A DNA stretch of 41,326 nt from a virus: the IMG/VR virus record IMGVR_UViG_3300026521_000232, positions 1 to 41,326 of that record; one strand, 5' to 3'. Below are positions 1 through 41,326 of the stretch, one piece after another (within the stretch, counting starts at the first letter, position 1; each line of letters begins with the position of its first letter). The notes under the pieces are model-generated. The model was not told the origin of the DNA. It did no database searches and saw only the letters and a list, made by a program, of their open reading frames with translations. A program made the translations under genes and the position numbers.

Positions 1-451
1 CATCGCTAAATCTTGCACTATTACTTAAAAACTGAACTTGAGAATGAGTTCTAATCTGCTGGTATATGAAATAAGGTGCAATAGCTGTGTACGCTTTATA
101 GTGCGTAAAATCTACATATTTTAGAGCCTCATCTAAAATCATACCGAGATTTAAAAGCTCTCTTAAATTTGTGTGATACATATCCTCTTCATTGTGCGAA
201 AACCCAAATAGCTGGCTGAATCTATCTTGATTTAATTTGTTCAATCTATCAAAATCTACGATACACGGCACAAACGCAAATACAGATGATGCTCTTCTAC
301 CAAAACTCTCTTTTAATAGTCTTTCTGTTAGAGCGTTTGGTTTTTTGATGCCTTTATCTCTAACGACTTGGCAAACATCTGCCAAATATCTGTCAAGCTC
401 CTCACGCGTATTATCTTTCATCTCTTCAATTTTTTTAATTTTGTGGTCCAT
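1..451 (-). CDS. ThyX-like flavin-dependent thymidylate synthase, partial (cut by window edge)
   Basis: This is the N-terminal 150 residues of the gene seen whole at 32213-33010; the C-terminal part lies left of the window. The visible part includes the signature region IRTHSQVQFLSNSARFSD, which corresponds to the ThyX motif RHRxxSxNxxSxR but in altered form. The ATG overlaps the TAA of the upstream 80-residue gene (TAATG), so the two are translationally coupled. It differs from the second copy by only a few bases. The function is discussed at the complete copy. Confidence 0.65.
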   Translation of the reverse strand, partial: MDHKIKKIEEMKDNTREELDRYLADVCQVVRDKGIKKPNALTERLLKESFGRRASSVFAFVPCIVDFDRLNKLNQDRFSQLFGFSHNEEDMYHTNLRELLNLGMILDEALKYVDFTHYKAYTAIAPYFIYQQIRTHSQVQFLSNSARFSD

Positions 452-693
452 TATATTTCACCATCTTGCAGTCTTTTTATTGTTACGGTAGACATTAGAG
501 ACAATTCGCTCTCTCTTGCTTCAAGCTCATCTATCTTACCTCTAAGTTCCGACAATATCTTCTCAATATCATCATTTCTATTTCTAGATGTAGCAAATGC
601 TAATGATTTTCTACGCACATTCAACAGCTTTCTCTCTGTTACAACTTCACATAATTCACGATTAATTTTTCTGTATTCACCCTCAAGTGTCAT
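451..693 (-). CDS. Small charged coiled-coil protein, unknown function
   Basis: An 80-residue protein that I do not recognise. It is rich in Glu, Arg and Lys, and residues 1-65 have the spacing of a helical coiled coil (RKINRELCEVVTERKLL, then DDIEKILSELRGKIDEL). It lies between a 67-residue gene and the ThyX-like gene and overlaps the latter's ATG, so it belongs to the operon read from the promoter at 1353-1381. The second copy at 33010-33252 matches at only about 70 percent of residues, much less than its neighbours, so it evolves fast. A partner-binding or anti-host role is possible but unsupported. Confidence 0.75.
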   Translation of the reverse strand: MTLEGEYRKINRELCEVVTERKLLNVRRKSLAFATSRNRNDDIEKILSELRGKIDELEARESELSLMSTVTIKRLQDGEI

Positions 694-694
694 T

Positions 695-898
695 TTAATT
701 TCCTTTCTTGGTTACTTTGATGTGCCAAACATCATCTTTTTTAAGTTCTTCTCCAAATTCTAGCATCACCCCATCTACAATAAACTCTTTGTCTTTATTG
801 TAGTAGTGTTTTAGCAATGCTTCGTATGTTCCTCTTCCGTAAATGAATTTACCATCTTCATTTAAGAAAGATGGTATCATTTGCTTTGTGTTTTTCAC
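695..898 (-). CDS. Small early protein, unknown function (67 aa)
   Basis: I do not recognise this protein. The N-terminal half carries the phrase FIYGRGTYEALLKHYY and the C-terminal half looks like a small beta fold (FIVDGVMLEFGEELKKDDVWHIKVTKK). There is no membrane segment. It sits one base from the next gene of the early minus-strand operon. The second copy (33254-33457) differs at six residues. A good AAGGA-type ribosome site precedes the ATG. Confidence 0.75.
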   Translation of the reverse strand: MKNTKQMIPSFLNEDGKFIYGRGTYEALLKHYYNKDKEFIVDGVMLEFGEELKKDDVWHIKVTKKGN

Positions 899-913
899 TT
901 CTATCCTTTTCTT

Positions 914-1321
914 CTACTCAAAGCATAACGGCGTTACTATCACGCATGATTCATCGGCAATCTCTCTTTGTAGCTTTTTAGCTACGTCGATAACTCTTTT
1001 AATTCTATCTGCAATTTGCTTATTTAATGTTCCGATTTTATATCTTTCTTCTTTGAACTTCACATCTTGTGTTTTGTATGCGAATGACACAGTAACACGA
1101 CCTTCATCTAAAAAGTTTTTAGCGTGTTTATAATCCTTGTTGATAAAATCAAGTTTTGAAGTACCGTCTGAAAATTGTACTGGCTTATCATCGTCAATTG
1201 ATGCACCATCAACTACACTATTAACAATGTAATCAAATGTTGCCTCTTCATCGTTATGCCCAAGTATCGTAATCGCTCTAAACTCTTTGTTGTTCTCTAT
1301 TTTAATTTTAAATTGTTTCAT
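914..1321 (-). CDS. First gene of the early minus-strand operon, unknown function (135 aa)
   Basis: The function is not recognised. It is a soluble, mostly alpha/beta protein with a C-terminal helical stretch (residues about 95-125) and the ending VIVTPLCFE. It is the promoter-proximal gene: an AAGGATAAAAAATG start follows the conserved promoter at 1353-1381. The second copy (33458-33880) differs at roughly a third of residues and reads five residues further (WNKRI), because the stop codon is changed. Such rapid change next to nearly invariant genes suggests interaction with a variable host partner, which is inference only. Confidence 0.75.
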   Translation of the reverse strand: MKQFKIKIENNKEFRAITILGHNDEEATFDYIVNSVVDGASIDDDKPVQFSDGTSKLDFINKDYKHAKNFLDEGRVTVSFAYKTQDVKFKEERYKIGTLNKQIADRIKRVIDVAKKLQREIADESCVIVTPLCFE

Positions 1322-1352
1322 TTTTTATCCTTTTTTTGTTTTGATATGTGGT

Positions 1353-1381
1353 ATTGTATACTAATTATTAGTGTTTGTCAA
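1353..1381 (-). promoter_or_regulatory. Conserved phage promoter with spacer operator (copy A, minus)
   Basis: Reading the minus strand: TTGACA (1381-1376), 17-bp spacer, TACAAT (1358-1353), then the gene start at 1321. The spacer holds a perfect odd-centred dyad, ACTAATAATTAGT (1360-1372). The downstream sequence ACATATCAAAAC is also shared with the other promoters of this family. It drives the gene at 914-1321 and those behind it. Confidence 0.85.
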
Positions 1382-1398
1382 GAGTATTTTTAAATTTT

Positions 1399-1932
1399 TT
1401 AAAATCTTTTTATATTCATCTCAATTTTATGATTTTTTGGCGATATTTTTGCTTTCCACTTCTTCAAGAATATAGATTTAAGCACTTCCTCAAGCTCATC
1501 ACACTCAAGAAGTTCAAGCACGTACGACTCTGAGCCAATGCTCTTAATTACACTAAGCTCCCACTTCTCAAATAGCTTTTCGCCGTCTTTTTGTATGTAC
1601 TTTAGAGGGCTATGCACTCCTTTCTCAATCTCATTTTTAGCAATATTTCTAATTGCATTGAGCTTTTTTAGAATGCCTAAAGCATTATTTTCAATCGTTT
1701 TAGGCTTACTCTCATCGAACTCAATCTCTTTAAAACGCTTTGTGAGTATCGTGAACTTCTGTATTCCAGTATTGAACTTCAAGTCAATATGATTGATATT
1801 TTGCTTAATAAAGCCTACATATCTCTCAATATTTTTTACTTCACTCAGCTCTTTCCTAATATCTGCAACAATAAAAGTGCTTGATGTCTTAATATTAAGC
1901 ATCTCACACACGTATTCAATTAGTTCATTCAT
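1399..1932 (-). CDS. Unknown protein downstream of the replication initiator (177 aa)
   Basis: No family is recognised. The protein is mostly helical and charged, without membrane segments or cysteine motifs. It begins MNELIEYVCEMLNIKT, has a central stretch KLNAIRNIAKNEIEKGVHSPLKYIQKDGEKLFEKWELS, and ends in a basic tail. Its ATG overlaps the last codons of the replication initiator by 8 bases, so the two are probably co-translated, and a role in replication (for example helper of initiation or helicase loading) is a reasonable guess from position alone. The second copy at 33956-34489 differs at roughly ten residues. Confidence 0.75.
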   Translation of the reverse strand: MNELIEYVCEMLNIKTSSTFIVADIRKELSEVKNIERYVGFIKQNINHIDLKFNTGIQKFTILTKRFKEIEFDESKPKTIENNALGILKKLNAIRNIAKNEIEKGVHSPLKYIQKDGEKLFEKWELSVIKSIGSESYVLELLECDELEEVLKSIFLKKWKAKISPKNHKIEMNIKRF

Positions 1933-2692
1933 CTAACAACTCCACATCAACAAAATTCGTATTTGAAATGTTAACTCCACACACTTCATCTATAACACGC
2001 TTTCTACGCTCTGCATCTGTTTCGTACGTGTTAGTATTAGATTTTGTAGTTTTAGGCTCAAATAGCCCTTTATAGCCCCCAATTATACTATTCTCTACCA
2101 TTTCCATCTGTCTATCGTGCGAATACTTAGACAATTTATTTGCAGATAGAATTTTTCCTCTTTTAGAATACTTACTCCCTTTGTACTCACACCAAGCATT
2201 GTATGCTTCTATGTTTAGATTTTCAGGCAACTCAAAATCACCTCCAGTATTCGCCTTTTTTTTATTTATTTTTTTAGTATTATCTTTATTGCTATCGTCT
2301 TTATTGTTATTATCTTTATTATTAGTCTTTGATTTTCCTATATGCGTTTTACCTATATGGGATTTTCCAGTATAGGTTTTTTCTGATTTTTCATAATCTT
2401 CATTGTTCGGATATAGAATGTATACATTTTTCCCCATTTTCCCATCTTCACTTCTCTCTCTGTATCTAAGCAAGAATCCATTGTCTTCAAGCTCTTTAAG
2501 TCCAGTCGAAACTGCACTTTGACCGATTTTAAAGTGCTTTTCAATCTCAGACTGATAGAATGTCCAATCGTCGTCTTTGCTACATAAATATGCAAAAATT
2601 CCTATCGCTTTAGCACTAAGTGTTCCATCAAAAATCTCATTGGGGAGTATTGTAAAGTTTGTTTCTAACTTCTGCTTAACTCTATTTATCAT
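1925..2692 (-). CDS. Phage replication initiator / helicase-loader-like protein with N-terminal winged helix
   Basis: A 255-residue protein. Residues 5-95 form a typical winged helix-turn-helix (LSAKAIGIFAYLCSKDDDWT, then IGQSAVSTGLKELEDNGFL and a basic wing). Residues 105-150 are a low-complexity Gly/Lys/Asn linker. The C-terminal part (about 158-215) contains the pattern AYNAWCEYKGSKYSKRG and then MVENSIIGGYKGLFEPK, common at the end of phage replication proteins that recruit helicase. In the lambda O manner, the linker-coding DNA carries tandem 15-bp repeats beside an AT-rich run (2256-2383), a candidate origin. The ATG overlaps the stop of the 49-residue gene upstream (ATGA). Confidence 0.75.
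   Translation of the reverse strand: MINRVKQKLETNFTILPNEIFDGTLSAKAIGIFAYLCSKDDDWTFYQSEIEKHFKIGQSAVSTGLKELEDNGFLLRYRERSEDGKMGKNVYILYPNNEDYEKSEKTYTGKSHIGKTHIGKSKTNNKDNNNKDDSNKDNTKKINKKKANTGGDFELPENLNIEAYNAWCEYKGSKYSKRGKILSANKLSKYSHDRQMEMVENSIIGGYKGLFEPKTTKSNTNTYETDAERRKRVIDEVCGVNISNTNFVDVELLDE
2256..2383. repeat. Four tandem 15-bp iterons and AT-rich run inside the replication gene (candidate origin)
   Basis: Four adjoining 15-bp units lie at 2369-2383, 2354-2368, 2339-2353 and 2324-2338. On the coding strand they follow the form GGAAAATCCCATATA with variations, encoding the repeats GKSHI, GKTHI and GKSKT. They are flanked at 2256-2323 by almost pure A/T with runs such as TTATTGTTATTATC. Lambda-type origins have the same layout: iterons plus AT-rich DNA inside the initiator gene. 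The equivalent in the second copy is 34813-34940. Confidence 0.5.
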
Positions 2693-2838
2693 TTTAATTC
2701 CTCCAGTAGCTTTATAGCCATTTCTAAACGCTTTTGAAGCTGTTCTTTTTCATTAAAATCCTGAGGGAAGTTAAGCTTTTTACCGTAGCTTAGTTTAATT
2801 TGATGGTCGATTAATTCAACCCATTTATCGTGTGTCAT
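2689..2838 (-). CDS. Small protein upstream of the replication initiator (49 aa)
   Basis: A short open frame beginning MTHDKWVELIDHQIKLSYGK and ending KLLEELK. It has no recognised family, looks helical and is rich in Lys, Glu and Leu. Its TGA overlaps the ATG of the replication initiator (ATGA), the classic sign of coupling, and the coding sequence appears unchanged in the second copy (35246-35395), which supports it being real. It is the first gene transcribed leftwards from the divergent region 2839-3121. Confidence 0.65.
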   Translation of the reverse strand: MTHDKWVELIDHQIKLSYGKKLNFPQDFNEKEQLQKRLEMAIKLLEELK

Positions 2839-3121
2839 TTTTATTTTTTCGGTTATTTTTATTAAAGGAAGAATAGCGAAGCACCACCAAACGCAAATTC
2901 TTGAAGCCCTTTATCCAACACCCCAAAAAGGGTGCTGTGCGTCCAGTGGTGCTGGATAAAAAGCTCTTAACATAAAGTATTGATAGTGTAATTATACACA
3001 AAAAACTTTAATATACACTTAATATATATGTAATAATTATTATTTATTTTTTTAACAAAACTATTGACAAACGGTAATAATTAGTATATAATACGACATA
3101 ACAAACAAAAAAGGATAAAAA
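2839..3121. promoter_or_regulatory. Divergent intergenic region with foldable GC-rich segment and operators
   Basis: 283 bp without a gene between divergent operons. Bases 2880-2958 are strikingly GC-rich for this genome and can fold in several ways: AGCACCAC (2880-2887) with GTGGTGCT (2946-2953), ACGCA with TGCGT inside it, CACCC (2919-2923) with GGGTG (2930-2934), TCCAG (2942-2946) with CTGGA (2952-2956), and TATCCAACAC (2912-2921) with GTGCTGGATA (2949-2958, one mismatch). An AT-rich part follows, with a dyad GTGTA-ATTA-TACAC (2986-2999) overlapping a leftward TATAAT (2996-2991). The whole is nearly unchanged in the second copy (35396-35677). It could be an origin, a structured RNA or a switch region. 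Confidence 0.6.
3064..3092 (+). promoter_or_regulatory. Conserved phage promoter with spacer operator (copy B, plus)
   Basis: TTGACA (3064-3069), 17-bp spacer containing GGTAATAATTAGTA, TATAAT (3087-3092), followed by the shared sequence ACGACATAACAAAC and an AAGGATAAAAAATG start at 3122. It drives the plus-strand recombination and replication operon. It has the same architecture as the promoters at 1353-1381, 6039-6067, 29940-29968 and 30177-30205. Confidence 0.85.
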
Positions 3122-3577
3122 ATGGAACAACTTGAAAGACACGAAATTGACTTAATGAATAGAGAAAAAAGAGATTTGGATTTTACTGAAAGACTTAAAG
3201 AGTTCAAAGAGGATAAAGTCGTAGAGCTTAGTGAAGTATTGAAGCAAAATAGTGACATTTTAGGTGCAGTTGAAGAGTGCTGTGTTTTTGATGGGCAGGA
3301 CGTTGATGACAGTGATGTGTGTGACATTATTAGAGAGTCAGTCATTAGCGAACTCCCTTACCTTTTAACAACTGAGCAGATTGCTAAAAATATATCAATT
3401 TTGCTTAATGCTGGTGATAGAATTTGCGTTTTCAAAGGGCTTATTGAGCCATCTTTTTCAGTTCACTTTTTGAAAAATCTTGATGGTGAGTATGAGGTAT
3501 TTGAGTTTAACTCTACTGCTACGTTTAGTGATGTTGTTACGAAAATGAGTAAATACAAAAATGACAGACTTTATTAG
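3122..3577 (+). CDS. First gene of the recombination operon, unknown function (151 aa)
   Basis: Acidic soluble protein without a recognised domain. It has a charged helical N-terminus (residues 1-45), then a Cys-containing acidic stretch (EECCVFDGQDVDDSDVCD), then a more mixed C-terminal part. It lies directly behind the conserved promoter with a strong ribosome site and is followed, with 17 bases of overlap, by a 34-residue membrane protein. The second copy (35678-36133) differs at about 15 residues, mostly in the first two thirds; the last 45 residues are the same, apparently because they share an identical DNA block. Confidence 0.75.
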   Translation: MEQLERHEIDLMNREKRDLDFTERLKEFKEDKVVELSEVLKQNSDILGAVEECCVFDGQDVDDSDVCDIIRESVISELPYLLTTEQIAKNISILLNAGDRICVFKGLIEPSFSVHFLKNLDGEYEVFEFNSTATFSDVVTKMSKYKNDRLY

Positions 3578-3665
3578 AGATATGTTTGTCGTTGATGTTT
3601 TGTATATCGCACTTATTGTTAGTGCGATTATTTATATGAATATAAAAGGGTTAAAAGATGATTAA
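3561..3665 (+). CDS. Tiny single-pass membrane protein (34 aa)
   Basis: A short frame starting MTDFIRDMFVVDVLYIALIV and ending IKGLKDD. Residues 8-27 form one hydrophobic membrane segment, with charged residues at both ends. It overlaps the gene before it by 17 bases and the RecT-like gene by 8 bases, fills the gap between them, and appears unchanged in the second copy (36117-36221). These points support translation. The function is unknown; small early membrane proteins in phages sometimes act on host membranes or superinfection, but nothing here shows that. Confidence 0.55.
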   Translation: MTDFIRDMFVVDVLYIALIVSAIIYMNIKGLKDD

Positions 3666-4470
3666 TGAAGCACTTAGAGTAATTTGGGAAAAAAATAGCA
3701 AAATATCACAAAAGTTAAATGAAAATACTGAACTTATTAAAGCTAAAGTTAGTGAGTTTGAAAGCAATGGTCTAAGATATATTGATGATGACTATTATGT
3801 GTACAGGGGGAAAGGTGGAATAAAAATCCACGAAACCCCAAAGGGGGTTAAAAAGCGTATTGCACAAATAGCACACAAATATAATCTTAGCGTTGTCGTT
3901 ACAGATGGACTTTTCTACAAAGGTGATGAAATTTCGGTTGAGTCCGATGGAACAATCGAGGATATTAAGATTAAAAAAAACAGTAATGCACTCATAATGG
4001 GGGGTGATATTTTAGCACCTTACGCTATTGTTAGCGTATTTAAAGATAGTGTGATGATAACAAGAAAGCTTTTTATTGTTCCGAATGATGAATATATCGC
4101 TATTAAAAATATGGGGAGTGGAAATAAATTTCAAACGATGATGGCGTATAAAATGGTATATAAGCGTGTTTTAAATGGAATTTATTCACTTTTAGGCGTA
4201 ACGCTTGACAGGGTTGATGCAAAAATGATTGATGAGATGGCTGAGAATATGAGAGTAGACAATGAAAAAGAAGATGCGAGTGAAGAGATTGACACGTTAG
4301 TTGAGTCTGAGAAAATTATGGAAAATGTTGATTTGCTTGATGCTGAAAGCTTAGACGATGCAAGGAAGAATCTTATGCGACTGTACGCGTATGAAGTTGA
4401 TGCAGATAGAAAAGAAGAGCTTAAAAAAGCTGGTGTAAAAATTAAGGAGGCTATTGATGCAATTAATTAG
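3658..4470 (+). CDS. RecT-like single-strand annealing protein
   Basis: A 270-residue protein. The middle part reads like the RecT/Bet annealase core: APYAIVSVFKDSVMITRKLF (about residues 121-140), then KFQTMMAYKMVYKRVLNGIY (about 159-178), where the family has its conserved WKKM..K-type helix. The C-terminal 70 residues are acidic and helical. The gene directly before the YqaJ exonuclease supports this, since annealase and exonuclease pairs form the phage recombination module that acts on DNA ends and replication intermediates. The N-terminus is divergent, so the assignment rests on the core plus context. The start overlaps the 34-residue gene; the ribosome site is AAAAGGG. Confidence 0.6.
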   Translation: MINEALRVIWEKNSKISQKLNENTELIKAKVSEFESNGLRYIDDDYYVYRGKGGIKIHETPKGVKKRIAQIAHKYNLSVVVTDGLFYKGDEISVESDGTIEDIKIKKNSNALIMGGDILAPYAIVSVFKDSVMITRKLFIVPNDEYIAIKNMGSGNKFQTMMAYKMVYKRVLNGIYSLLGVTLDRVDAKMIDEMAENMRVDNEKEDASEEIDTLVESEKIMENVDLLDAESLDDARKNLMRLYAYEVDADRKEELKKAGVKIKEAIDAIN

Positions 4471-5314
4471 TGCAAAAAAATTAACTGGAGCCAAACGAAA
4501 CTTCAGAAAATATGAGATGGAAAACTTTGAAGATTTTTCTTTTAAAGATTATGAGATTATCGATAATGAAATTGAGGTGCATAAAGATGAGGAGAGCTAT
4601 TTGCTTGATGCAGTTTCAATTTTTAGAGATGAACAAAAAGAAAGACTTGAAGCTGAGTATAGAGTTAAAAATGTAATAAAAGTTAAAGACTCAACTCAAA
4701 ATCAGGGAACTAAAGAGTGGCTGAATGCACGAATGGGCATTGTTACTGCTTCAGATACACCCTTTAATAAAGATGGAAAAAAAATCCCATCTTTTGATGA
4801 ATATGTAGATAAAAAAGTTGCTGATAAAATCCTCTCAGAGATGGGAATTCAAAAGGAAAATTTCAAATCTGAAGCGATGGAACGTGGCAATGAACTGGAA
4901 CATTTCGCAATAAAAGAGTATAAAAAAATAACTGGTAATGAAGTCGTTGAGAAAGGTTTAGTTGTTGGAGAAGAACTCCCTATCGGTGCGAGTACAGATG
5001 GTATCGCAATAGATGAAAGCTTCAGTAAAGTCAATATTGAGATTAAGTCTGTAATTCTAAAGAATTACATAGCTGAACTAACAAGGGGAACACTGACTAA
5101 AAAATATTATGCACAAATGCAAACTCAAATGTTTGTGCTGGATATTGACGTTACCCACTTTTTAGTACAGTGTCAAGAAGTCGATACGTTCAAATTGATT
5201 ATTAGAGAAGTGCATAGAGATGAGGAGTTTATCTGTAACCTCATTGAAACACTCAAAGAGTTTGAAGTTGCATTTAATAGAAGATATAAAGAGGCTAAGG
5301 CTATGTTATGCTAA
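4457..5314 (+). CDS. YqaJ-family phage exonuclease (lambda exonuclease type)
   Basis: Digests one strand of duplex DNA ends to give tails for the annealase encoded before it. The motifs of the family are in order: GTKEWLNARMGIVTASD (residues 84-100), MERGNELE (141-148), GASTDG with catalytic Asp181, IEIKS with Glu195 and Lys197, and YYAQMQTQM with Gln220. ATG 4457 is chosen over TTG 4454 because AAGGAGG ends seven bases upstream. The gene overlaps the RecT-like gene by 14 bases and the next gene by 7. In the second copy (37013-37870) Arg143 of the ERGNELE motif is Cys. Confidence 0.85.
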   Translation: MQLISAKKLTGAKRNFRKYEMENFEDFSFKDYEIIDNEIEVHKDEESYLLDAVSIFRDEQKERLEAEYRVKNVIKVKDSTQNQGTKEWLNARMGIVTASDTPFNKDGKKIPSFDEYVDKKVADKILSEMGIQKENFKSEAMERGNELEHFAIKEYKKITGNEVVEKGLVVGEELPIGASTDGIAIDESFSKVNIEIKSVILKNYIAELTRGTLTKKYYAQMQTQMFVLDIDVTHFLVQCQEVDTFKLIIREVHRDEEFICNLIETLKEFEVAFNRRYKEAKAMLC

Positions 5315-5874
5315 CAGAAGATGAAGTATTGCACGTTATTGAGCTTATTGAAAATCATACTGCTCAATTAAGCACAAGTATGTTTAAGAATTTCTCCGAT
5401 GCACAAAAAGACAACATTAGAGAGTTCGACAAAGCGATTATCAAAAAACTAAAAAATAGAGAAGTGAAAAAAGTGCGAACTTCACAAGCGAATAAAGCAC
5501 TTCACGTTTACTTTGGGCTTGTAGCTAAAGCACTAAACGATGCTGGATACTCCGTCCAATACGTTCTAAACAAGAAGAAAAATGACAAAATTAAGAAAAT
5601 TCTTGATTTTGTTTTTGAAAAAACAAAGCTAAATATTGTAAAAAATGCTAAGGAGAAAATCCTAAACATTAATGATGTTGAAATACAGTGGACAATGGAA
5701 AATGTGAAAAGCTTGATTTGGAAACCAATCCAAGATGCACTTTTTGAGATAGGAACGACAACGAAACTGGACTCCAAAAAGATAGATGAAGTCTATAAAG
5801 TGTTAGATAAGCATCTATCGGAAAATTATGGAATTGAGAGTATCCCATTTCCAAATAAGGATTATTATGAATAA
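5308..5874 (+). CDS. Conserved phage recombination-module protein, function unknown (188 aa)
   Basis: The C-terminal half carries a pattern I associate with a widespread phage protein found beside recombination genes: IQWTMENVKSLIWKPIQDAL, then DSKKIDEVYKVLDKHLSENYGI, then IPFPN. The middle has QANKALHVYFGLVAKALNDAGY. The first third is helical. No catalytic motif is visible. It follows the YqaJ gene with a 7-base overlap and overlaps the next gene by 8 bases, so it is in the same coupled operon. The DNA appears identical in both copies (second copy 37864-38430). Confidence 0.7.
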   Translation: MLTEDEVLHVIELIENHTAQLSTSMFKNFSDAQKDNIREFDKAIIKKLKNREVKKVRTSQANKALHVYFGLVAKALNDAGYSVQYVLNKKKNDKIKKILDFVFEKTKLNIVKNAKEKILNINDVEIQWTMENVKSLIWKPIQDALFEIGTTTKLDSKKIDEVYKVLDKHLSENYGIESIPFPNKDYYE

Positions 5875-6034
5875 GTTAATTAGAGAGGCAAAAGAGGTAA
5901 ATATGGAGAACCGTAAAAAAGTAGATGAAGCGATTCAGAAAATAGGTTTTGCACTATTGTCAAGTAGAAATTTTACAGTAGCTCAGAAAAGAGCGTTGGA
6001 GGACGCTGTAAATTTATTGAAAAATATTAAATAA
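5867..6034 (+). CDS. Small helical protein (55 aa), unknown function
   Basis: Starts MNKLIREAKEVNMENRKKVD and ends DAVNLLKNIK; basic, helical and without known motifs. ATG 5867 is chosen because AAGGA lies eight bases upstream and the start overlaps the stop of the previous gene by 8 bases; Met13 (5903) with AGAGG upstream is an alternative. A conserved promoter begins a few bases after the stop, so this is the last gene of the first plus-strand group. The second copy (38423-38590) appears identical. Confidence 0.6.
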   Translation: MNKLIREAKEVNMENRKKVDEAIQKIGFALLSSRNFTVAQKRALEDAVNLLKNIK

Positions 6035-6038
6035 AGTA

Positions 6039-6067
6039 TTGACAAATAGTAATAATTATTATATAAT
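6039..6067 (+). promoter_or_regulatory. Conserved phage promoter with spacer operator (copy C, plus)
   Basis: TTGACA (6039-6044), 17-bp spacer containing AGTAATAATTATTA, TATAAT (6062-6067), followed by ACCACATATCAAGAC and an AAGGAAATAAAATG start at 6099. It drives the second plus-strand group, including SSB. Same family as the promoter at 3064. Confidence 0.85.
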
Positions 6068-6098
6068 ACCACATATCAAGACAAAAAAAGGAAATAAA

Positions 6099-6356
6099 AT
6101 GCAAAACGTATACCATTCTGAACTAATAAAAAACGCTATAAACATCTCTACTTTCAAGGGATTTGAACTTACAAATAGTAAGAACTTACAAACTTCAAAT
6201 ATCTCTCTTAAATTCAAATTTTCAAGAGATGAAGAGGTGGAAATTTTGTGTAACTATCACGGAAATTTCATATCACTAAAAGCATCTACTACAAACTTAC
6301 TTAACTCTAATCTTTTAAGATTTATTGAGATTAAAAAAGAATTAGGACTATCGTAA
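6099..6356 (+). CDS. Early protein of unknown function (85 aa)
   Basis: Starts MQNVYHSELIKNAINISTFK and is rich in Asn, Ser and Lys, with a likely beta-rich centre (NISLKFKFSRDEEVEILCNY). No recognised domain or membrane segment. ATG 6099 follows a good AAGGA site behind the promoter at 6039; longer readings of this frame would start inside the promoter and are discarded. The second copy (38655-38912) has one residue changed (Thr to Ile). Confidence 0.7.
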   Translation: MQNVYHSELIKNAINISTFKGFELTNSKNLQTSNISLKFKFSRDEEVEILCNYHGNFISLKASTTNLLNSNLLRFIEIKKELGLS

Positions 6357-6427
6357 TATTTACAGAGCGTTACTCATTGTAGCGTTCTATTAAGTGTTAA
6401 GTCACTAAAAATAAAAAAAGGATTAAA

Positions 6428-6598
6428 ATGAGAAAAATTGTAGTTTATGCACAGACAGGATACGCGTGCAGTCTGGTTGAGGAGATTGTTGAAATTGAAG
6501 ACAATGCAACAGAAGAAGAGATTAAAAATATTGTAAATGAAGTAATATTCGAATCGCTAATTGAGTGTGGTTACTATGAAAAAGAAGAGGAGGATTAA
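6428..6598 (+). CDS. DUF7167-like small acidic protein (56 aa)
   Basis: Reads MRKIVVYAQTGYACSLVEEI, then an acidic part ending CGYYEKEEED. The arrangement KxxVYxxTGYAGS, VEIxDDxTxEEI, then VIFESxIECGYYExEEE, resembles the short phage proteins grouped as DUF7167; the function of that family is unknown. It ends one base before the SSB start, so it is co-translated with SSB. It is clearly more divergent between the two copies (38984-39154) than the genes before it. Confidence 0.6.
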   Translation: MRKIVVYAQTGYACSLVEEIVEIEDNATEEEIKNIVNEVIFESLIECGYYEKEEED

Positions 6599-6599
6599 A

Positions 6600-7145
6600 A
6601 TGTATAATAAAATTATTTTAGCTGGTCATCTAACAAGAGACATTGATATTAAATATACTCAAGGTGGAACGGCGATAGGAAATACTTCTATTGCATCAAC
6701 AAGAAAGTTTAAATCTCAAACAGGTGAACAGAAAGAGGAGACACTTTTTGTGGAGATTGCTTTTTTTGGGCGAACTGCTGAAGTAGCGAACCAGTATTTA
6801 CGCAAGGGTAGTAAAATTCTAGTAGATGGTAGGCTAAAGCTTGACCAGTGGACGGCTCAAGATGGTACAAAACGCTCAAAGCACTCAGTCGTTGTTGAGA
6901 GTATGACAATGCTTGGTGGAAGAGATGATGCACAACAAGGTGGTGGATATAACCAAGCACCTCAGCAGAATCAAAACAACTACCAACCGACTCAACAGAA
7001 AGGTGGATACCAACAAAATAGTGGTTCTGCTTATGGCACACCTGCTCAACAGCAACAAGCACCACAGGAAACAAACCAACAACAAGTACCTGCGTCTAAC
7101 AACATACCAGGAATTGACATCAATGAAGATGAAATACCGTTTTAG
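6600..7145 (+). CDS. ssb: Single-stranded DNA-binding protein
   Basis: Residues 1-108 are a bacterial-type OB fold (MYNKIILAGHLTRDIDIKYT, TAIGNTSIAS, FVEIAFFGRTAEVANQYLRK, GSKILVDGRLKLDQW). Residues about 115-165 form a Gln/Asn/Gly-rich linker, and the end is the acidic tip DEDEIPF-like (NEDEIPF), the docking site for partner proteins in this family. It protects single strands during phage replication and recombination. ATG 6600 is chosen because GAGGAGG lies just upstream and the OB fold begins there. The second copy is 39156-39701. Confidence 0.93.
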   Translation: MYNKIILAGHLTRDIDIKYTQGGTAIGNTSIASTRKFKSQTGEQKEETLFVEIAFFGRTAEVANQYLRKGSKILVDGRLKLDQWTAQDGTKRSKHSVVVESMTMLGGRDDAQQGGGYNQAPQQNQNNYQPTQQKGGYQQNSGSAYGTPAQQQQAPQETNQQQVPASNNIPGIDINEDEIPF

Positions 7146-7153
7146 GAGTTGAT

Positions 7154-7549
7154 ATGAGTTATTTCTATGAAACACTCTTAAATGAGTTTAAGAAAGAAGC
7201 AAGAGAGGAGGCTATAATTAAGCACGGTACGGTTACGCGTGCTTATGTAGATGCAGTAGCGAACGATAAGCTACTAAGGCTAAAAGAAAGCCTCCTGAGT
7301 GCTGGAGGAGATGATTGTCTTATTGGAAAATTTATAGCTTTAGAAATGGAGCATAAAGCAAGAAAAGAAAAAGATAAAATCATAAAAATGATGAGCAAAA
7401 AGAAAATAAAAAGTGGTGAGTCTTTTGAGGATATGGGGATTGTGTTAAGATGCACAAAGTCGAATACTCAATCTGTTTTTTCTAAAGCAATGAGAAAAAT
7501 CTCTACACCAACGACGTCAAGAATTTTTAAGGGGTACAATTATGTTTAA
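7154..7549 (+). CDS. Unknown basic early protein (131 aa)
   Basis: A helical, lysine-rich protein that I do not recognise. Residues 1-35 contain EFKKEAREEAIIKHGTVTRA; the centre has a GAGGD turn and a long basic helix (ARKEKDKIIKMMSKKKIKSG); the end is KISTPTTSRIFKGYNYV. It could bind nucleic acid, judging only by charge. The start has GGAG nine bases upstream and lies 8 bases behind SSB. It overlaps the following 51-residue gene by 8 bases. The second copy (39710-40105) differs at about a dozen residues. Confidence 0.7.
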   Translation: MSYFYETLLNEFKKEAREEAIIKHGTVTRAYVDAVANDKLLRLKESLLSAGGDDCLIGKFIALEMEHKARKEKDKIIKMMSKKKIKSGESFEDMGIVLRCTKSNTQSVFSKAMRKISTPTTSRIFKGYNYV

Positions 7550-7697
7550 AATGATAGTTTGTGATGATGGATATGTGCGTTTTAAATTAAGACGCACAAA
7601 AAGAGGTGAGATACTAAAGGGTTTTATTGAAAGTGGACTACCTAAAAATAGATTTTTTTATGAGATTTATAAGGTATTTAATTGGAGGAGAGCGTGA
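7542..7697 (+). CDS. Small basic protein (51 aa), unknown function
   Basis: Reads MFKMIVCDDGYVRFKLRRTK and ends YKVFNWRRA. No family recognised; net basic with several aromatic residues. It fills the gap between two genes, overlapping the previous one by 8 bases and the next by 4 (GTGA), and is kept open with a few substitutions in the second copy (40098-40253). Both points argue that it is translated. Confidence 0.6.
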   Translation: MFKMIVCDDGYVRFKLRRTKRGEILKGFIESGLPKNRFFYEIYKVFNWRRA

Positions 7698-8254
7698 AAA
7701 AACCAAATAATAATACTCAAAAAGCATTCGCTTTATCTGCGATAATAGGTGCATTGATGATGAGTGGGACGAATGGAGATGTGAAACTAAGTGCATTAAA
7801 AGTGCAAATAGATAGAGCTATGAAAGTGTTTAGCGTCAAAGCACCAATTCATTATTATAGAATTTCTGATGCAGTTAAGCAGATTATTGTTGAGTTAAAG
7901 GAGTTCAATAATGAGGTTACTATTGATGAAGTGAATGTATACATTGAGATGCTTTGTTCTTTGATACCTAAAAGCGATTTTAAAGCATTTTTAGGAGTAG
8001 TGCCGTACAGAACATCTATTCAAGTGAGAGATGAGAAGAAAAGCCGTTTGCTTGTTTCTGTATTAGAGCTTGATAAAATGCTCAATGATGCGTTTAAAAC
8101 AAATGCTACGGCAACAAGAGAGGGTCTTGGAAATATCTTATCAAAACCACTAAAGACAAAAAAAGCAAAAGTAGATAAAAGAGATAAGGCAAAACCAAAA
8201 GCATTAAAGATGATTAAAAATAGGGCTAAGTGGAATAGAAAGAGAGTGCAGTAG
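7694..8254 (+). CDS. Last gene of the plus-strand operon, unknown function (186 aa)
   Basis: The GTG start at 7694 is preceded by GGAGGAG and overlaps the previous stop (GTGA). The N-terminus has a short apolar stretch (FALSAIIGALMMSG), the middle is helical (VKQIIVELKEFNNEVTIDEV, YIEMLCSLIP), and the last 40 residues are strongly basic (KTKKAKVDKRDKAKPKALK), suggesting nucleic acid binding. Its place at the end of the early operon, facing the lysis genes, would suit a late regulator, but that is inference. The protein is the same in both copies (40250-40810). Confidence 0.7.
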   Translation: MKKPNNNTQKAFALSAIIGALMMSGTNGDVKLSALKVQIDRAMKVFSVKAPIHYYRISDAVKQIIVELKEFNNEVTIDEVNVYIEMLCSLIPKSDFKAFLGVVPYRTSIQVRDEKKSRLLVSVLELDKMLNDAFKTNATATREGLGNILSKPLKTKKAKVDKRDKAKPKALKMIKNRAKWNRKRVQ

Positions 8255-8297
8255 AAAAACTACTGCACAAGATTACAACATTGTTGTAGAAATTTTT
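8246..8297 (+). terminator. Hairpin cluster between convergent operons
   Basis: A perfect 9-bp stem GTGCAGTAG / CTACTGCAC (8246-8254 with 8260-8268, loop AAAAA) includes the TAG stop of the preceding gene. Right behind it is a dyad TACAACA-T-TGTTGTA (8274-8288) followed by AAATTTTT (8290-8297). The first stem lacks a T-run, so the second may serve as a weak intrinsic terminator. A third imperfect stem (8307-8315 with 8326-8334) lies before the end of the amidase gene. All three appear unchanged in the second copy. Confidence 0.5.
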
Positions 8298-8339
8298 AGA
8301 GTGTGATTGTAGATGAAAGGAAAAACACCTACAAAATTA

Positions 8340-8891
8340 TTATACACTAATTGAGTGCATAAAGTCAAGTAAACTCTTAATTAATGCCTCTCTTCCTTTT
8401 CCATTTTCGTAAAATTTTATATTTGAAGCAAAAAAAGGCTCAACAAGGATACACGCACTTTTACCCCTACACACAAACCCAGCACCTCTATCCTCGTTTT
8501 TCAAGCTTACTTTTTTTACTCCCCTATCTCTATTTTTTAGATTTTTACTAAAGATATTGTTCATCTTTTTAGCTAACTCAAAACCTTTTTTTGAGCAGTA
8601 TAGGACTTCGTGACCATTCGCATTTTTATTTGATGAAGCATTAAAGTGAAGAGATATGCTTACGTCTGCACCCCATTCGTCTATTCGCTTGTGCAACTCT
8701 TTCATTCGTGCAGTATATCCACTTAATTCGTCGCTACGCTCAAAGATTTCAACTTCAAAATCTGAGCCAATAGATGCCAATTTGACCTCTTTTGAGAGTG
8801 CTTTATAGAACACATATTCACTCATTCCATTTGCACCGTATGCCCCTTGACTGCTTTTTCTGTGTCCAACAACTAATGCTATTTTTTTCAT
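8340..8891 (-). CDS. N-acetylmuramoyl-L-alanine amidase endolysin (Amidase_3 type)
   Basis: Cuts the amide link between muramic acid and the peptide in peptidoglycan at lysis. The fold's zinc ligands and catalytic Glu are visible: VVGH with His10, Glu25, SLHFN with His82, and ILVEPFF with Glu151; the GHEVLY strand (93-98) is also typical. The 183 residues are the catalytic domain alone, with no signal peptide and no cell wall binding domain, as usual for endolysins against Gram-negative hosts released by a holin. It overlaps the spanin-like gene by 4 bases and is the last gene of the late operon. A partial second copy is at 40896-41326. Confidence 0.9.
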   Translation of the reverse strand: MKKIALVVGHRKSSQGAYGANGMSEYVFYKALSKEVKLASIGSDFEVEIFERSDELSGYTARMKELHKRIDEWGADVSISLHFNASSNKNANGHEVLYCSKKGFELAKKMNNIFSKNLKNRDRGVKKVSLKNEDRGAGFVCRGKSACILVEPFFASNIKFYENGKGREALIKSLLDFMHSISV

Positions 8892-9157
8892 CTACTGTAT
8901 ACCTCATTTAATTTTTTGTTGATAAGACAATATTTTAAGCAAATAGCCCTTAGTTTGTCATTGTTCCTAATAAGCTCCGTAAGCACATTATTTTCTATGA
9001 TGCTTAAATTTTCATCAATCCTTTTTACTTTAAACTCCCTGCTTTTTGGAGTTTTGTATGTAGGTAGCTTTGGTAAGCTTATTTTTGTAGGTGTGCATTG
9101 CTCATTTTTTGAGCAGTTATTAAGTATGAAGAGTGAAAGAAGTGCTATTTTTAGCAT
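8888..9157 (-). CDS. Rz1-like outer-membrane spanin candidate
   Basis: An 89-residue protein with a hydrophobic N-terminus ending in a Cys (MLKIALLSLFILNNCSKNEQ), compatible with a lipoprotein signal although LNNC is not an ideal lipobox. A proline-rich stretch follows (PTKISLPKLPTYKTPKS), typical of Rz1-type subunits. It overlaps the preceding membrane-anchored coiled-coil gene out of frame by 38 bases, and the next gene is the endolysin. That arrangement is the known Rz/Rz1 layout. The function, joining inner and outer membrane for the last lysis step, is inferred from these features. Confidence 0.55.
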   Translation of the reverse strand: MLKIALLSLFILNNCSKNEQCTPTKISLPKLPTYKTPKSREFKVKRIDENLSIIENNVLTELIRNNDKLRAICLKYCLINKKLNEVYSR

Positions 9158-9350
9158 TATCTATGCCCTCTATAAAACTGCTAACGCTTTTTGAATCTGA
9201 GTCGATTAGACACTCATTTAGCCCACTTGAAACAGATTTCAACTCGTTTTCTAAGCTTTCTATCTTGTTGTCACGACTGTCAACTATCTCATATTTAACA
9301 TATCCTAATGCACTTAAGATTAGAGAAAGTGCAATTATATACTTATACAT
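9120..9350 (-). CDS. Rz-like inner-membrane spanin candidate
   Basis: A 76-residue protein with one N-terminal membrane segment (MYKYIIALSLILSALGYV) followed by a periplasmic charged helix with heptad-like spacing (DNKIESLENELKSVSSGLNE). This is the form of an i-spanin, though shorter than lambda Rz. The 3' end overlaps the Rz1-like gene in another frame. It overlaps the previous gene by 8 bases. The alternative is a generic membrane-anchored lysis protein. Confidence 0.55.
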   Translation of the reverse strand: MYKYIIALSLILSALGYVKYEIVDSRDNKIESLENELKSVSSGLNECLIDSDSKSVSSFIEGIDNAKNSTSFTLHT

Positions 9351-9699
9351 TTTTCTCCAATCTCTCTATGCAGTTTGATAGTTTTGATGTAACATCAGAC
9401 AATTCCTCTAAGCACTTATTCTCCTTATACCCCATCATTTTTAACTCATTTAAGCACTCATTCTCACGCGTTTCAAGATTGTGTATTCTATCGTGTGCTT
9501 CATCAATCCTCTTCTCGTTGTCAAAATGGTTATCCATTAACGTTTTTGTTAAGTCTTTTTGACTCTTATATGCAACATAGACTGCAAATAGGAACATAAT
9601 AGTAACAACAAGTATAGAGAATAGCACAACACCATTCTCTCCTAATTTACTTGTTTCTGTCAATAGACCACTTGTCTCTTTTATCATATCTGCTGTCAT
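9343..9699 (-). CDS. Membrane protein with cytoplasmic or periplasmic coiled coil, holin candidate (118 aa)
   Basis: One strong membrane segment at about residues 23-43 (GVVLFSILVVTIMFLFAVYV) is followed by a long charged helix (residues 45-115) with repeated ECL and KCLEEL elements. It sits in the lysis cassette between a 45-residue gene and the spanin pair, so a holin or spanin-related role is likely; a single membrane segment with a long helical tail is seen in some phage holins. The ATG overlaps the TGA of the 45-residue gene (ATGA). Confidence 0.6.
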   Translation of the reverse strand: MTADMIKETSGLLTETSKLGENGVVLFSILVVTIMFLFAVYVAYKSQKDLTKTLMDNHFDNEKRIDEAHDRIHNLETRENECLNELKMMGYKENKCLEELSDVTSKLSNCIERLEKNV

Positions 9700-9833
9700 A
9701 TAACGTCTTTTTTTAGCTCATTTAAGCACATATTTGTCATTGCACTTGGAACGATTACTCTATTATCCACTGTTGCTGGGTCCACTACTTTTAGCTTCCC
9801 ATCTAAAATCTCTTGCAGAAATTCACTTATCAT
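9696..9833 (-). CDS. Small protein in the lysis cassette (45 aa)
   Basis: Reads MISEFLQEILDGKLKVVDPA and ends MTNMCLNELKKDV plus Ile. It has no membrane segment and no recognised domain. GGAGAAAG lies eight bases upstream of ATG 9833. The gene overlaps the PLA2-like gene by 11 bases and the next gene by 4 (ATGA), so it closes an otherwise empty gap in a fully coupled operon. It might be a lysis regulator, but nothing in the sequence shows that. Confidence 0.55.
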   Translation of the reverse strand: MISEFLQEILDGKLKVVDPATVDNRVIVPSAMTNMCLNELKKDVI

Positions 9834-10089
9834 TTTTCTTTCTCCACTTATATTTTCTGTATGCAAAATATGGGTATCTCACAAAGCTACCAATTCCAGC
9901 ACCCACGGCAATTATGATGCTGAAATATGGCTTTACACCAATGTTAGTTAAGCATTTGTAGAAATTAATATGAGGTAAAACTGGGTTATCTATCCCAGCT
10001 TGTCCAACTTCATTATCGTGTTTTTTGCAACACTTTCCTATATACGCGCCCATAAAATTTTCTGGGAACATTGAACAGTAGTCTCTCAT
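9823..10089 (-). CDS. Phospholipase A2-like CCxxHD motif membrane protein
   Basis: An 88-residue protein with KCCKKHDNEVG at residues 19-29: Cys20-Cys21-Lys-Lys-His24-Asp25 matches the catalytic CCxxHD core of secreted phospholipase A2. Cys5 and Cys46 could pair with the core cysteines. A membrane segment follows (about 54-72, PYFSIIIAVGAGIGSFVRYP), then a strongly basic tail (YRKYKWRKKNDK). The place is the start of the lysis cassette, after the tail genes. Membrane damage during lysis or entry is the attractive reading; activity is not shown by sequence alone. Confidence 0.6.
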   Translation of the reverse strand: MRDYCSMFPENFMGAYIGKCCKKHDNEVGQAGIDNPVLPHINFYKCLTNIGVKPYFSIIIAVGAGIGSFVRYPYFAYRKYKWRKKNDK

Positions 10090-10502
10090 CTTGATTTTGA
10101 CTCATCAAATTTTGGAAGAATAGACAACAACTCGTTTTCGCTAAGCATATCCTTCTCGCCTTCTGCAACGTCTCTAGTGTAGTCTTCGAACTTTTCCCAG
10201 CATTCGCTTGAGAATTTAGCTAACTTTGTCGCCTCATCTTTGTATTTGTTATCGAACCCAGCATAGCTTCTAGCACTAAGCATAGAATCGTACTGGAACA
10301 TATTTGCTATTTTGTTTAAGTAATTTGCAACAATTTTAGATTGTTGCAAATATTGCTTTTTCTGGAGTTCATAGTCGTATTTTTCTTCAAAAATATCCGA
10401 ACTTACCTTGATGTCAACCGTGCTTGTTTCTAAACTTTCTCTTAATTTAAAATTTCTTGCACCCATTTGCAACAAAACTTTTGCAGCTATTTTTTTATCC
10501 AT
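10086..10502 (-). CDS. Unknown protein following the tail fibre gene (138 aa)
   Basis: A soluble, mostly helical protein with many Lys, Glu and Tyr residues; phrases include YELQKKQYLQQSKIVANYLN and FSSECWEKFEDYTRDVAEGE. I do not recognise it. It lies one base behind the fibre gene and overlaps the PLA2-like gene by 4 bases. Genes directly behind a fibre gene are often fibre chaperones, so that is the first thing to test, with low confidence. Confidence 0.7.
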   Translation of the reverse strand: MDKKIAAKVLLQMGARNFKLRESLETSTVDIKVSSDIFEEKYDYELQKKQYLQQSKIVANYLNKIANMFQYDSMLSARSYAGFDNKYKDEATKLAKFSSECWEKFEDYTRDVAEGEKDMLSENELLSILPKFDESKSR

Positions 10503-10503
10503 T

Positions 10504-11829
10504 TTAATACTCCCTTAAACTATAAAATACAACTTTTGTGTTTAGCGTAACACTCTTGTCTTCTGTTAAGTCATCTAGTGCAAAAGTTATTTTTTTATCT
10601 TTATTCACTTCCCCTACCCAACTTGTGTGAAAGAATAACTCCTCCTCGTCGTCACTGGAGCCAGCAACAGAACGTGAGCCATTTGCTTCCTGCTTGCTAC
10701 CATCAATGCTAATTGATATATATGCACTATCTGCGACTGCAGACTGGTCTGTATTAATATAGCACTGTGCTTCAATATAGTACACCCCATCATTTTTTAC
10801 AGTGATTGACTCGTCTGAAAGAGTGATTAAGTTGAATGGGTCATATTGCCCATCAGCGTTCTGAAAGTCGATTTTATTTGAGTCATCAACAGTAAATGTT
10901 TCATCATCGCTCCAGACTCTTCCGTATGAATATGCTATTGGAACTTGATAGTCGTCCCCTGCGTGTATATATCCATCTTCTGTTATATCTAAGCTTCTCC
11001 CTATCTTATTCCCATCTCTATCGTGCATAGAGAAAATTATTTTAGAAGCATCATCTAGGATATTTAGTCTAGCATAGCGAGTTGTATTATCGTCTGCACT
11101 TTTATTCGCCCATAGTCGAACTTCATTTTTAATCATTTCGATTTGATTGTCGCTATTAGACACGAGATTAAAAGTCCCATCATCTTTTATTACGATTTTA
11201 GAAAGAATATTGCCGTCTTTATCATCGATTGATATTTCAAGCGTTTCCCCATTATCGTACATATTTACGTGTCCATATCGCGTTGTATCATCGTCTGCAC
11301 TTCTGTTTGCCCATAGCCTTATCGCGTTTTTTATAATGTCTGTCTGCCTATCATCGTCTGTTCCGATAGTTAAATCTCCGTTCATTCTGTCATCTTCGTC
11401 GCTCCTTAAAAATTGAGATGCTTCGAGTGTGTCAAGTCGGTTTGAGATTTGCTTCCAATTCGTTGTGTCATCGGTTGGGTCGTTCCCTTTGTTTGGGTCA
11501 TCATCTGTCCCATTCAACGACTGATAAAGCTCCCCATTGCTCCCAATAGTGTAGCTATTCTCAAAATAGTTTTGGTCTGCGTGCCAACCTGCTACACCCA
11601 TTTCGAAAAGATAAGAGATTAGCTTTGTAGCAGTGTACGCTAACGCATTAAAGTCTTGCTTTGTTGGATTGTCATCTAATCCTACAATCTCCCACCCTTT
11701 TTTAAAATCTGAGTTCAGATTGTCGTTAATGTCATCACTTTGTGCGTCATCTCCAAAAATCGTTCTATTGTCGTCTGTTGCGTCTACTGCGAATGGTACA
11801 ACGTTTCCATCATATCTGTTGTGTGCCAT
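10504..11829 (-). CDS. Tail fibre with C-terminal C1q-like domain
   Basis: A 441-residue protein. Residues 1-110 are an attachment region of a kind common in phage fibres (KKGWEIVGLDDNPTKQDFNA, GVAGWHADQNYFE, YTIGSNGELYQSLNGTDDDP). Two repeats of about 65 residues follow (IKNAIRLWANRSADDDTTRY and MIKNEVRLWANKSADDNTTRY-like), and the last 140 residues read as a jelly-roll of C1q/TNF type (NDGVYYIEAQCYINT, ISISIDG, HTSWVGEVNKDKKITFALDD). It probably forms a trimer that contacts the host surface. GGAGAA precedes the ATG. The protein is Asp-rich. Confidence 0.8.
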   Translation of the reverse strand: MAHNRYDGNVVPFAVDATDDNRTIFGDDAQSDDINDNLNSDFKKGWEIVGLDDNPTKQDFNALAYTATKLISYLFEMGVAGWHADQNYFENSYTIGSNGELYQSLNGTDDDPNKGNDPTDDTTNWKQISNRLDTLEASQFLRSDEDDRMNGDLTIGTDDDRQTDIIKNAIRLWANRSADDDTTRYGHVNMYDNGETLEISIDDKDGNILSKIVIKDDGTFNLVSNSDNQIEMIKNEVRLWANKSADDNTTRYARLNILDDASKIIFSMHDRDGNKIGRSLDITEDGYIHAGDDYQVPIAYSYGRVWSDDETFTVDDSNKIDFQNADGQYDPFNLITLSDESITVKNDGVYYIEAQCYINTDQSAVADSAYISISIDGSKQEANGSRSVAGSSDDEEELFFHTSWVGEVNKDKKITFALDDLTEDKSVTLNTKVVFYSLREY

Positions 11830-11840
11830 CTATTCTCCTA

Positions 11841-12548
11841 TTATATTTTTGTAGCAAAATAGCTATCTATCTTATCTCCAGATTTATCACCAAATCCACC
11901 GTTTCTATCATAAAATCCAAAAGTTTTTCCATTATCGTATTGTACGATAGAGTTATATTTTACACCTTGTGGGCGTGGCAAAACTCCAGCTTGTTTAATG
12001 TATTGTATCATATCTTCATCAAAACTCCTCTCTATATATAGAGTCAGAGTCATATTTTTTCTATCTGTAATATAGCCTATACCGTTAAAGATATAATCAA
12101 TAGCGTTTTGGATAGATAGCCTATCATCTTCATCTATCATCTTTCCACAAGAATAATTTTTCATTATCTTCGCTTTTATAAAAAATCTATACTGCTGGTC
12201 ATTTAGTGTTCCAGAAGTATATGGGATTTCAAATTTATCTTTAAAAGGATATGCGACTACATCTTTAAATTTATCCCCAAAAGGATATGCGTTTTTATGT
12301 CCATCAAACCCAAAGTACTTTTTTGGTATTGCAAAAGGTACATTCCTGTTTATCCTAACTATTTTCCCAATAATATCTAACTGTTTTCCAACTGCAAAAT
12401 CAATATCAAATGCTTTTTCAAAACTCTTTGCAAATTCATATACTTCCTCAAACTTAGATAAAAAAGCACTAATGTGTGCAGTTGCTTTTTCTTTATCTGC
12501 ATACTGTGCAATAAGTAGCTTCTTATATGCTTCTACAAAATCACTCAC
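11841..12548 (-). CDS. Baseplate protein of the DUF2612 family
   Basis: A 235-residue protein. Typical parts are the N-terminal helix with DFAVGKQLDIIGKIVRINR (about residues 50-68), the FGFDGHKNAYPFGD stretch, and the C-terminal Gly-rich FGFYDRNGGFGDKSGD. DUF2612 proteins lie between baseplate J and the tail fibre in many contractile phages and take the place of tail protein I, linking wedge and fibre. The gene overlaps baseplate J by 4 bases. Confidence 0.8.
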   Translation of the reverse strand: MSDFVEAYKKLLIAQYADKEKATAHISAFLSKFEEVYEFAKSFEKAFDIDFAVGKQLDIIGKIVRINRNVPFAIPKKYFGFDGHKNAYPFGDKFKDVVAYPFKDKFEIPYTSGTLNDQQYRFFIKAKIMKNYSCGKMIDEDDRLSIQNAIDYIFNGIGYITDRKNMTLTLYIERSFDEDMIQYIKQAGVLPRPQGVKYNSIVQYDNGKTFGFYDRNGGFGDKSGDKIDSYFATKI

Positions 12549-13711
12549 TCTTCAGTTACCTCTATATTTTCATAAACAATTTCGAATTTCTCATCAAAAT
12601 CGGCAATAAGTATATCATCTACGTATGTGCTGTCGTCTTTACTTATTTGCAAATCAGATGCGATAAACGTGTTCCCTGCACTATAAATAGTTCCATAAAG
12701 TTCGGTAGCTGTAATGTTTTGGGATATTAAAAAGTTAAGTTTTGATAGCTCATTTTTTATGTTATCTACATCTATAATATCGGAAGATGAACGTTTTCTT
12801 ACTGTAACTTTTATGTAAATCTCTGTTTTTGTAGGTCTATCGAAATTTACTACGTGATGAAAAGTTCTAATATCTCCATTTCTTGTTTCAAACTCCTCTT
12901 CGTATACCTCTTTTATATCTCCTTTTAGTCCACACCCAATAGTCTTATCTACTGCTATCGTTTTCGCAATATCTTTAAGCTCTCCACCATCTACAATTAC
13001 CCAAATTGCGTGAGGTTGTATATCTTTTTCATCGTCCAACTCATCTGTGTTGTTTTCGTAAATTATTGCATCATTTACCCCATTCAAATCAAGCAATTTC
13101 CCTAAAATTGAACTAATTAAGCTTTTTGCATTGTACCCAACAAGCTTATTTCTTCTTCGTCTTAGCTCTTCATCTGTTTCCTCTTCTCTCCCGACAACTG
13201 CACTTTGCATATTGTCTAAAGATACAACTTCTGTAACAACCGTAACCTGCTCATTTATTGTATGCTCTTGTGCTGTAATTGCACCCCATTCTTTCGCAAT
13301 AAAAGTTAAAGTTGTAGTCCCCTCTTCGAGTGTTACACTTTCAGATAATCCCCACTCTTGAGAATTTTCATCTTTGATTGTATAAGTAGACTGCAACTCA
13401 ACATTTTTAGATACAGTAACATCAACATCAACTTTACTTTTTGTTGCTGGTAATCGAGTTGTTGCAATAAGCTTAAGTATTTTATCAAGTTCGTGTCCCT
13501 CAGCTAAATCAGGGTCGAGTGAGTTATATATTCGTGCGATAAATGTCTGTAAGTCGTAAATTACATTTGTTAAAATTCCGACTTGTTGACCATCTTGAGT
13601 GTCTTGCTCAAGTGCAATATCTTCACCATAAATCTCTTTAAATTTTGTCACAAAGTCGTTAAAAATCTCATCAAAATCATCAAGCAAAATACCATTTTCA
13701 TTGATTATCAT
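12545..13711 (-). CDS. Baseplate J-like wedge protein
   Basis: A 388-residue protein of the gpJ/gp47 family, the main wedge subunit of contractile-tail baseplates. Visible hallmarks: the N-terminal DFNDFVTKFKEIYGEDI-like start with QDTQDGQQVGILTNVIYDLQ, the LDPDLAEGHELDKILKLI segment, AEESDEELRRRRN-like REEETDEELRRRRNKLVG near residues 175-190, and the C-terminal variable domain after HAIWVIVDGG. It overlaps the genes on both sides by 4 bases. Confidence 0.9.
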   Translation of the reverse strand: MIINENGILLDDFDEIFNDFVTKFKEIYGEDIALEQDTQDGQQVGILTNVIYDLQTFIARIYNSLDPDLAEGHELDKILKLIATTRLPATKSKVDVDVTVSKNVELQSTYTIKDENSQEWGLSESVTLEEGTTTLTFIAKEWGAITAQEHTINEQVTVVTEVVSLDNMQSAVVGREEETDEELRRRRNKLVGYNAKSLISSILGKLLDLNGVNDAIIYENNTDELDDEKDIQPHAIWVIVDGGELKDIAKTIAVDKTIGCGLKGDIKEVYEEEFETRNGDIRTFHHVVNFDRPTKTEIYIKVTVRKRSSSDIIDVDNIKNELSKLNFLISQNITATELYGTIYSAGNTFIASDLQISKDDSTYVDDILIADFDEKFEIVYENIEVTEE

Positions 13712-14052
13712 ACTGTTTCCTCTATATTGTTATTTCGTGAGTATATCGTATCGAGATTGATTAATATTACAGCTTCTCTATTTTCATTTGATGATATTTC
13801 AACGCTATTGACTCTCAACACTCCATCTGTTTTTTTACAAATATTAAGTATGTCTCTTTTTATTTTTTCTTCATTATCTTTAGTGCCAAGATACAAAAAC
13901 CAATCTATACCAGCATCAAAATCTAAAAACCAATCTCCTTTAAAGCTCTTAATTCTTGTCGAAATACGCTGTAAAATTGCATCATCTCCACTTATTGTGG
14001 TGTAGCTTCCACCAAATGTCCAATCACCTTTTTTAAGTCTTCTTACTTTCAT
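13708..14052 (-). CDS. gp25-like baseplate wedge protein
   Basis: A 114-residue protein of the gp25/gpW lysozyme-like wedge family. The pattern ILQRISTRIKSFKGDWFLDF followed by DAGIDW (residues about 26-51) is the family signature. It joins the wedge to the baseplate J-like protein encoded next. It overlaps the spike gene by one base and baseplate J by 4 bases. Confidence 0.85.
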   Translation of the reverse strand: MKVRRLKKGDWTFGGSYTTISGDDAILQRISTRIKSFKGDWFLDFDAGIDWFLYLGTKDNEEKIKRDILNICKKTDGVLRVNSVEISSNENREAVILINLDTIYSRNNNIEETV

Positions 14053-14666
14053 TATTCAATCTTTGTAATCAGTCCATTAACGACTGTTATTTTTTTCCCA
14101 TCATCGCTATCAAACGTTCCACTTGCACCACTTTCCCCACCGACGCTATACGTTCCTGAGTCAATATTTCCAGTAGTTTTGTGGCTTCCATTGTTCTGCA
14201 TAAAACCGTTATGTTCCCAATTCCCATTAGCTTTTACGTCGTTATCTATCGTTGTCACAGACGGTATTTCAAGCTCATCACTTTTTCGTTTTACTCCAAC
14301 TATTGCTACACTATCCGAATAGTCGTGCTTTCTATCTTCTAAGGGGGGTAGGAAATCTGAGCCAACATACCAGTTATCTAAGCATCTTTCATTCACGAAA
14401 AGTTGACAATAATCCCCAACTTGTATGGGGAAACGAATACTGCTACTGCCACCATAAAGGTGAATTACTGGTACTTCTATAAATGTAGGCAATTCTACGC
14501 TTTTCCCTTTTATGACTCTATTTATGACTGGCTTGCAGTCTATTGTAGATTTATTAACTTTAACTACTTTTGCAATAAGTAGGGTGTGTGTGTTGGATAT
14601 CGACTCATCTATCGCACTAAGTATAACATTCTCTAGAGACGGTGTATCGTTATTATTGTGTATCAC
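14052..14666 (-). CDS. Tail spike with Gp138 N-terminal domain
   Basis: A 204-residue protein. The OB-like Gp138 N-terminal domain is visible in residues 25-125: VNKSTIDCKPVINRVIKGKS, VPVIHLYGGSSSIRFPIQVG, QLFVNERCLDNWYVGS and HDYSDSVAIVGVKR. The short Gly/Ser/Thr-rich C-terminus (NGSHKTTGNIDSGTYSVGGE) fits a trimeric beta needle. It is the membrane-piercing spike at the centre of the baseplate. It overlaps the hub gene by 4 bases. Confidence 0.85.
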   Translation of the reverse strand: MIHNNNDTPSLENVILSAIDESISNTHTLLIAKVVKVNKSTIDCKPVINRVIKGKSVELPTFIEVPVIHLYGGSSSIRFPIQVGDYCQLFVNERCLDNWYVGSDFLPPLEDRKHDYSDSVAIVGVKRKSDELEIPSVTTIDNDVKANGNWEHNGFMQNNGSHKTTGNIDSGTYSVGGESGASGTFDSDDGKKITVVNGLITKIE

Positions 14667-15493
14667 TTTACCACCTCATATTTTTCCGATAATGAACAAG
14701 ATACTTCTTGTTTCCAATCTGCACCATCTGTATCTCCACTGTATTTTATCGTATTTACTTTATATACTCCATTTAGCTCTTTAGATATAGTACTTTGTAT
14801 CTCACACAGACCACCGATTTTCAAAGATGGGTTCATCATTGTGGAGAAAATTACTTCGCTCTCTTTTTTCGACGGTGTCTTTAAGAGTCCAGTTTCTGGA
14901 GAAACAATTACAGATAAATCGTCTGTAATCTCATTATCTTTCAATATGTGTAGCTTCTCATTGTCGATAAAAACCGTTTCATCTTCCTTTAGCATATCTT
15001 CTATAATTTTAAAGGACGAACCAACAAGCACTTTCGGTCTATGTAGCTTCACTCTCTTTGTTATTTTGCCCTTTTTTGTGTTTAGCATATCTTCCAATAT
15101 ATACTCAATATCGTTAGATTTTACTGTTTTGGATGTATAGCTTGTTAAAAAATCGTGACCACCATCGTGACAAACCAAGGTTGTAATTATGTCTGCACCA
15201 CGTCTTTCAGAATAACTTTCTGTAATAGTTCCTTGAAATATCGTTTCTATCTTCTCGTACCCAGCTTGAAGCAAAAAAGGCATCATTGTTTTTTGGTCTG
15301 TTTTATCTTTAACTAAATGCCTACGATTTGTTTCGTTTAGATTGTAAATCGATACTCTGCAACTATTAAGTCCACCCTTCACAGACTTTGTGGCTTCAAA
15401 TTGTATCCTAATGTTTGGGGATATTTTTGTAACTTCTCCATTTTTGGTAGTAACGATTATTTCGTAATCACGTCCAAATCTATGGTACATCAT
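14663..15493 (-). CDS. Baseplate hub protein
   Basis: About 276 residues from ATG 15493, chosen because AGGGGAA lies just upstream and the start overlaps the end of the plug gene; longer readings lack a ribosome site. Segments such as IRIQFEATKSVKGGLNSCRV, IFQGTITESYSERRGADIIT, CHDGGHDFLTSY and DIEYILEDMLN are of the type seen in hub proteins related to gp27/gpD in compact baseplates. Position between plug and spike supports it. It forms the trimeric ring on which the spike sits. Confidence 0.75.
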   Translation of the reverse strand: MMYHRFGRDYEIIVTTKNGEVTKISPNIRIQFEATKSVKGGLNSCRVSIYNLNETNRRHLVKDKTDQKTMMPFLLQAGYEKIETIFQGTITESYSERRGADIITTLVCHDGGHDFLTSYTSKTVKSNDIEYILEDMLNTKKGKITKRVKLHRPKVLVGSSFKIIEDMLKEDETVFIDNEKLHILKDNEITDDLSVIVSPETGLLKTPSKKESEVIFSTMMNPSLKIGGLCEIQSTISKELNGVYKVNTIKYSGDTDGADWKQEVSCSLSEKYEVVK

Positions 15494-15803
15494 TTCCCCT
15501 AATTTCAATAAGCTCATCACGCTCAAGTAGATATAGTTCAAAATTCCCACTCTCAAAACTGTCAATCAAAAAGGGGTCAAGACCGTTAATTTTTGATGAT
15601 ATGGTAAAATCAAATGGTAGGTTAAATCCAGTAAGCATTAGCACACCACACGATATACCAAGCCCATTTTTAACTTTATCTCTATATCTTGCATTCATAA
15701 TCCAACAATCGTCTCTAAACATCATCTTTAAAAAGATATAATCATTTTCAAATGGGATACTAAGTTCTTGAGTTGGTGTAGAGTCTATGTCTATTTTTCT
15801 CAT
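15480..15803 (-). CDS. Baseplate plug-like protein (Pam3 gp18 type)
   Basis: A 107-residue beta-rich protein. The order of elements (polar start with TPTQELSIPFENDYIFLKMM, a WIMNARYRD strand, GISCGVLMLTGFNLP, and an ending with ELYLLERDELIEI) fits the small plug proteins of compact contractile baseplates such as cyanophage Pam3. It lies between the Dit-like and hub genes and overlaps the hub start by 14 bases. Confidence 0.6.
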   Translation of the reverse strand: MRKIDIDSTPTQELSIPFENDYIFLKMMFRDDCWIMNARYRDKVKNGLGISCGVLMLTGFNLPFDFTISSKINGLDPFLIDSFESGNFELYLLERDELIEIRGNDVP

Positions 15804-15805
15804 TT

Positions 15806-16561
15806 TTACTCCAGTAGTGTATATAGGAAACTTTTTTCAGTTCCATCTGTTTTGCTTGTTACTGTTTCGGAACTATCCTTATTTACCCCATTTACAACGC
15901 CCTTATTGCTACTTTTTTTTACTTTATTTCCGACGCTTTTAGTTGGCTTTTTGAAATACTTATTCTTATCAACAAGTAGGGTATCTGCAAATCTTACTTC
16001 TTTCGCAGTTAGTTTGTACTTAAGTGCCTCGTCTGTTTCATTGTTTCGCGTTATCGAAATTGATGTAATTCTCATATTTTCATACGTTTTTAGGGGTGTT
16101 TCGATACTTATTAACGTCTTTGTATCGTGCAAATTCTCTATAAAATTAAAAAAATCATTTTGTGGTGTTGAGCTTTTGCTACTCAGTAGATTAAAAATAT
16201 CTCCACTTTGAAATATATCCATCGCAGATGATACACTACTGCTATATTTCTTCGCTTTTTGAAGCATTGTATCTGTTTTTTGAGTAGAGTATAGAATGTC
16301 TTTAATGTCATTTGCTTTGTCTATAAAATCATCAACTTTCTGAGTGATAGACTCTTTTTTTATGTGTATATTTGATACTTCTCCATCGATAGATATTTGA
16401 TTTGGCTTGTTGATAATATGGTCGTTGATAGTGCCACCATCTTCAATAAAGCTATCAGGAACATCACTCGTGAATGTAGTGTTTTCGGAAATTCTAACAT
16501 CAAGCGAATACCCACCAATCCCAACAGTATTTAAATCTCCGAAAATTCCTTGAATATCCAT
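15806..16561 (-). CDS. Dit-like tail protein
   Basis: A 251-residue protein encoded directly after the tape measure. The N-terminal domain (residues 10-90) runs SLDVRISENTTFTSDVPDSF, IINKPNQISIDGEVSN, in the way of Dit-like phage tail proteins, and the region TLISIETPLKTYENMRITSI (about 147-168) with RNNETDEALKYKLTAKEVRF continues it. The C-terminal 50 residues are Lys/Ser-rich and probably flexible. In compact contractile tails this protein forms the ring between tube and hub. Confidence 0.7.
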   Translation of the reverse strand: MDIQGIFGDLNTVGIGGYSLDVRISENTTFTSDVPDSFIEDGGTINDHIINKPNQISIDGEVSNIHIKKESITQKVDDFIDKANDIKDILYSTQKTDTMLQKAKKYSSSVSSAMDIFQSGDIFNLLSSKSSTPQNDFFNFIENLHDTKTLISIETPLKTYENMRITSISITRNNETDEALKYKLTAKEVRFADTLLVDKNKYFKKPTKSVGNKVKKSSNKGVVNGVNKDSSETVTSKTDGTEKSFLYTLLE

Positions 16562-18585
16562 TACATACCACCATTTTTAGAGAAGTTTACACTTGCATTT
16601 CTTAACATTTTATCAAGTTCGGACGCTACGCTTTGTCCAGCAACGACTGGGTCACTGCTTTTTACATCTACTTTAATCGAATTTGTAACGTGTGTCGTGT
16701 TTGTTGTAACATTCGGCTTTTCCACTATTCGAGTAGGAGAAATTGGTGCATTTCTATACAATTTTTCAATACTTGCATTTAGCTTTCGTGCATCAATTCC
16801 ATTTTGAGAGATATTTGTATTGTTGTGTATCGTTGTTGAACCAACAACTCCATTGCTACCACTATTTTCCTGTGGTCTTTTTTTTGATGAGAACACCCCA
16901 CTTAGAGAGGGCATCTCAAAACCATCAAAGGGTGAGCCAAAATTTGGCATCTTGAAAGACGTAATTTTATCAAAAATACTAAAAATTGGGTCAAAATAAT
17001 GAATGTTTTTATCAACAAGATTTTTTACATACGACGCAGAATTATCAAAAAAAGTGTTAATTGATGTTGAAATTCCACTGTAATATATCCCTATTTGTTC
17101 TCCAGCTTTTTTCAAATCGGAGAAGTTGAATTTGTAATTATTTATCTCATTTACAACATCAAAAAAAGGCTTAAACTCTTTAACAACTTTTGATGACCAC
17201 CCCGAAACATCAAGCCAAATCTTATTGAGTGCTTCTACAATGTCTATATCGAACCACGCCTTTGACCACTCTGCAATTTTACTTTTCCCACCATTTAGTG
17301 CAACACTCAAGTCATCAAAAATTGCGATAACTCCAACTATTCCAGCAATAATGAGCGATACTGGATTAAGTAGCATCGTTTTATTTAATCGTGCGAATGC
17401 CACTGCTGTAATCCCAAGTGCTGTGTTAATTCCAATAGTGTTATCGATTAGAGAATATAGACCTTTCCCAAACTTTACAACTGCACTAAGTCCTGTGCCT
17501 ATTGCACCGATAAATTTAGATAACCCTTTTTTTACAACATCGCTATTTTTTATTAGTAGCTCACTAAAACTGTCCGATAGCCCCTTAAGCTGGGGTACAA
17601 ATCCAAGTGCAACACTCCTTGTTATCCCACCAATAGAATACTTTAGTGTTGTTAAACTGTCGTTAAAAGAAGCAATCTCGTTAGCATCTTTTGTGCTTGC
17701 AACTCCCATTGCACGTGCTTTTTTTCTTAGCTCATCTATCCCATCAGCACCGAGTTGAAGCGTTTGAAGCATAGACTCATCAAGTCCTAATTTTTCCAAA
17801 TATGCTTTTTGCTCCTGAGATGATAGATTGAGTTCTTTAAAACGTGAACTAAGTTCCATCATCATATCATCAGCACTCTTCATCTCTCCATTGTTGTCTT
17901 TTAGTGCTATCCCAAGCCTCTGAAACGCTTTTGTTGTTTCATTATTCTCCACTACTGCTTCACCCATTTTTTTGGATAAATTTGAGAGTGAGCGTTGCAT
18001 CTCTTCTGCTCCAGAGCCGTTGACACTTGCAACGTATCCGAGTTCTTGAATAGCTTCTACTGCAACACCAGTTTCTCGTGCCAATTGAATTTGAGCATCT
18101 GTCCCAGCAATAGAGGCAACCACAAGCCCCCCAAGTGCCACACTTGCTAACGATACTGCACCGATAACGCCTCTAATATTATCGGACAATCTTGTAAATT
18201 TTGAACCTGACTCATCGACTCCACTACTATTTACTTTTAGGTTAATATCTCTGTCAATATCAATAAAATTATCAAGCTCATCTATCTCTTTTCTTGAGTC
18301 GTCAATATCACTTTTGAACCCATCAAGTGTTTTAAATTTTATTAATGATGTAAGTGATGATAATCTCTTAGAGAGAGAAATAGAGGACTGTGCTAATCTA
18401 TTTTCAGATTTAGCTCCATCATCTATCTCTCTATTTAAGTGACTAATTGCACTACTTGTTTTCTGTATAGTCTTAGTTGTTGTCGAACCTGAAACTGTAG
18501 CAATATCTAAGCCTTTATTTAGTCTTAAGAGTGGGTCAAGACTCCCATTAAAGCTAAATTTTGTTGATAATTCTGCTATTTGCAT
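16561..18585 (-). CDS. Tail tape measure protein
   Basis: A 674-residue protein, the longest in the window. It has helical N- and C-terminal parts and hydrophobic segments in the middle (GVIGAVSLASVALGGLVVAS near 140-160; NPVSLIIAGIVGVIAIFDDL near 400-420), plus tape-measure phrases such as ASVNGSGAEEMQRSLSNLSK. At about 1.5 angstrom per residue, as known for other phages, this predicts a tail of about 100 nm. It starts right after the stop of the frameshifted chaperone frame (TAAATG). Confidence 0.9.
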   Translation of the reverse strand: MQIAELSTKFSFNGSLDPLLRLNKGLDIATVSGSTTTKTIQKTSSAISHLNREIDDGAKSENRLAQSSISLSKRLSSLTSLIKFKTLDGFKSDIDDSRKEIDELDNFIDIDRDINLKVNSSGVDESGSKFTRLSDNIRGVIGAVSLASVALGGLVVASIAGTDAQIQLARETGVAVEAIQELGYVASVNGSGAEEMQRSLSNLSKKMGEAVVENNETTKAFQRLGIALKDNNGEMKSADDMMMELSSRFKELNLSSQEQKAYLEKLGLDESMLQTLQLGADGIDELRKKARAMGVASTKDANEIASFNDSLTTLKYSIGGITRSVALGFVPQLKGLSDSFSELLIKNSDVVKKGLSKFIGAIGTGLSAVVKFGKGLYSLIDNTIGINTALGITAVAFARLNKTMLLNPVSLIIAGIVGVIAIFDDLSVALNGGKSKIAEWSKAWFDIDIVEALNKIWLDVSGWSSKVVKEFKPFFDVVNEINNYKFNFSDLKKAGEQIGIYYSGISTSINTFFDNSASYVKNLVDKNIHYFDPIFSIFDKITSFKMPNFGSPFDGFEMPSLSGVFSSKKRPQENSGSNGVVGSTTIHNNTNISQNGIDARKLNASIEKLYRNAPISPTRIVEKPNVTTNTTHVTNSIKVDVKSSDPVVAGQSVASELDKMLRNASVNFSKNGGM

Positions 18586-19145
18586 TTATGCCTCTTCCAT
18601 TGCTAAAGTTTCAATATCTCCGATAATTCCCTCAAATTCAAGGATATTCATTATATCCATTGTATCAAGTTCTCTTATCTCTTTTAGTGTTCCATACCCT
18701 TTTTTGACTAAGCTAAAAAAGAGTATTTCTGTATCTGTTAAGTTTGTAAAGTCCACATACTTATTAAAATAGTTTATAGGCTCTACATATCGTTTTAAGG
18801 AGTAACGCTTCCTTTTTTGTAAAAAGGGTAGACGATAACTCCCATTGTTAGGGCAACATATTCAAGGTAATCCTCTGGATACTGCTCAAAATGCGTAGGC
18901 AATTTTGAGATTTGAGAGTCATCAAAAGTCACTCTATCATCAATCTTTTTCGCTAACTGCTTGTACTTTTCATCGTTCAAAAATGAGAAATTTTTAACAA
19001 GTAGCATCGGTTCAATTACAGAATAGAGTGCAACACACTCAACCCTAAATTGATGAGAGAGTTTTTGAAGATGATACTCTCTCCCATTTATCTCAATAAC
19101 TCCACTTTCATTGAATTTTTCTAACTTTTTAATCCCATCTTCCAC
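18586..19145 (-). CDS. Tail assembly chaperone, long form by -1 frameshift (gpGT-like)
   Basis: The -1 frame relative to the short chaperone is open from before the slippery run C-AAA-AAA-G (18819-18812) to TAA at 18586-18588, directly abutting the tape measure ATG. Shifting at the run would add about 75 residues, starting RKRYSLKRYVEPINYFNKYV and ending IETLAMEEA, for a product of about 186 residues. No good ribosome site or ATG serves the second frame separately, and a 200-base gap would otherwise remain. The heptamer C AAA AAA is not the most classic one, so the site is inferred. Confidence 0.7.
18795..19145 (-). CDS. Tail assembly chaperone, short form (gpG-like)
   Basis: A 116-residue protein placed between tail tube and tape measure, the invariable place of the short tail assembly chaperone. 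It reads MEDGIKKLEKFNESGVIEIN, then a helical body, and ends FYKKGSVTP. Near its end is the run TAC-AAA-AAA-GGA (18820-18809 on the minus strand), where a -1 shift opens a second frame that continues to the tape measure start. Such G/GT pairs bind the tape measure during tail assembly and are not part of the virion. Confidence 0.8.
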   Translation of the reverse strand: MEDGIKKLEKFNESGVIEINGREYHLQKLSHQFRVECVALYSVIEPMLLVKNFSFLNDEKYKQLAKKIDDRVTFDDSQISKLPTHFEQYPEDYLEYVALTMGVIVYPFYKKGSVTP

Positions 19146-19154
19146 TCATTACTC

Positions 19155-19583
19155 CTAAAGTTTTCTTGTTGCAAAACACTCAATTGTGTATTCGACTTGT
19201 GAGTTACCATCTTGATTGTTCTTCGTGTGAGTTGGTGAGTCTGTAAAACTTCCAGCTTCAAGTGCAAAACTCTCCACCATCTCTTCACCATCTTTTACAA
19301 AAATCTCCTTGATTGAGCCATCAAAAATGACTGGTGTTTTTTGATTAAATTGTTCATTCAGCCACACGTCGCTGTCTGAGTTTCGCATAACTCTAAACTT
19401 AAGCGTGTAGACTTCTCTATCTGCTCTTTGTTGGATATTTACTGCTCTGTTCGCCCCATAAGTTCTTGATGTTTTTGGGTTTGTTGGTGCTAACTCAAGC
19501 ACATCACCAGCGATTAAATCTCTAACAACCTCACCATTTAAGATGAGGGTTGTCGAGTCGGATTTTAAACTAACTACTGCCAT
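19155..19583 (-). CDS. Tail tube protein (DUF3277 type)
   Basis: A 142-residue beta-rich protein next to the sheath gene. The sequence SLKSDSTTLILNGEVVRDLI, DVLELAPTNPKTSRTYGANR, and the C-terminal YTIECFATRKL resemble tube proteins of contractile phages grouped as DUF3277. It stacks as hexamers to form the inner tube. GGAG precedes the ATG. Confidence 0.8.
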   Translation of the reverse strand: MAVVSLKSDSTTLILNGEVVRDLIAGDVLELAPTNPKTSRTYGANRAVNIQQRADREVYTLKFRVMRNSDSDVWLNEQFNQKTPVIFDGSIKEIFVKDGEEMVESFALEAGSFTDSPTHTKNNQDGNSQVEYTIECFATRKL

Positions 19584-19592
19584 TTACTGCTC

Positions 19593-21089
19593 CTATAAGT
19601 TGTATTGAATTGTTGTATCAATAGAGTGGATTGCCCCAGCATTTTTGAATGCAACTTGAATGGCTGGCGACTTTCTTGCATCTCTATCGTCCTGACTCTG
19701 TTCACTAAGTGGGTTTGCATAAACATAAAAACCATCTTCTTTAATTGCACGTTTAAATACTTCAGAATTTCCGAATGTATCTGGGCTTGTCCAAGTACCA
19801 GCACCTATAACTTTTGCACGTCTAAACATAGACAATGTTTTTTCAACTGTATCAACGATTTTTTGAACGTCTTCATCAATTTGAGCTAATTTTGTTGATG
19901 TTGTTCCAAGTAGATTAAAAAGGTCAATTTGAACAAAGTTCTTAATCGCGATAAAGTTATATACATTATCCGCAAAACCATTTGCACCACTAACATAAAG
20001 CTTTGGAATATCACCAAATGTTGTGTAAATATCAAGACCAACTTTTTGAGCTTTGTTGATCTCATCTTGCGTATAGTCTTCTGCGATAATGCCACTCAAC
20101 TCTTTTAAGTTTAGGGTAATTGATGAATTTTGGGAAGTAAAGTTTACAGTGTGCATACGTGCCATCATCGCAACTGCTGTTTTTCTATTCCCATCTTTAC
20201 GGTAAATCATTCGATAGTTTTCACCACCAGCTAATTTGATTTTCCACACAACATTATCAACGCTTTTTTCAAGATTTGAAGCACTGTCAAACACATCATA
20301 AATAATGACTTCGTTCGCTTTTGCCCACGTTGCCATACTTTCACTCTCATCATCTGTTGGGTTGTCAATAAAGACTGCCCCACGAATTGACTCTAATTTG
20401 GAAATCTCTCCTAAAGCGTCCTCTTTACTTTCAGCTTCTAAAGTTTTTTCGTCTTCCCCATCTACTGTAACTGCCCCTGTACCACTTGCTAAAAGTAGCG
20501 TTTCCCCAATAAAAGTTCCATCTCCACCATCTGCAAAAAGTGTAACTTTACTATCTGCTCCAGTCGTATCGCTTGTTACGATAATTCGCTGGTCATCTTC
20601 CGTAACTGTTGCCCCATCGATATTATCATTTAAAATCTGAATAACATCATCTGTGGAGTCAATGGTTCTAAAGTCCAAATCCCTTACATTTTGCGTAGTT
20701 CCATCAATATCAACATCAAAACTTCCATCTTCAAGTTTTTGCAATGTCTCGATAGTGTTTTTTTCGCTAAGTTGCGAACCTTTGATTTTTCCGTGCGTTG
20801 CAGGTACAGTTTCGTCCGAAGCTCTCCAGTATCCAGCTACTAAATATCCCCCACTATTTGTTGGATTTTTAGTCTGTGCAAAAAGAATTTTTGCATATTC
20901 GTACATCGCAGAACTTGTTCCGAAGTCCTCTTGCACACTCCCTAAATCTGTGTATGCTACTGTACGATTTGCACTACTTAGTTTCCCAAGCTGTGACGTG
21001 ATAATCGAAACAATATTCATATTTGTACGTGAAACACTTTTACCTTGTGGTAAAAATGAAACGTTAACAACATTTTTAATGTCTGCCAT
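19593..21089 (-). CDS. Contractile tail sheath protein (DUF3383 type)
   Basis: A 498-residue protein. The N-terminus VNVSFLPQGKSVSRTNMNIV and the segment VAYTDLGSVQEDFGTSSAMY, EYAKILFAQTKNP (residues 40-75) are typical of DUF3383 sheath proteins; the centre (about 150-250) is an Asp/Thr-rich surface insert, and the C-terminal domain has FVQIDLFNLLGTT and ANPLSEQSQDDRDARKSPAI. It marks the phage as a myovirus. The gene has a GGAGAA ribosome site. Confidence 0.9.
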   Translation of the reverse strand: MADIKNVVNVSFLPQGKSVSRTNMNIVSIITSQLGKLSSANRTVAYTDLGSVQEDFGTSSAMYEYAKILFAQTKNPTNSGGYLVAGYWRASDETVPATHGKIKGSQLSEKNTIETLQKLEDGSFDVDIDGTTQNVRDLDFRTIDSTDDVIQILNDNIDGATVTEDDQRIIVTSDTTGADSKVTLFADGGDGTFIGETLLLASGTGAVTVDGEDEKTLEAESKEDALGEISKLESIRGAVFIDNPTDDESESMATWAKANEVIIYDVFDSASNLEKSVDNVVWKIKLAGGENYRMIYRKDGNRKTAVAMMARMHTVNFTSQNSSITLNLKELSGIIAEDYTQDEINKAQKVGLDIYTTFGDIPKLYVSGANGFADNVYNFIAIKNFVQIDLFNLLGTTSTKLAQIDEDVQKIVDTVEKTLSMFRRAKVIGAGTWTSPDTFGNSEVFKRAIKEDGFYVYANPLSEQSQDDRDARKSPAIQVAFKNAGAIHSIDTTIQYNL

Positions 21090-21566
21090 TTATTCTCCCT
21101 TGTAATTTAGAGGTATTTCCTCTATTCGTTTAGTATCTATTTCTAAAGAACTGCTGTATTGTATCATAACTTCTATTTCGTAGGTGGAAATAAAGTAGTC
21201 ACCTATTTGATTTTTTAAAGAATTTACTCCACCTCCCTTTAAGAAAGTTATCTCATATTTTTTTTGAGCATCTCTTGAAACTTGTGAGTTTTGGATATTG
21301 ATAAATCTATAAGCGTTAGACTCTGCATTTTCCCCAAAAAAAGTAACCGTTGCCCTCTTTTTAAAATATGTTACAAACTGCTCTTTTTCTGTGTTACTGT
21401 CATACGTTCTACTGCTTCCAAGTTGTAAATCAACGCCACTTGATGTAAGTGAGATATAATCTTCTCTATCAGATACCTTGTTGATATTCGAATAACCAAT
21501 AACGACTCTATCTGGATAAAAGTCCATAATGTCACTAATGTAATCACATATCTTTTCATCTATCAT
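21090..21566 (-). CDS. Neck/tail terminator-like protein
   Basis: A 158-residue protein encoded just before the sheath. Starting IDEKICDYISDIMDFYPDRV with later SLTSSGVDLQLGSSRTYD and KKRATVTFFGENAESNAYRF, it fits the tail terminator / LIC_12616-like group that caps the tail tube and joins it to the neck. It overlaps the next gene upstream by 4 bases. The assignment leans on position as much as on sequence. Confidence 0.6.
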   Translation of the reverse strand: MIDEKICDYISDIMDFYPDRVVIGYSNINKVSDREDYISLTSSGVDLQLGSSRTYDSNTEKEQFVTYFKKRATVTFFGENAESNAYRFINIQNSQVSRDAQKKYEITFLKGGGVNSLKNQIGDYFISTYEIEVMIQYSSSLEIDTKRIEEIPLNYKGE

Positions 21567-21883
21567 CTAACTTCCTCTCCAATGCACTCAACATATCCAT
21601 AATCTAGAAAGTTTCCAACATTTACAATCTTGTATCTTACTCCATTATGCTCAAATTCATCATTTAGCTTTATTGTCTCATTAGTGTGTATCGTTGCATA
21701 TGTTTTTGAAGTATCAAGATTATTTTTTATTGAGAAGTTAAAGTTTTGCTGTTGCACTGTTGCACGTATAGTTTTCTCCTCAAAAAATGACTCTTTTTTA
21801 TGGTTATATATCTCCTCATATACGATAAAAAACTGAATATCCTGAGAAAAATTCAAAACTATTCTTGATAAATTTGGTAACAT
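21563..21883 (-). CDS. Head closure or stopper candidate (106 aa)
   Basis: A small beta-rich protein (VNVGNFLDYGYVECIGEEVR at the end; TVQQQNFNFSIKNNLDTSKT in the middle). I do not recognise a precise family. The place between the gp10-like protein and the terminator is that of the head closure (stopper) protein in related gene orders. It overlaps its neighbours by 1 and 4 bases, so all connector genes are translationally coupled. Confidence 0.5.
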   Translation of the reverse strand: MLPNLSRIVLNFSQDIQFFIVYEEIYNHKKESFFEEKTIRATVQQQNFNFSIKNNLDTSKTYATIHTNETIKLNDEFEHNGVRYKIVNVGNFLDYGYVECIGEEVR

Positions 21884-22314
21884 TATTTAACCTCTACCCA
21901 ATGCGTGATTGACTGCAAAAGCTCTGAGTCATTTACTAGTATCTTAGATGATTTTTTAGCTCTTTTTGTCCTCTCATCTATATCTTTCCACTTTCCATAT
22001 CCACCACTTAAAAAAGCCCCTTTAGAAATGTTTTGGGCTACAATTCCAACTTTTGTTAGCATATTGTCAGAACTCCCACCATCTAAAACACTTTTGAAGC
22101 CACTTTTTAACGCTTTTTTTATCTCATCTTCTCTATCGTAAAATGGGTCTTTTAAAAAGCTTCTTCTCGGAACTCCAATCCCAAGCTCGTGTATAGCCCC
22201 AACTTCTGCGATACTTTGTCCATTTGGATAAGCACCAACGTCAGTTGGGACACCGATTTTTATAGACGTTTTTTTAAGCTTTGTTAGCTCTTTTATAATC
22301 TTATCAACACTCAT
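21883..22314 (-). CDS. HK97 gp10 / virion morphogenesis-like connector protein
   Basis: A 143-residue protein with the recognisable core IKIGVPTDVGAYPNGQSIAE, VGAIHELGIGVPRRSFLKDP (residues 19-57), in which a conserved Gly-Val strand, a HE(F/L)G turn and a PxRxFL motif occur as in tail completion and gp10-like proteins. It probably helps complete the tail or neck. It overlaps neighbours on both sides. Confidence 0.7.
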   Translation of the reverse strand: MSVDKIIKELTKLKKTSIKIGVPTDVGAYPNGQSIAEVGAIHELGIGVPRRSFLKDPFYDREDEIKKALKSGFKSVLDGGSSDNMLTKVGIVAQNISKGAFLSGGYGKWKDIDERTKRAKKSSKILVNDSELLQSITHWVEVK

Positions 22315-22664
22315 ACGAAAATTGAACCAAGCCCATTATTTCGTATAAGCATAAGATACACTTGCCCATAAGGTGTAGTCGAAAAAAAAGCGTCCATTGC
22401 TGTAATGTTCTGTTGTTGCACATAAGATACAGACACACTTCCAACACTTTCGGACGATGTGCTTTTAGCAGTATCTCCGTTTTTTGTGTTGTCCGAATTT
22501 ACGATTAAGTGTGCTATTAAGTGTAAAATAATCTCATTATCGCACGAATTTCTCCCATACTCAGCACCATAGTAGCACTTGTAGGAGTTTTCAAAAAGGT
22601 GAAAATATTTGTAAATCACCTCTTCAGGAATATCAGGGAACCGTGCAATTAAATCATCAATCAT
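22311..22664 (-). CDS. DUF4054-like head-tail adaptor
   Basis: A 117-residue helical protein. ARFPDIPEEVIYKYFHLFEN at the start, then NEIILHLIAHLIVN, a Ser-rich linker (AKSTSSESVGSVSVSYVQQQ), and a C-terminal TPYGQVYLMLIRNNGLGSIF. This follows the plan of DUF4054 adaptor proteins, which bind under the portal. It overlaps both neighbours by 4 bases. Confidence 0.75.
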   Translation of the reverse strand: MIDDLIARFPDIPEEVIYKYFHLFENSYKCYYGAEYGRNSCDNEIILHLIAHLIVNSDNTKNGDTAKSTSSESVGSVSVSYVQQQNITAMDAFFSTTPYGQVYLMLIRNNGLGSIFV

Positions 22665-22957
22665 TTTTTAGAAATTACCCCATTTTTAATAGCGTTTAAA
22701 ATACGCTTGTCTTTAGCCTCTTCCTCCGTAAGCTCAAAACTTGCCCCTTTTACAAGATGCCCATTAAAGTAAAATGCACCCTTAATCAGCTTTTGGAACT
22801 TTACCGTTTTTTGAGTTTCTTTTGCCTCTTCTTCTTCCTCAAGCTTTTGGAACTTTTCAACCTCCAAGGTGAGTTCCTCTTTTGAGAGAGAACTGAACCC
22901 TTTAATCCCAAGTTCTTTGGCTCTTGTTCTCAACTCTTTAATCCCTAGATTTTCCAT
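22661..22957 (-). CDS. Small head-region protein with SAP/Rho-N-like helix pair (98 aa)
   Basis: The first 35 residues (NLGIKELRTRAKELGIKGFS, SLSKEELTLEVEKF) form a helix-extended-helix motif as in SAP or Rho N-terminal domains, which usually bind nucleic acid. A Glu-rich linker follows, then a small beta part (GAFYFNGHLVKGASFELTEE) of the kind found in phage head proteins. It lies behind the major capsid gene. Such genes are common there; their role is not established. Confidence 0.65.
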   Translation of the reverse strand: MENLGIKELRTRAKELGIKGFSSLSKEELTLEVEKFQKLEEEEEAKETQKTVKFQKLIKGAFYFNGHLVKGASFELTEEEAKDKRILNAIKNGVISKK

Positions 22958-22974
22958 AGAAAAACTAACGAGGC

Positions 22975-23922
22975 TTAAAGCCCAGTTAGTACCCTCCCTG
23001 AAGATTTTTCAAGAATGTCAAGCCCAGCAATTCTAAACTTGGAGTCAACTCTATACTCAAAAGAGGCTTGTTTTACAATTTGACCGATTGTCAGCTTTTG
23101 TGGAATTCTCATTACCATAGCGTCTTCGCTTGTTGAGTATGCAACAACTTTAGAAGTTCCATCAACGTCTTTCGCTCTAAATGTAGTAACGAATTTAACA
23201 AAAGGGAAGTTATCTTTCAACGCTTTTAAAACAGTTGCACTTCCAGCTTCTGCTTTATAGATTGTCCCCTGAAGCTTATTCATCACATAAATTGGCATTA
23301 CGACGGTATCAGCACTGTATTCAGGGGTGTTGTTAACGTCATTTAACTGCTCTGTAATAAGAGTTGCAATCTCTTCATACATATCTTCTCCACTAAGATT
23401 ATCGATTGAGTCCGACGCACTTGTTGTTGTAAAAAGTGAAGTATTCAAAAGCCCCTCTTGTCCATTATGTCCCAAGTAGCCAATCTCATCAATTTTCTGA
23501 GAGTATGCTTTTTTGTGTGTCATAATGTAACGCTGTGGTAAGTTGATGTTCCCCATCTGTGCTTCTTTAATCTCATCATCTGTCCAAATTGAGTGAGCTT
23601 GTTTTGGGAACACACTAATGAATGTGTCTTCTGCACTAAGCGAAATTCGACCTTTACCACTTCCGATATCTGAACTGTCTGCAAAATCTCCATAATCTTC
23701 AACTCTTAAAGATTGGATTTTTCTTGCATATCCTCCAGTGTTGTCTGCCTTCACCCCACTATTCAAAAATGAGAGTTCAGCATACTTTTTTTCAAGAATT
23801 TTTGGGTTAATAGCAGTTAAGTTTCTTTCCAACACTGCCCCCATTGCACTATCTTTAAACGCTTTTCCACTATCGGTAAAACGCTTAAAGCTTTCAATAT
23901 TATAAATTTGTCCTAAAGTCAT
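22975..23922 (-). CDS. Major capsid protein (DUF2184 type)
   Basis: A 315-residue protein of HK97-like capsid type, DUF2184 group. Recognisable parts are the helical start, VKADNTGGYARKIQSLRVED, the FISVFPKQAHSIWTDDEIKE stretch, KIDEIGYLGHNGQEGLLN and the C-terminal MRIPQKLTIGQIVKQASFEY, RVDSKFRIAGLDILEKSSG. Position after protease/scaffold and decoration genes is canonical. GGGGG precedes the ATG. Confidence 0.88.
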   Translation of the reverse strand: MTLGQIYNIESFKRFTDSGKAFKDSAMGAVLERNLTAINPKILEKKYAELSFLNSGVKADNTGGYARKIQSLRVEDYGDFADSSDIGSGKGRISLSAEDTFISVFPKQAHSIWTDDEIKEAQMGNINLPQRYIMTHKKAYSQKIDEIGYLGHNGQEGLLNTSLFTTTSASDSIDNLSGEDMYEEIATLITEQLNDVNNTPEYSADTVVMPIYVMNKLQGTIYKAEAGSATVLKALKDNFPFVKFVTTFRAKDVDGTSKVVAYSTSEDAMVMRIPQKLTIGQIVKQASFEYRVDSKFRIAGLDILEKSSGRVLTGL

Positions 23923-23931
23923 ATATCCCCC

Positions 23932-24432
23932 TTATCTTTGTCTTACAGTCCAAACTGTATCAGAAATTTGCTTATAGAAGTATCCATCAACTGGAATGTT
24001 CGCAACAATACCATCTCCACCGTCACTGTCTGCACTGTGTGGGGTTGCTTTACCATTATCTTCTACGTTATTTTTGTCATTATTGTAGACGTATACCTTG
24101 TCAAACTTTGAAATTTCAACATCTGAAACAACGGTAACAGTACAAAGTCCACTCTCTACTGCATCTGCTAAAATTGAGTTTTCAGCTGTATACTTTCCAT
24201 CATCTTCAATCGCTCCAGTTGTTGAGGCTAATACAATCCCAGCACAAACTACATCCTCACTATCCTCACTACCATCAATATTTTGGATTTTATCATCTTT
24301 GAACTTCGCAAAAAGTCCACCAATTAATCCATCTTCAAAATCGGTATATGTAGACACTACTCCAGTATCTCCAACAATAAGACCAGCTCCAGCTTTTCCA
24401 AGTTCATCAGTTCTTGTACTTCCAAATGCCAT
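23932..24432 (-). CDS. Head decoration-like protein (DUF2190 style)
   Basis: A 166-residue Gly/Asp-rich beta protein placed between scaffold and capsid genes. It contains FDKVYVYNNDKNNVEDNGKA and DGYFYKQISDTVWTVRQR; the first resembles the region where capsid-stabilising DUF2190-like proteins carry their conserved GDxVY-type strand. It probably sits on the capsid surface. It overlaps the scaffold gene by one base. Confidence 0.6.
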   Translation of the reverse strand: MAFGSTRTDELGKAGAGLIVGDTGVVSTYTDFEDGLIGGLFAKFKDDKIQNIDGSEDSEDVVCAGIVLASTTGAIEDDGKYTAENSILADAVESGLCTVTVVSDVEISKFDKVYVYNNDKNNVEDNGKATPHSADSDGGDGIVANIPVDGYFYKQISDTVWTVRQR

Positions 24433-24893
24433 TAGATTTCCTCCTCTGCGATTTTATCCCAACCACTCAAGTTTGCATCTCCAAACTCTTTGTACTGCTC
24501 AGTTTTTTTAAGCATTTTGAACGCTGTTGGAATTTCATTATCTTTAAACTCATCTCCGTGCATCGTTGCAACTGCATCTCTCATAATCTTTACTGTGTCA
24601 GCATCTGCAAAATTATATTTAGAGTCTAAAAAGTTTTTAGCTTTTTCAATCACTTCAGCTCTAGCGTTTGCCTCAGCTTTTACGATTGTTTTAAATTCAT
24701 CACTGTCTTTAAAATCAGACAAAGCCTCAGATTTTGCACTCTGAACTGCTAATTTGAACTCTGCAGTATCTTTCATCTCTTTTTTAGGCTCTTCTTTTAC
24801 AGCCTCCTCATCTTTTTTTGGTTGATGTTTAGCTAAAAAGTCGCTCTTTTGAATTAGTGTTAGCTTATCCCACACTTTTAAAAGTTCTTCCAT
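24432..24893 (-). CDS. Possible nested scaffold protein from an internal start
   Basis: In the same frame as the protease-scaffold gene, ATG 24893 begins MEELLKVWDKLTLIQKSDFL and would give 153 residues of pure helical scaffold. AAGGGACAGGT lies immediately upstream, a usable ribosome site. Nested scaffold genes inside protease genes are known, for example Nu3 in lambda C. Expression is inferred from the site and the domain border only. Confidence 0.35.
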   Translation of the reverse strand: MEELLKVWDKLTLIQKSDFLAKHQPKKDEEAVKEEPKKEMKDTAEFKLAVQSAKSEALSDFKDSDEFKTIVKAEANARAEVIEKAKNFLDSKYNFADADTVKIMRDAVATMHGDEFKDNEIPTAFKMLKKTEQYKEFGDANLSGWDKIAEEEI

Positions 24894-25370
24894 ACCTGTC
24901 CCTTCGTCTTTAAATTTGCATTTATCCCCACACCGACCAGCTTCAACGACTGCTAAGTGATGTGGGACAATGTCAACTTGTTCAAAGTCGTAAATATTGT
25001 GCTTTTTTAATTCTGCAAAATATCCAAGACTCAACTCCTCGTATTCTATCACTTTATCATTAAAAGTTATAGTATTCTCAATAGATACAGTTGTATCTGT
25101 ATTCTCATCTTTATCATCAATAAGTTTGCTATTAGAAACTTTTCCGATTATGAGTGAGTTATCTATATTGTCTTTTAGTTCAATGTGTCCATCTGTTACT
25201 GCTAATCCATTTAATTTTCTGGACACTTCCTCGATAGTTTTTCTGCTTCTGTAAATCTTGAATATTTTGTTTTTTGGCTCAAGTCCAATCTCAACACCTA
25301 AATATTCTTGATAACCGTCCCTTACAGAAACAGCCTTTCTATTTTTCATTTTGTCTTTAAAAAATACCAT
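24432..25370 (-). CDS. Prohead protease fused to scaffold (DUF2213 type)
   Basis: A 312-residue protein. Residues 10-150 are a DUF2213 protease domain: GLAVTDGH with His62, EELSLGYFAEL with Ser114, and DIVPHHLAVVEAGR with His137/138 can form the His-Ser-His set of phage prohead proteases. Residues 160-312 are helical and charged, like scaffold. An internal ATG at 24893 (Met160) has AAGGGA upstream and could give scaffold alone. The protein would shape and mature the capsid and be lost from the virion. Confidence 0.8.
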   Translation of the reverse strand: MVFFKDKMKNRKAVSVRDGYQEYLGVEIGLEPKNKIFKIYRSRKTIEEVSRKLNGLAVTDGHIELKDNIDNSLIIGKVSNSKLIDDKDENTDTTVSIENTITFNDKVIEYEELSLGYFAELKKHNIYDFEQVDIVPHHLAVVEAGRCGDKCKFKDEGTGMEELLKVWDKLTLIQKSDFLAKHQPKKDEEAVKEEPKKEMKDTAEFKLAVQSAKSEALSDFKDSDEFKTIVKAEANARAEVIEKAKNFLDSKYNFADADTVKIMRDAVATMHGDEFKDNEIPTAFKMLKKTEQYKEFGDANLSGWDKIAEEEI

Positions 25371-25398
25371 TCAACCCCCCATAATTTTTATAAGTATA

Positions 25399-26202
25399 TC
25401 AAAATTCTATAATATACTCAGCATAGCATCGACAATTAATCTCTTCCATTGGCTTTAGAGTTTTTCCATCGCACGACGAATATAGACCATTTTCTATTTC
25501 AAACTCTTTCCCACTTCTTATAGCGTGACACTTCCTACTTCTCTCATCATCGACGCTTCTCCAAATCGCTTTTTTGACTCCAGCACTCTTCGCCCTCTTC
25601 TCAGAGAGTTGTTGGTTAAAAGCTTTCAATTCATTTCTAGATACAAGCTTTGCCTTGTTTAAGTTGGCAACTCTTGTATTGTCAACGTGGTCATACAATT
25701 CGCCGAGTGTTTTCCCAGCTCCCATTAGTCTTAGCGTATTTTTGTGCAGGTCGTCCATCATCGCATCGCGTAGCTTTTTAATCTGCACTCCACTCTCAAC
25801 ACTTTTTGCGTTTATGAATTGGTTATAATTCTCTTTTTTTAAAATTTCACTCATCTTCACTCCAACTGCTTCGTCTATGCTTTCACTTACCTCTTTATTG
25901 TTTACGCTATCGGTCCTCTTGTAAAGCTTTTTAATATACGCCTCTAAACGCTTATTTGTAAACTGCTTTTTTATGCTCCTCTTAAAGTCATTAATGAGTT
26001 TTTCTGCGATAACTGCATAGTTCCCAATTTGTGCATCTTCAAATTTACTAACCGTCTTTTTATTCATAGCTTTAAGTACTTTATTGTTAAATCTTCTCGA
26101 GATGGATTCAATCATAAAAGAGTTAAAATTATCCAGTTCTTTCTCAATGTTTAAAGGTGGGTTTGGTTGCCTAAACGTCTTTTTCATCTTCTGGGAACTC
26201 AC
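25399..26202 (-). CDS. Mu F-like minor head protein
   Basis: A 267-residue protein. The C-terminal domain has the family pattern: KKAIWRSVDDERSRKCHAIR, SGKEFEI, then EEINCRCYAEYI (residues about 210-265), with the His and CRC residues that mark Mu F-like proteins. The N-terminal 200 residues are helical. These proteins sit at the portal and are often ejected with DNA. The gene overlaps the portal gene by 32 bases. Confidence 0.85.
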   Translation of the reverse strand: MSSQKMKKTFRQPNPPLNIEKELDNFNSFMIESISRRFNNKVLKAMNKKTVSKFEDAQIGNYAVIAEKLINDFKRSIKKQFTNKRLEAYIKKLYKRTDSVNNKEVSESIDEAVGVKMSEILKKENYNQFINAKSVESGVQIKKLRDAMMDDLHKNTLRLMGAGKTLGELYDHVDNTRVANLNKAKLVSRNELKAFNQQLSEKRAKSAGVKKAIWRSVDDERSRKCHAIRSGKEFEIENGLYSSCDGKTLKPMEEINCRCYAEYIIEF

Positions 26203-27352
26203 TTATAAAGTCATTTTTTGGCTCAACTTCAAGCCCTCTATCTTTTATATACTTGTCTATATCATATCCTAAGTTATATAGCTTCATCGCATTATCAATC
26301 ACGCTTGTCTCATACGCTACTTTTTCAGACGCTTTAACATTTTGATTGTCTTTAAACTTTATCTCTCCAAGCCCTAGAATTTCAAACAATTCAACAATTT
26401 TATCAATTACGTAATCCTCTTGGATATTTTCAATCATCTCGTTAAAAGTTGTCTTCTCTTGTTCCCCAGATGAGTTCATTCCCTTTACGTTCTCTCCAAC
26501 AAGCATCGGCACTGGGATACCACTAACCATTGCGACGCGTCTTAACGAAATGTCATCTGCGTCTTTTAAGTTGGTTAGAGATTGCGAAACAGTAACAACC
26601 TCATCGTCTTTATCGATAATACCAGCTCCGTAAATACTTCTCCTATCTTCTGCGATAGAGTAAAATTTGACAATATCAGCCTCTTTTTTAGATGCCAACG
26701 CCTGCTTAAACCCTGAAACTTTATAAAAAAATGAGGAGTTCTTCTCGACTATTGAAGATGATGAACGCTCAACAACTCCATCGTTAATGAGTTGATTATA
26801 AATGAGTTCAAACTCACTAATCCCCCCATGATTATAGAGTGGAATATCGTTGTGACTTGGCTTAACATAAGTAAAATCAATAACTCGTGAATGGTGGAAC
26901 TCAAATCCATTAACGTTATATGAAACAGGTTCGTAATATCTTGAGCTTGATAAGTCCAAATTATACGACGTTATCGAAACCATATCCCCACTAAAAACAT
27001 CAAATTTTGGACTCCTAACACCCTTTTTAATAGGAGCAGATAAATCTCCCCCATCATTTATCACGATAATCCCTCTTCCGAAAACAAAAGCCCACTTTAA
27101 TGCTTCCTGTACTTTAGACTGCAATTTTTTAGAGTAAAACTCTCTATCTTCCTCGTTCTCAAAAAAAAGTGATGATGTCTTTGTTGCGTATGAGCTTTTT
27201 AATCTGACAATCTTGTTCCCAAGACCAGTCTTGTAAATCTCATTCAGCTCCGAAAAATCAACCCTTGTGCCAACAATCGTATTTCTATTTTGGGGTGTCC
27301 TTGTGTTCGCGATAGAGTTATATAAATCAACTATCCCATCTATAAAATTCAT
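26171..27352 (-). CDS. Portal protein (DUF1073 type)
   Basis: 393 residues from ATG 27352, chosen because AAGGGTAAAA precedes it; a longer reading would need a TTG at 27373. Typical DUF1073 portal elements are EALKWAFVFGRGIIVINDGG, FHHSRVIDFTY, and VAMVSGIPVPMLVGENVKGM followed by SSGEQEKTTFNEMIENIQED. The dodecameric portal forms the DNA gate of the head and binds terminase. The start is 35 bases behind the terminase stop. Confidence 0.88.
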   Translation of the reverse strand: MNFIDGIVDLYNSIANTRTPQNRNTIVGTRVDFSELNEIYKTGLGNKIVRLKSSYATKTSSLFFENEEDREFYSKKLQSKVQEALKWAFVFGRGIIVINDGGDLSAPIKKGVRSPKFDVFSGDMVSITSYNLDLSSSRYYEPVSYNVNGFEFHHSRVIDFTYVKPSHNDIPLYNHGGISEFELIYNQLINDGVVERSSSSIVEKNSSFFYKVSGFKQALASKKEADIVKFYSIAEDRRSIYGAGIIDKDDEVVTVSQSLTNLKDADDISLRRVAMVSGIPVPMLVGENVKGMNSSGEQEKTTFNEMIENIQEDYVIDKIVELFEILGLGEIKFKDNQNVKASEKVAYETSVIDNAMKLYNLGYDIDKYIKDRGLEVEPKNDFISEFPEDEKDV

Positions 27353-27386
27353 TTTTACCCTTATTTTTCTCAAATTGTATCACAAA

Positions 27387-28814
27387 TCACAAAAGGTCTC
27401 CATAGTCAAAACTTTTATTTTTGTACGCTATCTCAAATCCATCAATCACCGTGTCAATCATATCGTCGTGTACTCCACTTGGGAATGAGGTATACTCAGT
27501 TATAAAATCATCAATGTGTTCAATGTCATCAACGATATATAAGCCGTGTATCTCTAAATAAGGGGAAATCTCTTCAGCACGAAAAACTTTATCTTTATTT
27601 CTCTCAACTTCATAAACCATAAATCCATCGCTTTTCATTCTTTGAAAAAGGTCTATCCCACTTGCTTTCTGCTCTATGTACATTCCAGAAAAAGGATATT
27701 CATCATTCCTCTTATAGAAAGATTTTGCAGTCAATTCCCTCTCTCTGCTTTTCGGTTTACCTCTAAACATATCAAGCATATATAACTTATTCTCAAAAAA
27801 TCCGAATGATGTATACACTGTATAGTCATTCTGTTCCTTGTCTTTAAGTGCAGTATCTACGGTTATAAAACGCTTCTCGAATCTGATTTTATTCACTACG
27901 CTACGCCCAACATATTTTAGCCAATCCACTTTCAATAAATTACCACTTTTTATTATTGGATTTTGCTGGTAAAGTGCCTCAAAGTTTTCAGGACTCATTG
28001 TGTTTTTACGCTCCATCAAAAATTCTAATGACTTATGTTCAGGGAGCAACACCTCACCTTTTTTTCGATATTCTTCATCGTGTTCAGCAATCGCCTTATA
28101 AGTCACGACGTCGAACCCACCTTTTTTGAGCATTCTTCCAGCTGGGTCATCGATATGCCAACGTGTCAAAATCATCAAAAACCCTGCCTTCTCATCAAAA
28201 CGTGTAAAAAAGTCATCGGTAAACCAATCCCACGTTTTTTCTCTGAAAGTCATACTGTTAGCAGTTTCACGACCCTTTAATGGGTCATCGATAACTCCTA
28301 AATCCAATGTTTCTCCAGTAATGCTTCCTTGAACTGTTGTGTTTCTAAAATATCCTCCAGTTTCTATGTACTCGATAAGCTCTTTATTTTTTTGATACCC
28401 CTGAGATATAACGACTCGCTTATCGTTTACCTTCAGGTTTGGGAAAATGTCTTTATATACTTTTCTTTCAAAAGTCCTTTGCAATGCTAAGTTAGCACGA
28501 ACTCCAAGACGTTCGGAAAATGATGCGTAAATTGTTCTAAGTTCTGGGTGCTTGCCACTTAACCAAGCGATAAAATCTATAATTGCAGTTGATTTACCGT
28601 GTTGAGGGGGTGCTTGTATTATTAGCTTTGGTCGTTTACCATTCACCAAGTCATTATAGAAATTTTGTAGTTTTCGAGAGAGGTCCGAGAGAAACCAATT
28701 CACTTTTAGATTTGAGTTTATAAGCTTCCTATATGCTAAAAAGTCATCTCTTGCTAATGCTACTTTATAGCTATACAGTGCTTCTATTTGTTCTGCAGTT
28801 AGTTTAGGAGGCAT
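27387..28814 (-). CDS. Terminase large subunit
   Basis: A 475-residue DNA packaging motor. ATPase: Walker A QAPPQHGKST (67-76), Walker B LDLGVIDDP (170-178), coupling motif ILTRWH (215-220). Nuclease: TVDTA with Asp320, MYIEQKASG with Glu381, and VHDDMID with Asp450/451/454. It cuts and pumps DNA into the prohead through the portal encoded next. It overlaps the small subunit gene by 16 bases. The packaging mode cannot be told from sequence alone. Confidence 0.95.
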   Translation of the reverse strand: MPPKLTAEQIEALYSYKVALARDDFLAYRKLINSNLKVNWFLSDLSRKLQNFYNDLVNGKRPKLIIQAPPQHGKSTAIIDFIAWLSGKHPELRTIYASFSERLGVRANLALQRTFERKVYKDIFPNLKVNDKRVVISQGYQKNKELIEYIETGGYFRNTTVQGSITGETLDLGVIDDPLKGRETANSMTFREKTWDWFTDDFFTRFDEKAGFLMILTRWHIDDPAGRMLKKGGFDVVTYKAIAEHDEEYRKKGEVLLPEHKSLEFLMERKNTMSPENFEALYQQNPIIKSGNLLKVDWLKYVGRSVVNKIRFEKRFITVDTALKDKEQNDYTVYTSFGFFENKLYMLDMFRGKPKSRERELTAKSFYKRNDEYPFSGMYIEQKASGIDLFQRMKSDGFMVYEVERNKDKVFRAEEISPYLEIHGLYIVDDIEHIDDFITEYTSFPSGVHDDMIDTVIDGFEIAYKNKSFDYGDLL

Positions 28815-29341
28815 TCTAATGGAACTCCTAAGCTTAACGCTTTCTCTTTTGCTTCCTCTACTGTCAAGATAGAATTTTGTTGAACTTGTGTTGTTTGATT
28901 AACGTTTACTTCTGTTTTTTGAGTAGAGGGGTTAGCTACTAATTCAATGTCTTTTATTGCACTTACTCCAGCCTTTATGTTTTGTGGATTATCGTATATC
29001 CCATCTTTAATACCATCTCCTATAAGTTTTTGAAATGACTTTAAAAGCCCTCTATTGGACCCAATAAGCTCATTATCTAATGCTACTGTATTAATCCTCT
29101 CCTCAAGCATTTCCTCAATAAATTTGTTTTGTGAGTATTTATGTGTAACTTCTCTCAATTTCGCACTAATCCCCTCTATATCATCATCTACGCTACATAA
29201 AACACACCACTTCTCTAAGTTTATTTTATTTGTTAGTATGTTTTTTGGAACCCTGAACTTCTTTACAATCTCATCTTTAGTGAAGCCTTTTTCATAAGCC
29301 TCGCGAATTGATTCCCAATTGTACTTTTGAGGTCTTGCCAT
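28799..29341 (-). CDS. Terminase small subunit
   Basis: A 180-residue protein. The N-terminus (residues 5-45, NWESIREAYEKGFTKDEIVK, then VPKNILTNKI) is a helix-turn-helix typical of phage terminase small subunits; the middle is helical for oligomer formation, and the end (TVEEAKEKALSLGVPLECLL) is likely the large-subunit contact. It recognises phage DNA to start packaging. The gene overlaps the large subunit by 16 bases and its ATG overlaps the upstream stop by one base. Confidence 0.85.
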   Translation of the reverse strand: MARPQKYNWESIREAYEKGFTKDEIVKKFRVPKNILTNKINLEKWCVLCSVDDDIEGISAKLREVTHKYSQNKFIEEMLEERINTVALDNELIGSNRGLLKSFQKLIGDGIKDGIYDNPQNIKAGVSAIKDIELVANPSTQKTEVNVNQTTQVQQNSILTVEEAKEKALSLGVPLECLLN

Positions 29342-29556
29342 TACTTAATTGGTCCACACAGCATCTCAAGCTCAACAATCTCACTCTCAATCTTCTTTAC
29401 TTTACTATCATTTCTTGATGTAGCAAATACCCAACCAATGACCCACAGACCACCAGTAAGTAACGATAAGATTAAGTGCATTGTATGAGAAGTTTTTATG
29501 CTATTCTTCTCAATAGTCTTTTTGACTATCTCTCTTTTAATATCTATTTCTTCCAT
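29341..29556 (-). CDS. Small membrane protein before the terminase (71 aa)
   Basis: One or two close hydrophobic segments at about residues 25-46 (MHLILSLLTGGLWVIGWVFA) between charged helical ends. I do not recognise a specific family, though small proteins with an LLTGGLWxIxW phrase are common in bacteria and phages. It ends one base into the terminase small subunit start, so it belongs to the late operon. The role is unknown; an extra holin is one possibility. Confidence 0.65.
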   Translation of the reverse strand: MEEIDIKREIVKKTIEKNSIKTSHTMHLILSLLTGGLWVIGWVFATSRNDSKVKKIESEIVELEMLCGPIK

Positions 29557-29586
29557 CTTCTACCCTTTAACGAATGGTGGTGGAGC

Positions 29587-29913
29587 TTAAAGCTTCCACC
29601 CCTCTCTTCTTACTTTATCAACATACACGTCCGAGAAGTCAATATTTAGCTCTTCAACTCTTTTTAGTATCTTTTCACATCGATACACTGCATTCCCAGA
29701 TGTCAATTCGTATGTCATATACTTATTGTCAATAATACCACAAAATTCATACTCATTAGTTTTTACAACTGTTATTCTCTCGTTGTGGATATGAACAAGT
29801 GGTTTTTCTAGAGTAAAAAACTCACCTTTTGCTTTCTCAATACTGATATTGAACCCAGCTTTGAAAAACTCTCTTGTTTCAACAATATCTTCAAGCATAA
29901 CTCTTTTTTTCAT
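29587..29913 (-). CDS. Unknown protein with its own conserved promoter (108 aa)
   Basis: A beta-rich soluble protein: FFTLEKPLVHIHNERITVVK, TNEYEFCGIIDNKYMTYELT, and the C-terminal NIDFSDVYVDKVRREGWKL. Not recognised. It is directly behind the promoter at 29940-29968 with an AAGGAATAAAGATG start, and it is the first gene of the transcription unit that leads into the terminase and structural genes. Confidence 0.7.
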   Translation of the reverse strand: MKKRVMLEDIVETREFFKAGFNISIEKAKGEFFTLEKPLVHIHNERITVVKTNEYEFCGIIDNKYMTYELTSGNAVYRCEKILKRVEELNIDFSDVYVDKVRREGWKL

Positions 29914-29939
29914 CTTTATTCCTTTTGTTTAGATGATGT

Positions 29940-29968
29940 ATTATATACTAATTATTGCAGTTTTTCAA
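29940..29968 (-). promoter_or_regulatory. Conserved phage promoter with spacer operator (copy D, minus)
   Basis: Minus strand: TTGAAA (29968-29963), 17-bp spacer containing TGCAATAATTAGTA, TATAAT (29945-29940), then the gene start at 29913. It is the member nearest the late genes and may be the entry point of the long structural operon. Confidence 0.8.
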
Positions 29969-30150
29969 GGGTTTAGGTGTGTTTTACCTATCTTTTTGTG
30001 CATTTTTTTATAATACTCAATCAATGCCCTATACCTTTGAGGATAGTTCTTCCTCATATTTGGTATGGAACGAATATGATATTTATAGTATTCACTCAAT
30101 TTCTTATCTGAAACATCATAGGTTATTTTTTTACGTTTTTTTACTTCCAT
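29965..30150 (-). CDS. Small very basic protein with its own promoter (61 aa)
   Basis: Reads MEVKKRKKITYDVSDKKLSE, then YYKYHIRSIPNMRKNYPQRY and ends KKMHKKIGKTHLNP. Lys, Arg and Tyr dominate, so it may bind nucleic acid. No family recognised. It follows the conserved promoter at 30177-30205 with an AAGGAATTAAAATG start, and its stop overlaps the -35 box of the next promoter. The pairing with a dedicated promoter suggests a small regulator, which is inference. Confidence 0.65.
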   Translation of the reverse strand: MEVKKRKKITYDVSDKKLSEYYKYHIRSIPNMRKNYPQRYRALIEYYKKMHKKIGKTHLNP

Positions 30151-30176
30151 TTTAATTCCTTTTTTTGTTATGTCGC

Positions 30177-30205
30177 ATTATATACTAACTATTGCAGTTT
30201 GTCAA
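30177..30205 (-). promoter_or_regulatory. Conserved phage promoter with spacer operator (copy E, minus)
   Basis: Minus strand: TTGACA (30205-30200), 17-bp spacer containing TGCAATAGTTAGTA, TATAAT (30182-30177), then GCGACATAACAAAA and the gene start at 30150. Same family as the promoter at 3064, with one change in the central AATAATTA. Confidence 0.83.
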
Positions 30206-30212
30206 TAGTTTA

Positions 30213-30590
30213 TCAAACATTTTCCAATAAAAATTCAATCGCCTCATCTGACCCCTGGCAAACTCTAGCTTTTGCATACTCGTATCCATTCACACGCTCT
30301 ATAAACTCAATTTGTTCAATAGACGTTGTTGGCTTTGCATTACTAAGCTTTCCACTCTTCAACCTCTTCCTTGCACGCTTCATCTCAATAAATAGAATTT
30401 TATCATCAAGAAAAACGACTAAATCGCTCACTCCTTTTGTCTTTCCGACTGCTTTAGCTTTCTTCTCGGCTATAATCGCGTATTTCTTGTTTTGCTTATA
30501 TGTGTTATTTTCGTTTGTTGGTGCAAAATGAAAAATCTTTTTTGCACGCAACCAGTTTACAACCTTTCTTTGCTCTTCATATTCAGTCAT
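30213..30590 (-). CDS. VRR-NUC domain nuclease
   Basis: 125 residues from ATG 30590. The VRR-NUC fold of the PD-(D/E)XK nucleases is visible: EEQRKVVNWLRAK with Glu5/Gln7 at the start, GVSDLVVF with Asp56, LFIEMKRA with Glu69 and Lys71, and Gln93 in a later helix. Stand-alone phage VRR-NUC proteins act on branched or flap DNA in replication or recombination. AAGGA lies about ten bases upstream. It follows the antirepressor gene by 17 bases. Confidence 0.85.
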   Translation of the reverse strand: MTEYEEQRKVVNWLRAKKIFHFAPTNENNTYKQNKKYAIIAEKKAKAVGKTKGVSDLVVFLDDKILFIEMKRARKRLKSGKLSNAKPTTSIEQIEFIERVNGYEYAKARVCQGSDEAIEFLLENV

Positions 30591-30607
30591 TAACAAAAAT
30601 CCTTTTT

Positions 30608-31228
30608 TTAAACCATATCTGCAAAAGTTAGCGATTTTATGAAATTTCTCCCATCATCGAATTTCAACGCTGGCAATTCATTGTATCGTGCTAAATGAAA
30701 TTCTTTTTTAAATAAAGCCCATACTTTTCTGTGTAGTTTTGTAGCTAACAACTTGTCATCTTTTGCAATCTCATACACTTTTGTATTTTTAGCGTCCATT
30801 AATGCACGCTCTTGCCAATTTTCAAGTCGTTTTGTTTCCTCAAGCTTTTTCACCCTCTCTTCAACTACACTATGCCCTTTTGCAATAATAGAAATTTGCT
30901 CAGAAATTGAAAGTGGTCTAAGCGACTGCTTTTCAATCTTGATGAAATAATCTCTAATATCCTTACCAATTTTTGTTCTTTGTAGCATAGCTAAGTGCTT
31001 TGCAGTATCCAAAGTTAAAATATACTCAATTCTTGTTGCGTTGTTCGCTTCCATTTTTTTGTGGAGACGAATATAGTCCTCATTTTCAGAAAATAGTGAT
31101 AATTCCTTCTTAATCCACGTGCTAAAATCGCTCTTTAGATTAAGATTTCTATGAAGCTCTCTAGCGTTTACGCTATTGACCTCATCTCTTCCAATAATCT
31201 CTTTGCTAATGTTTATAATATTTTGCAT
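30608..31228 (-). CDS. AntA/ORF6C-type phage antirepressor
   Basis: A 206-residue protein. The N-terminal AntA domain is clear (SVNARELHRNLNLKSDFSTW, IKKELSLFSENEDYI, RIEYILTLDTAKHLAMLQRT, residues 18-85). The C-terminal part matches ORF6C-type domains (LLATKLHRKVWALFKKEFHL, ARYNELPALKFDDGRNFIKS). Such proteins interfere with lysogeny repressors or regulate the lytic switch. No repressor is recognised in this genome unit, so its partner may be a host prophage repressor or an unrecognised protein. A promoter lies at 31248-31275. Confidence 0.85.
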   Translation of the reverse strand: MQNIINISKEIIGRDEVNSVNARELHRNLNLKSDFSTWIKKELSLFSENEDYIRLHKKMEANNATRIEYILTLDTAKHLAMLQRTKIGKDIRDYFIKIEKQSLRPLSISEQISIIAKGHSVVEERVKKLEETKRLENWQERALMDAKNTKVYEIAKDDKLLATKLHRKVWALFKKEFHLARYNELPALKFDDGRNFIKSLTFADMV

Positions 31229-31247
31229 TTTTTTCTTTCTGACGAAA

Positions 31248-31275
31248 ATTGTAAGGAGAGTACGTGAAGTGTCAA
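31248..31275 (-). promoter_or_regulatory. Promoter of the antirepressor gene
   Basis: Minus strand: TTGACA (31275-31270), 16-bp spacer, TACAAT (31253-31248), 19 bases before the ATG at 31228. It lacks the AATAATTAG spacer of the common promoter family, so it is probably under other control. Its -35 box is part of the inverted repeat GTCAAGC (31271-31277) / GCTTGAC (31323-31329). Confidence 0.6.
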
Positions 31276-31385
31276 GCTTTACTACTCTTTAAGCCCTTAT
31301 CAAGCAAGAGAGGGTAGTAGGTGCTTGACTTACCTTTGCTCTCTCTTGATAAAAGCTTAGCGTTAAGAGTTATTAACGCTAATAT
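31265..31385. promoter_or_regulatory. Hairpin-rich region between tRNA and antirepressor
   Basis: No gene lies between 31229 and 31463. Three pairings are visible: A, GTCAAGC (31271-31277) with GCTTGAC (31323-31329) plus inner TACTAC / GTAGTA (31280-31285, 31314-31319); B, TATCAAG..AGAGAG (31298-31312) with CTCTCTCTTGATA (31339-31351), 7 plus 6 pairs with a two-base bulge; C, a perfect 10-bp stem TTAGCGTTAA / TTAACGCTAA (31357-31366, 31373-31382) with a 6-base loop. One arm of B lies in the loop of A, a pseudoknot layout. It may act as leader RNA, terminator or operator. Confidence 0.55.
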
Positions 31386-31463
31386 CCTATTTGTGGAAAG
31401 TGTGCATCATTATATTTTACTAAGCTAAGATTGATTTTTTCATTTCTAATTCCTTTATTTTTT

Positions 31464-31538
31464 TGGTTGGCAAAACGGGATTCGAACCCACAACAAACCC
31501 CTTATGAGGGGGCTACTCTACCATTGAGTTACTTGCCA
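31464..31538 (-). tRNA. tRNA with anticodon CAU (Met or lysidine-type Ile)
   Basis: A full cloverleaf can be drawn: acceptor TGGCAAG with TTTGCCA, D stem ACTC/GAGT with loop AATGGTA, anticodon stem GCCCC/GGGGT with loop CTCATAA, five-base variable loop, T arm with loop TTCGAAT, then A and an encoded CCA. The anticodon CAU can read AUG, or AUA if the host lysidine enzyme modifies it. The anticodon stem lacks the 5' GGG of initiator tRNAs, so it is not an initiator. In an AT-rich phage an AUA-reading tRNA would be useful. It lies 28 bases behind the HNH gene. Confidence 0.9.
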
Positions 31539-31566
31539 TTCGTGATATTATTTTATCATTTTTTAG

Positions 31567-31881
31567 CTACAATGTCAAGAAATTTTTGTAATTTTTGTGA
31601 CCAATTTTTATAGCCAAACTGTTGAGTTTTCCGTGCTTATCATTGTGACACTTTTCGTGACACTCTCTACACACACCAACCTGACATCTGTCATCTTTAT
31701 CTGCACCCCTACACCCAAAAATTGGGTGGTGAGCGTCTTGAATTTGTCTTATTTTGCATAATTGACACACGTTATTTGATGTATCTGAGATAAATCTCCT
31801 AAACTCATTCATCTCTTTTTTTGATAGACGTTTTTTGTTTAATCGTCTATCTTTTTTAAGTTGTGCATCTTTACTAAACAT
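31567..31881 (-). CDS. HNH-type nuclease candidate
   Basis: A 104-residue protein with zinc-binding and HNH features: VCQLCK (Cys39, Cys42), DAHHPIFG (His51, His52), CQVGVCRECHEKCHND (Cys71, Cys74, His75, Cys78, His79) and a nearby DKHGKL. The basic N-terminus would bind DNA. It resembles the small phage HNH proteins near DUF968/NinG-type recombination nucleases. Unlike HNH genes that assist terminase, it lies several genes away from it. Overlaps its upstream neighbour by one base. Confidence 0.75.
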   Translation of the reverse strand: MFSKDAQLKKDRRLNKKRLSKKEMNEFRRFISDTSNNVCQLCKIRQIQDAHHPIFGCRGADKDDRCQVGVCRECHEKCHNDKHGKLNSLAIKIGHKNYKNFLTL

Positions 31882-32216
31882 TAAAGAGAATACTCTAAAT
31901 CTGGATAGCTCTCGTCCAGTGCTTGCCTAACACTAAGCTTAGAATGTGAATGAAGCACTGTATAGAGTAAGTCTTTATACGCTTTCCACGTTTCAATCTT
32001 CTTTAAATCTGATTTTTTAACTTCTTCTCTAGAGATTAAAACACCTTTTTCGTTTCCAAACTCCTTTTTCCCTAGTCTTGATTTATACTTAAAAATCTCA
32101 AATTCGCACACGTCCACCATTGAGCCGACTGAAATAGTTGACTCGAAATGGTAAATTGTTGCTTTCATATCTGTATCGTAATGCTTACTTTCGTTATTTA
32201 AAAGTGGGTGCTTCAT
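31881..32216 (-). CDS. Unknown early protein between ThyX-like and HNH genes (111 aa)
   Basis: Not recognised. The first half is beta-rich (KATIYHFESTISVGSMVDVC, EFEIFKYKSRL), the second helical (WKAYKDLLYTVLHSHSKLSV, RQALDESYPDLE). No metal or membrane motifs. It overlaps the ThyX-like gene by 4 bases and the HNH gene by one base, so it belongs to the same early operon read from the promoter at 33909-33937. Confidence 0.7.
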   Translation of the reverse strand: MKHPLLNNESKHYDTDMKATIYHFESTISVGSMVDVCEFEIFKYKSRLGKKEFGNEKGVLISREEVKKSDLKKIETWKAYKDLLYTVLHSHSKLSVRQALDESYPDLEYSL

Positions 32217-33010
32217 CTCTCAACCTCCAATTCTAAAGCCTCAACAAACTCACGCGTTTCCAGTTGCGTATGCTTGTCTGTTCTTTGTCTATAAAAATGC
32301 TCAAAGCTGTTTGGATTTAGTGTGTTAAATCCGATAGCAAAAGGTCTAATTTTTAGCATATCTACACCACGATTTAAAATCCCCTTTCGTTTAACCCCAA
32401 CAGATGACATAAAATGCTTCAGTTCAAATGGACTCATCGACTCTACAAGTTTCCCCCACTCAGCATCAATATTTTCTGGAATTATTCTAATTCCACCGAC
32501 TGTTATGTTATTTTTTATATACTCCACAATCTCATTTGGTGCAAAATACCCATAATCAACATCGCTAAATCTTGCACTATTACTTAAAAACTGAACTTGA
32601 GAATGAGTTCTAATCTGCTGGTATATGAAATAAGGTGCAATAGCTGTGTACGCTTTATAGTGCGTAAAATCTACATATTTTAGAGCTTCATCTAAAATCA
32701 TACCGAGATTTAAAAGCTCTCTTAAATTTGTGTGATACATATCCTCTTCATTGTGCGAAAACCCAAATAGCTGGCTGAATCTATCTTGATTTAATTCGTC
32801 CAATCTATCAAAATCTACGATACACGGCACAAACGCAAATACAGATGATGCTCTTCTACCAAAACTCTCTTTTAATAGTCTTTCTGTTAGAGCGTTTGGT
32901 TTTTTGATGCCTTTATCTCTAACGACCTGACAAACATCTGCCAAATATCTGTCAAGCTCCTCACGCGTATTATCTTTCATCTCTTCAATTTTTTTAATTT
33001 TGTGGTCCAT
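32213..33010 (-). CDS. Divergent ThyX-like flavin-dependent thymidylate synthase
   Basis: A 265-residue protein. Residues 129-158 (IYQQIRTHSQVQFLSNSARF, then SDVDYGYFAP) line up with the ThyX signature and following strand (QxxRHRxxSxNxxSxRY), but the first RHR reads RTH and one residue is inserted. Residues 234-259 (NSFEHFYRQRTDKHTQLETR and on) match the C-terminal substrate-binding helix of ThyX (xxLxxFLxLRxDxHAQxEIRE). ThyX methylates dUMP with FAD and folate. The altered motif leaves open a changed substrate or base modification. It is in the early operon. Confidence 0.65.
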   Translation of the reverse strand: MDHKIKKIEEMKDNTREELDRYLADVCQVVRDKGIKKPNALTERLLKESFGRRASSVFAFVPCIVDFDRLDELNQDRFSQLFGFSHNEEDMYHTNLRELLNLGMILDEALKYVDFTHYKAYTAIAPYFIYQQIRTHSQVQFLSNSARFSDVDYGYFAPNEIVEYIKNNITVGGIRIIPENIDAEWGKLVESMSPFELKHFMSSVGVKRKGILNRGVDMLKIRPFAIGFNTLNPNSFEHFYRQRTDKHTQLETREFVEALELEVER

Positions 33011-33252
33011 TATATTTCACCATATTTCAGTCTATTTAGTATTGTAACGCTCATTACATGTAACTCACTCTCTCTTGTTTGAAGCTCTTCTATCCTGTCT
33101 CCAAGTTCCGACAATATCTTCTCAATATCATCATTTCTGTTTCTGCACGTAGCAAGTGCTAGTGACTCTCTTTCTATATTTAATAGCTTTCTCTCTGTTG
33201 TAGCATCACATAATTCACGATTAATTTTTCTGTATTCACCCTCAAGTGTCAT
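33010..33252 (-). CDS. Small charged coiled-coil protein, second copy (80 aa)
   Basis: Counterpart of 451-693, with about 23 of 80 residues different (for example CDATTERKLLNIERES against CEVVTERKLLNVRRKS). The helical charged nature is kept, and its stop overlaps the ThyX-like ATG in the same way. The high rate of change at constant length points to selection on a partner surface or to exchange with another phage. Confidence 0.75.
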   Translation of the reverse strand: MTLEGEYRKINRELCDATTERKLLNIERESLALATCRNRNDDIEKILSELGDRIEELQTRESELHVMSVTILNRLKYGEI

Positions 33253-33253
33253 T

Positions 33254-33457
33254 TTAATTTCCTTTCTTGGTTACTTTGATGTGCCAAACATCATCTTTTT
33301 TAATTTCTTCTCCGAACTCAAGCATCACTCCATCTACTACAAACTCCTTATCGTTATTGTAGTAGTTTTTTAGCAATGCCTCGTATGTTCCTCTACCATA
33401 AATAAATTTACCATCTCCATTTAAGAAAGACGGTATCATCTGATTAGTGTTTTTCAC
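33254..33457 (-). CDS. Small early protein, second copy (67 aa)
   Basis: Counterpart of 695-898. Six residue changes (positions 5, 14, 31, 35, 40 and 52), all conservative or polar; the aromatic core FIYGRGTYEALLK and the C-terminal KKDDVWHIKVTKKGN are unchanged. Function unknown. It abuts the gene upstream and is one base from the gene downstream. Confidence 0.75.
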   Translation of the reverse strand: MKNTNQMIPSFLNGDGKFIYGRGTYEALLKNYYNNDKEFVVDGVMLEFGEEIKKDDVWHIKVTKKGN

Positions 33458-33880
33458 TTATATCCTTTTATTCCACTCAAAGCACAATGGCGTAACAACG
33501 ATCATCTGCTCCTGTCTTACCTCTTCTTCTAACTTCTTAGCTATATTTATAACGCTTTTAATCCTATCTGTAATTTGTTCATTTAGCGTTCCTAATTCAT
33601 AACTTTCTTCTCTAAAAACAATATCTTTTGCTTTATACGCGAATGACACAGTAACACGACCTTCATCTAAAAAGTTTTTAGCGTGTTTGTAATACTTATT
33701 GATAAAATCAAGTCTTGAAGTACAATCAAAAAACTGTACAGGCTTATCGGTTCCAATTGTAGCACCATCAACGGCACTATTAATAACGTCACTTAATGTT
33801 ACCTCTTTGTCATTCGAGTCCAATAGCGTAATCTCTCTAAACTCTTTGTTGTTCTCTACTTTAATTTTAAATTGTTCCAT
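33458..33880 (-). CDS. First gene of the early minus operon, second copy (140 aa)
   Basis: Counterpart of 914-1321 but only about two thirds identical, with changes spread over the whole length, and five residues longer at the C-terminus (CFEWNKRI instead of CFE). Conserved parts are DFINK..YKHAKNFLDEGRV, TVSFAYK and VVTPLCFE, probably the functional core. It is the first gene behind the promoter at 33909-33937. Confidence 0.75.
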   Translation of the reverse strand: MEQFKIKVENNKEFREITLLDSNDKEVTLSDVINSAVDGATIGTDKPVQFFDCTSRLDFINKYYKHAKNFLDEGRVTVSFAYKAKDIVFREESYELGTLNEQITDRIKSVINIAKKLEEEVRQEQMIVVTPLCFEWNKRI

Positions 33881-33908
33881 TTTTTATCCTTTTTGTTTGT
33901 TATGTCGT

Positions 33909-33937
33909 ATTATATACTAATTATTAGTGTTTGTCAA
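33909..33937 (-). promoter_or_regulatory. Conserved phage promoter, second copy of A
   Basis: Minus strand: TTGACA (33937-33932), 17-bp spacer with the dyad ACTAATAATTAGT, TATAAT (33914-33909), then ACGACATAACAAAC. Compared with the left copy the -10 box is TATAAT instead of TACAAT and the downstream sequence is that of promoter B, so the element changes between types while the spacer dyad stays. Confidence 0.85.
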
Positions 33938-33955
33938 TAGTATTTTTAAATTTTT

Positions 33956-34489
33956 TTAAAATCTTTTTATACTCATCTCAATTTTATGATTTTTTGGCGA
34001 TATTTTCGCCTTCCACTTCTTTAAGAATATAGATTTAAGCACTTCCTCAAGCTCATCACGTTCAAGAAGTTCAATCACGTACGACTCTGAGCCAATGCTC
34101 TTAATTACACTAAGCTCCCACTTCTCAAATAGCTTTTCGCCGTCTTTTTGTATGTACTTTAGAGGGCTATGCACTCCTTTCTCAATCTCATTTTTAGCAA
34201 TATTTCTAATTGCATTGAGCTTTTTTAGAATGACGAAAGCATTGCTTTCAATCGTTTTGGGTTTACTCTCATCGAACTCAATCTCTTTAAAACGCTTTGT
34301 GAGTATCGTGAACTTCTGTATTCCAGTATTGAACTTCAAATCGATATGGTTAATGTTTTCCTTAATGAAGTCTACATATCTCTCAATATTTTTTATTCCA
34401 CTTAACTCTTTCTTGATATCTGCAACAATAAAAGTGCTTGATGTCTTAATGTTCAGCATCTCGCACACGTATTCAATTAGCTCATTCAT
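33956..34489 (-). CDS. Unknown protein downstream of the replication initiator, second copy (177 aa)
   Basis: Counterpart of 1399-1932 with roughly ten residue changes, mostly in the first half (for example ADIKKELSGIKNIERYVDFI). The ATG overlaps the initiator gene as in the left copy. Function not recognised. Confidence 0.75.
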   Translation of the reverse strand: MNELIEYVCEMLNIKTSSTFIVADIKKELSGIKNIERYVDFIKENINHIDLKFNTGIQKFTILTKRFKEIEFDESKPKTIESNAFVILKKLNAIRNIAKNEIEKGVHSPLKYIQKDGEKLFEKWELSVIKSIGSESYVIELLERDELEEVLKSIFLKKWKAKISPKNHKIEMSIKRF

Positions 34490-35249
34490 CTAACAACTCC
34501 ACATCGACGAAATTCGTGTTTGAAATGTTAACTCCACACACTTCGTCTATAACGCGTTTCCTACGCTCTGCATCTGTTTCGTACGTGTTAGTATTAGATT
34601 TTGTAGTTTTAGGCTCAAATAGCCCTTTATAGCCTCCAATTATACTATTCTCTACCATCTCCATCTGTTTATCGTGCGAATACTTAGACAATTTATTTGC
34701 AGATAGATTTTTCCCTCTTTTAGAATACTTACTCCCTTTGTACTCACACCAAGCATTGTACGCTTCTATGTTCAGATTTTCAGATAGCTCCAAATCATCT
34801 CCATTATCCGATTTTTTTTTATTTATTTTTTTTGTATTGTTTTTATTACTACCCTCTTTATTGTTATTATCTTTATTATTAGTCTTTGATTTTCCTATAT
34901 GCGTTTTACCTATGTGGGATTTTCCAGTATAGGCTTTCCCTGATTTTTCATAATCTTCCTTGTTGGGATATAGAATGTATATATTTTTCCCCATTTTCCC
35001 ATCTTCACTTCTCTCTCTGTATCTAAGCAAGAATCCATTATCTTCAAGTTCTTTAAGCCCAGTTGACACTGCACTTTGACCGATTTTAAAGTGCTTTTCA
35101 ATCTCAGACTGATAGAATGTCCAACCGTCGTCTTTGCTACATAAATATGCAAAAATTCCTATCGCTTTAGCACTAAGTGTTCCATCAAAAATCTCATTGG
35201 GGAGTATTGTAAAGTTTGTTTCTAACTTCTGCTTAACTCTATTTATCAT
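34482..35249 (-). CDS. Replication initiator, second copy
   Basis: Counterpart of 1925-2692. The winged helix and the C-terminal AYNAWCEYKGSKYSKRG / GGYKGLFEPK part are almost unchanged, while the linker differs most (for example KKSDNGDDLELSEN against KKANTGGDFELPEN). The 15-bp tandem repeats in the linker (34881-34940) are kept with few substitutions, which supports a DNA-level role such as origin. Confidence 0.75.
   Translation of the reverse strand: MINRVKQKLETNFTILPNEIFDGTLSAKAIGIFAYLCSKDDGWTFYQSEIEKHFKIGQSAVSTGLKELEDNGFLLRYRERSEDGKMGKNIYILYPNKEDYEKSGKAYTGKSHIGKTHIGKSKTNNKDNNNKEGSNKNNTKKINKKKSDNGDDLELSENLNIEAYNAWCEYKGSKYSKRGKNLSANKLSKYSHDKQMEMVENSIIGGYKGLFEPKTTKSNTNTYETDAERRKRVIDEVCGVNISNTNFVDVELLDE
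34813..34940. repeat. Tandem 15-bp iterons and AT-rich run, second copy
   Basis: Equivalent of 2256-2383. Four 15-bp units lie at 34881-34940; the adjacent AT-rich part is at 34813-34880. A few bases differ (for example TATGTGGGA instead of TATATGGGA) while unit length and order stay the same. Confidence 0.5.
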
Positions 35250-35395
35250 TTTAATTCCTCCAGTAGCTTTATAGCCATTTCTAAACGCTTTTGAAGCTGT
35301 TCTTTTTCATTAAAATCCTGAGGGAAGTTAAGCTTTTTACCGTAGCTTAGTTTAATTTGATGGTCGATTAATTCAACCCATTTATCGTGTGTCAT
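35246..35395 (-). CDS. Small protein upstream of the replication initiator, second copy (49 aa)
   Basis: Counterpart of 2689-2838 with the same sequence. ATG 35395 gives MTHDKWVELIDHQIKLSYGK and so on; longer readings would run into the structured intergenic DNA and are not supported. Confidence 0.65.
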   Translation of the reverse strand: MTHDKWVELIDHQIKLSYGKKLNFPQDFNEKEQLQKRLEMAIKLLEELK

Positions 35396-35677
35396 TTTTA
35401 TTTTTCGGTTATTTTTATTAAAGGAAGAATAGCGAAGCACCACCAAACGCAAATTCCTGAAGCCCTTTATCCAACACCCAAAAAGGGTGCTGTGCGTCCA
35501 GTGGTGCTGGATAAAAAGCTCTTAATATAATGTATTAATAGTGTAATTATACACAAAAAACTTTAATATACACTTAATATATATGTAATAATTATTATTT
35601 TATTTTTTACACAAAATCCTTGACAAACGGTAATAATTAGTATATAATACGACATAACAAACAAAAAAGGATAAAAA
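35396..35677. promoter_or_regulatory. Divergent structured intergenic region, second copy
   Basis: Equivalent of 2839-3121. The GC-rich foldable part (about 35437-35514) is kept except for single-base indels and one substitution; the indel CACCCC to CACCC falls in the loop side of the CACCC/GGGTG hairpin and leaves it intact. The AT-rich part shows more changes. Confidence 0.6.
35620..35648 (+). promoter_or_regulatory. Conserved phage promoter, second copy of B
   Basis: TTGACA (35620-35625), 17-bp spacer with GGTAATAATTAGTA, TATAAT (35643-35648), then ACGACATAACAAAC. The promoter core is the same as at 3064-3092 although the bases just upstream differ. Confidence 0.85.
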
Positions 35678-36133
35678 ATGGAACAACTTGAAAGACACGA
35701 AATCGACTTAATGAATAGAGAGAAAAGAGATTTTGATTTTACTGAAAGACTCAGAGAGTTTAAGGAGGATAAAGTCGTAGAGCTTAGTGAAGTCCTGAAG
35801 CAAAATGGTGACATATTAGGTGCAGTTGAAGAGTGCTGTGTTTTTGATGGTCAGGACGTTGAGGATAGCGACGTGTGTGATATTATTAGAGAGGCAGTAG
35901 TGACTGAACTTCCCTATCTCTTAACAACTGAGCAGATTGCCAAAAATATATCAGTTATGTTGAACATTAGCGATAGAGTTTGTGTTTTTAAAGGGCTTAT
36001 TAAGCCATCTTTTTCAGTTCACTTTTTGAAAAATCTTGATGGTGAGTATGAGGTATTTGAGTTTAACTCTACTGCTACGTTTAGTGATGTTGTTACGAAA
36101 ATGAGTAAATACAAAAATGACAGACTTTATTAG
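35678..36133 (+). CDS. First gene of the recombination operon, second copy (151 aa)
   Basis: Counterpart of 3122-3577. About 15 residues differ, among them the stretch around EAVVTELPYL and SVMLNISDRVCVFKGLIKPS. The C-terminal 45 residues are unchanged. Function unknown. Confidence 0.75.
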   Translation: MEQLERHEIDLMNREKRDFDFTERLREFKEDKVVELSEVLKQNGDILGAVEECCVFDGQDVEDSDVCDIIREAVVTELPYLLTTEQIAKNISVMLNISDRVCVFKGLIKPSFSVHFLKNLDGEYEVFEFNSTATFSDVVTKMSKYKNDRLY

Positions 36134-36221
36134 AGATATGTTTGTCGTTGATGTTTTGTATATCGCACTTATTGTTAGTGCGATTATTTATATGAATATA
36201 AAAGGGTTAAAAGATGATTAA
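36117..36221 (+). CDS. Tiny single-pass membrane protein, second copy (34 aa)
   Basis: Counterpart of 3561-3665 with no change seen. It overlaps both neighbouring genes in the same way. Confidence 0.55.
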   Translation: MTDFIRDMFVVDVLYIALIVSAIIYMNIKGLKDD

Positions 36222-37026
36222 TGAAGCACTTAGAGTAATTTGGGAAAAAAATAGCAAGATATCACAAAAGTTAAATGAAAATATTGAGCTTATTAAGGCA
36301 AAAGTTAGTGAGTTTGAAAGTAGTGGGCTTAGATATATTAATGATGACTATTATGTGTATATTGGAAAAGGTGGGGTAAAGATACACGAAACACCAAAAG
36401 GGGTAAAAAAACGTATTGCACAAATAGCACACAAATATAATCTTAGCGTTGTTGTAACAGATGGACTTTTCTACAAAGGTGATGAAATTTCGGTTGAGTC
36501 CGATGGAACAATCGAGGATATTAAGATTAAGAAAAATAGCAATGCCCTTGTGATGGGTGGTGATATTTTAGCACCTTACGCTATTGTTAGCGTATTTAAA
36601 GATAGTGTGATGGTAACAAGAAAGCTATTTATCGTTCCGAATGATGAATATATTGCTATTAAAAATATGGGGAGTGGGAATAAGTTCCAGACAATGATGG
36701 CGTATAAAATGGTATATAAGCGTGTTTTAAATGGAATTTATTCACTTTTAGGCGTAACGCTTGACAGGGTTGATGCTAAGATGATTGATGAGATGGCTGA
36801 AAATATGAGAGTAGACAATGAGAAAGAAGAGGAGACTGAAGAGATTGACACTTTAGCTGAGTCTGAGAAAATTATGGAAAATGTTGATTTGCTTGATGCT
36901 GAAAGCTTAGACAATGCAAGAAAAAATCTGATGCGACTGTACGCGTATGAAGTTGATGCAGATAGGAAAGAAGAGCTTAAAAAAGCTGGTGTAGAAATCA
37001 AGGAGGCTATTGATGCAATTAATTAG
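36214..37026 (+). CDS. RecT-like single-strand annealing protein, second copy
   Basis: Counterpart of 3658-4470. Changes cluster in the first 65 residues and in the acidic part (EKEEETEEIDTLAESEK); the annealase core around KNMGSGNKFQTMMAYKMVYK is unchanged. Many of the base changes are silent, so both versions look functional. Confidence 0.6.
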   Translation: MINEALRVIWEKNSKISQKLNENIELIKAKVSEFESSGLRYINDDYYVYIGKGGVKIHETPKGVKKRIAQIAHKYNLSVVVTDGLFYKGDEISVESDGTIEDIKIKKNSNALVMGGDILAPYAIVSVFKDSVMVTRKLFIVPNDEYIAIKNMGSGNKFQTMMAYKMVYKRVLNGIYSLLGVTLDRVDAKMIDEMAENMRVDNEKEEETEEIDTLAESEKIMENVDLLDAESLDNARKNLMRLYAYEVDADRKEELKKAGVEIKEAIDAIN

Positions 37027-37870
37027 TACAAAAAAATTAACTGGAGCTAAACGAAATTTTAGAAGATATGAGGTGGAAAACTTTGAAGATTTTTCTTTTA
37101 AAGATTATGAAATTATCGATAATGAAATTGAGGTGCATAAAGATGAGGAGAGCTATTTTCTTGATGCAGTTTCAATTTTTAGAGATGAGCAAAAAGAAAG
37201 ACTTGAAGCTGAGTATAGAGTTAAAAATGTAATAAAAGTTAAAGACTCAACTAATAATCAAGGAACTAAAGAGTGGCTGAATTCACGAATGGGCATTGTT
37301 ACTGCTTCAGACACGCCGTTTAATAAAGATGGAAAAAAAATCCCGTCTTTTGATGAATATGTAGATAAAAAAGTTGCTGATAAAATCCTCTCAGAGATGG
37401 GAATTCAAAAGGAAAATTTCAAATCTGAAGCGATGGAATGTGGCAATGAACTGGAACATTTCGCAATAAAAGAGTATAAAAAAATAACTGGTAATGAAGT
37501 CGTTGAGAAAGGTTTAGTTGTTGGAGAAGAACTCCCTATCGGTGCGAGTACAGATGGTATCGCAATAGATGAAAGCTTCAGTAAAGTCAATATTGAGATT
37601 AAGTCTGTAATTCTAAAGAATTACATAGCTGAACTAACAAGGGGAACACTGACTAAAAAATATTATGCACAAATGCAAACTCAAATGTTTGTGCTGGATA
37701 TTGACGTTACCCACTTTTTAGTACAGTGTCAAGAAGTCGATACGTTCAAATTGATTATTAGAGAAGTGCATAGAGATGAGGAGTTTATCTGTAACCTCAT
37801 TGAAACACTCAAAGAGTTTGAAGTTGCATTTAATAGAAGATATAAAGAGGCTAAGGCTATGTTATGCTAA
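37013..37870 (+). CDS. YqaJ-family exonuclease, second copy
   Basis: Counterpart of 4457-5314. Several changes lie in the first 100 residues; after that the only one is Arg143 to Cys in the conserved ERGNELE motif (base 37439, T instead of C). Catalytic Asp181, Glu195 and Lys197 are kept. The start is ATG 37013 with AAGGAGG upstream. Confidence 0.85.
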   Translation: MQLISTKKLTGAKRNFRRYEVENFEDFSFKDYEIIDNEIEVHKDEESYFLDAVSIFRDEQKERLEAEYRVKNVIKVKDSTNNQGTKEWLNSRMGIVTASDTPFNKDGKKIPSFDEYVDKKVADKILSEMGIQKENFKSEAMECGNELEHFAIKEYKKITGNEVVEKGLVVGEELPIGASTDGIAIDESFSKVNIEIKSVILKNYIAELTRGTLTKKYYAQMQTQMFVLDIDVTHFLVQCQEVDTFKLIIREVHRDEEFICNLIETLKEFEVAFNRRYKEAKAMLC

Positions 37871-38430
37871 CAGAAGATGAAGTATTGCACGTTATTGAGC
37901 TTATTGAAAATCATACTGCTCAATTAAGCACAAGTATGTTTAAGAATTTCTCCGATGCACAAAAAGACAACATTAGAGAGTTCGACAAAGCGATTATCAA
38001 AAAACTAAAAAATAGAGAAGTGAAAAAAGTGCGAACTTCACAAGCGAATAAAGCACTTCACGTTTACTTTGGGCTTGTAGCTAAAGCACTAAACGATGCT
38101 GGATACTCCGTCCAATACGTTCTAAACAAGAAGAAAAATGACAAAATTAAGAAAATTCTTGATTTTGTTTTTGAAAAAACAAAGCTAAATATTGTAAAAA
38201 ATGCTAAGGAGAAAATCCTAAACATTAATGATGTTGAAATACAGTGGACAATGGAAAATGTGAAAAGCTTGATTTGGAAACCAATCCAAGATGCACTTTT
38301 TGAGATAGGAACGACAACGAAACTGGACTCCAAAAAGATAGATGAAGTCTATAAAGTGTTAGATAAGCATCTATCGGAAAATTATGGAATTGAGAGTATC
38401 CCATTTCCAAATAAGGATTATTATGAATAA
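37864..38430 (+). CDS. Conserved recombination-module protein, second copy (188 aa)
   Basis: Counterpart of 5308-5874; the protein and apparently the DNA are identical. This lies inside the 1.5-kb block that has almost no differences between the copies. Confidence 0.7.
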   Translation: MLTEDEVLHVIELIENHTAQLSTSMFKNFSDAQKDNIREFDKAIIKKLKNREVKKVRTSQANKALHVYFGLVAKALNDAGYSVQYVLNKKKNDKIKKILDFVFEKTKLNIVKNAKEKILNINDVEIQWTMENVKSLIWKPIQDALFEIGTTTKLDSKKIDEVYKVLDKHLSENYGIESIPFPNKDYYE

Positions 38431-38590
38431 GTTAATTAGAGAGGCAAAAGAGGTAAATATGGAGAACCGTAAAAAAGTAGATGAAGCGATTCAGAAAATA
38501 GGTTTTGCACTATTGTCAAGTAGAAATTTTACAGTAGCTCAGAAAAGAGCGTTGGAGGACGCTGTAAATTTATTGAAAAATATTAAATAA
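38423..38590 (+). CDS. Small helical protein, second copy (55 aa)
   Basis: Counterpart of 5867-6034, identical as far as seen. Same start choice and same overlap with the gene before it. Confidence 0.6.
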   Translation: MNKLIREAKEVNMENRKKVDEAIQKIGFALLSSRNFTVAQKRALEDAVNLLKNIK

Positions 38591-38594
38591 AGTA

Positions 38595-38623
38595 TTGACA
38601 AATAGTAATAATTATTATATAAT
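38595..38623 (+). promoter_or_regulatory. Conserved phage promoter, second copy of C
   Basis: TTGACA (38595-38600), 17-bp spacer, TATAAT (38618-38623), then ACCACATATCAAGAC; identical to 6039-6067. Confidence 0.85.
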
Positions 38624-38654
38624 ACCACATATCAAGACAAAAAAAGGAAATAAA

Positions 38655-38912
38655 ATGCAAAACGTATACCATTCTGAACTAATAAAAAACGCTATAAACA
38701 TCTCTACTTTCAAGGGATTTGAACTTACAAATAGTAAGAACTTACAAACTTCAAATATCTCTCTTAAATTCAAATTTTCAAGAGATGAAGAGGTGGAAAT
38801 TTTGTGTAACTATCACGGAAATTTCATATCACTAAAAGCATCTACTATAAACTTACTTAACTCTAATCTTTTAAGATTTATTGAGATTAAAAAAGAATTA
38901 GGACTATCGTAA
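38655..38912 (+). CDS. Early protein of unknown function, second copy (85 aa)
   Basis: Counterpart of 6099-6356 with one change near the end (KASTINLLN instead of KASTTNLLN). This substitution marks the right edge of the near-identical block. Confidence 0.7.
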   Translation: MQNVYHSELIKNAINISTFKGFELTNSKNLQTSNISLKFKFSRDEEVEILCNYHGNFISLKASTINLLNSNLLRFIEIKKELGLS

Positions 38913-38983
38913 CATTTACAGAGCGTTACTCATTGTAGCGTTCTAATAAGTGTTAAATCACTAAAAATAAAAAAAGGATTAAA

Positions 38984-39154
38984 ATGAGAAAAATTGTAGT
39001 TTATGTGCGGACAGGATACGCGGGCAGTCTAGTTGAGGAGATTGTTGAAATTGATGATGATATGACAAATGAAGAGATTGATAAGATTATAAATGAAGTA
39101 ATATTCGAATCGATAATTGAATGTGGTTATTATGAAATAGAAGAGGAGGAATGA
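38984..39154 (+). CDS. DUF7167-like small acidic protein, second copy (56 aa)
   Basis: Counterpart of 6428-6598 with about a dozen changes (MRKIVVYVRTGYAGSLVEEI, then IDDDMTNEEIDKIINE). This version reads TGYAGS where the left copy has TGYACS, and fits the family pattern better. It ends just before the SSB start. Confidence 0.6.
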   Translation: MRKIVVYVRTGYAGSLVEEIVEIDDDMTNEEIDKIINEVIFESIIECGYYEIEEEE

Positions 39155-39155
39155 A

Positions 39156-39701
39156 ATGTATAATAAGATTATTTTAGCTGGGCATCTAACAAGAGATATT
39201 GAGATGAAATATACTCAAGGTGGTACTGCAATAGGAAACACGTCTATTGCATCAACACGAAAGTTCAAATCTCAATCAGGTGAACAGAAAGAGGAAACGC
39301 TTTTTGTGGAGATTGCTTTTTTTGGGCGAACTGCTGAAGTAGCGAACCAGTATTTACGTAAGGGTAGCAAAATTCTAGTAGATGGTAGGCTAAAGCTTGA
39401 CCAGTGGACGGCTCAAGATGGTACAAAACGCTCAAAGCACTCAGTCGTTGTTGAGAGTATGACAATGCTTGGTGGAAGAGATGATGCACAACAAGGTGGT
39501 GGATATAACCAAGCACCTCAGCAGAATCAAAACAACTACCAACCGACTCAACAGCAAGGTGGATACCAACAAAATAGTGGTTCTGCCTATGGCACACCTG
39601 CTCAACAGCAACAAGCACCACAGGAAACAAACCAACAACAAGTACCTGCGTCTAACAACATACCAGAAATTGACATCAACGACGATGAAATACCGTTTTA
39701 G
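39156..39701 (+). CDS. ssb: Single-stranded DNA-binding protein, second copy
   Basis: Counterpart of 6600-7145. The OB fold has minor changes near the start (DIEMKYTQ for DIDIKYTQ), the Gln-rich linker one (TQQQGG for TQQKGG), and the acidic tip reads NDDEIPF. All key parts are kept. Confidence 0.93.
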   Translation: MYNKIILAGHLTRDIEMKYTQGGTAIGNTSIASTRKFKSQSGEQKEETLFVEIAFFGRTAEVANQYLRKGSKILVDGRLKLDQWTAQDGTKRSKHSVVVESMTMLGGRDDAQQGGGYNQAPQQNQNNYQPTQQQGGYQQNSGSAYGTPAQQQQAPQETNQQQVPASNNIPEIDINDDEIPF

Positions 39702-39709
39702 GAGTTGAT

Positions 39710-40105
39710 ATGGATTATTTTTATGAAACACTCCTGAGTGAGTTTAAGAAAGAAGCAAGAGAGGAGGCTATAATTAAGCACGGTACAGTTACGCGTGCTT
39801 ATGTAGATGCAGTAGCGAACGATAAGCTACTAAAGTTAAAAGAAAGCCTCCTGAGTGCTGGAGGAGATGATTATCTTTTGGGGAAATTTATAGCTCTAGA
39901 AATTGAGTATAAAGCAAGAAAAGAAAAAGACAAAATACTAAAAATGATGAGCAAAAAGAAAATAAAAAGTGGTGAGTCTTTTGAGGATATGGGGATTGTG
40001 TTAAGATGCACAAAGTCGAATACTCAATCTGTATTTTCAAAAGCGATTAAAAAGATTTCTACACCAACAACATCAAAAATTTTTAAGGGATACAATTATG
40101 TTTAA
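39710..40105 (+). CDS. Unknown basic early protein, second copy (131 aa)
   Basis: Counterpart of 7154-7549 with about a dozen substitutions (for example ALEIEYKARKEKDKILKMMS). Length, basic helix and C-terminal KGYNYV are kept. Confidence 0.7.
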   Translation: MDYFYETLLSEFKKEAREEAIIKHGTVTRAYVDAVANDKLLKLKESLLSAGGDDYLLGKFIALEIEYKARKEKDKILKMMSKKKIKSGESFEDMGIVLRCTKSNTQSVFSKAIKKISTPTTSKIFKGYNYV

Positions 40106-40253
40106 AATGGTAGTTTGTGATGATGGATACGTGCGTTTTAAATTAAGACGCACAAAAAGAGGTGAGGTACTTGAGGGTTTTGTTGAAAGTGGACTACCTA
40201 AAAATAGATTTTTTTATGAGATTTACAAAGTATTTAACTGGAGGAGAGTGTGA
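40098..40253 (+). CDS. Small basic protein, second copy (51 aa)
   Basis: Counterpart of 7542-7697, with a few changes (MFKMVVCDDG, GEVLEGFVES, NWRRV). The frame stays open and both overlaps are kept, which supports it as a gene. Confidence 0.6.
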   Translation: MFKMVVCDDGYVRFKLRRTKRGEVLEGFVESGLPKNRFFYEIYKVFNWRRV

Positions 40254-40810
40254 AAAAACCAAACAATAATACTCAAAAAGCATTCGCATTGTCTGCAATA
40301 ATTGGGGCATTGATGATGAGTGGGACGAATGGAGACGTGAAGTTGAGTGCATTAAAAGTGCAAATAGATAGAGCGATGAAAGTATTTAGCGTTAAAGCAC
40401 CAATTCATTATTATAGAATTTCTGATGCAGTTAAGCAGATTATTGTTGAGTTAAAGGAGTTCAATAATGAGGTTACTATTGATGAAGTGAATGTATACAT
40501 TGAGATGCTTTGTTCTTTGATACCTAAAAGCGATTTTAAAGCATTTTTAGGAGTAGTGCCGTACAGAACATCTATTCAAGTGAGAGATGAGAAGAAAAGC
40601 CGTTTGCTTGTTTCTGTATTAGAGCTTGATAAAATGCTCAATGATGCGTTTAAAACAAATGCTACGGCAACAAGAGAGGGTCTTGGAAATATCTTATCAA
40701 AACCACTAAAGACAAAAAAAGCAAAAGTAGATAAAAGAGATAAGGCAAAACCAAAAGCATTAAAGATGATTAAAAATAGGGCTAAGTGGAATAGAAAGAG
40801 AGTGCAGTAG
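40250..40810 (+). CDS. Last gene of the plus-strand operon, second copy (186 aa)
   Basis: Counterpart of 7694-8254 with the same protein sequence; the first 145 bases carry silent changes, the rest none. The GTG start with GGAGGAG upstream is kept. Confidence 0.7.
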   Translation: MKKPNNNTQKAFALSAIIGALMMSGTNGDVKLSALKVQIDRAMKVFSVKAPIHYYRISDAVKQIIVELKEFNNEVTIDEVNVYIEMLCSLIPKSDFKAFLGVVPYRTSIQVRDEKKSRLLVSVLELDKMLNDAFKTNATATREGLGNILSKPLKTKKAKVDKRDKAKPKALKMIKNRAKWNRKRVQ

Positions 40811-40895
40811 AAAAACTACTGCACAAGATTACAACATTGTTGTAGAAATTTTTAGAGTGTGATTGTAGATGAAAGGAAAAACACCTACAAAATTA

Positions 40896-41326
40896 TTATA
40901 CACTAATTGAGTGCATAAAGTCAAGTAAACTCTTAATTAATGCCTCTCTTCCTTTTCCATTTTCGTAAAATTTTATATTTGAAGCAAAAAAAGGCTCAAC
41001 AAGGATACACGCACTTTTACCCCTACACACAAACCCAGCACCTCTATCCTCGTTTTTCAAGCTTACTTTTTTTACTCCCCTATCTCTATTTTTTAGATTT
41101 TTACTAAAGATATTGTTCATCTTTTTAGCTAACTCAAAACCTTTTTTTGAGCAGTATAGGACTTCGTGACCATTCGCATTTTTATTTGATGAAGCATTAA
41201 AGTGAAGAGATATGCTTACGTCTGCACCCCATTCGTCTATTCGCTTGTGCAACTCTTTCATTCGTGCAGTATATCCACTTAATTCGTCGCTACGCTCAAA
41301 GATTTCAACTTCAAAATCTGAGCCAA
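40896..41326 (-). CDS. Amidase endolysin, second copy, partial (cut by window edge)
   Basis: Counterpart of 8340-8891 from about residue 41 to the end; the N-terminal part with the first zinc ligand lies beyond the window. Visible are SLHFN, GHEVLY and ILVEPFF. No difference from the left copy was found in this stretch. Confidence 0.9.
   Translation of the reverse strand, partial: GSDFEVEIFERSDELSGYTARMKELHKRIDEWGADVSISLHFNASSNKNANGHEVLYCSKKGFELAKKMNNIFSKNLKNRDRGVKKVSLKNEDRGAGFVCRGKSACILVEPFFASNIKFYENGKGREALIKSLLDFMHSISV

Follow-up and report, generated by a model that had tools for sequence, protein, structure and literature searches.

The element described here adjoins the replication genes of a phage, in a virus record of 41,326 bases whose whole length is the window of this analysis and spans more than one phage genome length. 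Positions 1-8770 and 32560-41326 are 94.7% identical, with a period of 32.56 kb; such like ends may reflect a permuted or tandem genome, perhaps two joined strains. The genome of about 32.56 kb is that of a contractile-tailed phage with sheath, tape measure, baseplate, portal and terminase genes. The closest matches of the phage's SSB protein are SSBs of Nitratiruptor phages and plasmid-borne SSBs from Sulfurovum, Campylobacter and Malaciobacter, which makes a campylobacterote the probable host. A PHROGs scan of 39 ORFs of the window (duplicates included) matched an antirepressor and found neither a repressor nor an integrase. Elsewhere in the record, a 265-aa protein (32213-33010, minus strand) weakly matches the end of the ThyX family, and the window has 19 occurrences of GATAARGGGCTT when at most two mismatches are allowed and both duplicated ends are counted, where 5.2 would be expected; the minus strand carries 16 of them, and codon usage may be the explanation. 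The features of the locus and of its counterparts are as follows.

1925-2692, minus: replication initiator, O-like/DnaD-like (PHROG 678, E 3.7e-18; PHROG 186, E 2.9e-17)
2690-2838, minus: 49-codon ORF without its own Shine-Dalgarno sequence, its TGA overlapping the initiator ATG
2867-2874, minus: AUUCUUCC, a candidate anti-SD that occurs in every copy, with complementarity to the Shine-Dalgarno GGAGGAAU of the initiator
2880-2895, minus: B3, the 3' strand of form B (folding, pair table)
2903-2922, minus: A3, the 3' strand of form A (folding, pair table)
2916-2937, minus: hairpin D (CAGCACCC...GGGUGUUG), 8 bp, part of form B, with a loop that carries a 1-nt indel between copies
2938-2953, minus: B5, the 5' strand of form B, 16 bp (folding, pair table)
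2942-2956, minus: early hairpin UCCAG-CACCA-CUGGA, 5 bp (nascent folds)
2948-2966, minus: A5, the 5' strand of form A, 19 bp (folding, pair table)
2980-2988, minus: segment E, CACUAUCAA, which can pair with UUGGUGGUG of B3 in a fold that includes E
2991-3000, minus: extended -10 TGTGTATAAT, by its motif the putative replication-operon promoter; the same motif lies at 35546-35555
3064-3092, plus: perfect sigma-70-type promoter of the rightward operon
31251-31382, no strand assigned: element 2, upstream of the antirepressor gene, with similar A-type strands and a two-state fold that is strongest on the plus strand
35395-35681, minus: the element's second copy, with B3 at 35436-35451, D at 35472-35492, B5 at 35493-35508 and A5 at 35503-35521

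The element sits between the minus-strand extended -10 and the 49-codon ORF, for which no Pfam or PHROG match was found. From this place, with the leftward motif on one side and the 49-codon ORF and initiator on the other, the replication operon is predicted to have the element as its 5' leader; by this prediction the element should not belong to the rightward operon, whose promoter is located past the element and does not read it. The extended -10 is retained as (A/G)TGTATAAT in all three copies of the element, and is absent from the consensus promoter scan because no -35 hexamer fits. Five dispersed promoters (3051-3137, 1306-1402, 6017-6105, 29908-29975 and 30145-30212, with second copies) share TTGACA (TTGAAA at one site), the spacer, the -10 and a short leader whose ribosome site is AAAAGGA. 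They make up one promoter/operator family of the phage, to which the promoter of the replication operon does not belong.

The preliminary description had singled out 2880-2958 as GC-rich in an AT-rich genome, with at least five overlapping pairings, some of them mutually exclusive, and both statements are borne out. The G+C content of this stretch is 50.6% against 34.4% for the window, only 0.27% of all 79-nt windows are as G+C-rich, and the flanks fall to 22% (2839-2879) and 18% (2959-3121). Folding confirms real pairings, several of which rule each other out. The minus strand folds to -38.5 kcal/mol (z -4.55; none of 200 shuffles folded so well) and the plus strand to -27.2 kcal/mol (z -2.5; 3 of 200), because several G-U pairs of the minus strand would be A-C on the plus strand, as the pair tables show. 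In a scan of 2380 windows of 100 nt on both strands of about 1-35800, the element ranks fifth by z and third by energy and its second copy ranks first by both; together with element 2 it forms the lowest-energy stretch of the phage in the window scan.

Two folds are predicted. In form B (-38.5 kcal/mol), 2938-2953 pairs with 2880-2895 over 16 bp around hairpin D; in form A (-36.9 kcal/mol), 2948-2966 pairs with 2903-2922 over 19 bp. The two forms have no pair in common and cannot fully coexist. The second fold was assessed by penalising all pairs of the best fold and refolding, with 300 shuffles per copy: copy 1 reached -36.9 kcal/mol against -21.2 (sd 2.4) for its shuffles (z -6.6), and copies 2 and 3, for which segment E was included, gave z -7.8 and -7.3, with 0 of 300 shuffles as good in each case, whereas the plus strand gave a second-fold z of -2.65. 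Best and second fold differ by 1.6 kcal/mol in copy 1, by 0.0 in copy 2 and by 0.6 in copy 3, again with segment E in the latter two. A harder null, in which form B was retained while its pairs and loops were reshuffled (1000 sequences), produced an equally good second fold in 2 of 1000 cases for copy 1 and in none of 1000 for copy 2, and a gap as small as that observed in none of 1000. Across 8246 windows of the whole record, the only outliers in second-fold energy are the two copies of element 1 on the minus strand and element 2 on the plus strand (GC-corrected z -5.0 to -6.3; next-best window -3.2). By computation, then, the element is an RNA with two near-equal, mutually exclusive folds. 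When the growing chain is folded by computation, form A comes out best between nt 80 and about nt 100, and form B takes over from nt 104, after its 3' strand has been made. Segment E would be included in the RNA only if the start site lay upstream of the expected one; with a start a few bases upstream, pairing of E with B3 could favour form A (-41.2 vs -38.7 in copy 1). CAGCACC is present twice inside the element, and such internal repeats ease alternative pairing.

A third copy is found in the IMG/VR contig IMGVR_UViG_3300037333_000060. The two copies within the window probably stem from one phage genome present in the versions of two strains, or from genomes in tandem, and are probably not two elements of a single genome. 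Among the three copies, 6 of 121 aligned columns vary (one in E, two between E and A5, one loop indel and two in the A3-B3 linker), and no pair of form A or form B is broken: all 25 pairs of form B plus hairpin D and all 19 pairs of form A are invariant, one D pair being gapped in copy 2, and the variant in E of copies 2 and 3 is a C-to-U change that retains pairing as U-G. The earlier statement that stems are kept while an indel falls in a loop thus stands as regards the indel, which lies in a hairpin loop; retention of the stems is weak evidence, as no pair of form A or B varies at all, and with three near-identical copies covariation says nothing for or against the folds.

The failure of the preliminary description to match a known RNA class holds up in a covariance-model scan, which assigned the element to no Rfam family. 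Rfam includes a C4 family model. With Rfam 15 at gathering score, only a tRNA was detected in the window, and at E values up to 10 the region 2700-3140 gave three weak matches far under the gathering scores. The order A5-B5-D-A3-B3 resembles that of an HDV-like ribozyme, a nested pseudoknot with a 3-bp P3 with a long loop, a 7-bp P1 and a P4 stem; this candidate was rejected on the 8 bp of D, the 13-19 bp of A, the lack of a P4 stem and the lack of an Rfam match. A type I toxin mRNA or leader peptide was likewise rejected, as the ORF within the element is not conserved (ATG to ATA plus a frameshift in copy 2).

Searches for relatives point to a narrow distribution. No diverged homologue was found in scans of viral contigs and bacterial genomes or in genome-set searches with the RNA model. 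Among viral contigs, the initiator and the 151-aa, 270-aa and 265-aa proteins matched only IMGVR_UViG_3300037333_000060, as did an 18-mer, while the YqaJ protein matched this contig and 15 distant ones; a 16-mer hit 17 stretches, of which the other 16 had no match to the RNA model. Terminase relatives numbered 122 in viral contigs, of which 80 were kept; 47 of these 80 records were searched with the initiator and the element, and none of them contains the latter in homologous form. About 30 bases matched in one record (L008) but were rejected as a relative, since they fall within its terminase match. Bacterial genome contigs yielded no relatives of the initiator and six of the terminase. In two sets of 397 and 175 bacterial genomes, drawn from the phylum and family of an Epsilonproteobacteria bacterium genome, the RNA model R1 gave E values up to 1 in 36 of the 397 (below chance expectation; best 0.017), and a match at 0.006 in one of the 175 was rejected because by eye it resembles coding sequence. 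The initiator protein was matched in 33 of the 397 genomes; nine upstream DNAs from the eleven best initiator loci (two had no tblastn match) show no similar leader by eye, and L115-L123 also gave no R1 match. Plasmids contained no match to the element and phages a single chance match. Within the collections searched, the element occurs in a single phage lineage.

Element 2 lies upstream of the antirepressor gene (ant; 30608-31228, minus; PHROG 5817, E 4.6e-29) and downstream of a tRNA gene (31464-31538), and is flanked by an inverted repeat at 31357-31382. Its minus strand carries AGCTTTTATC...GATAAGGGCTTAAAGA, like A5 and A3 of element 1, and these A-type strands have the same U-U/G-G wobble with one base pair fewer; on its plus strand, a second fold as good arose in 1 of 500 sequences of the kept-structure null. 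The single best local alignment of the two elements reaches only p 0.0255, and gapped alignment of the whole elements p 0.003 and 0.0015 under two gap settings (scores 40.0 and 37.4, against 25.0 and 24.5 in the opposite orientation). Kinship of the two is plausible, and we claim no common mechanism for them. Pairing of their minus-strand RNAs with each other does not exceed that of shuffles. When element 1 was scanned for duplexes across the genome, the start of ant did not stand out; the top score fell on a G+C-rich tRNA stretch, which was rejected as a trans target. Between the tRNA gene and element 2, a seven-codon ORF, MKKSILA, with the ribosome site AAAGGA (31443-31420, minus) is kept in two related contigs and is a possible leader peptide. 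Two related contigs have an ORF of about 200 aa and unknown family between element 2 and ant (L006, 941-1555), which is missing from the window at that place (31235-31204, minus).

We propose that the element is a cis-acting, two-state leader RNA switch of the replication operon, a reading to which we assign a probability of about 0.5. The minus-strand transcript would start near 2984-2990, with the element as a 5' leader of about 145-150 nt followed by the small ORF and the initiator. During synthesis A5 and A3 would pair first to give form A; some 20 nt later B3 would emerge and capture B5 from form A by strand exchange, beginning at the free UGGACGCA stretch, to give form B with hairpin D. 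The form that persists would set the expression level of the operon, and a phage or host factor, or another RNA such as that of element 2, would tip the balance. Candidate outputs are read-through, mRNA stability or processing, and initiator translation. As to the last, the initiator Shine-Dalgarno is predicted to be mostly paired when either form is imposed, and pairing of AUUCUUCC with GGAGGAAU was rejected as a readout because it shows no clear difference between forms A and B; as to read-through, no minus-strand terminator-like site was found in 2693-2960 by a search for canonical, Rho-independent sites. What the computations show is the strand preference, the two disjoint folds of similar energy, their order of folding and their retention in three copies; transcription of the element, the existence of both forms in the cell and a regulatory role are what we infer.

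The main competitor of the proposed switch, in our view a rather unlikely one, is a plain structured leader, in which the long 5' hairpin of form B would only protect the mRNA or keep the AU-rich start region open, with form A as a by-product of the internal repeats. Such a leader would agree with form B being the computed end state from the expected start site and with the start of the small ORF being mostly unpaired in both predicted forms, but the stability of form A goes well beyond what a reshuffled stem would yield as a by-product (the 2 of 1000 and 0 of 1000 given above). The alternatives of the preliminary description (a replication origin, a regulatory RNA or a switch) fare unequally. 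A regulatory RNA or switch is favoured by computation only, through the minus-strand bias, the predicted leader position and the two disjoint, near-equal folds that exceed two nulls. An origin at the element is unlikely, because iteron-like repeats (about 2337-2376) lie inside the initiator gene, where they adjoin a stretch of 21-24% G+C; in lambda O, too, the origin iterons lie within the initiator gene, and the 2337-2376 repeats beside the AT-rich stretch are the probable replication origin. Within the element no direct repeats for the initiator were found beyond the two CAGCACC. More broadly, a DNA-level element, be it an origin, a single-strand initiation hairpin or a mobile palindromic insertion, would agree with the interleaved inverted repeats next to the initiator gene and with a G+C content unlike the surroundings; the location of the iteron-like repeats, a strand bias that arises through G-U pairs and so points to RNA, and the lack of further copies in the plasmids, phages and genomes searched make it distinctly improbable.

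Two kinds of phage RNA offer further alternatives to the cis-acting switch. One is RNA immunity, in which a small RNA cut from the leader would pair with the same or a related leader and stop replication or antirepressor genes. The P4 CI RNA, as described in PMC4825925, is made from a transcript that is not translated and silences replication genes through pairing with stretches on either side of itself, and the C4 RNA, according to PMC12197685, targets ant mRNA and so controls ant. The arrangement here, with one element before the replication operon and a similar one (by the whole-element alignments) upstream of an antirepressor gene in a phage whose scanned ORFs include neither repressor nor integrase, is suggestive of such systems. 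Against this stand the lack of an Rfam match even at the loose threshold, the lack of a terminator-like site after the element, the better folding of element 2 on the other strand, the p of only 0.0255 for the best local similarity and the minus-strand duplex that does not exceed shuffles; we regard RNA immunity as improbable. A related idea, also a long shot, is that two related two-state RNAs, one heading the replication operon and one ahead of the antirepressor, would give a campylobacterote phage a decision circuit made of RNA, in which the shared A-type strands AGCUUUU(U)AUC and GAUAA(A)GGGCUU could pair between RNAs. The other kind is an antiterminator RNA that acts on RNA polymerase, for which HK022 put is the model: as given in PMC9378689, putL lies just downstream of PL, and put consists of two stem-loops and is present in both early operons. 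The position of our element directly behind the early promoter of a long leftward gene set is comparable, but its pairings are interleaved rather than arranged as two stem-loops, the rightward operon has no such leader, and the leftward genes contain few strong predicted terminators and further promoters, so that this mode of action seems very improbable.

No report of such a leader was found in the open-licence literature, and the leader RNAs of phage replication genes described there are, among those found, mostly from enterobacterial phages. If the proposed switch is real, RNA switching of the replication decision would extend beyond enterobacterial phages, to a phage of (probably) Campylobacterota. 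The element may work like the P4 CI, P1 C4 or HK022 put RNAs and is assigned to none of them; its closest ways of working are those of the P4 CI and P1/P7 C4 RNAs and, for short-lived nascent hairpins, of aapA3. With P4 CI it would share an untranslated replication-operon leader with alternatively pairing segments (PMC4825925), the leader position and promoter being predicted here and the initiator assigned by PHROG; unlike P4 CI, it has no sequence relative found and no terminator-like site behind it, and all its complementary segments lie within about 120 nt. The likeness to P1/P7 C4 resides in element 2, which lies upstream of an antirepressor gene as C4 controls ant (PMC12197685), whereas no Rfam C4 match was obtained and the best fold of element 2 is that of the other strand. 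HK022 putL/putR is likewise a structured RNA of about 70-100 nt directly behind an early promoter, but with two separate stem-loops where forms A and B are interleaved or nested, and the rightward operon here has no counterpart (PMC9378689). In the aapA3 mRNA of Helicobacter pylori, itself a campylobacterote, nascent hairpins hide the toxin's Shine-Dalgarno (PMC6733600); the element resembles it in its predicted succession of short-lived nascent hairpins and a later fold, and differs in having no conserved peptide and no ribosome site within it.
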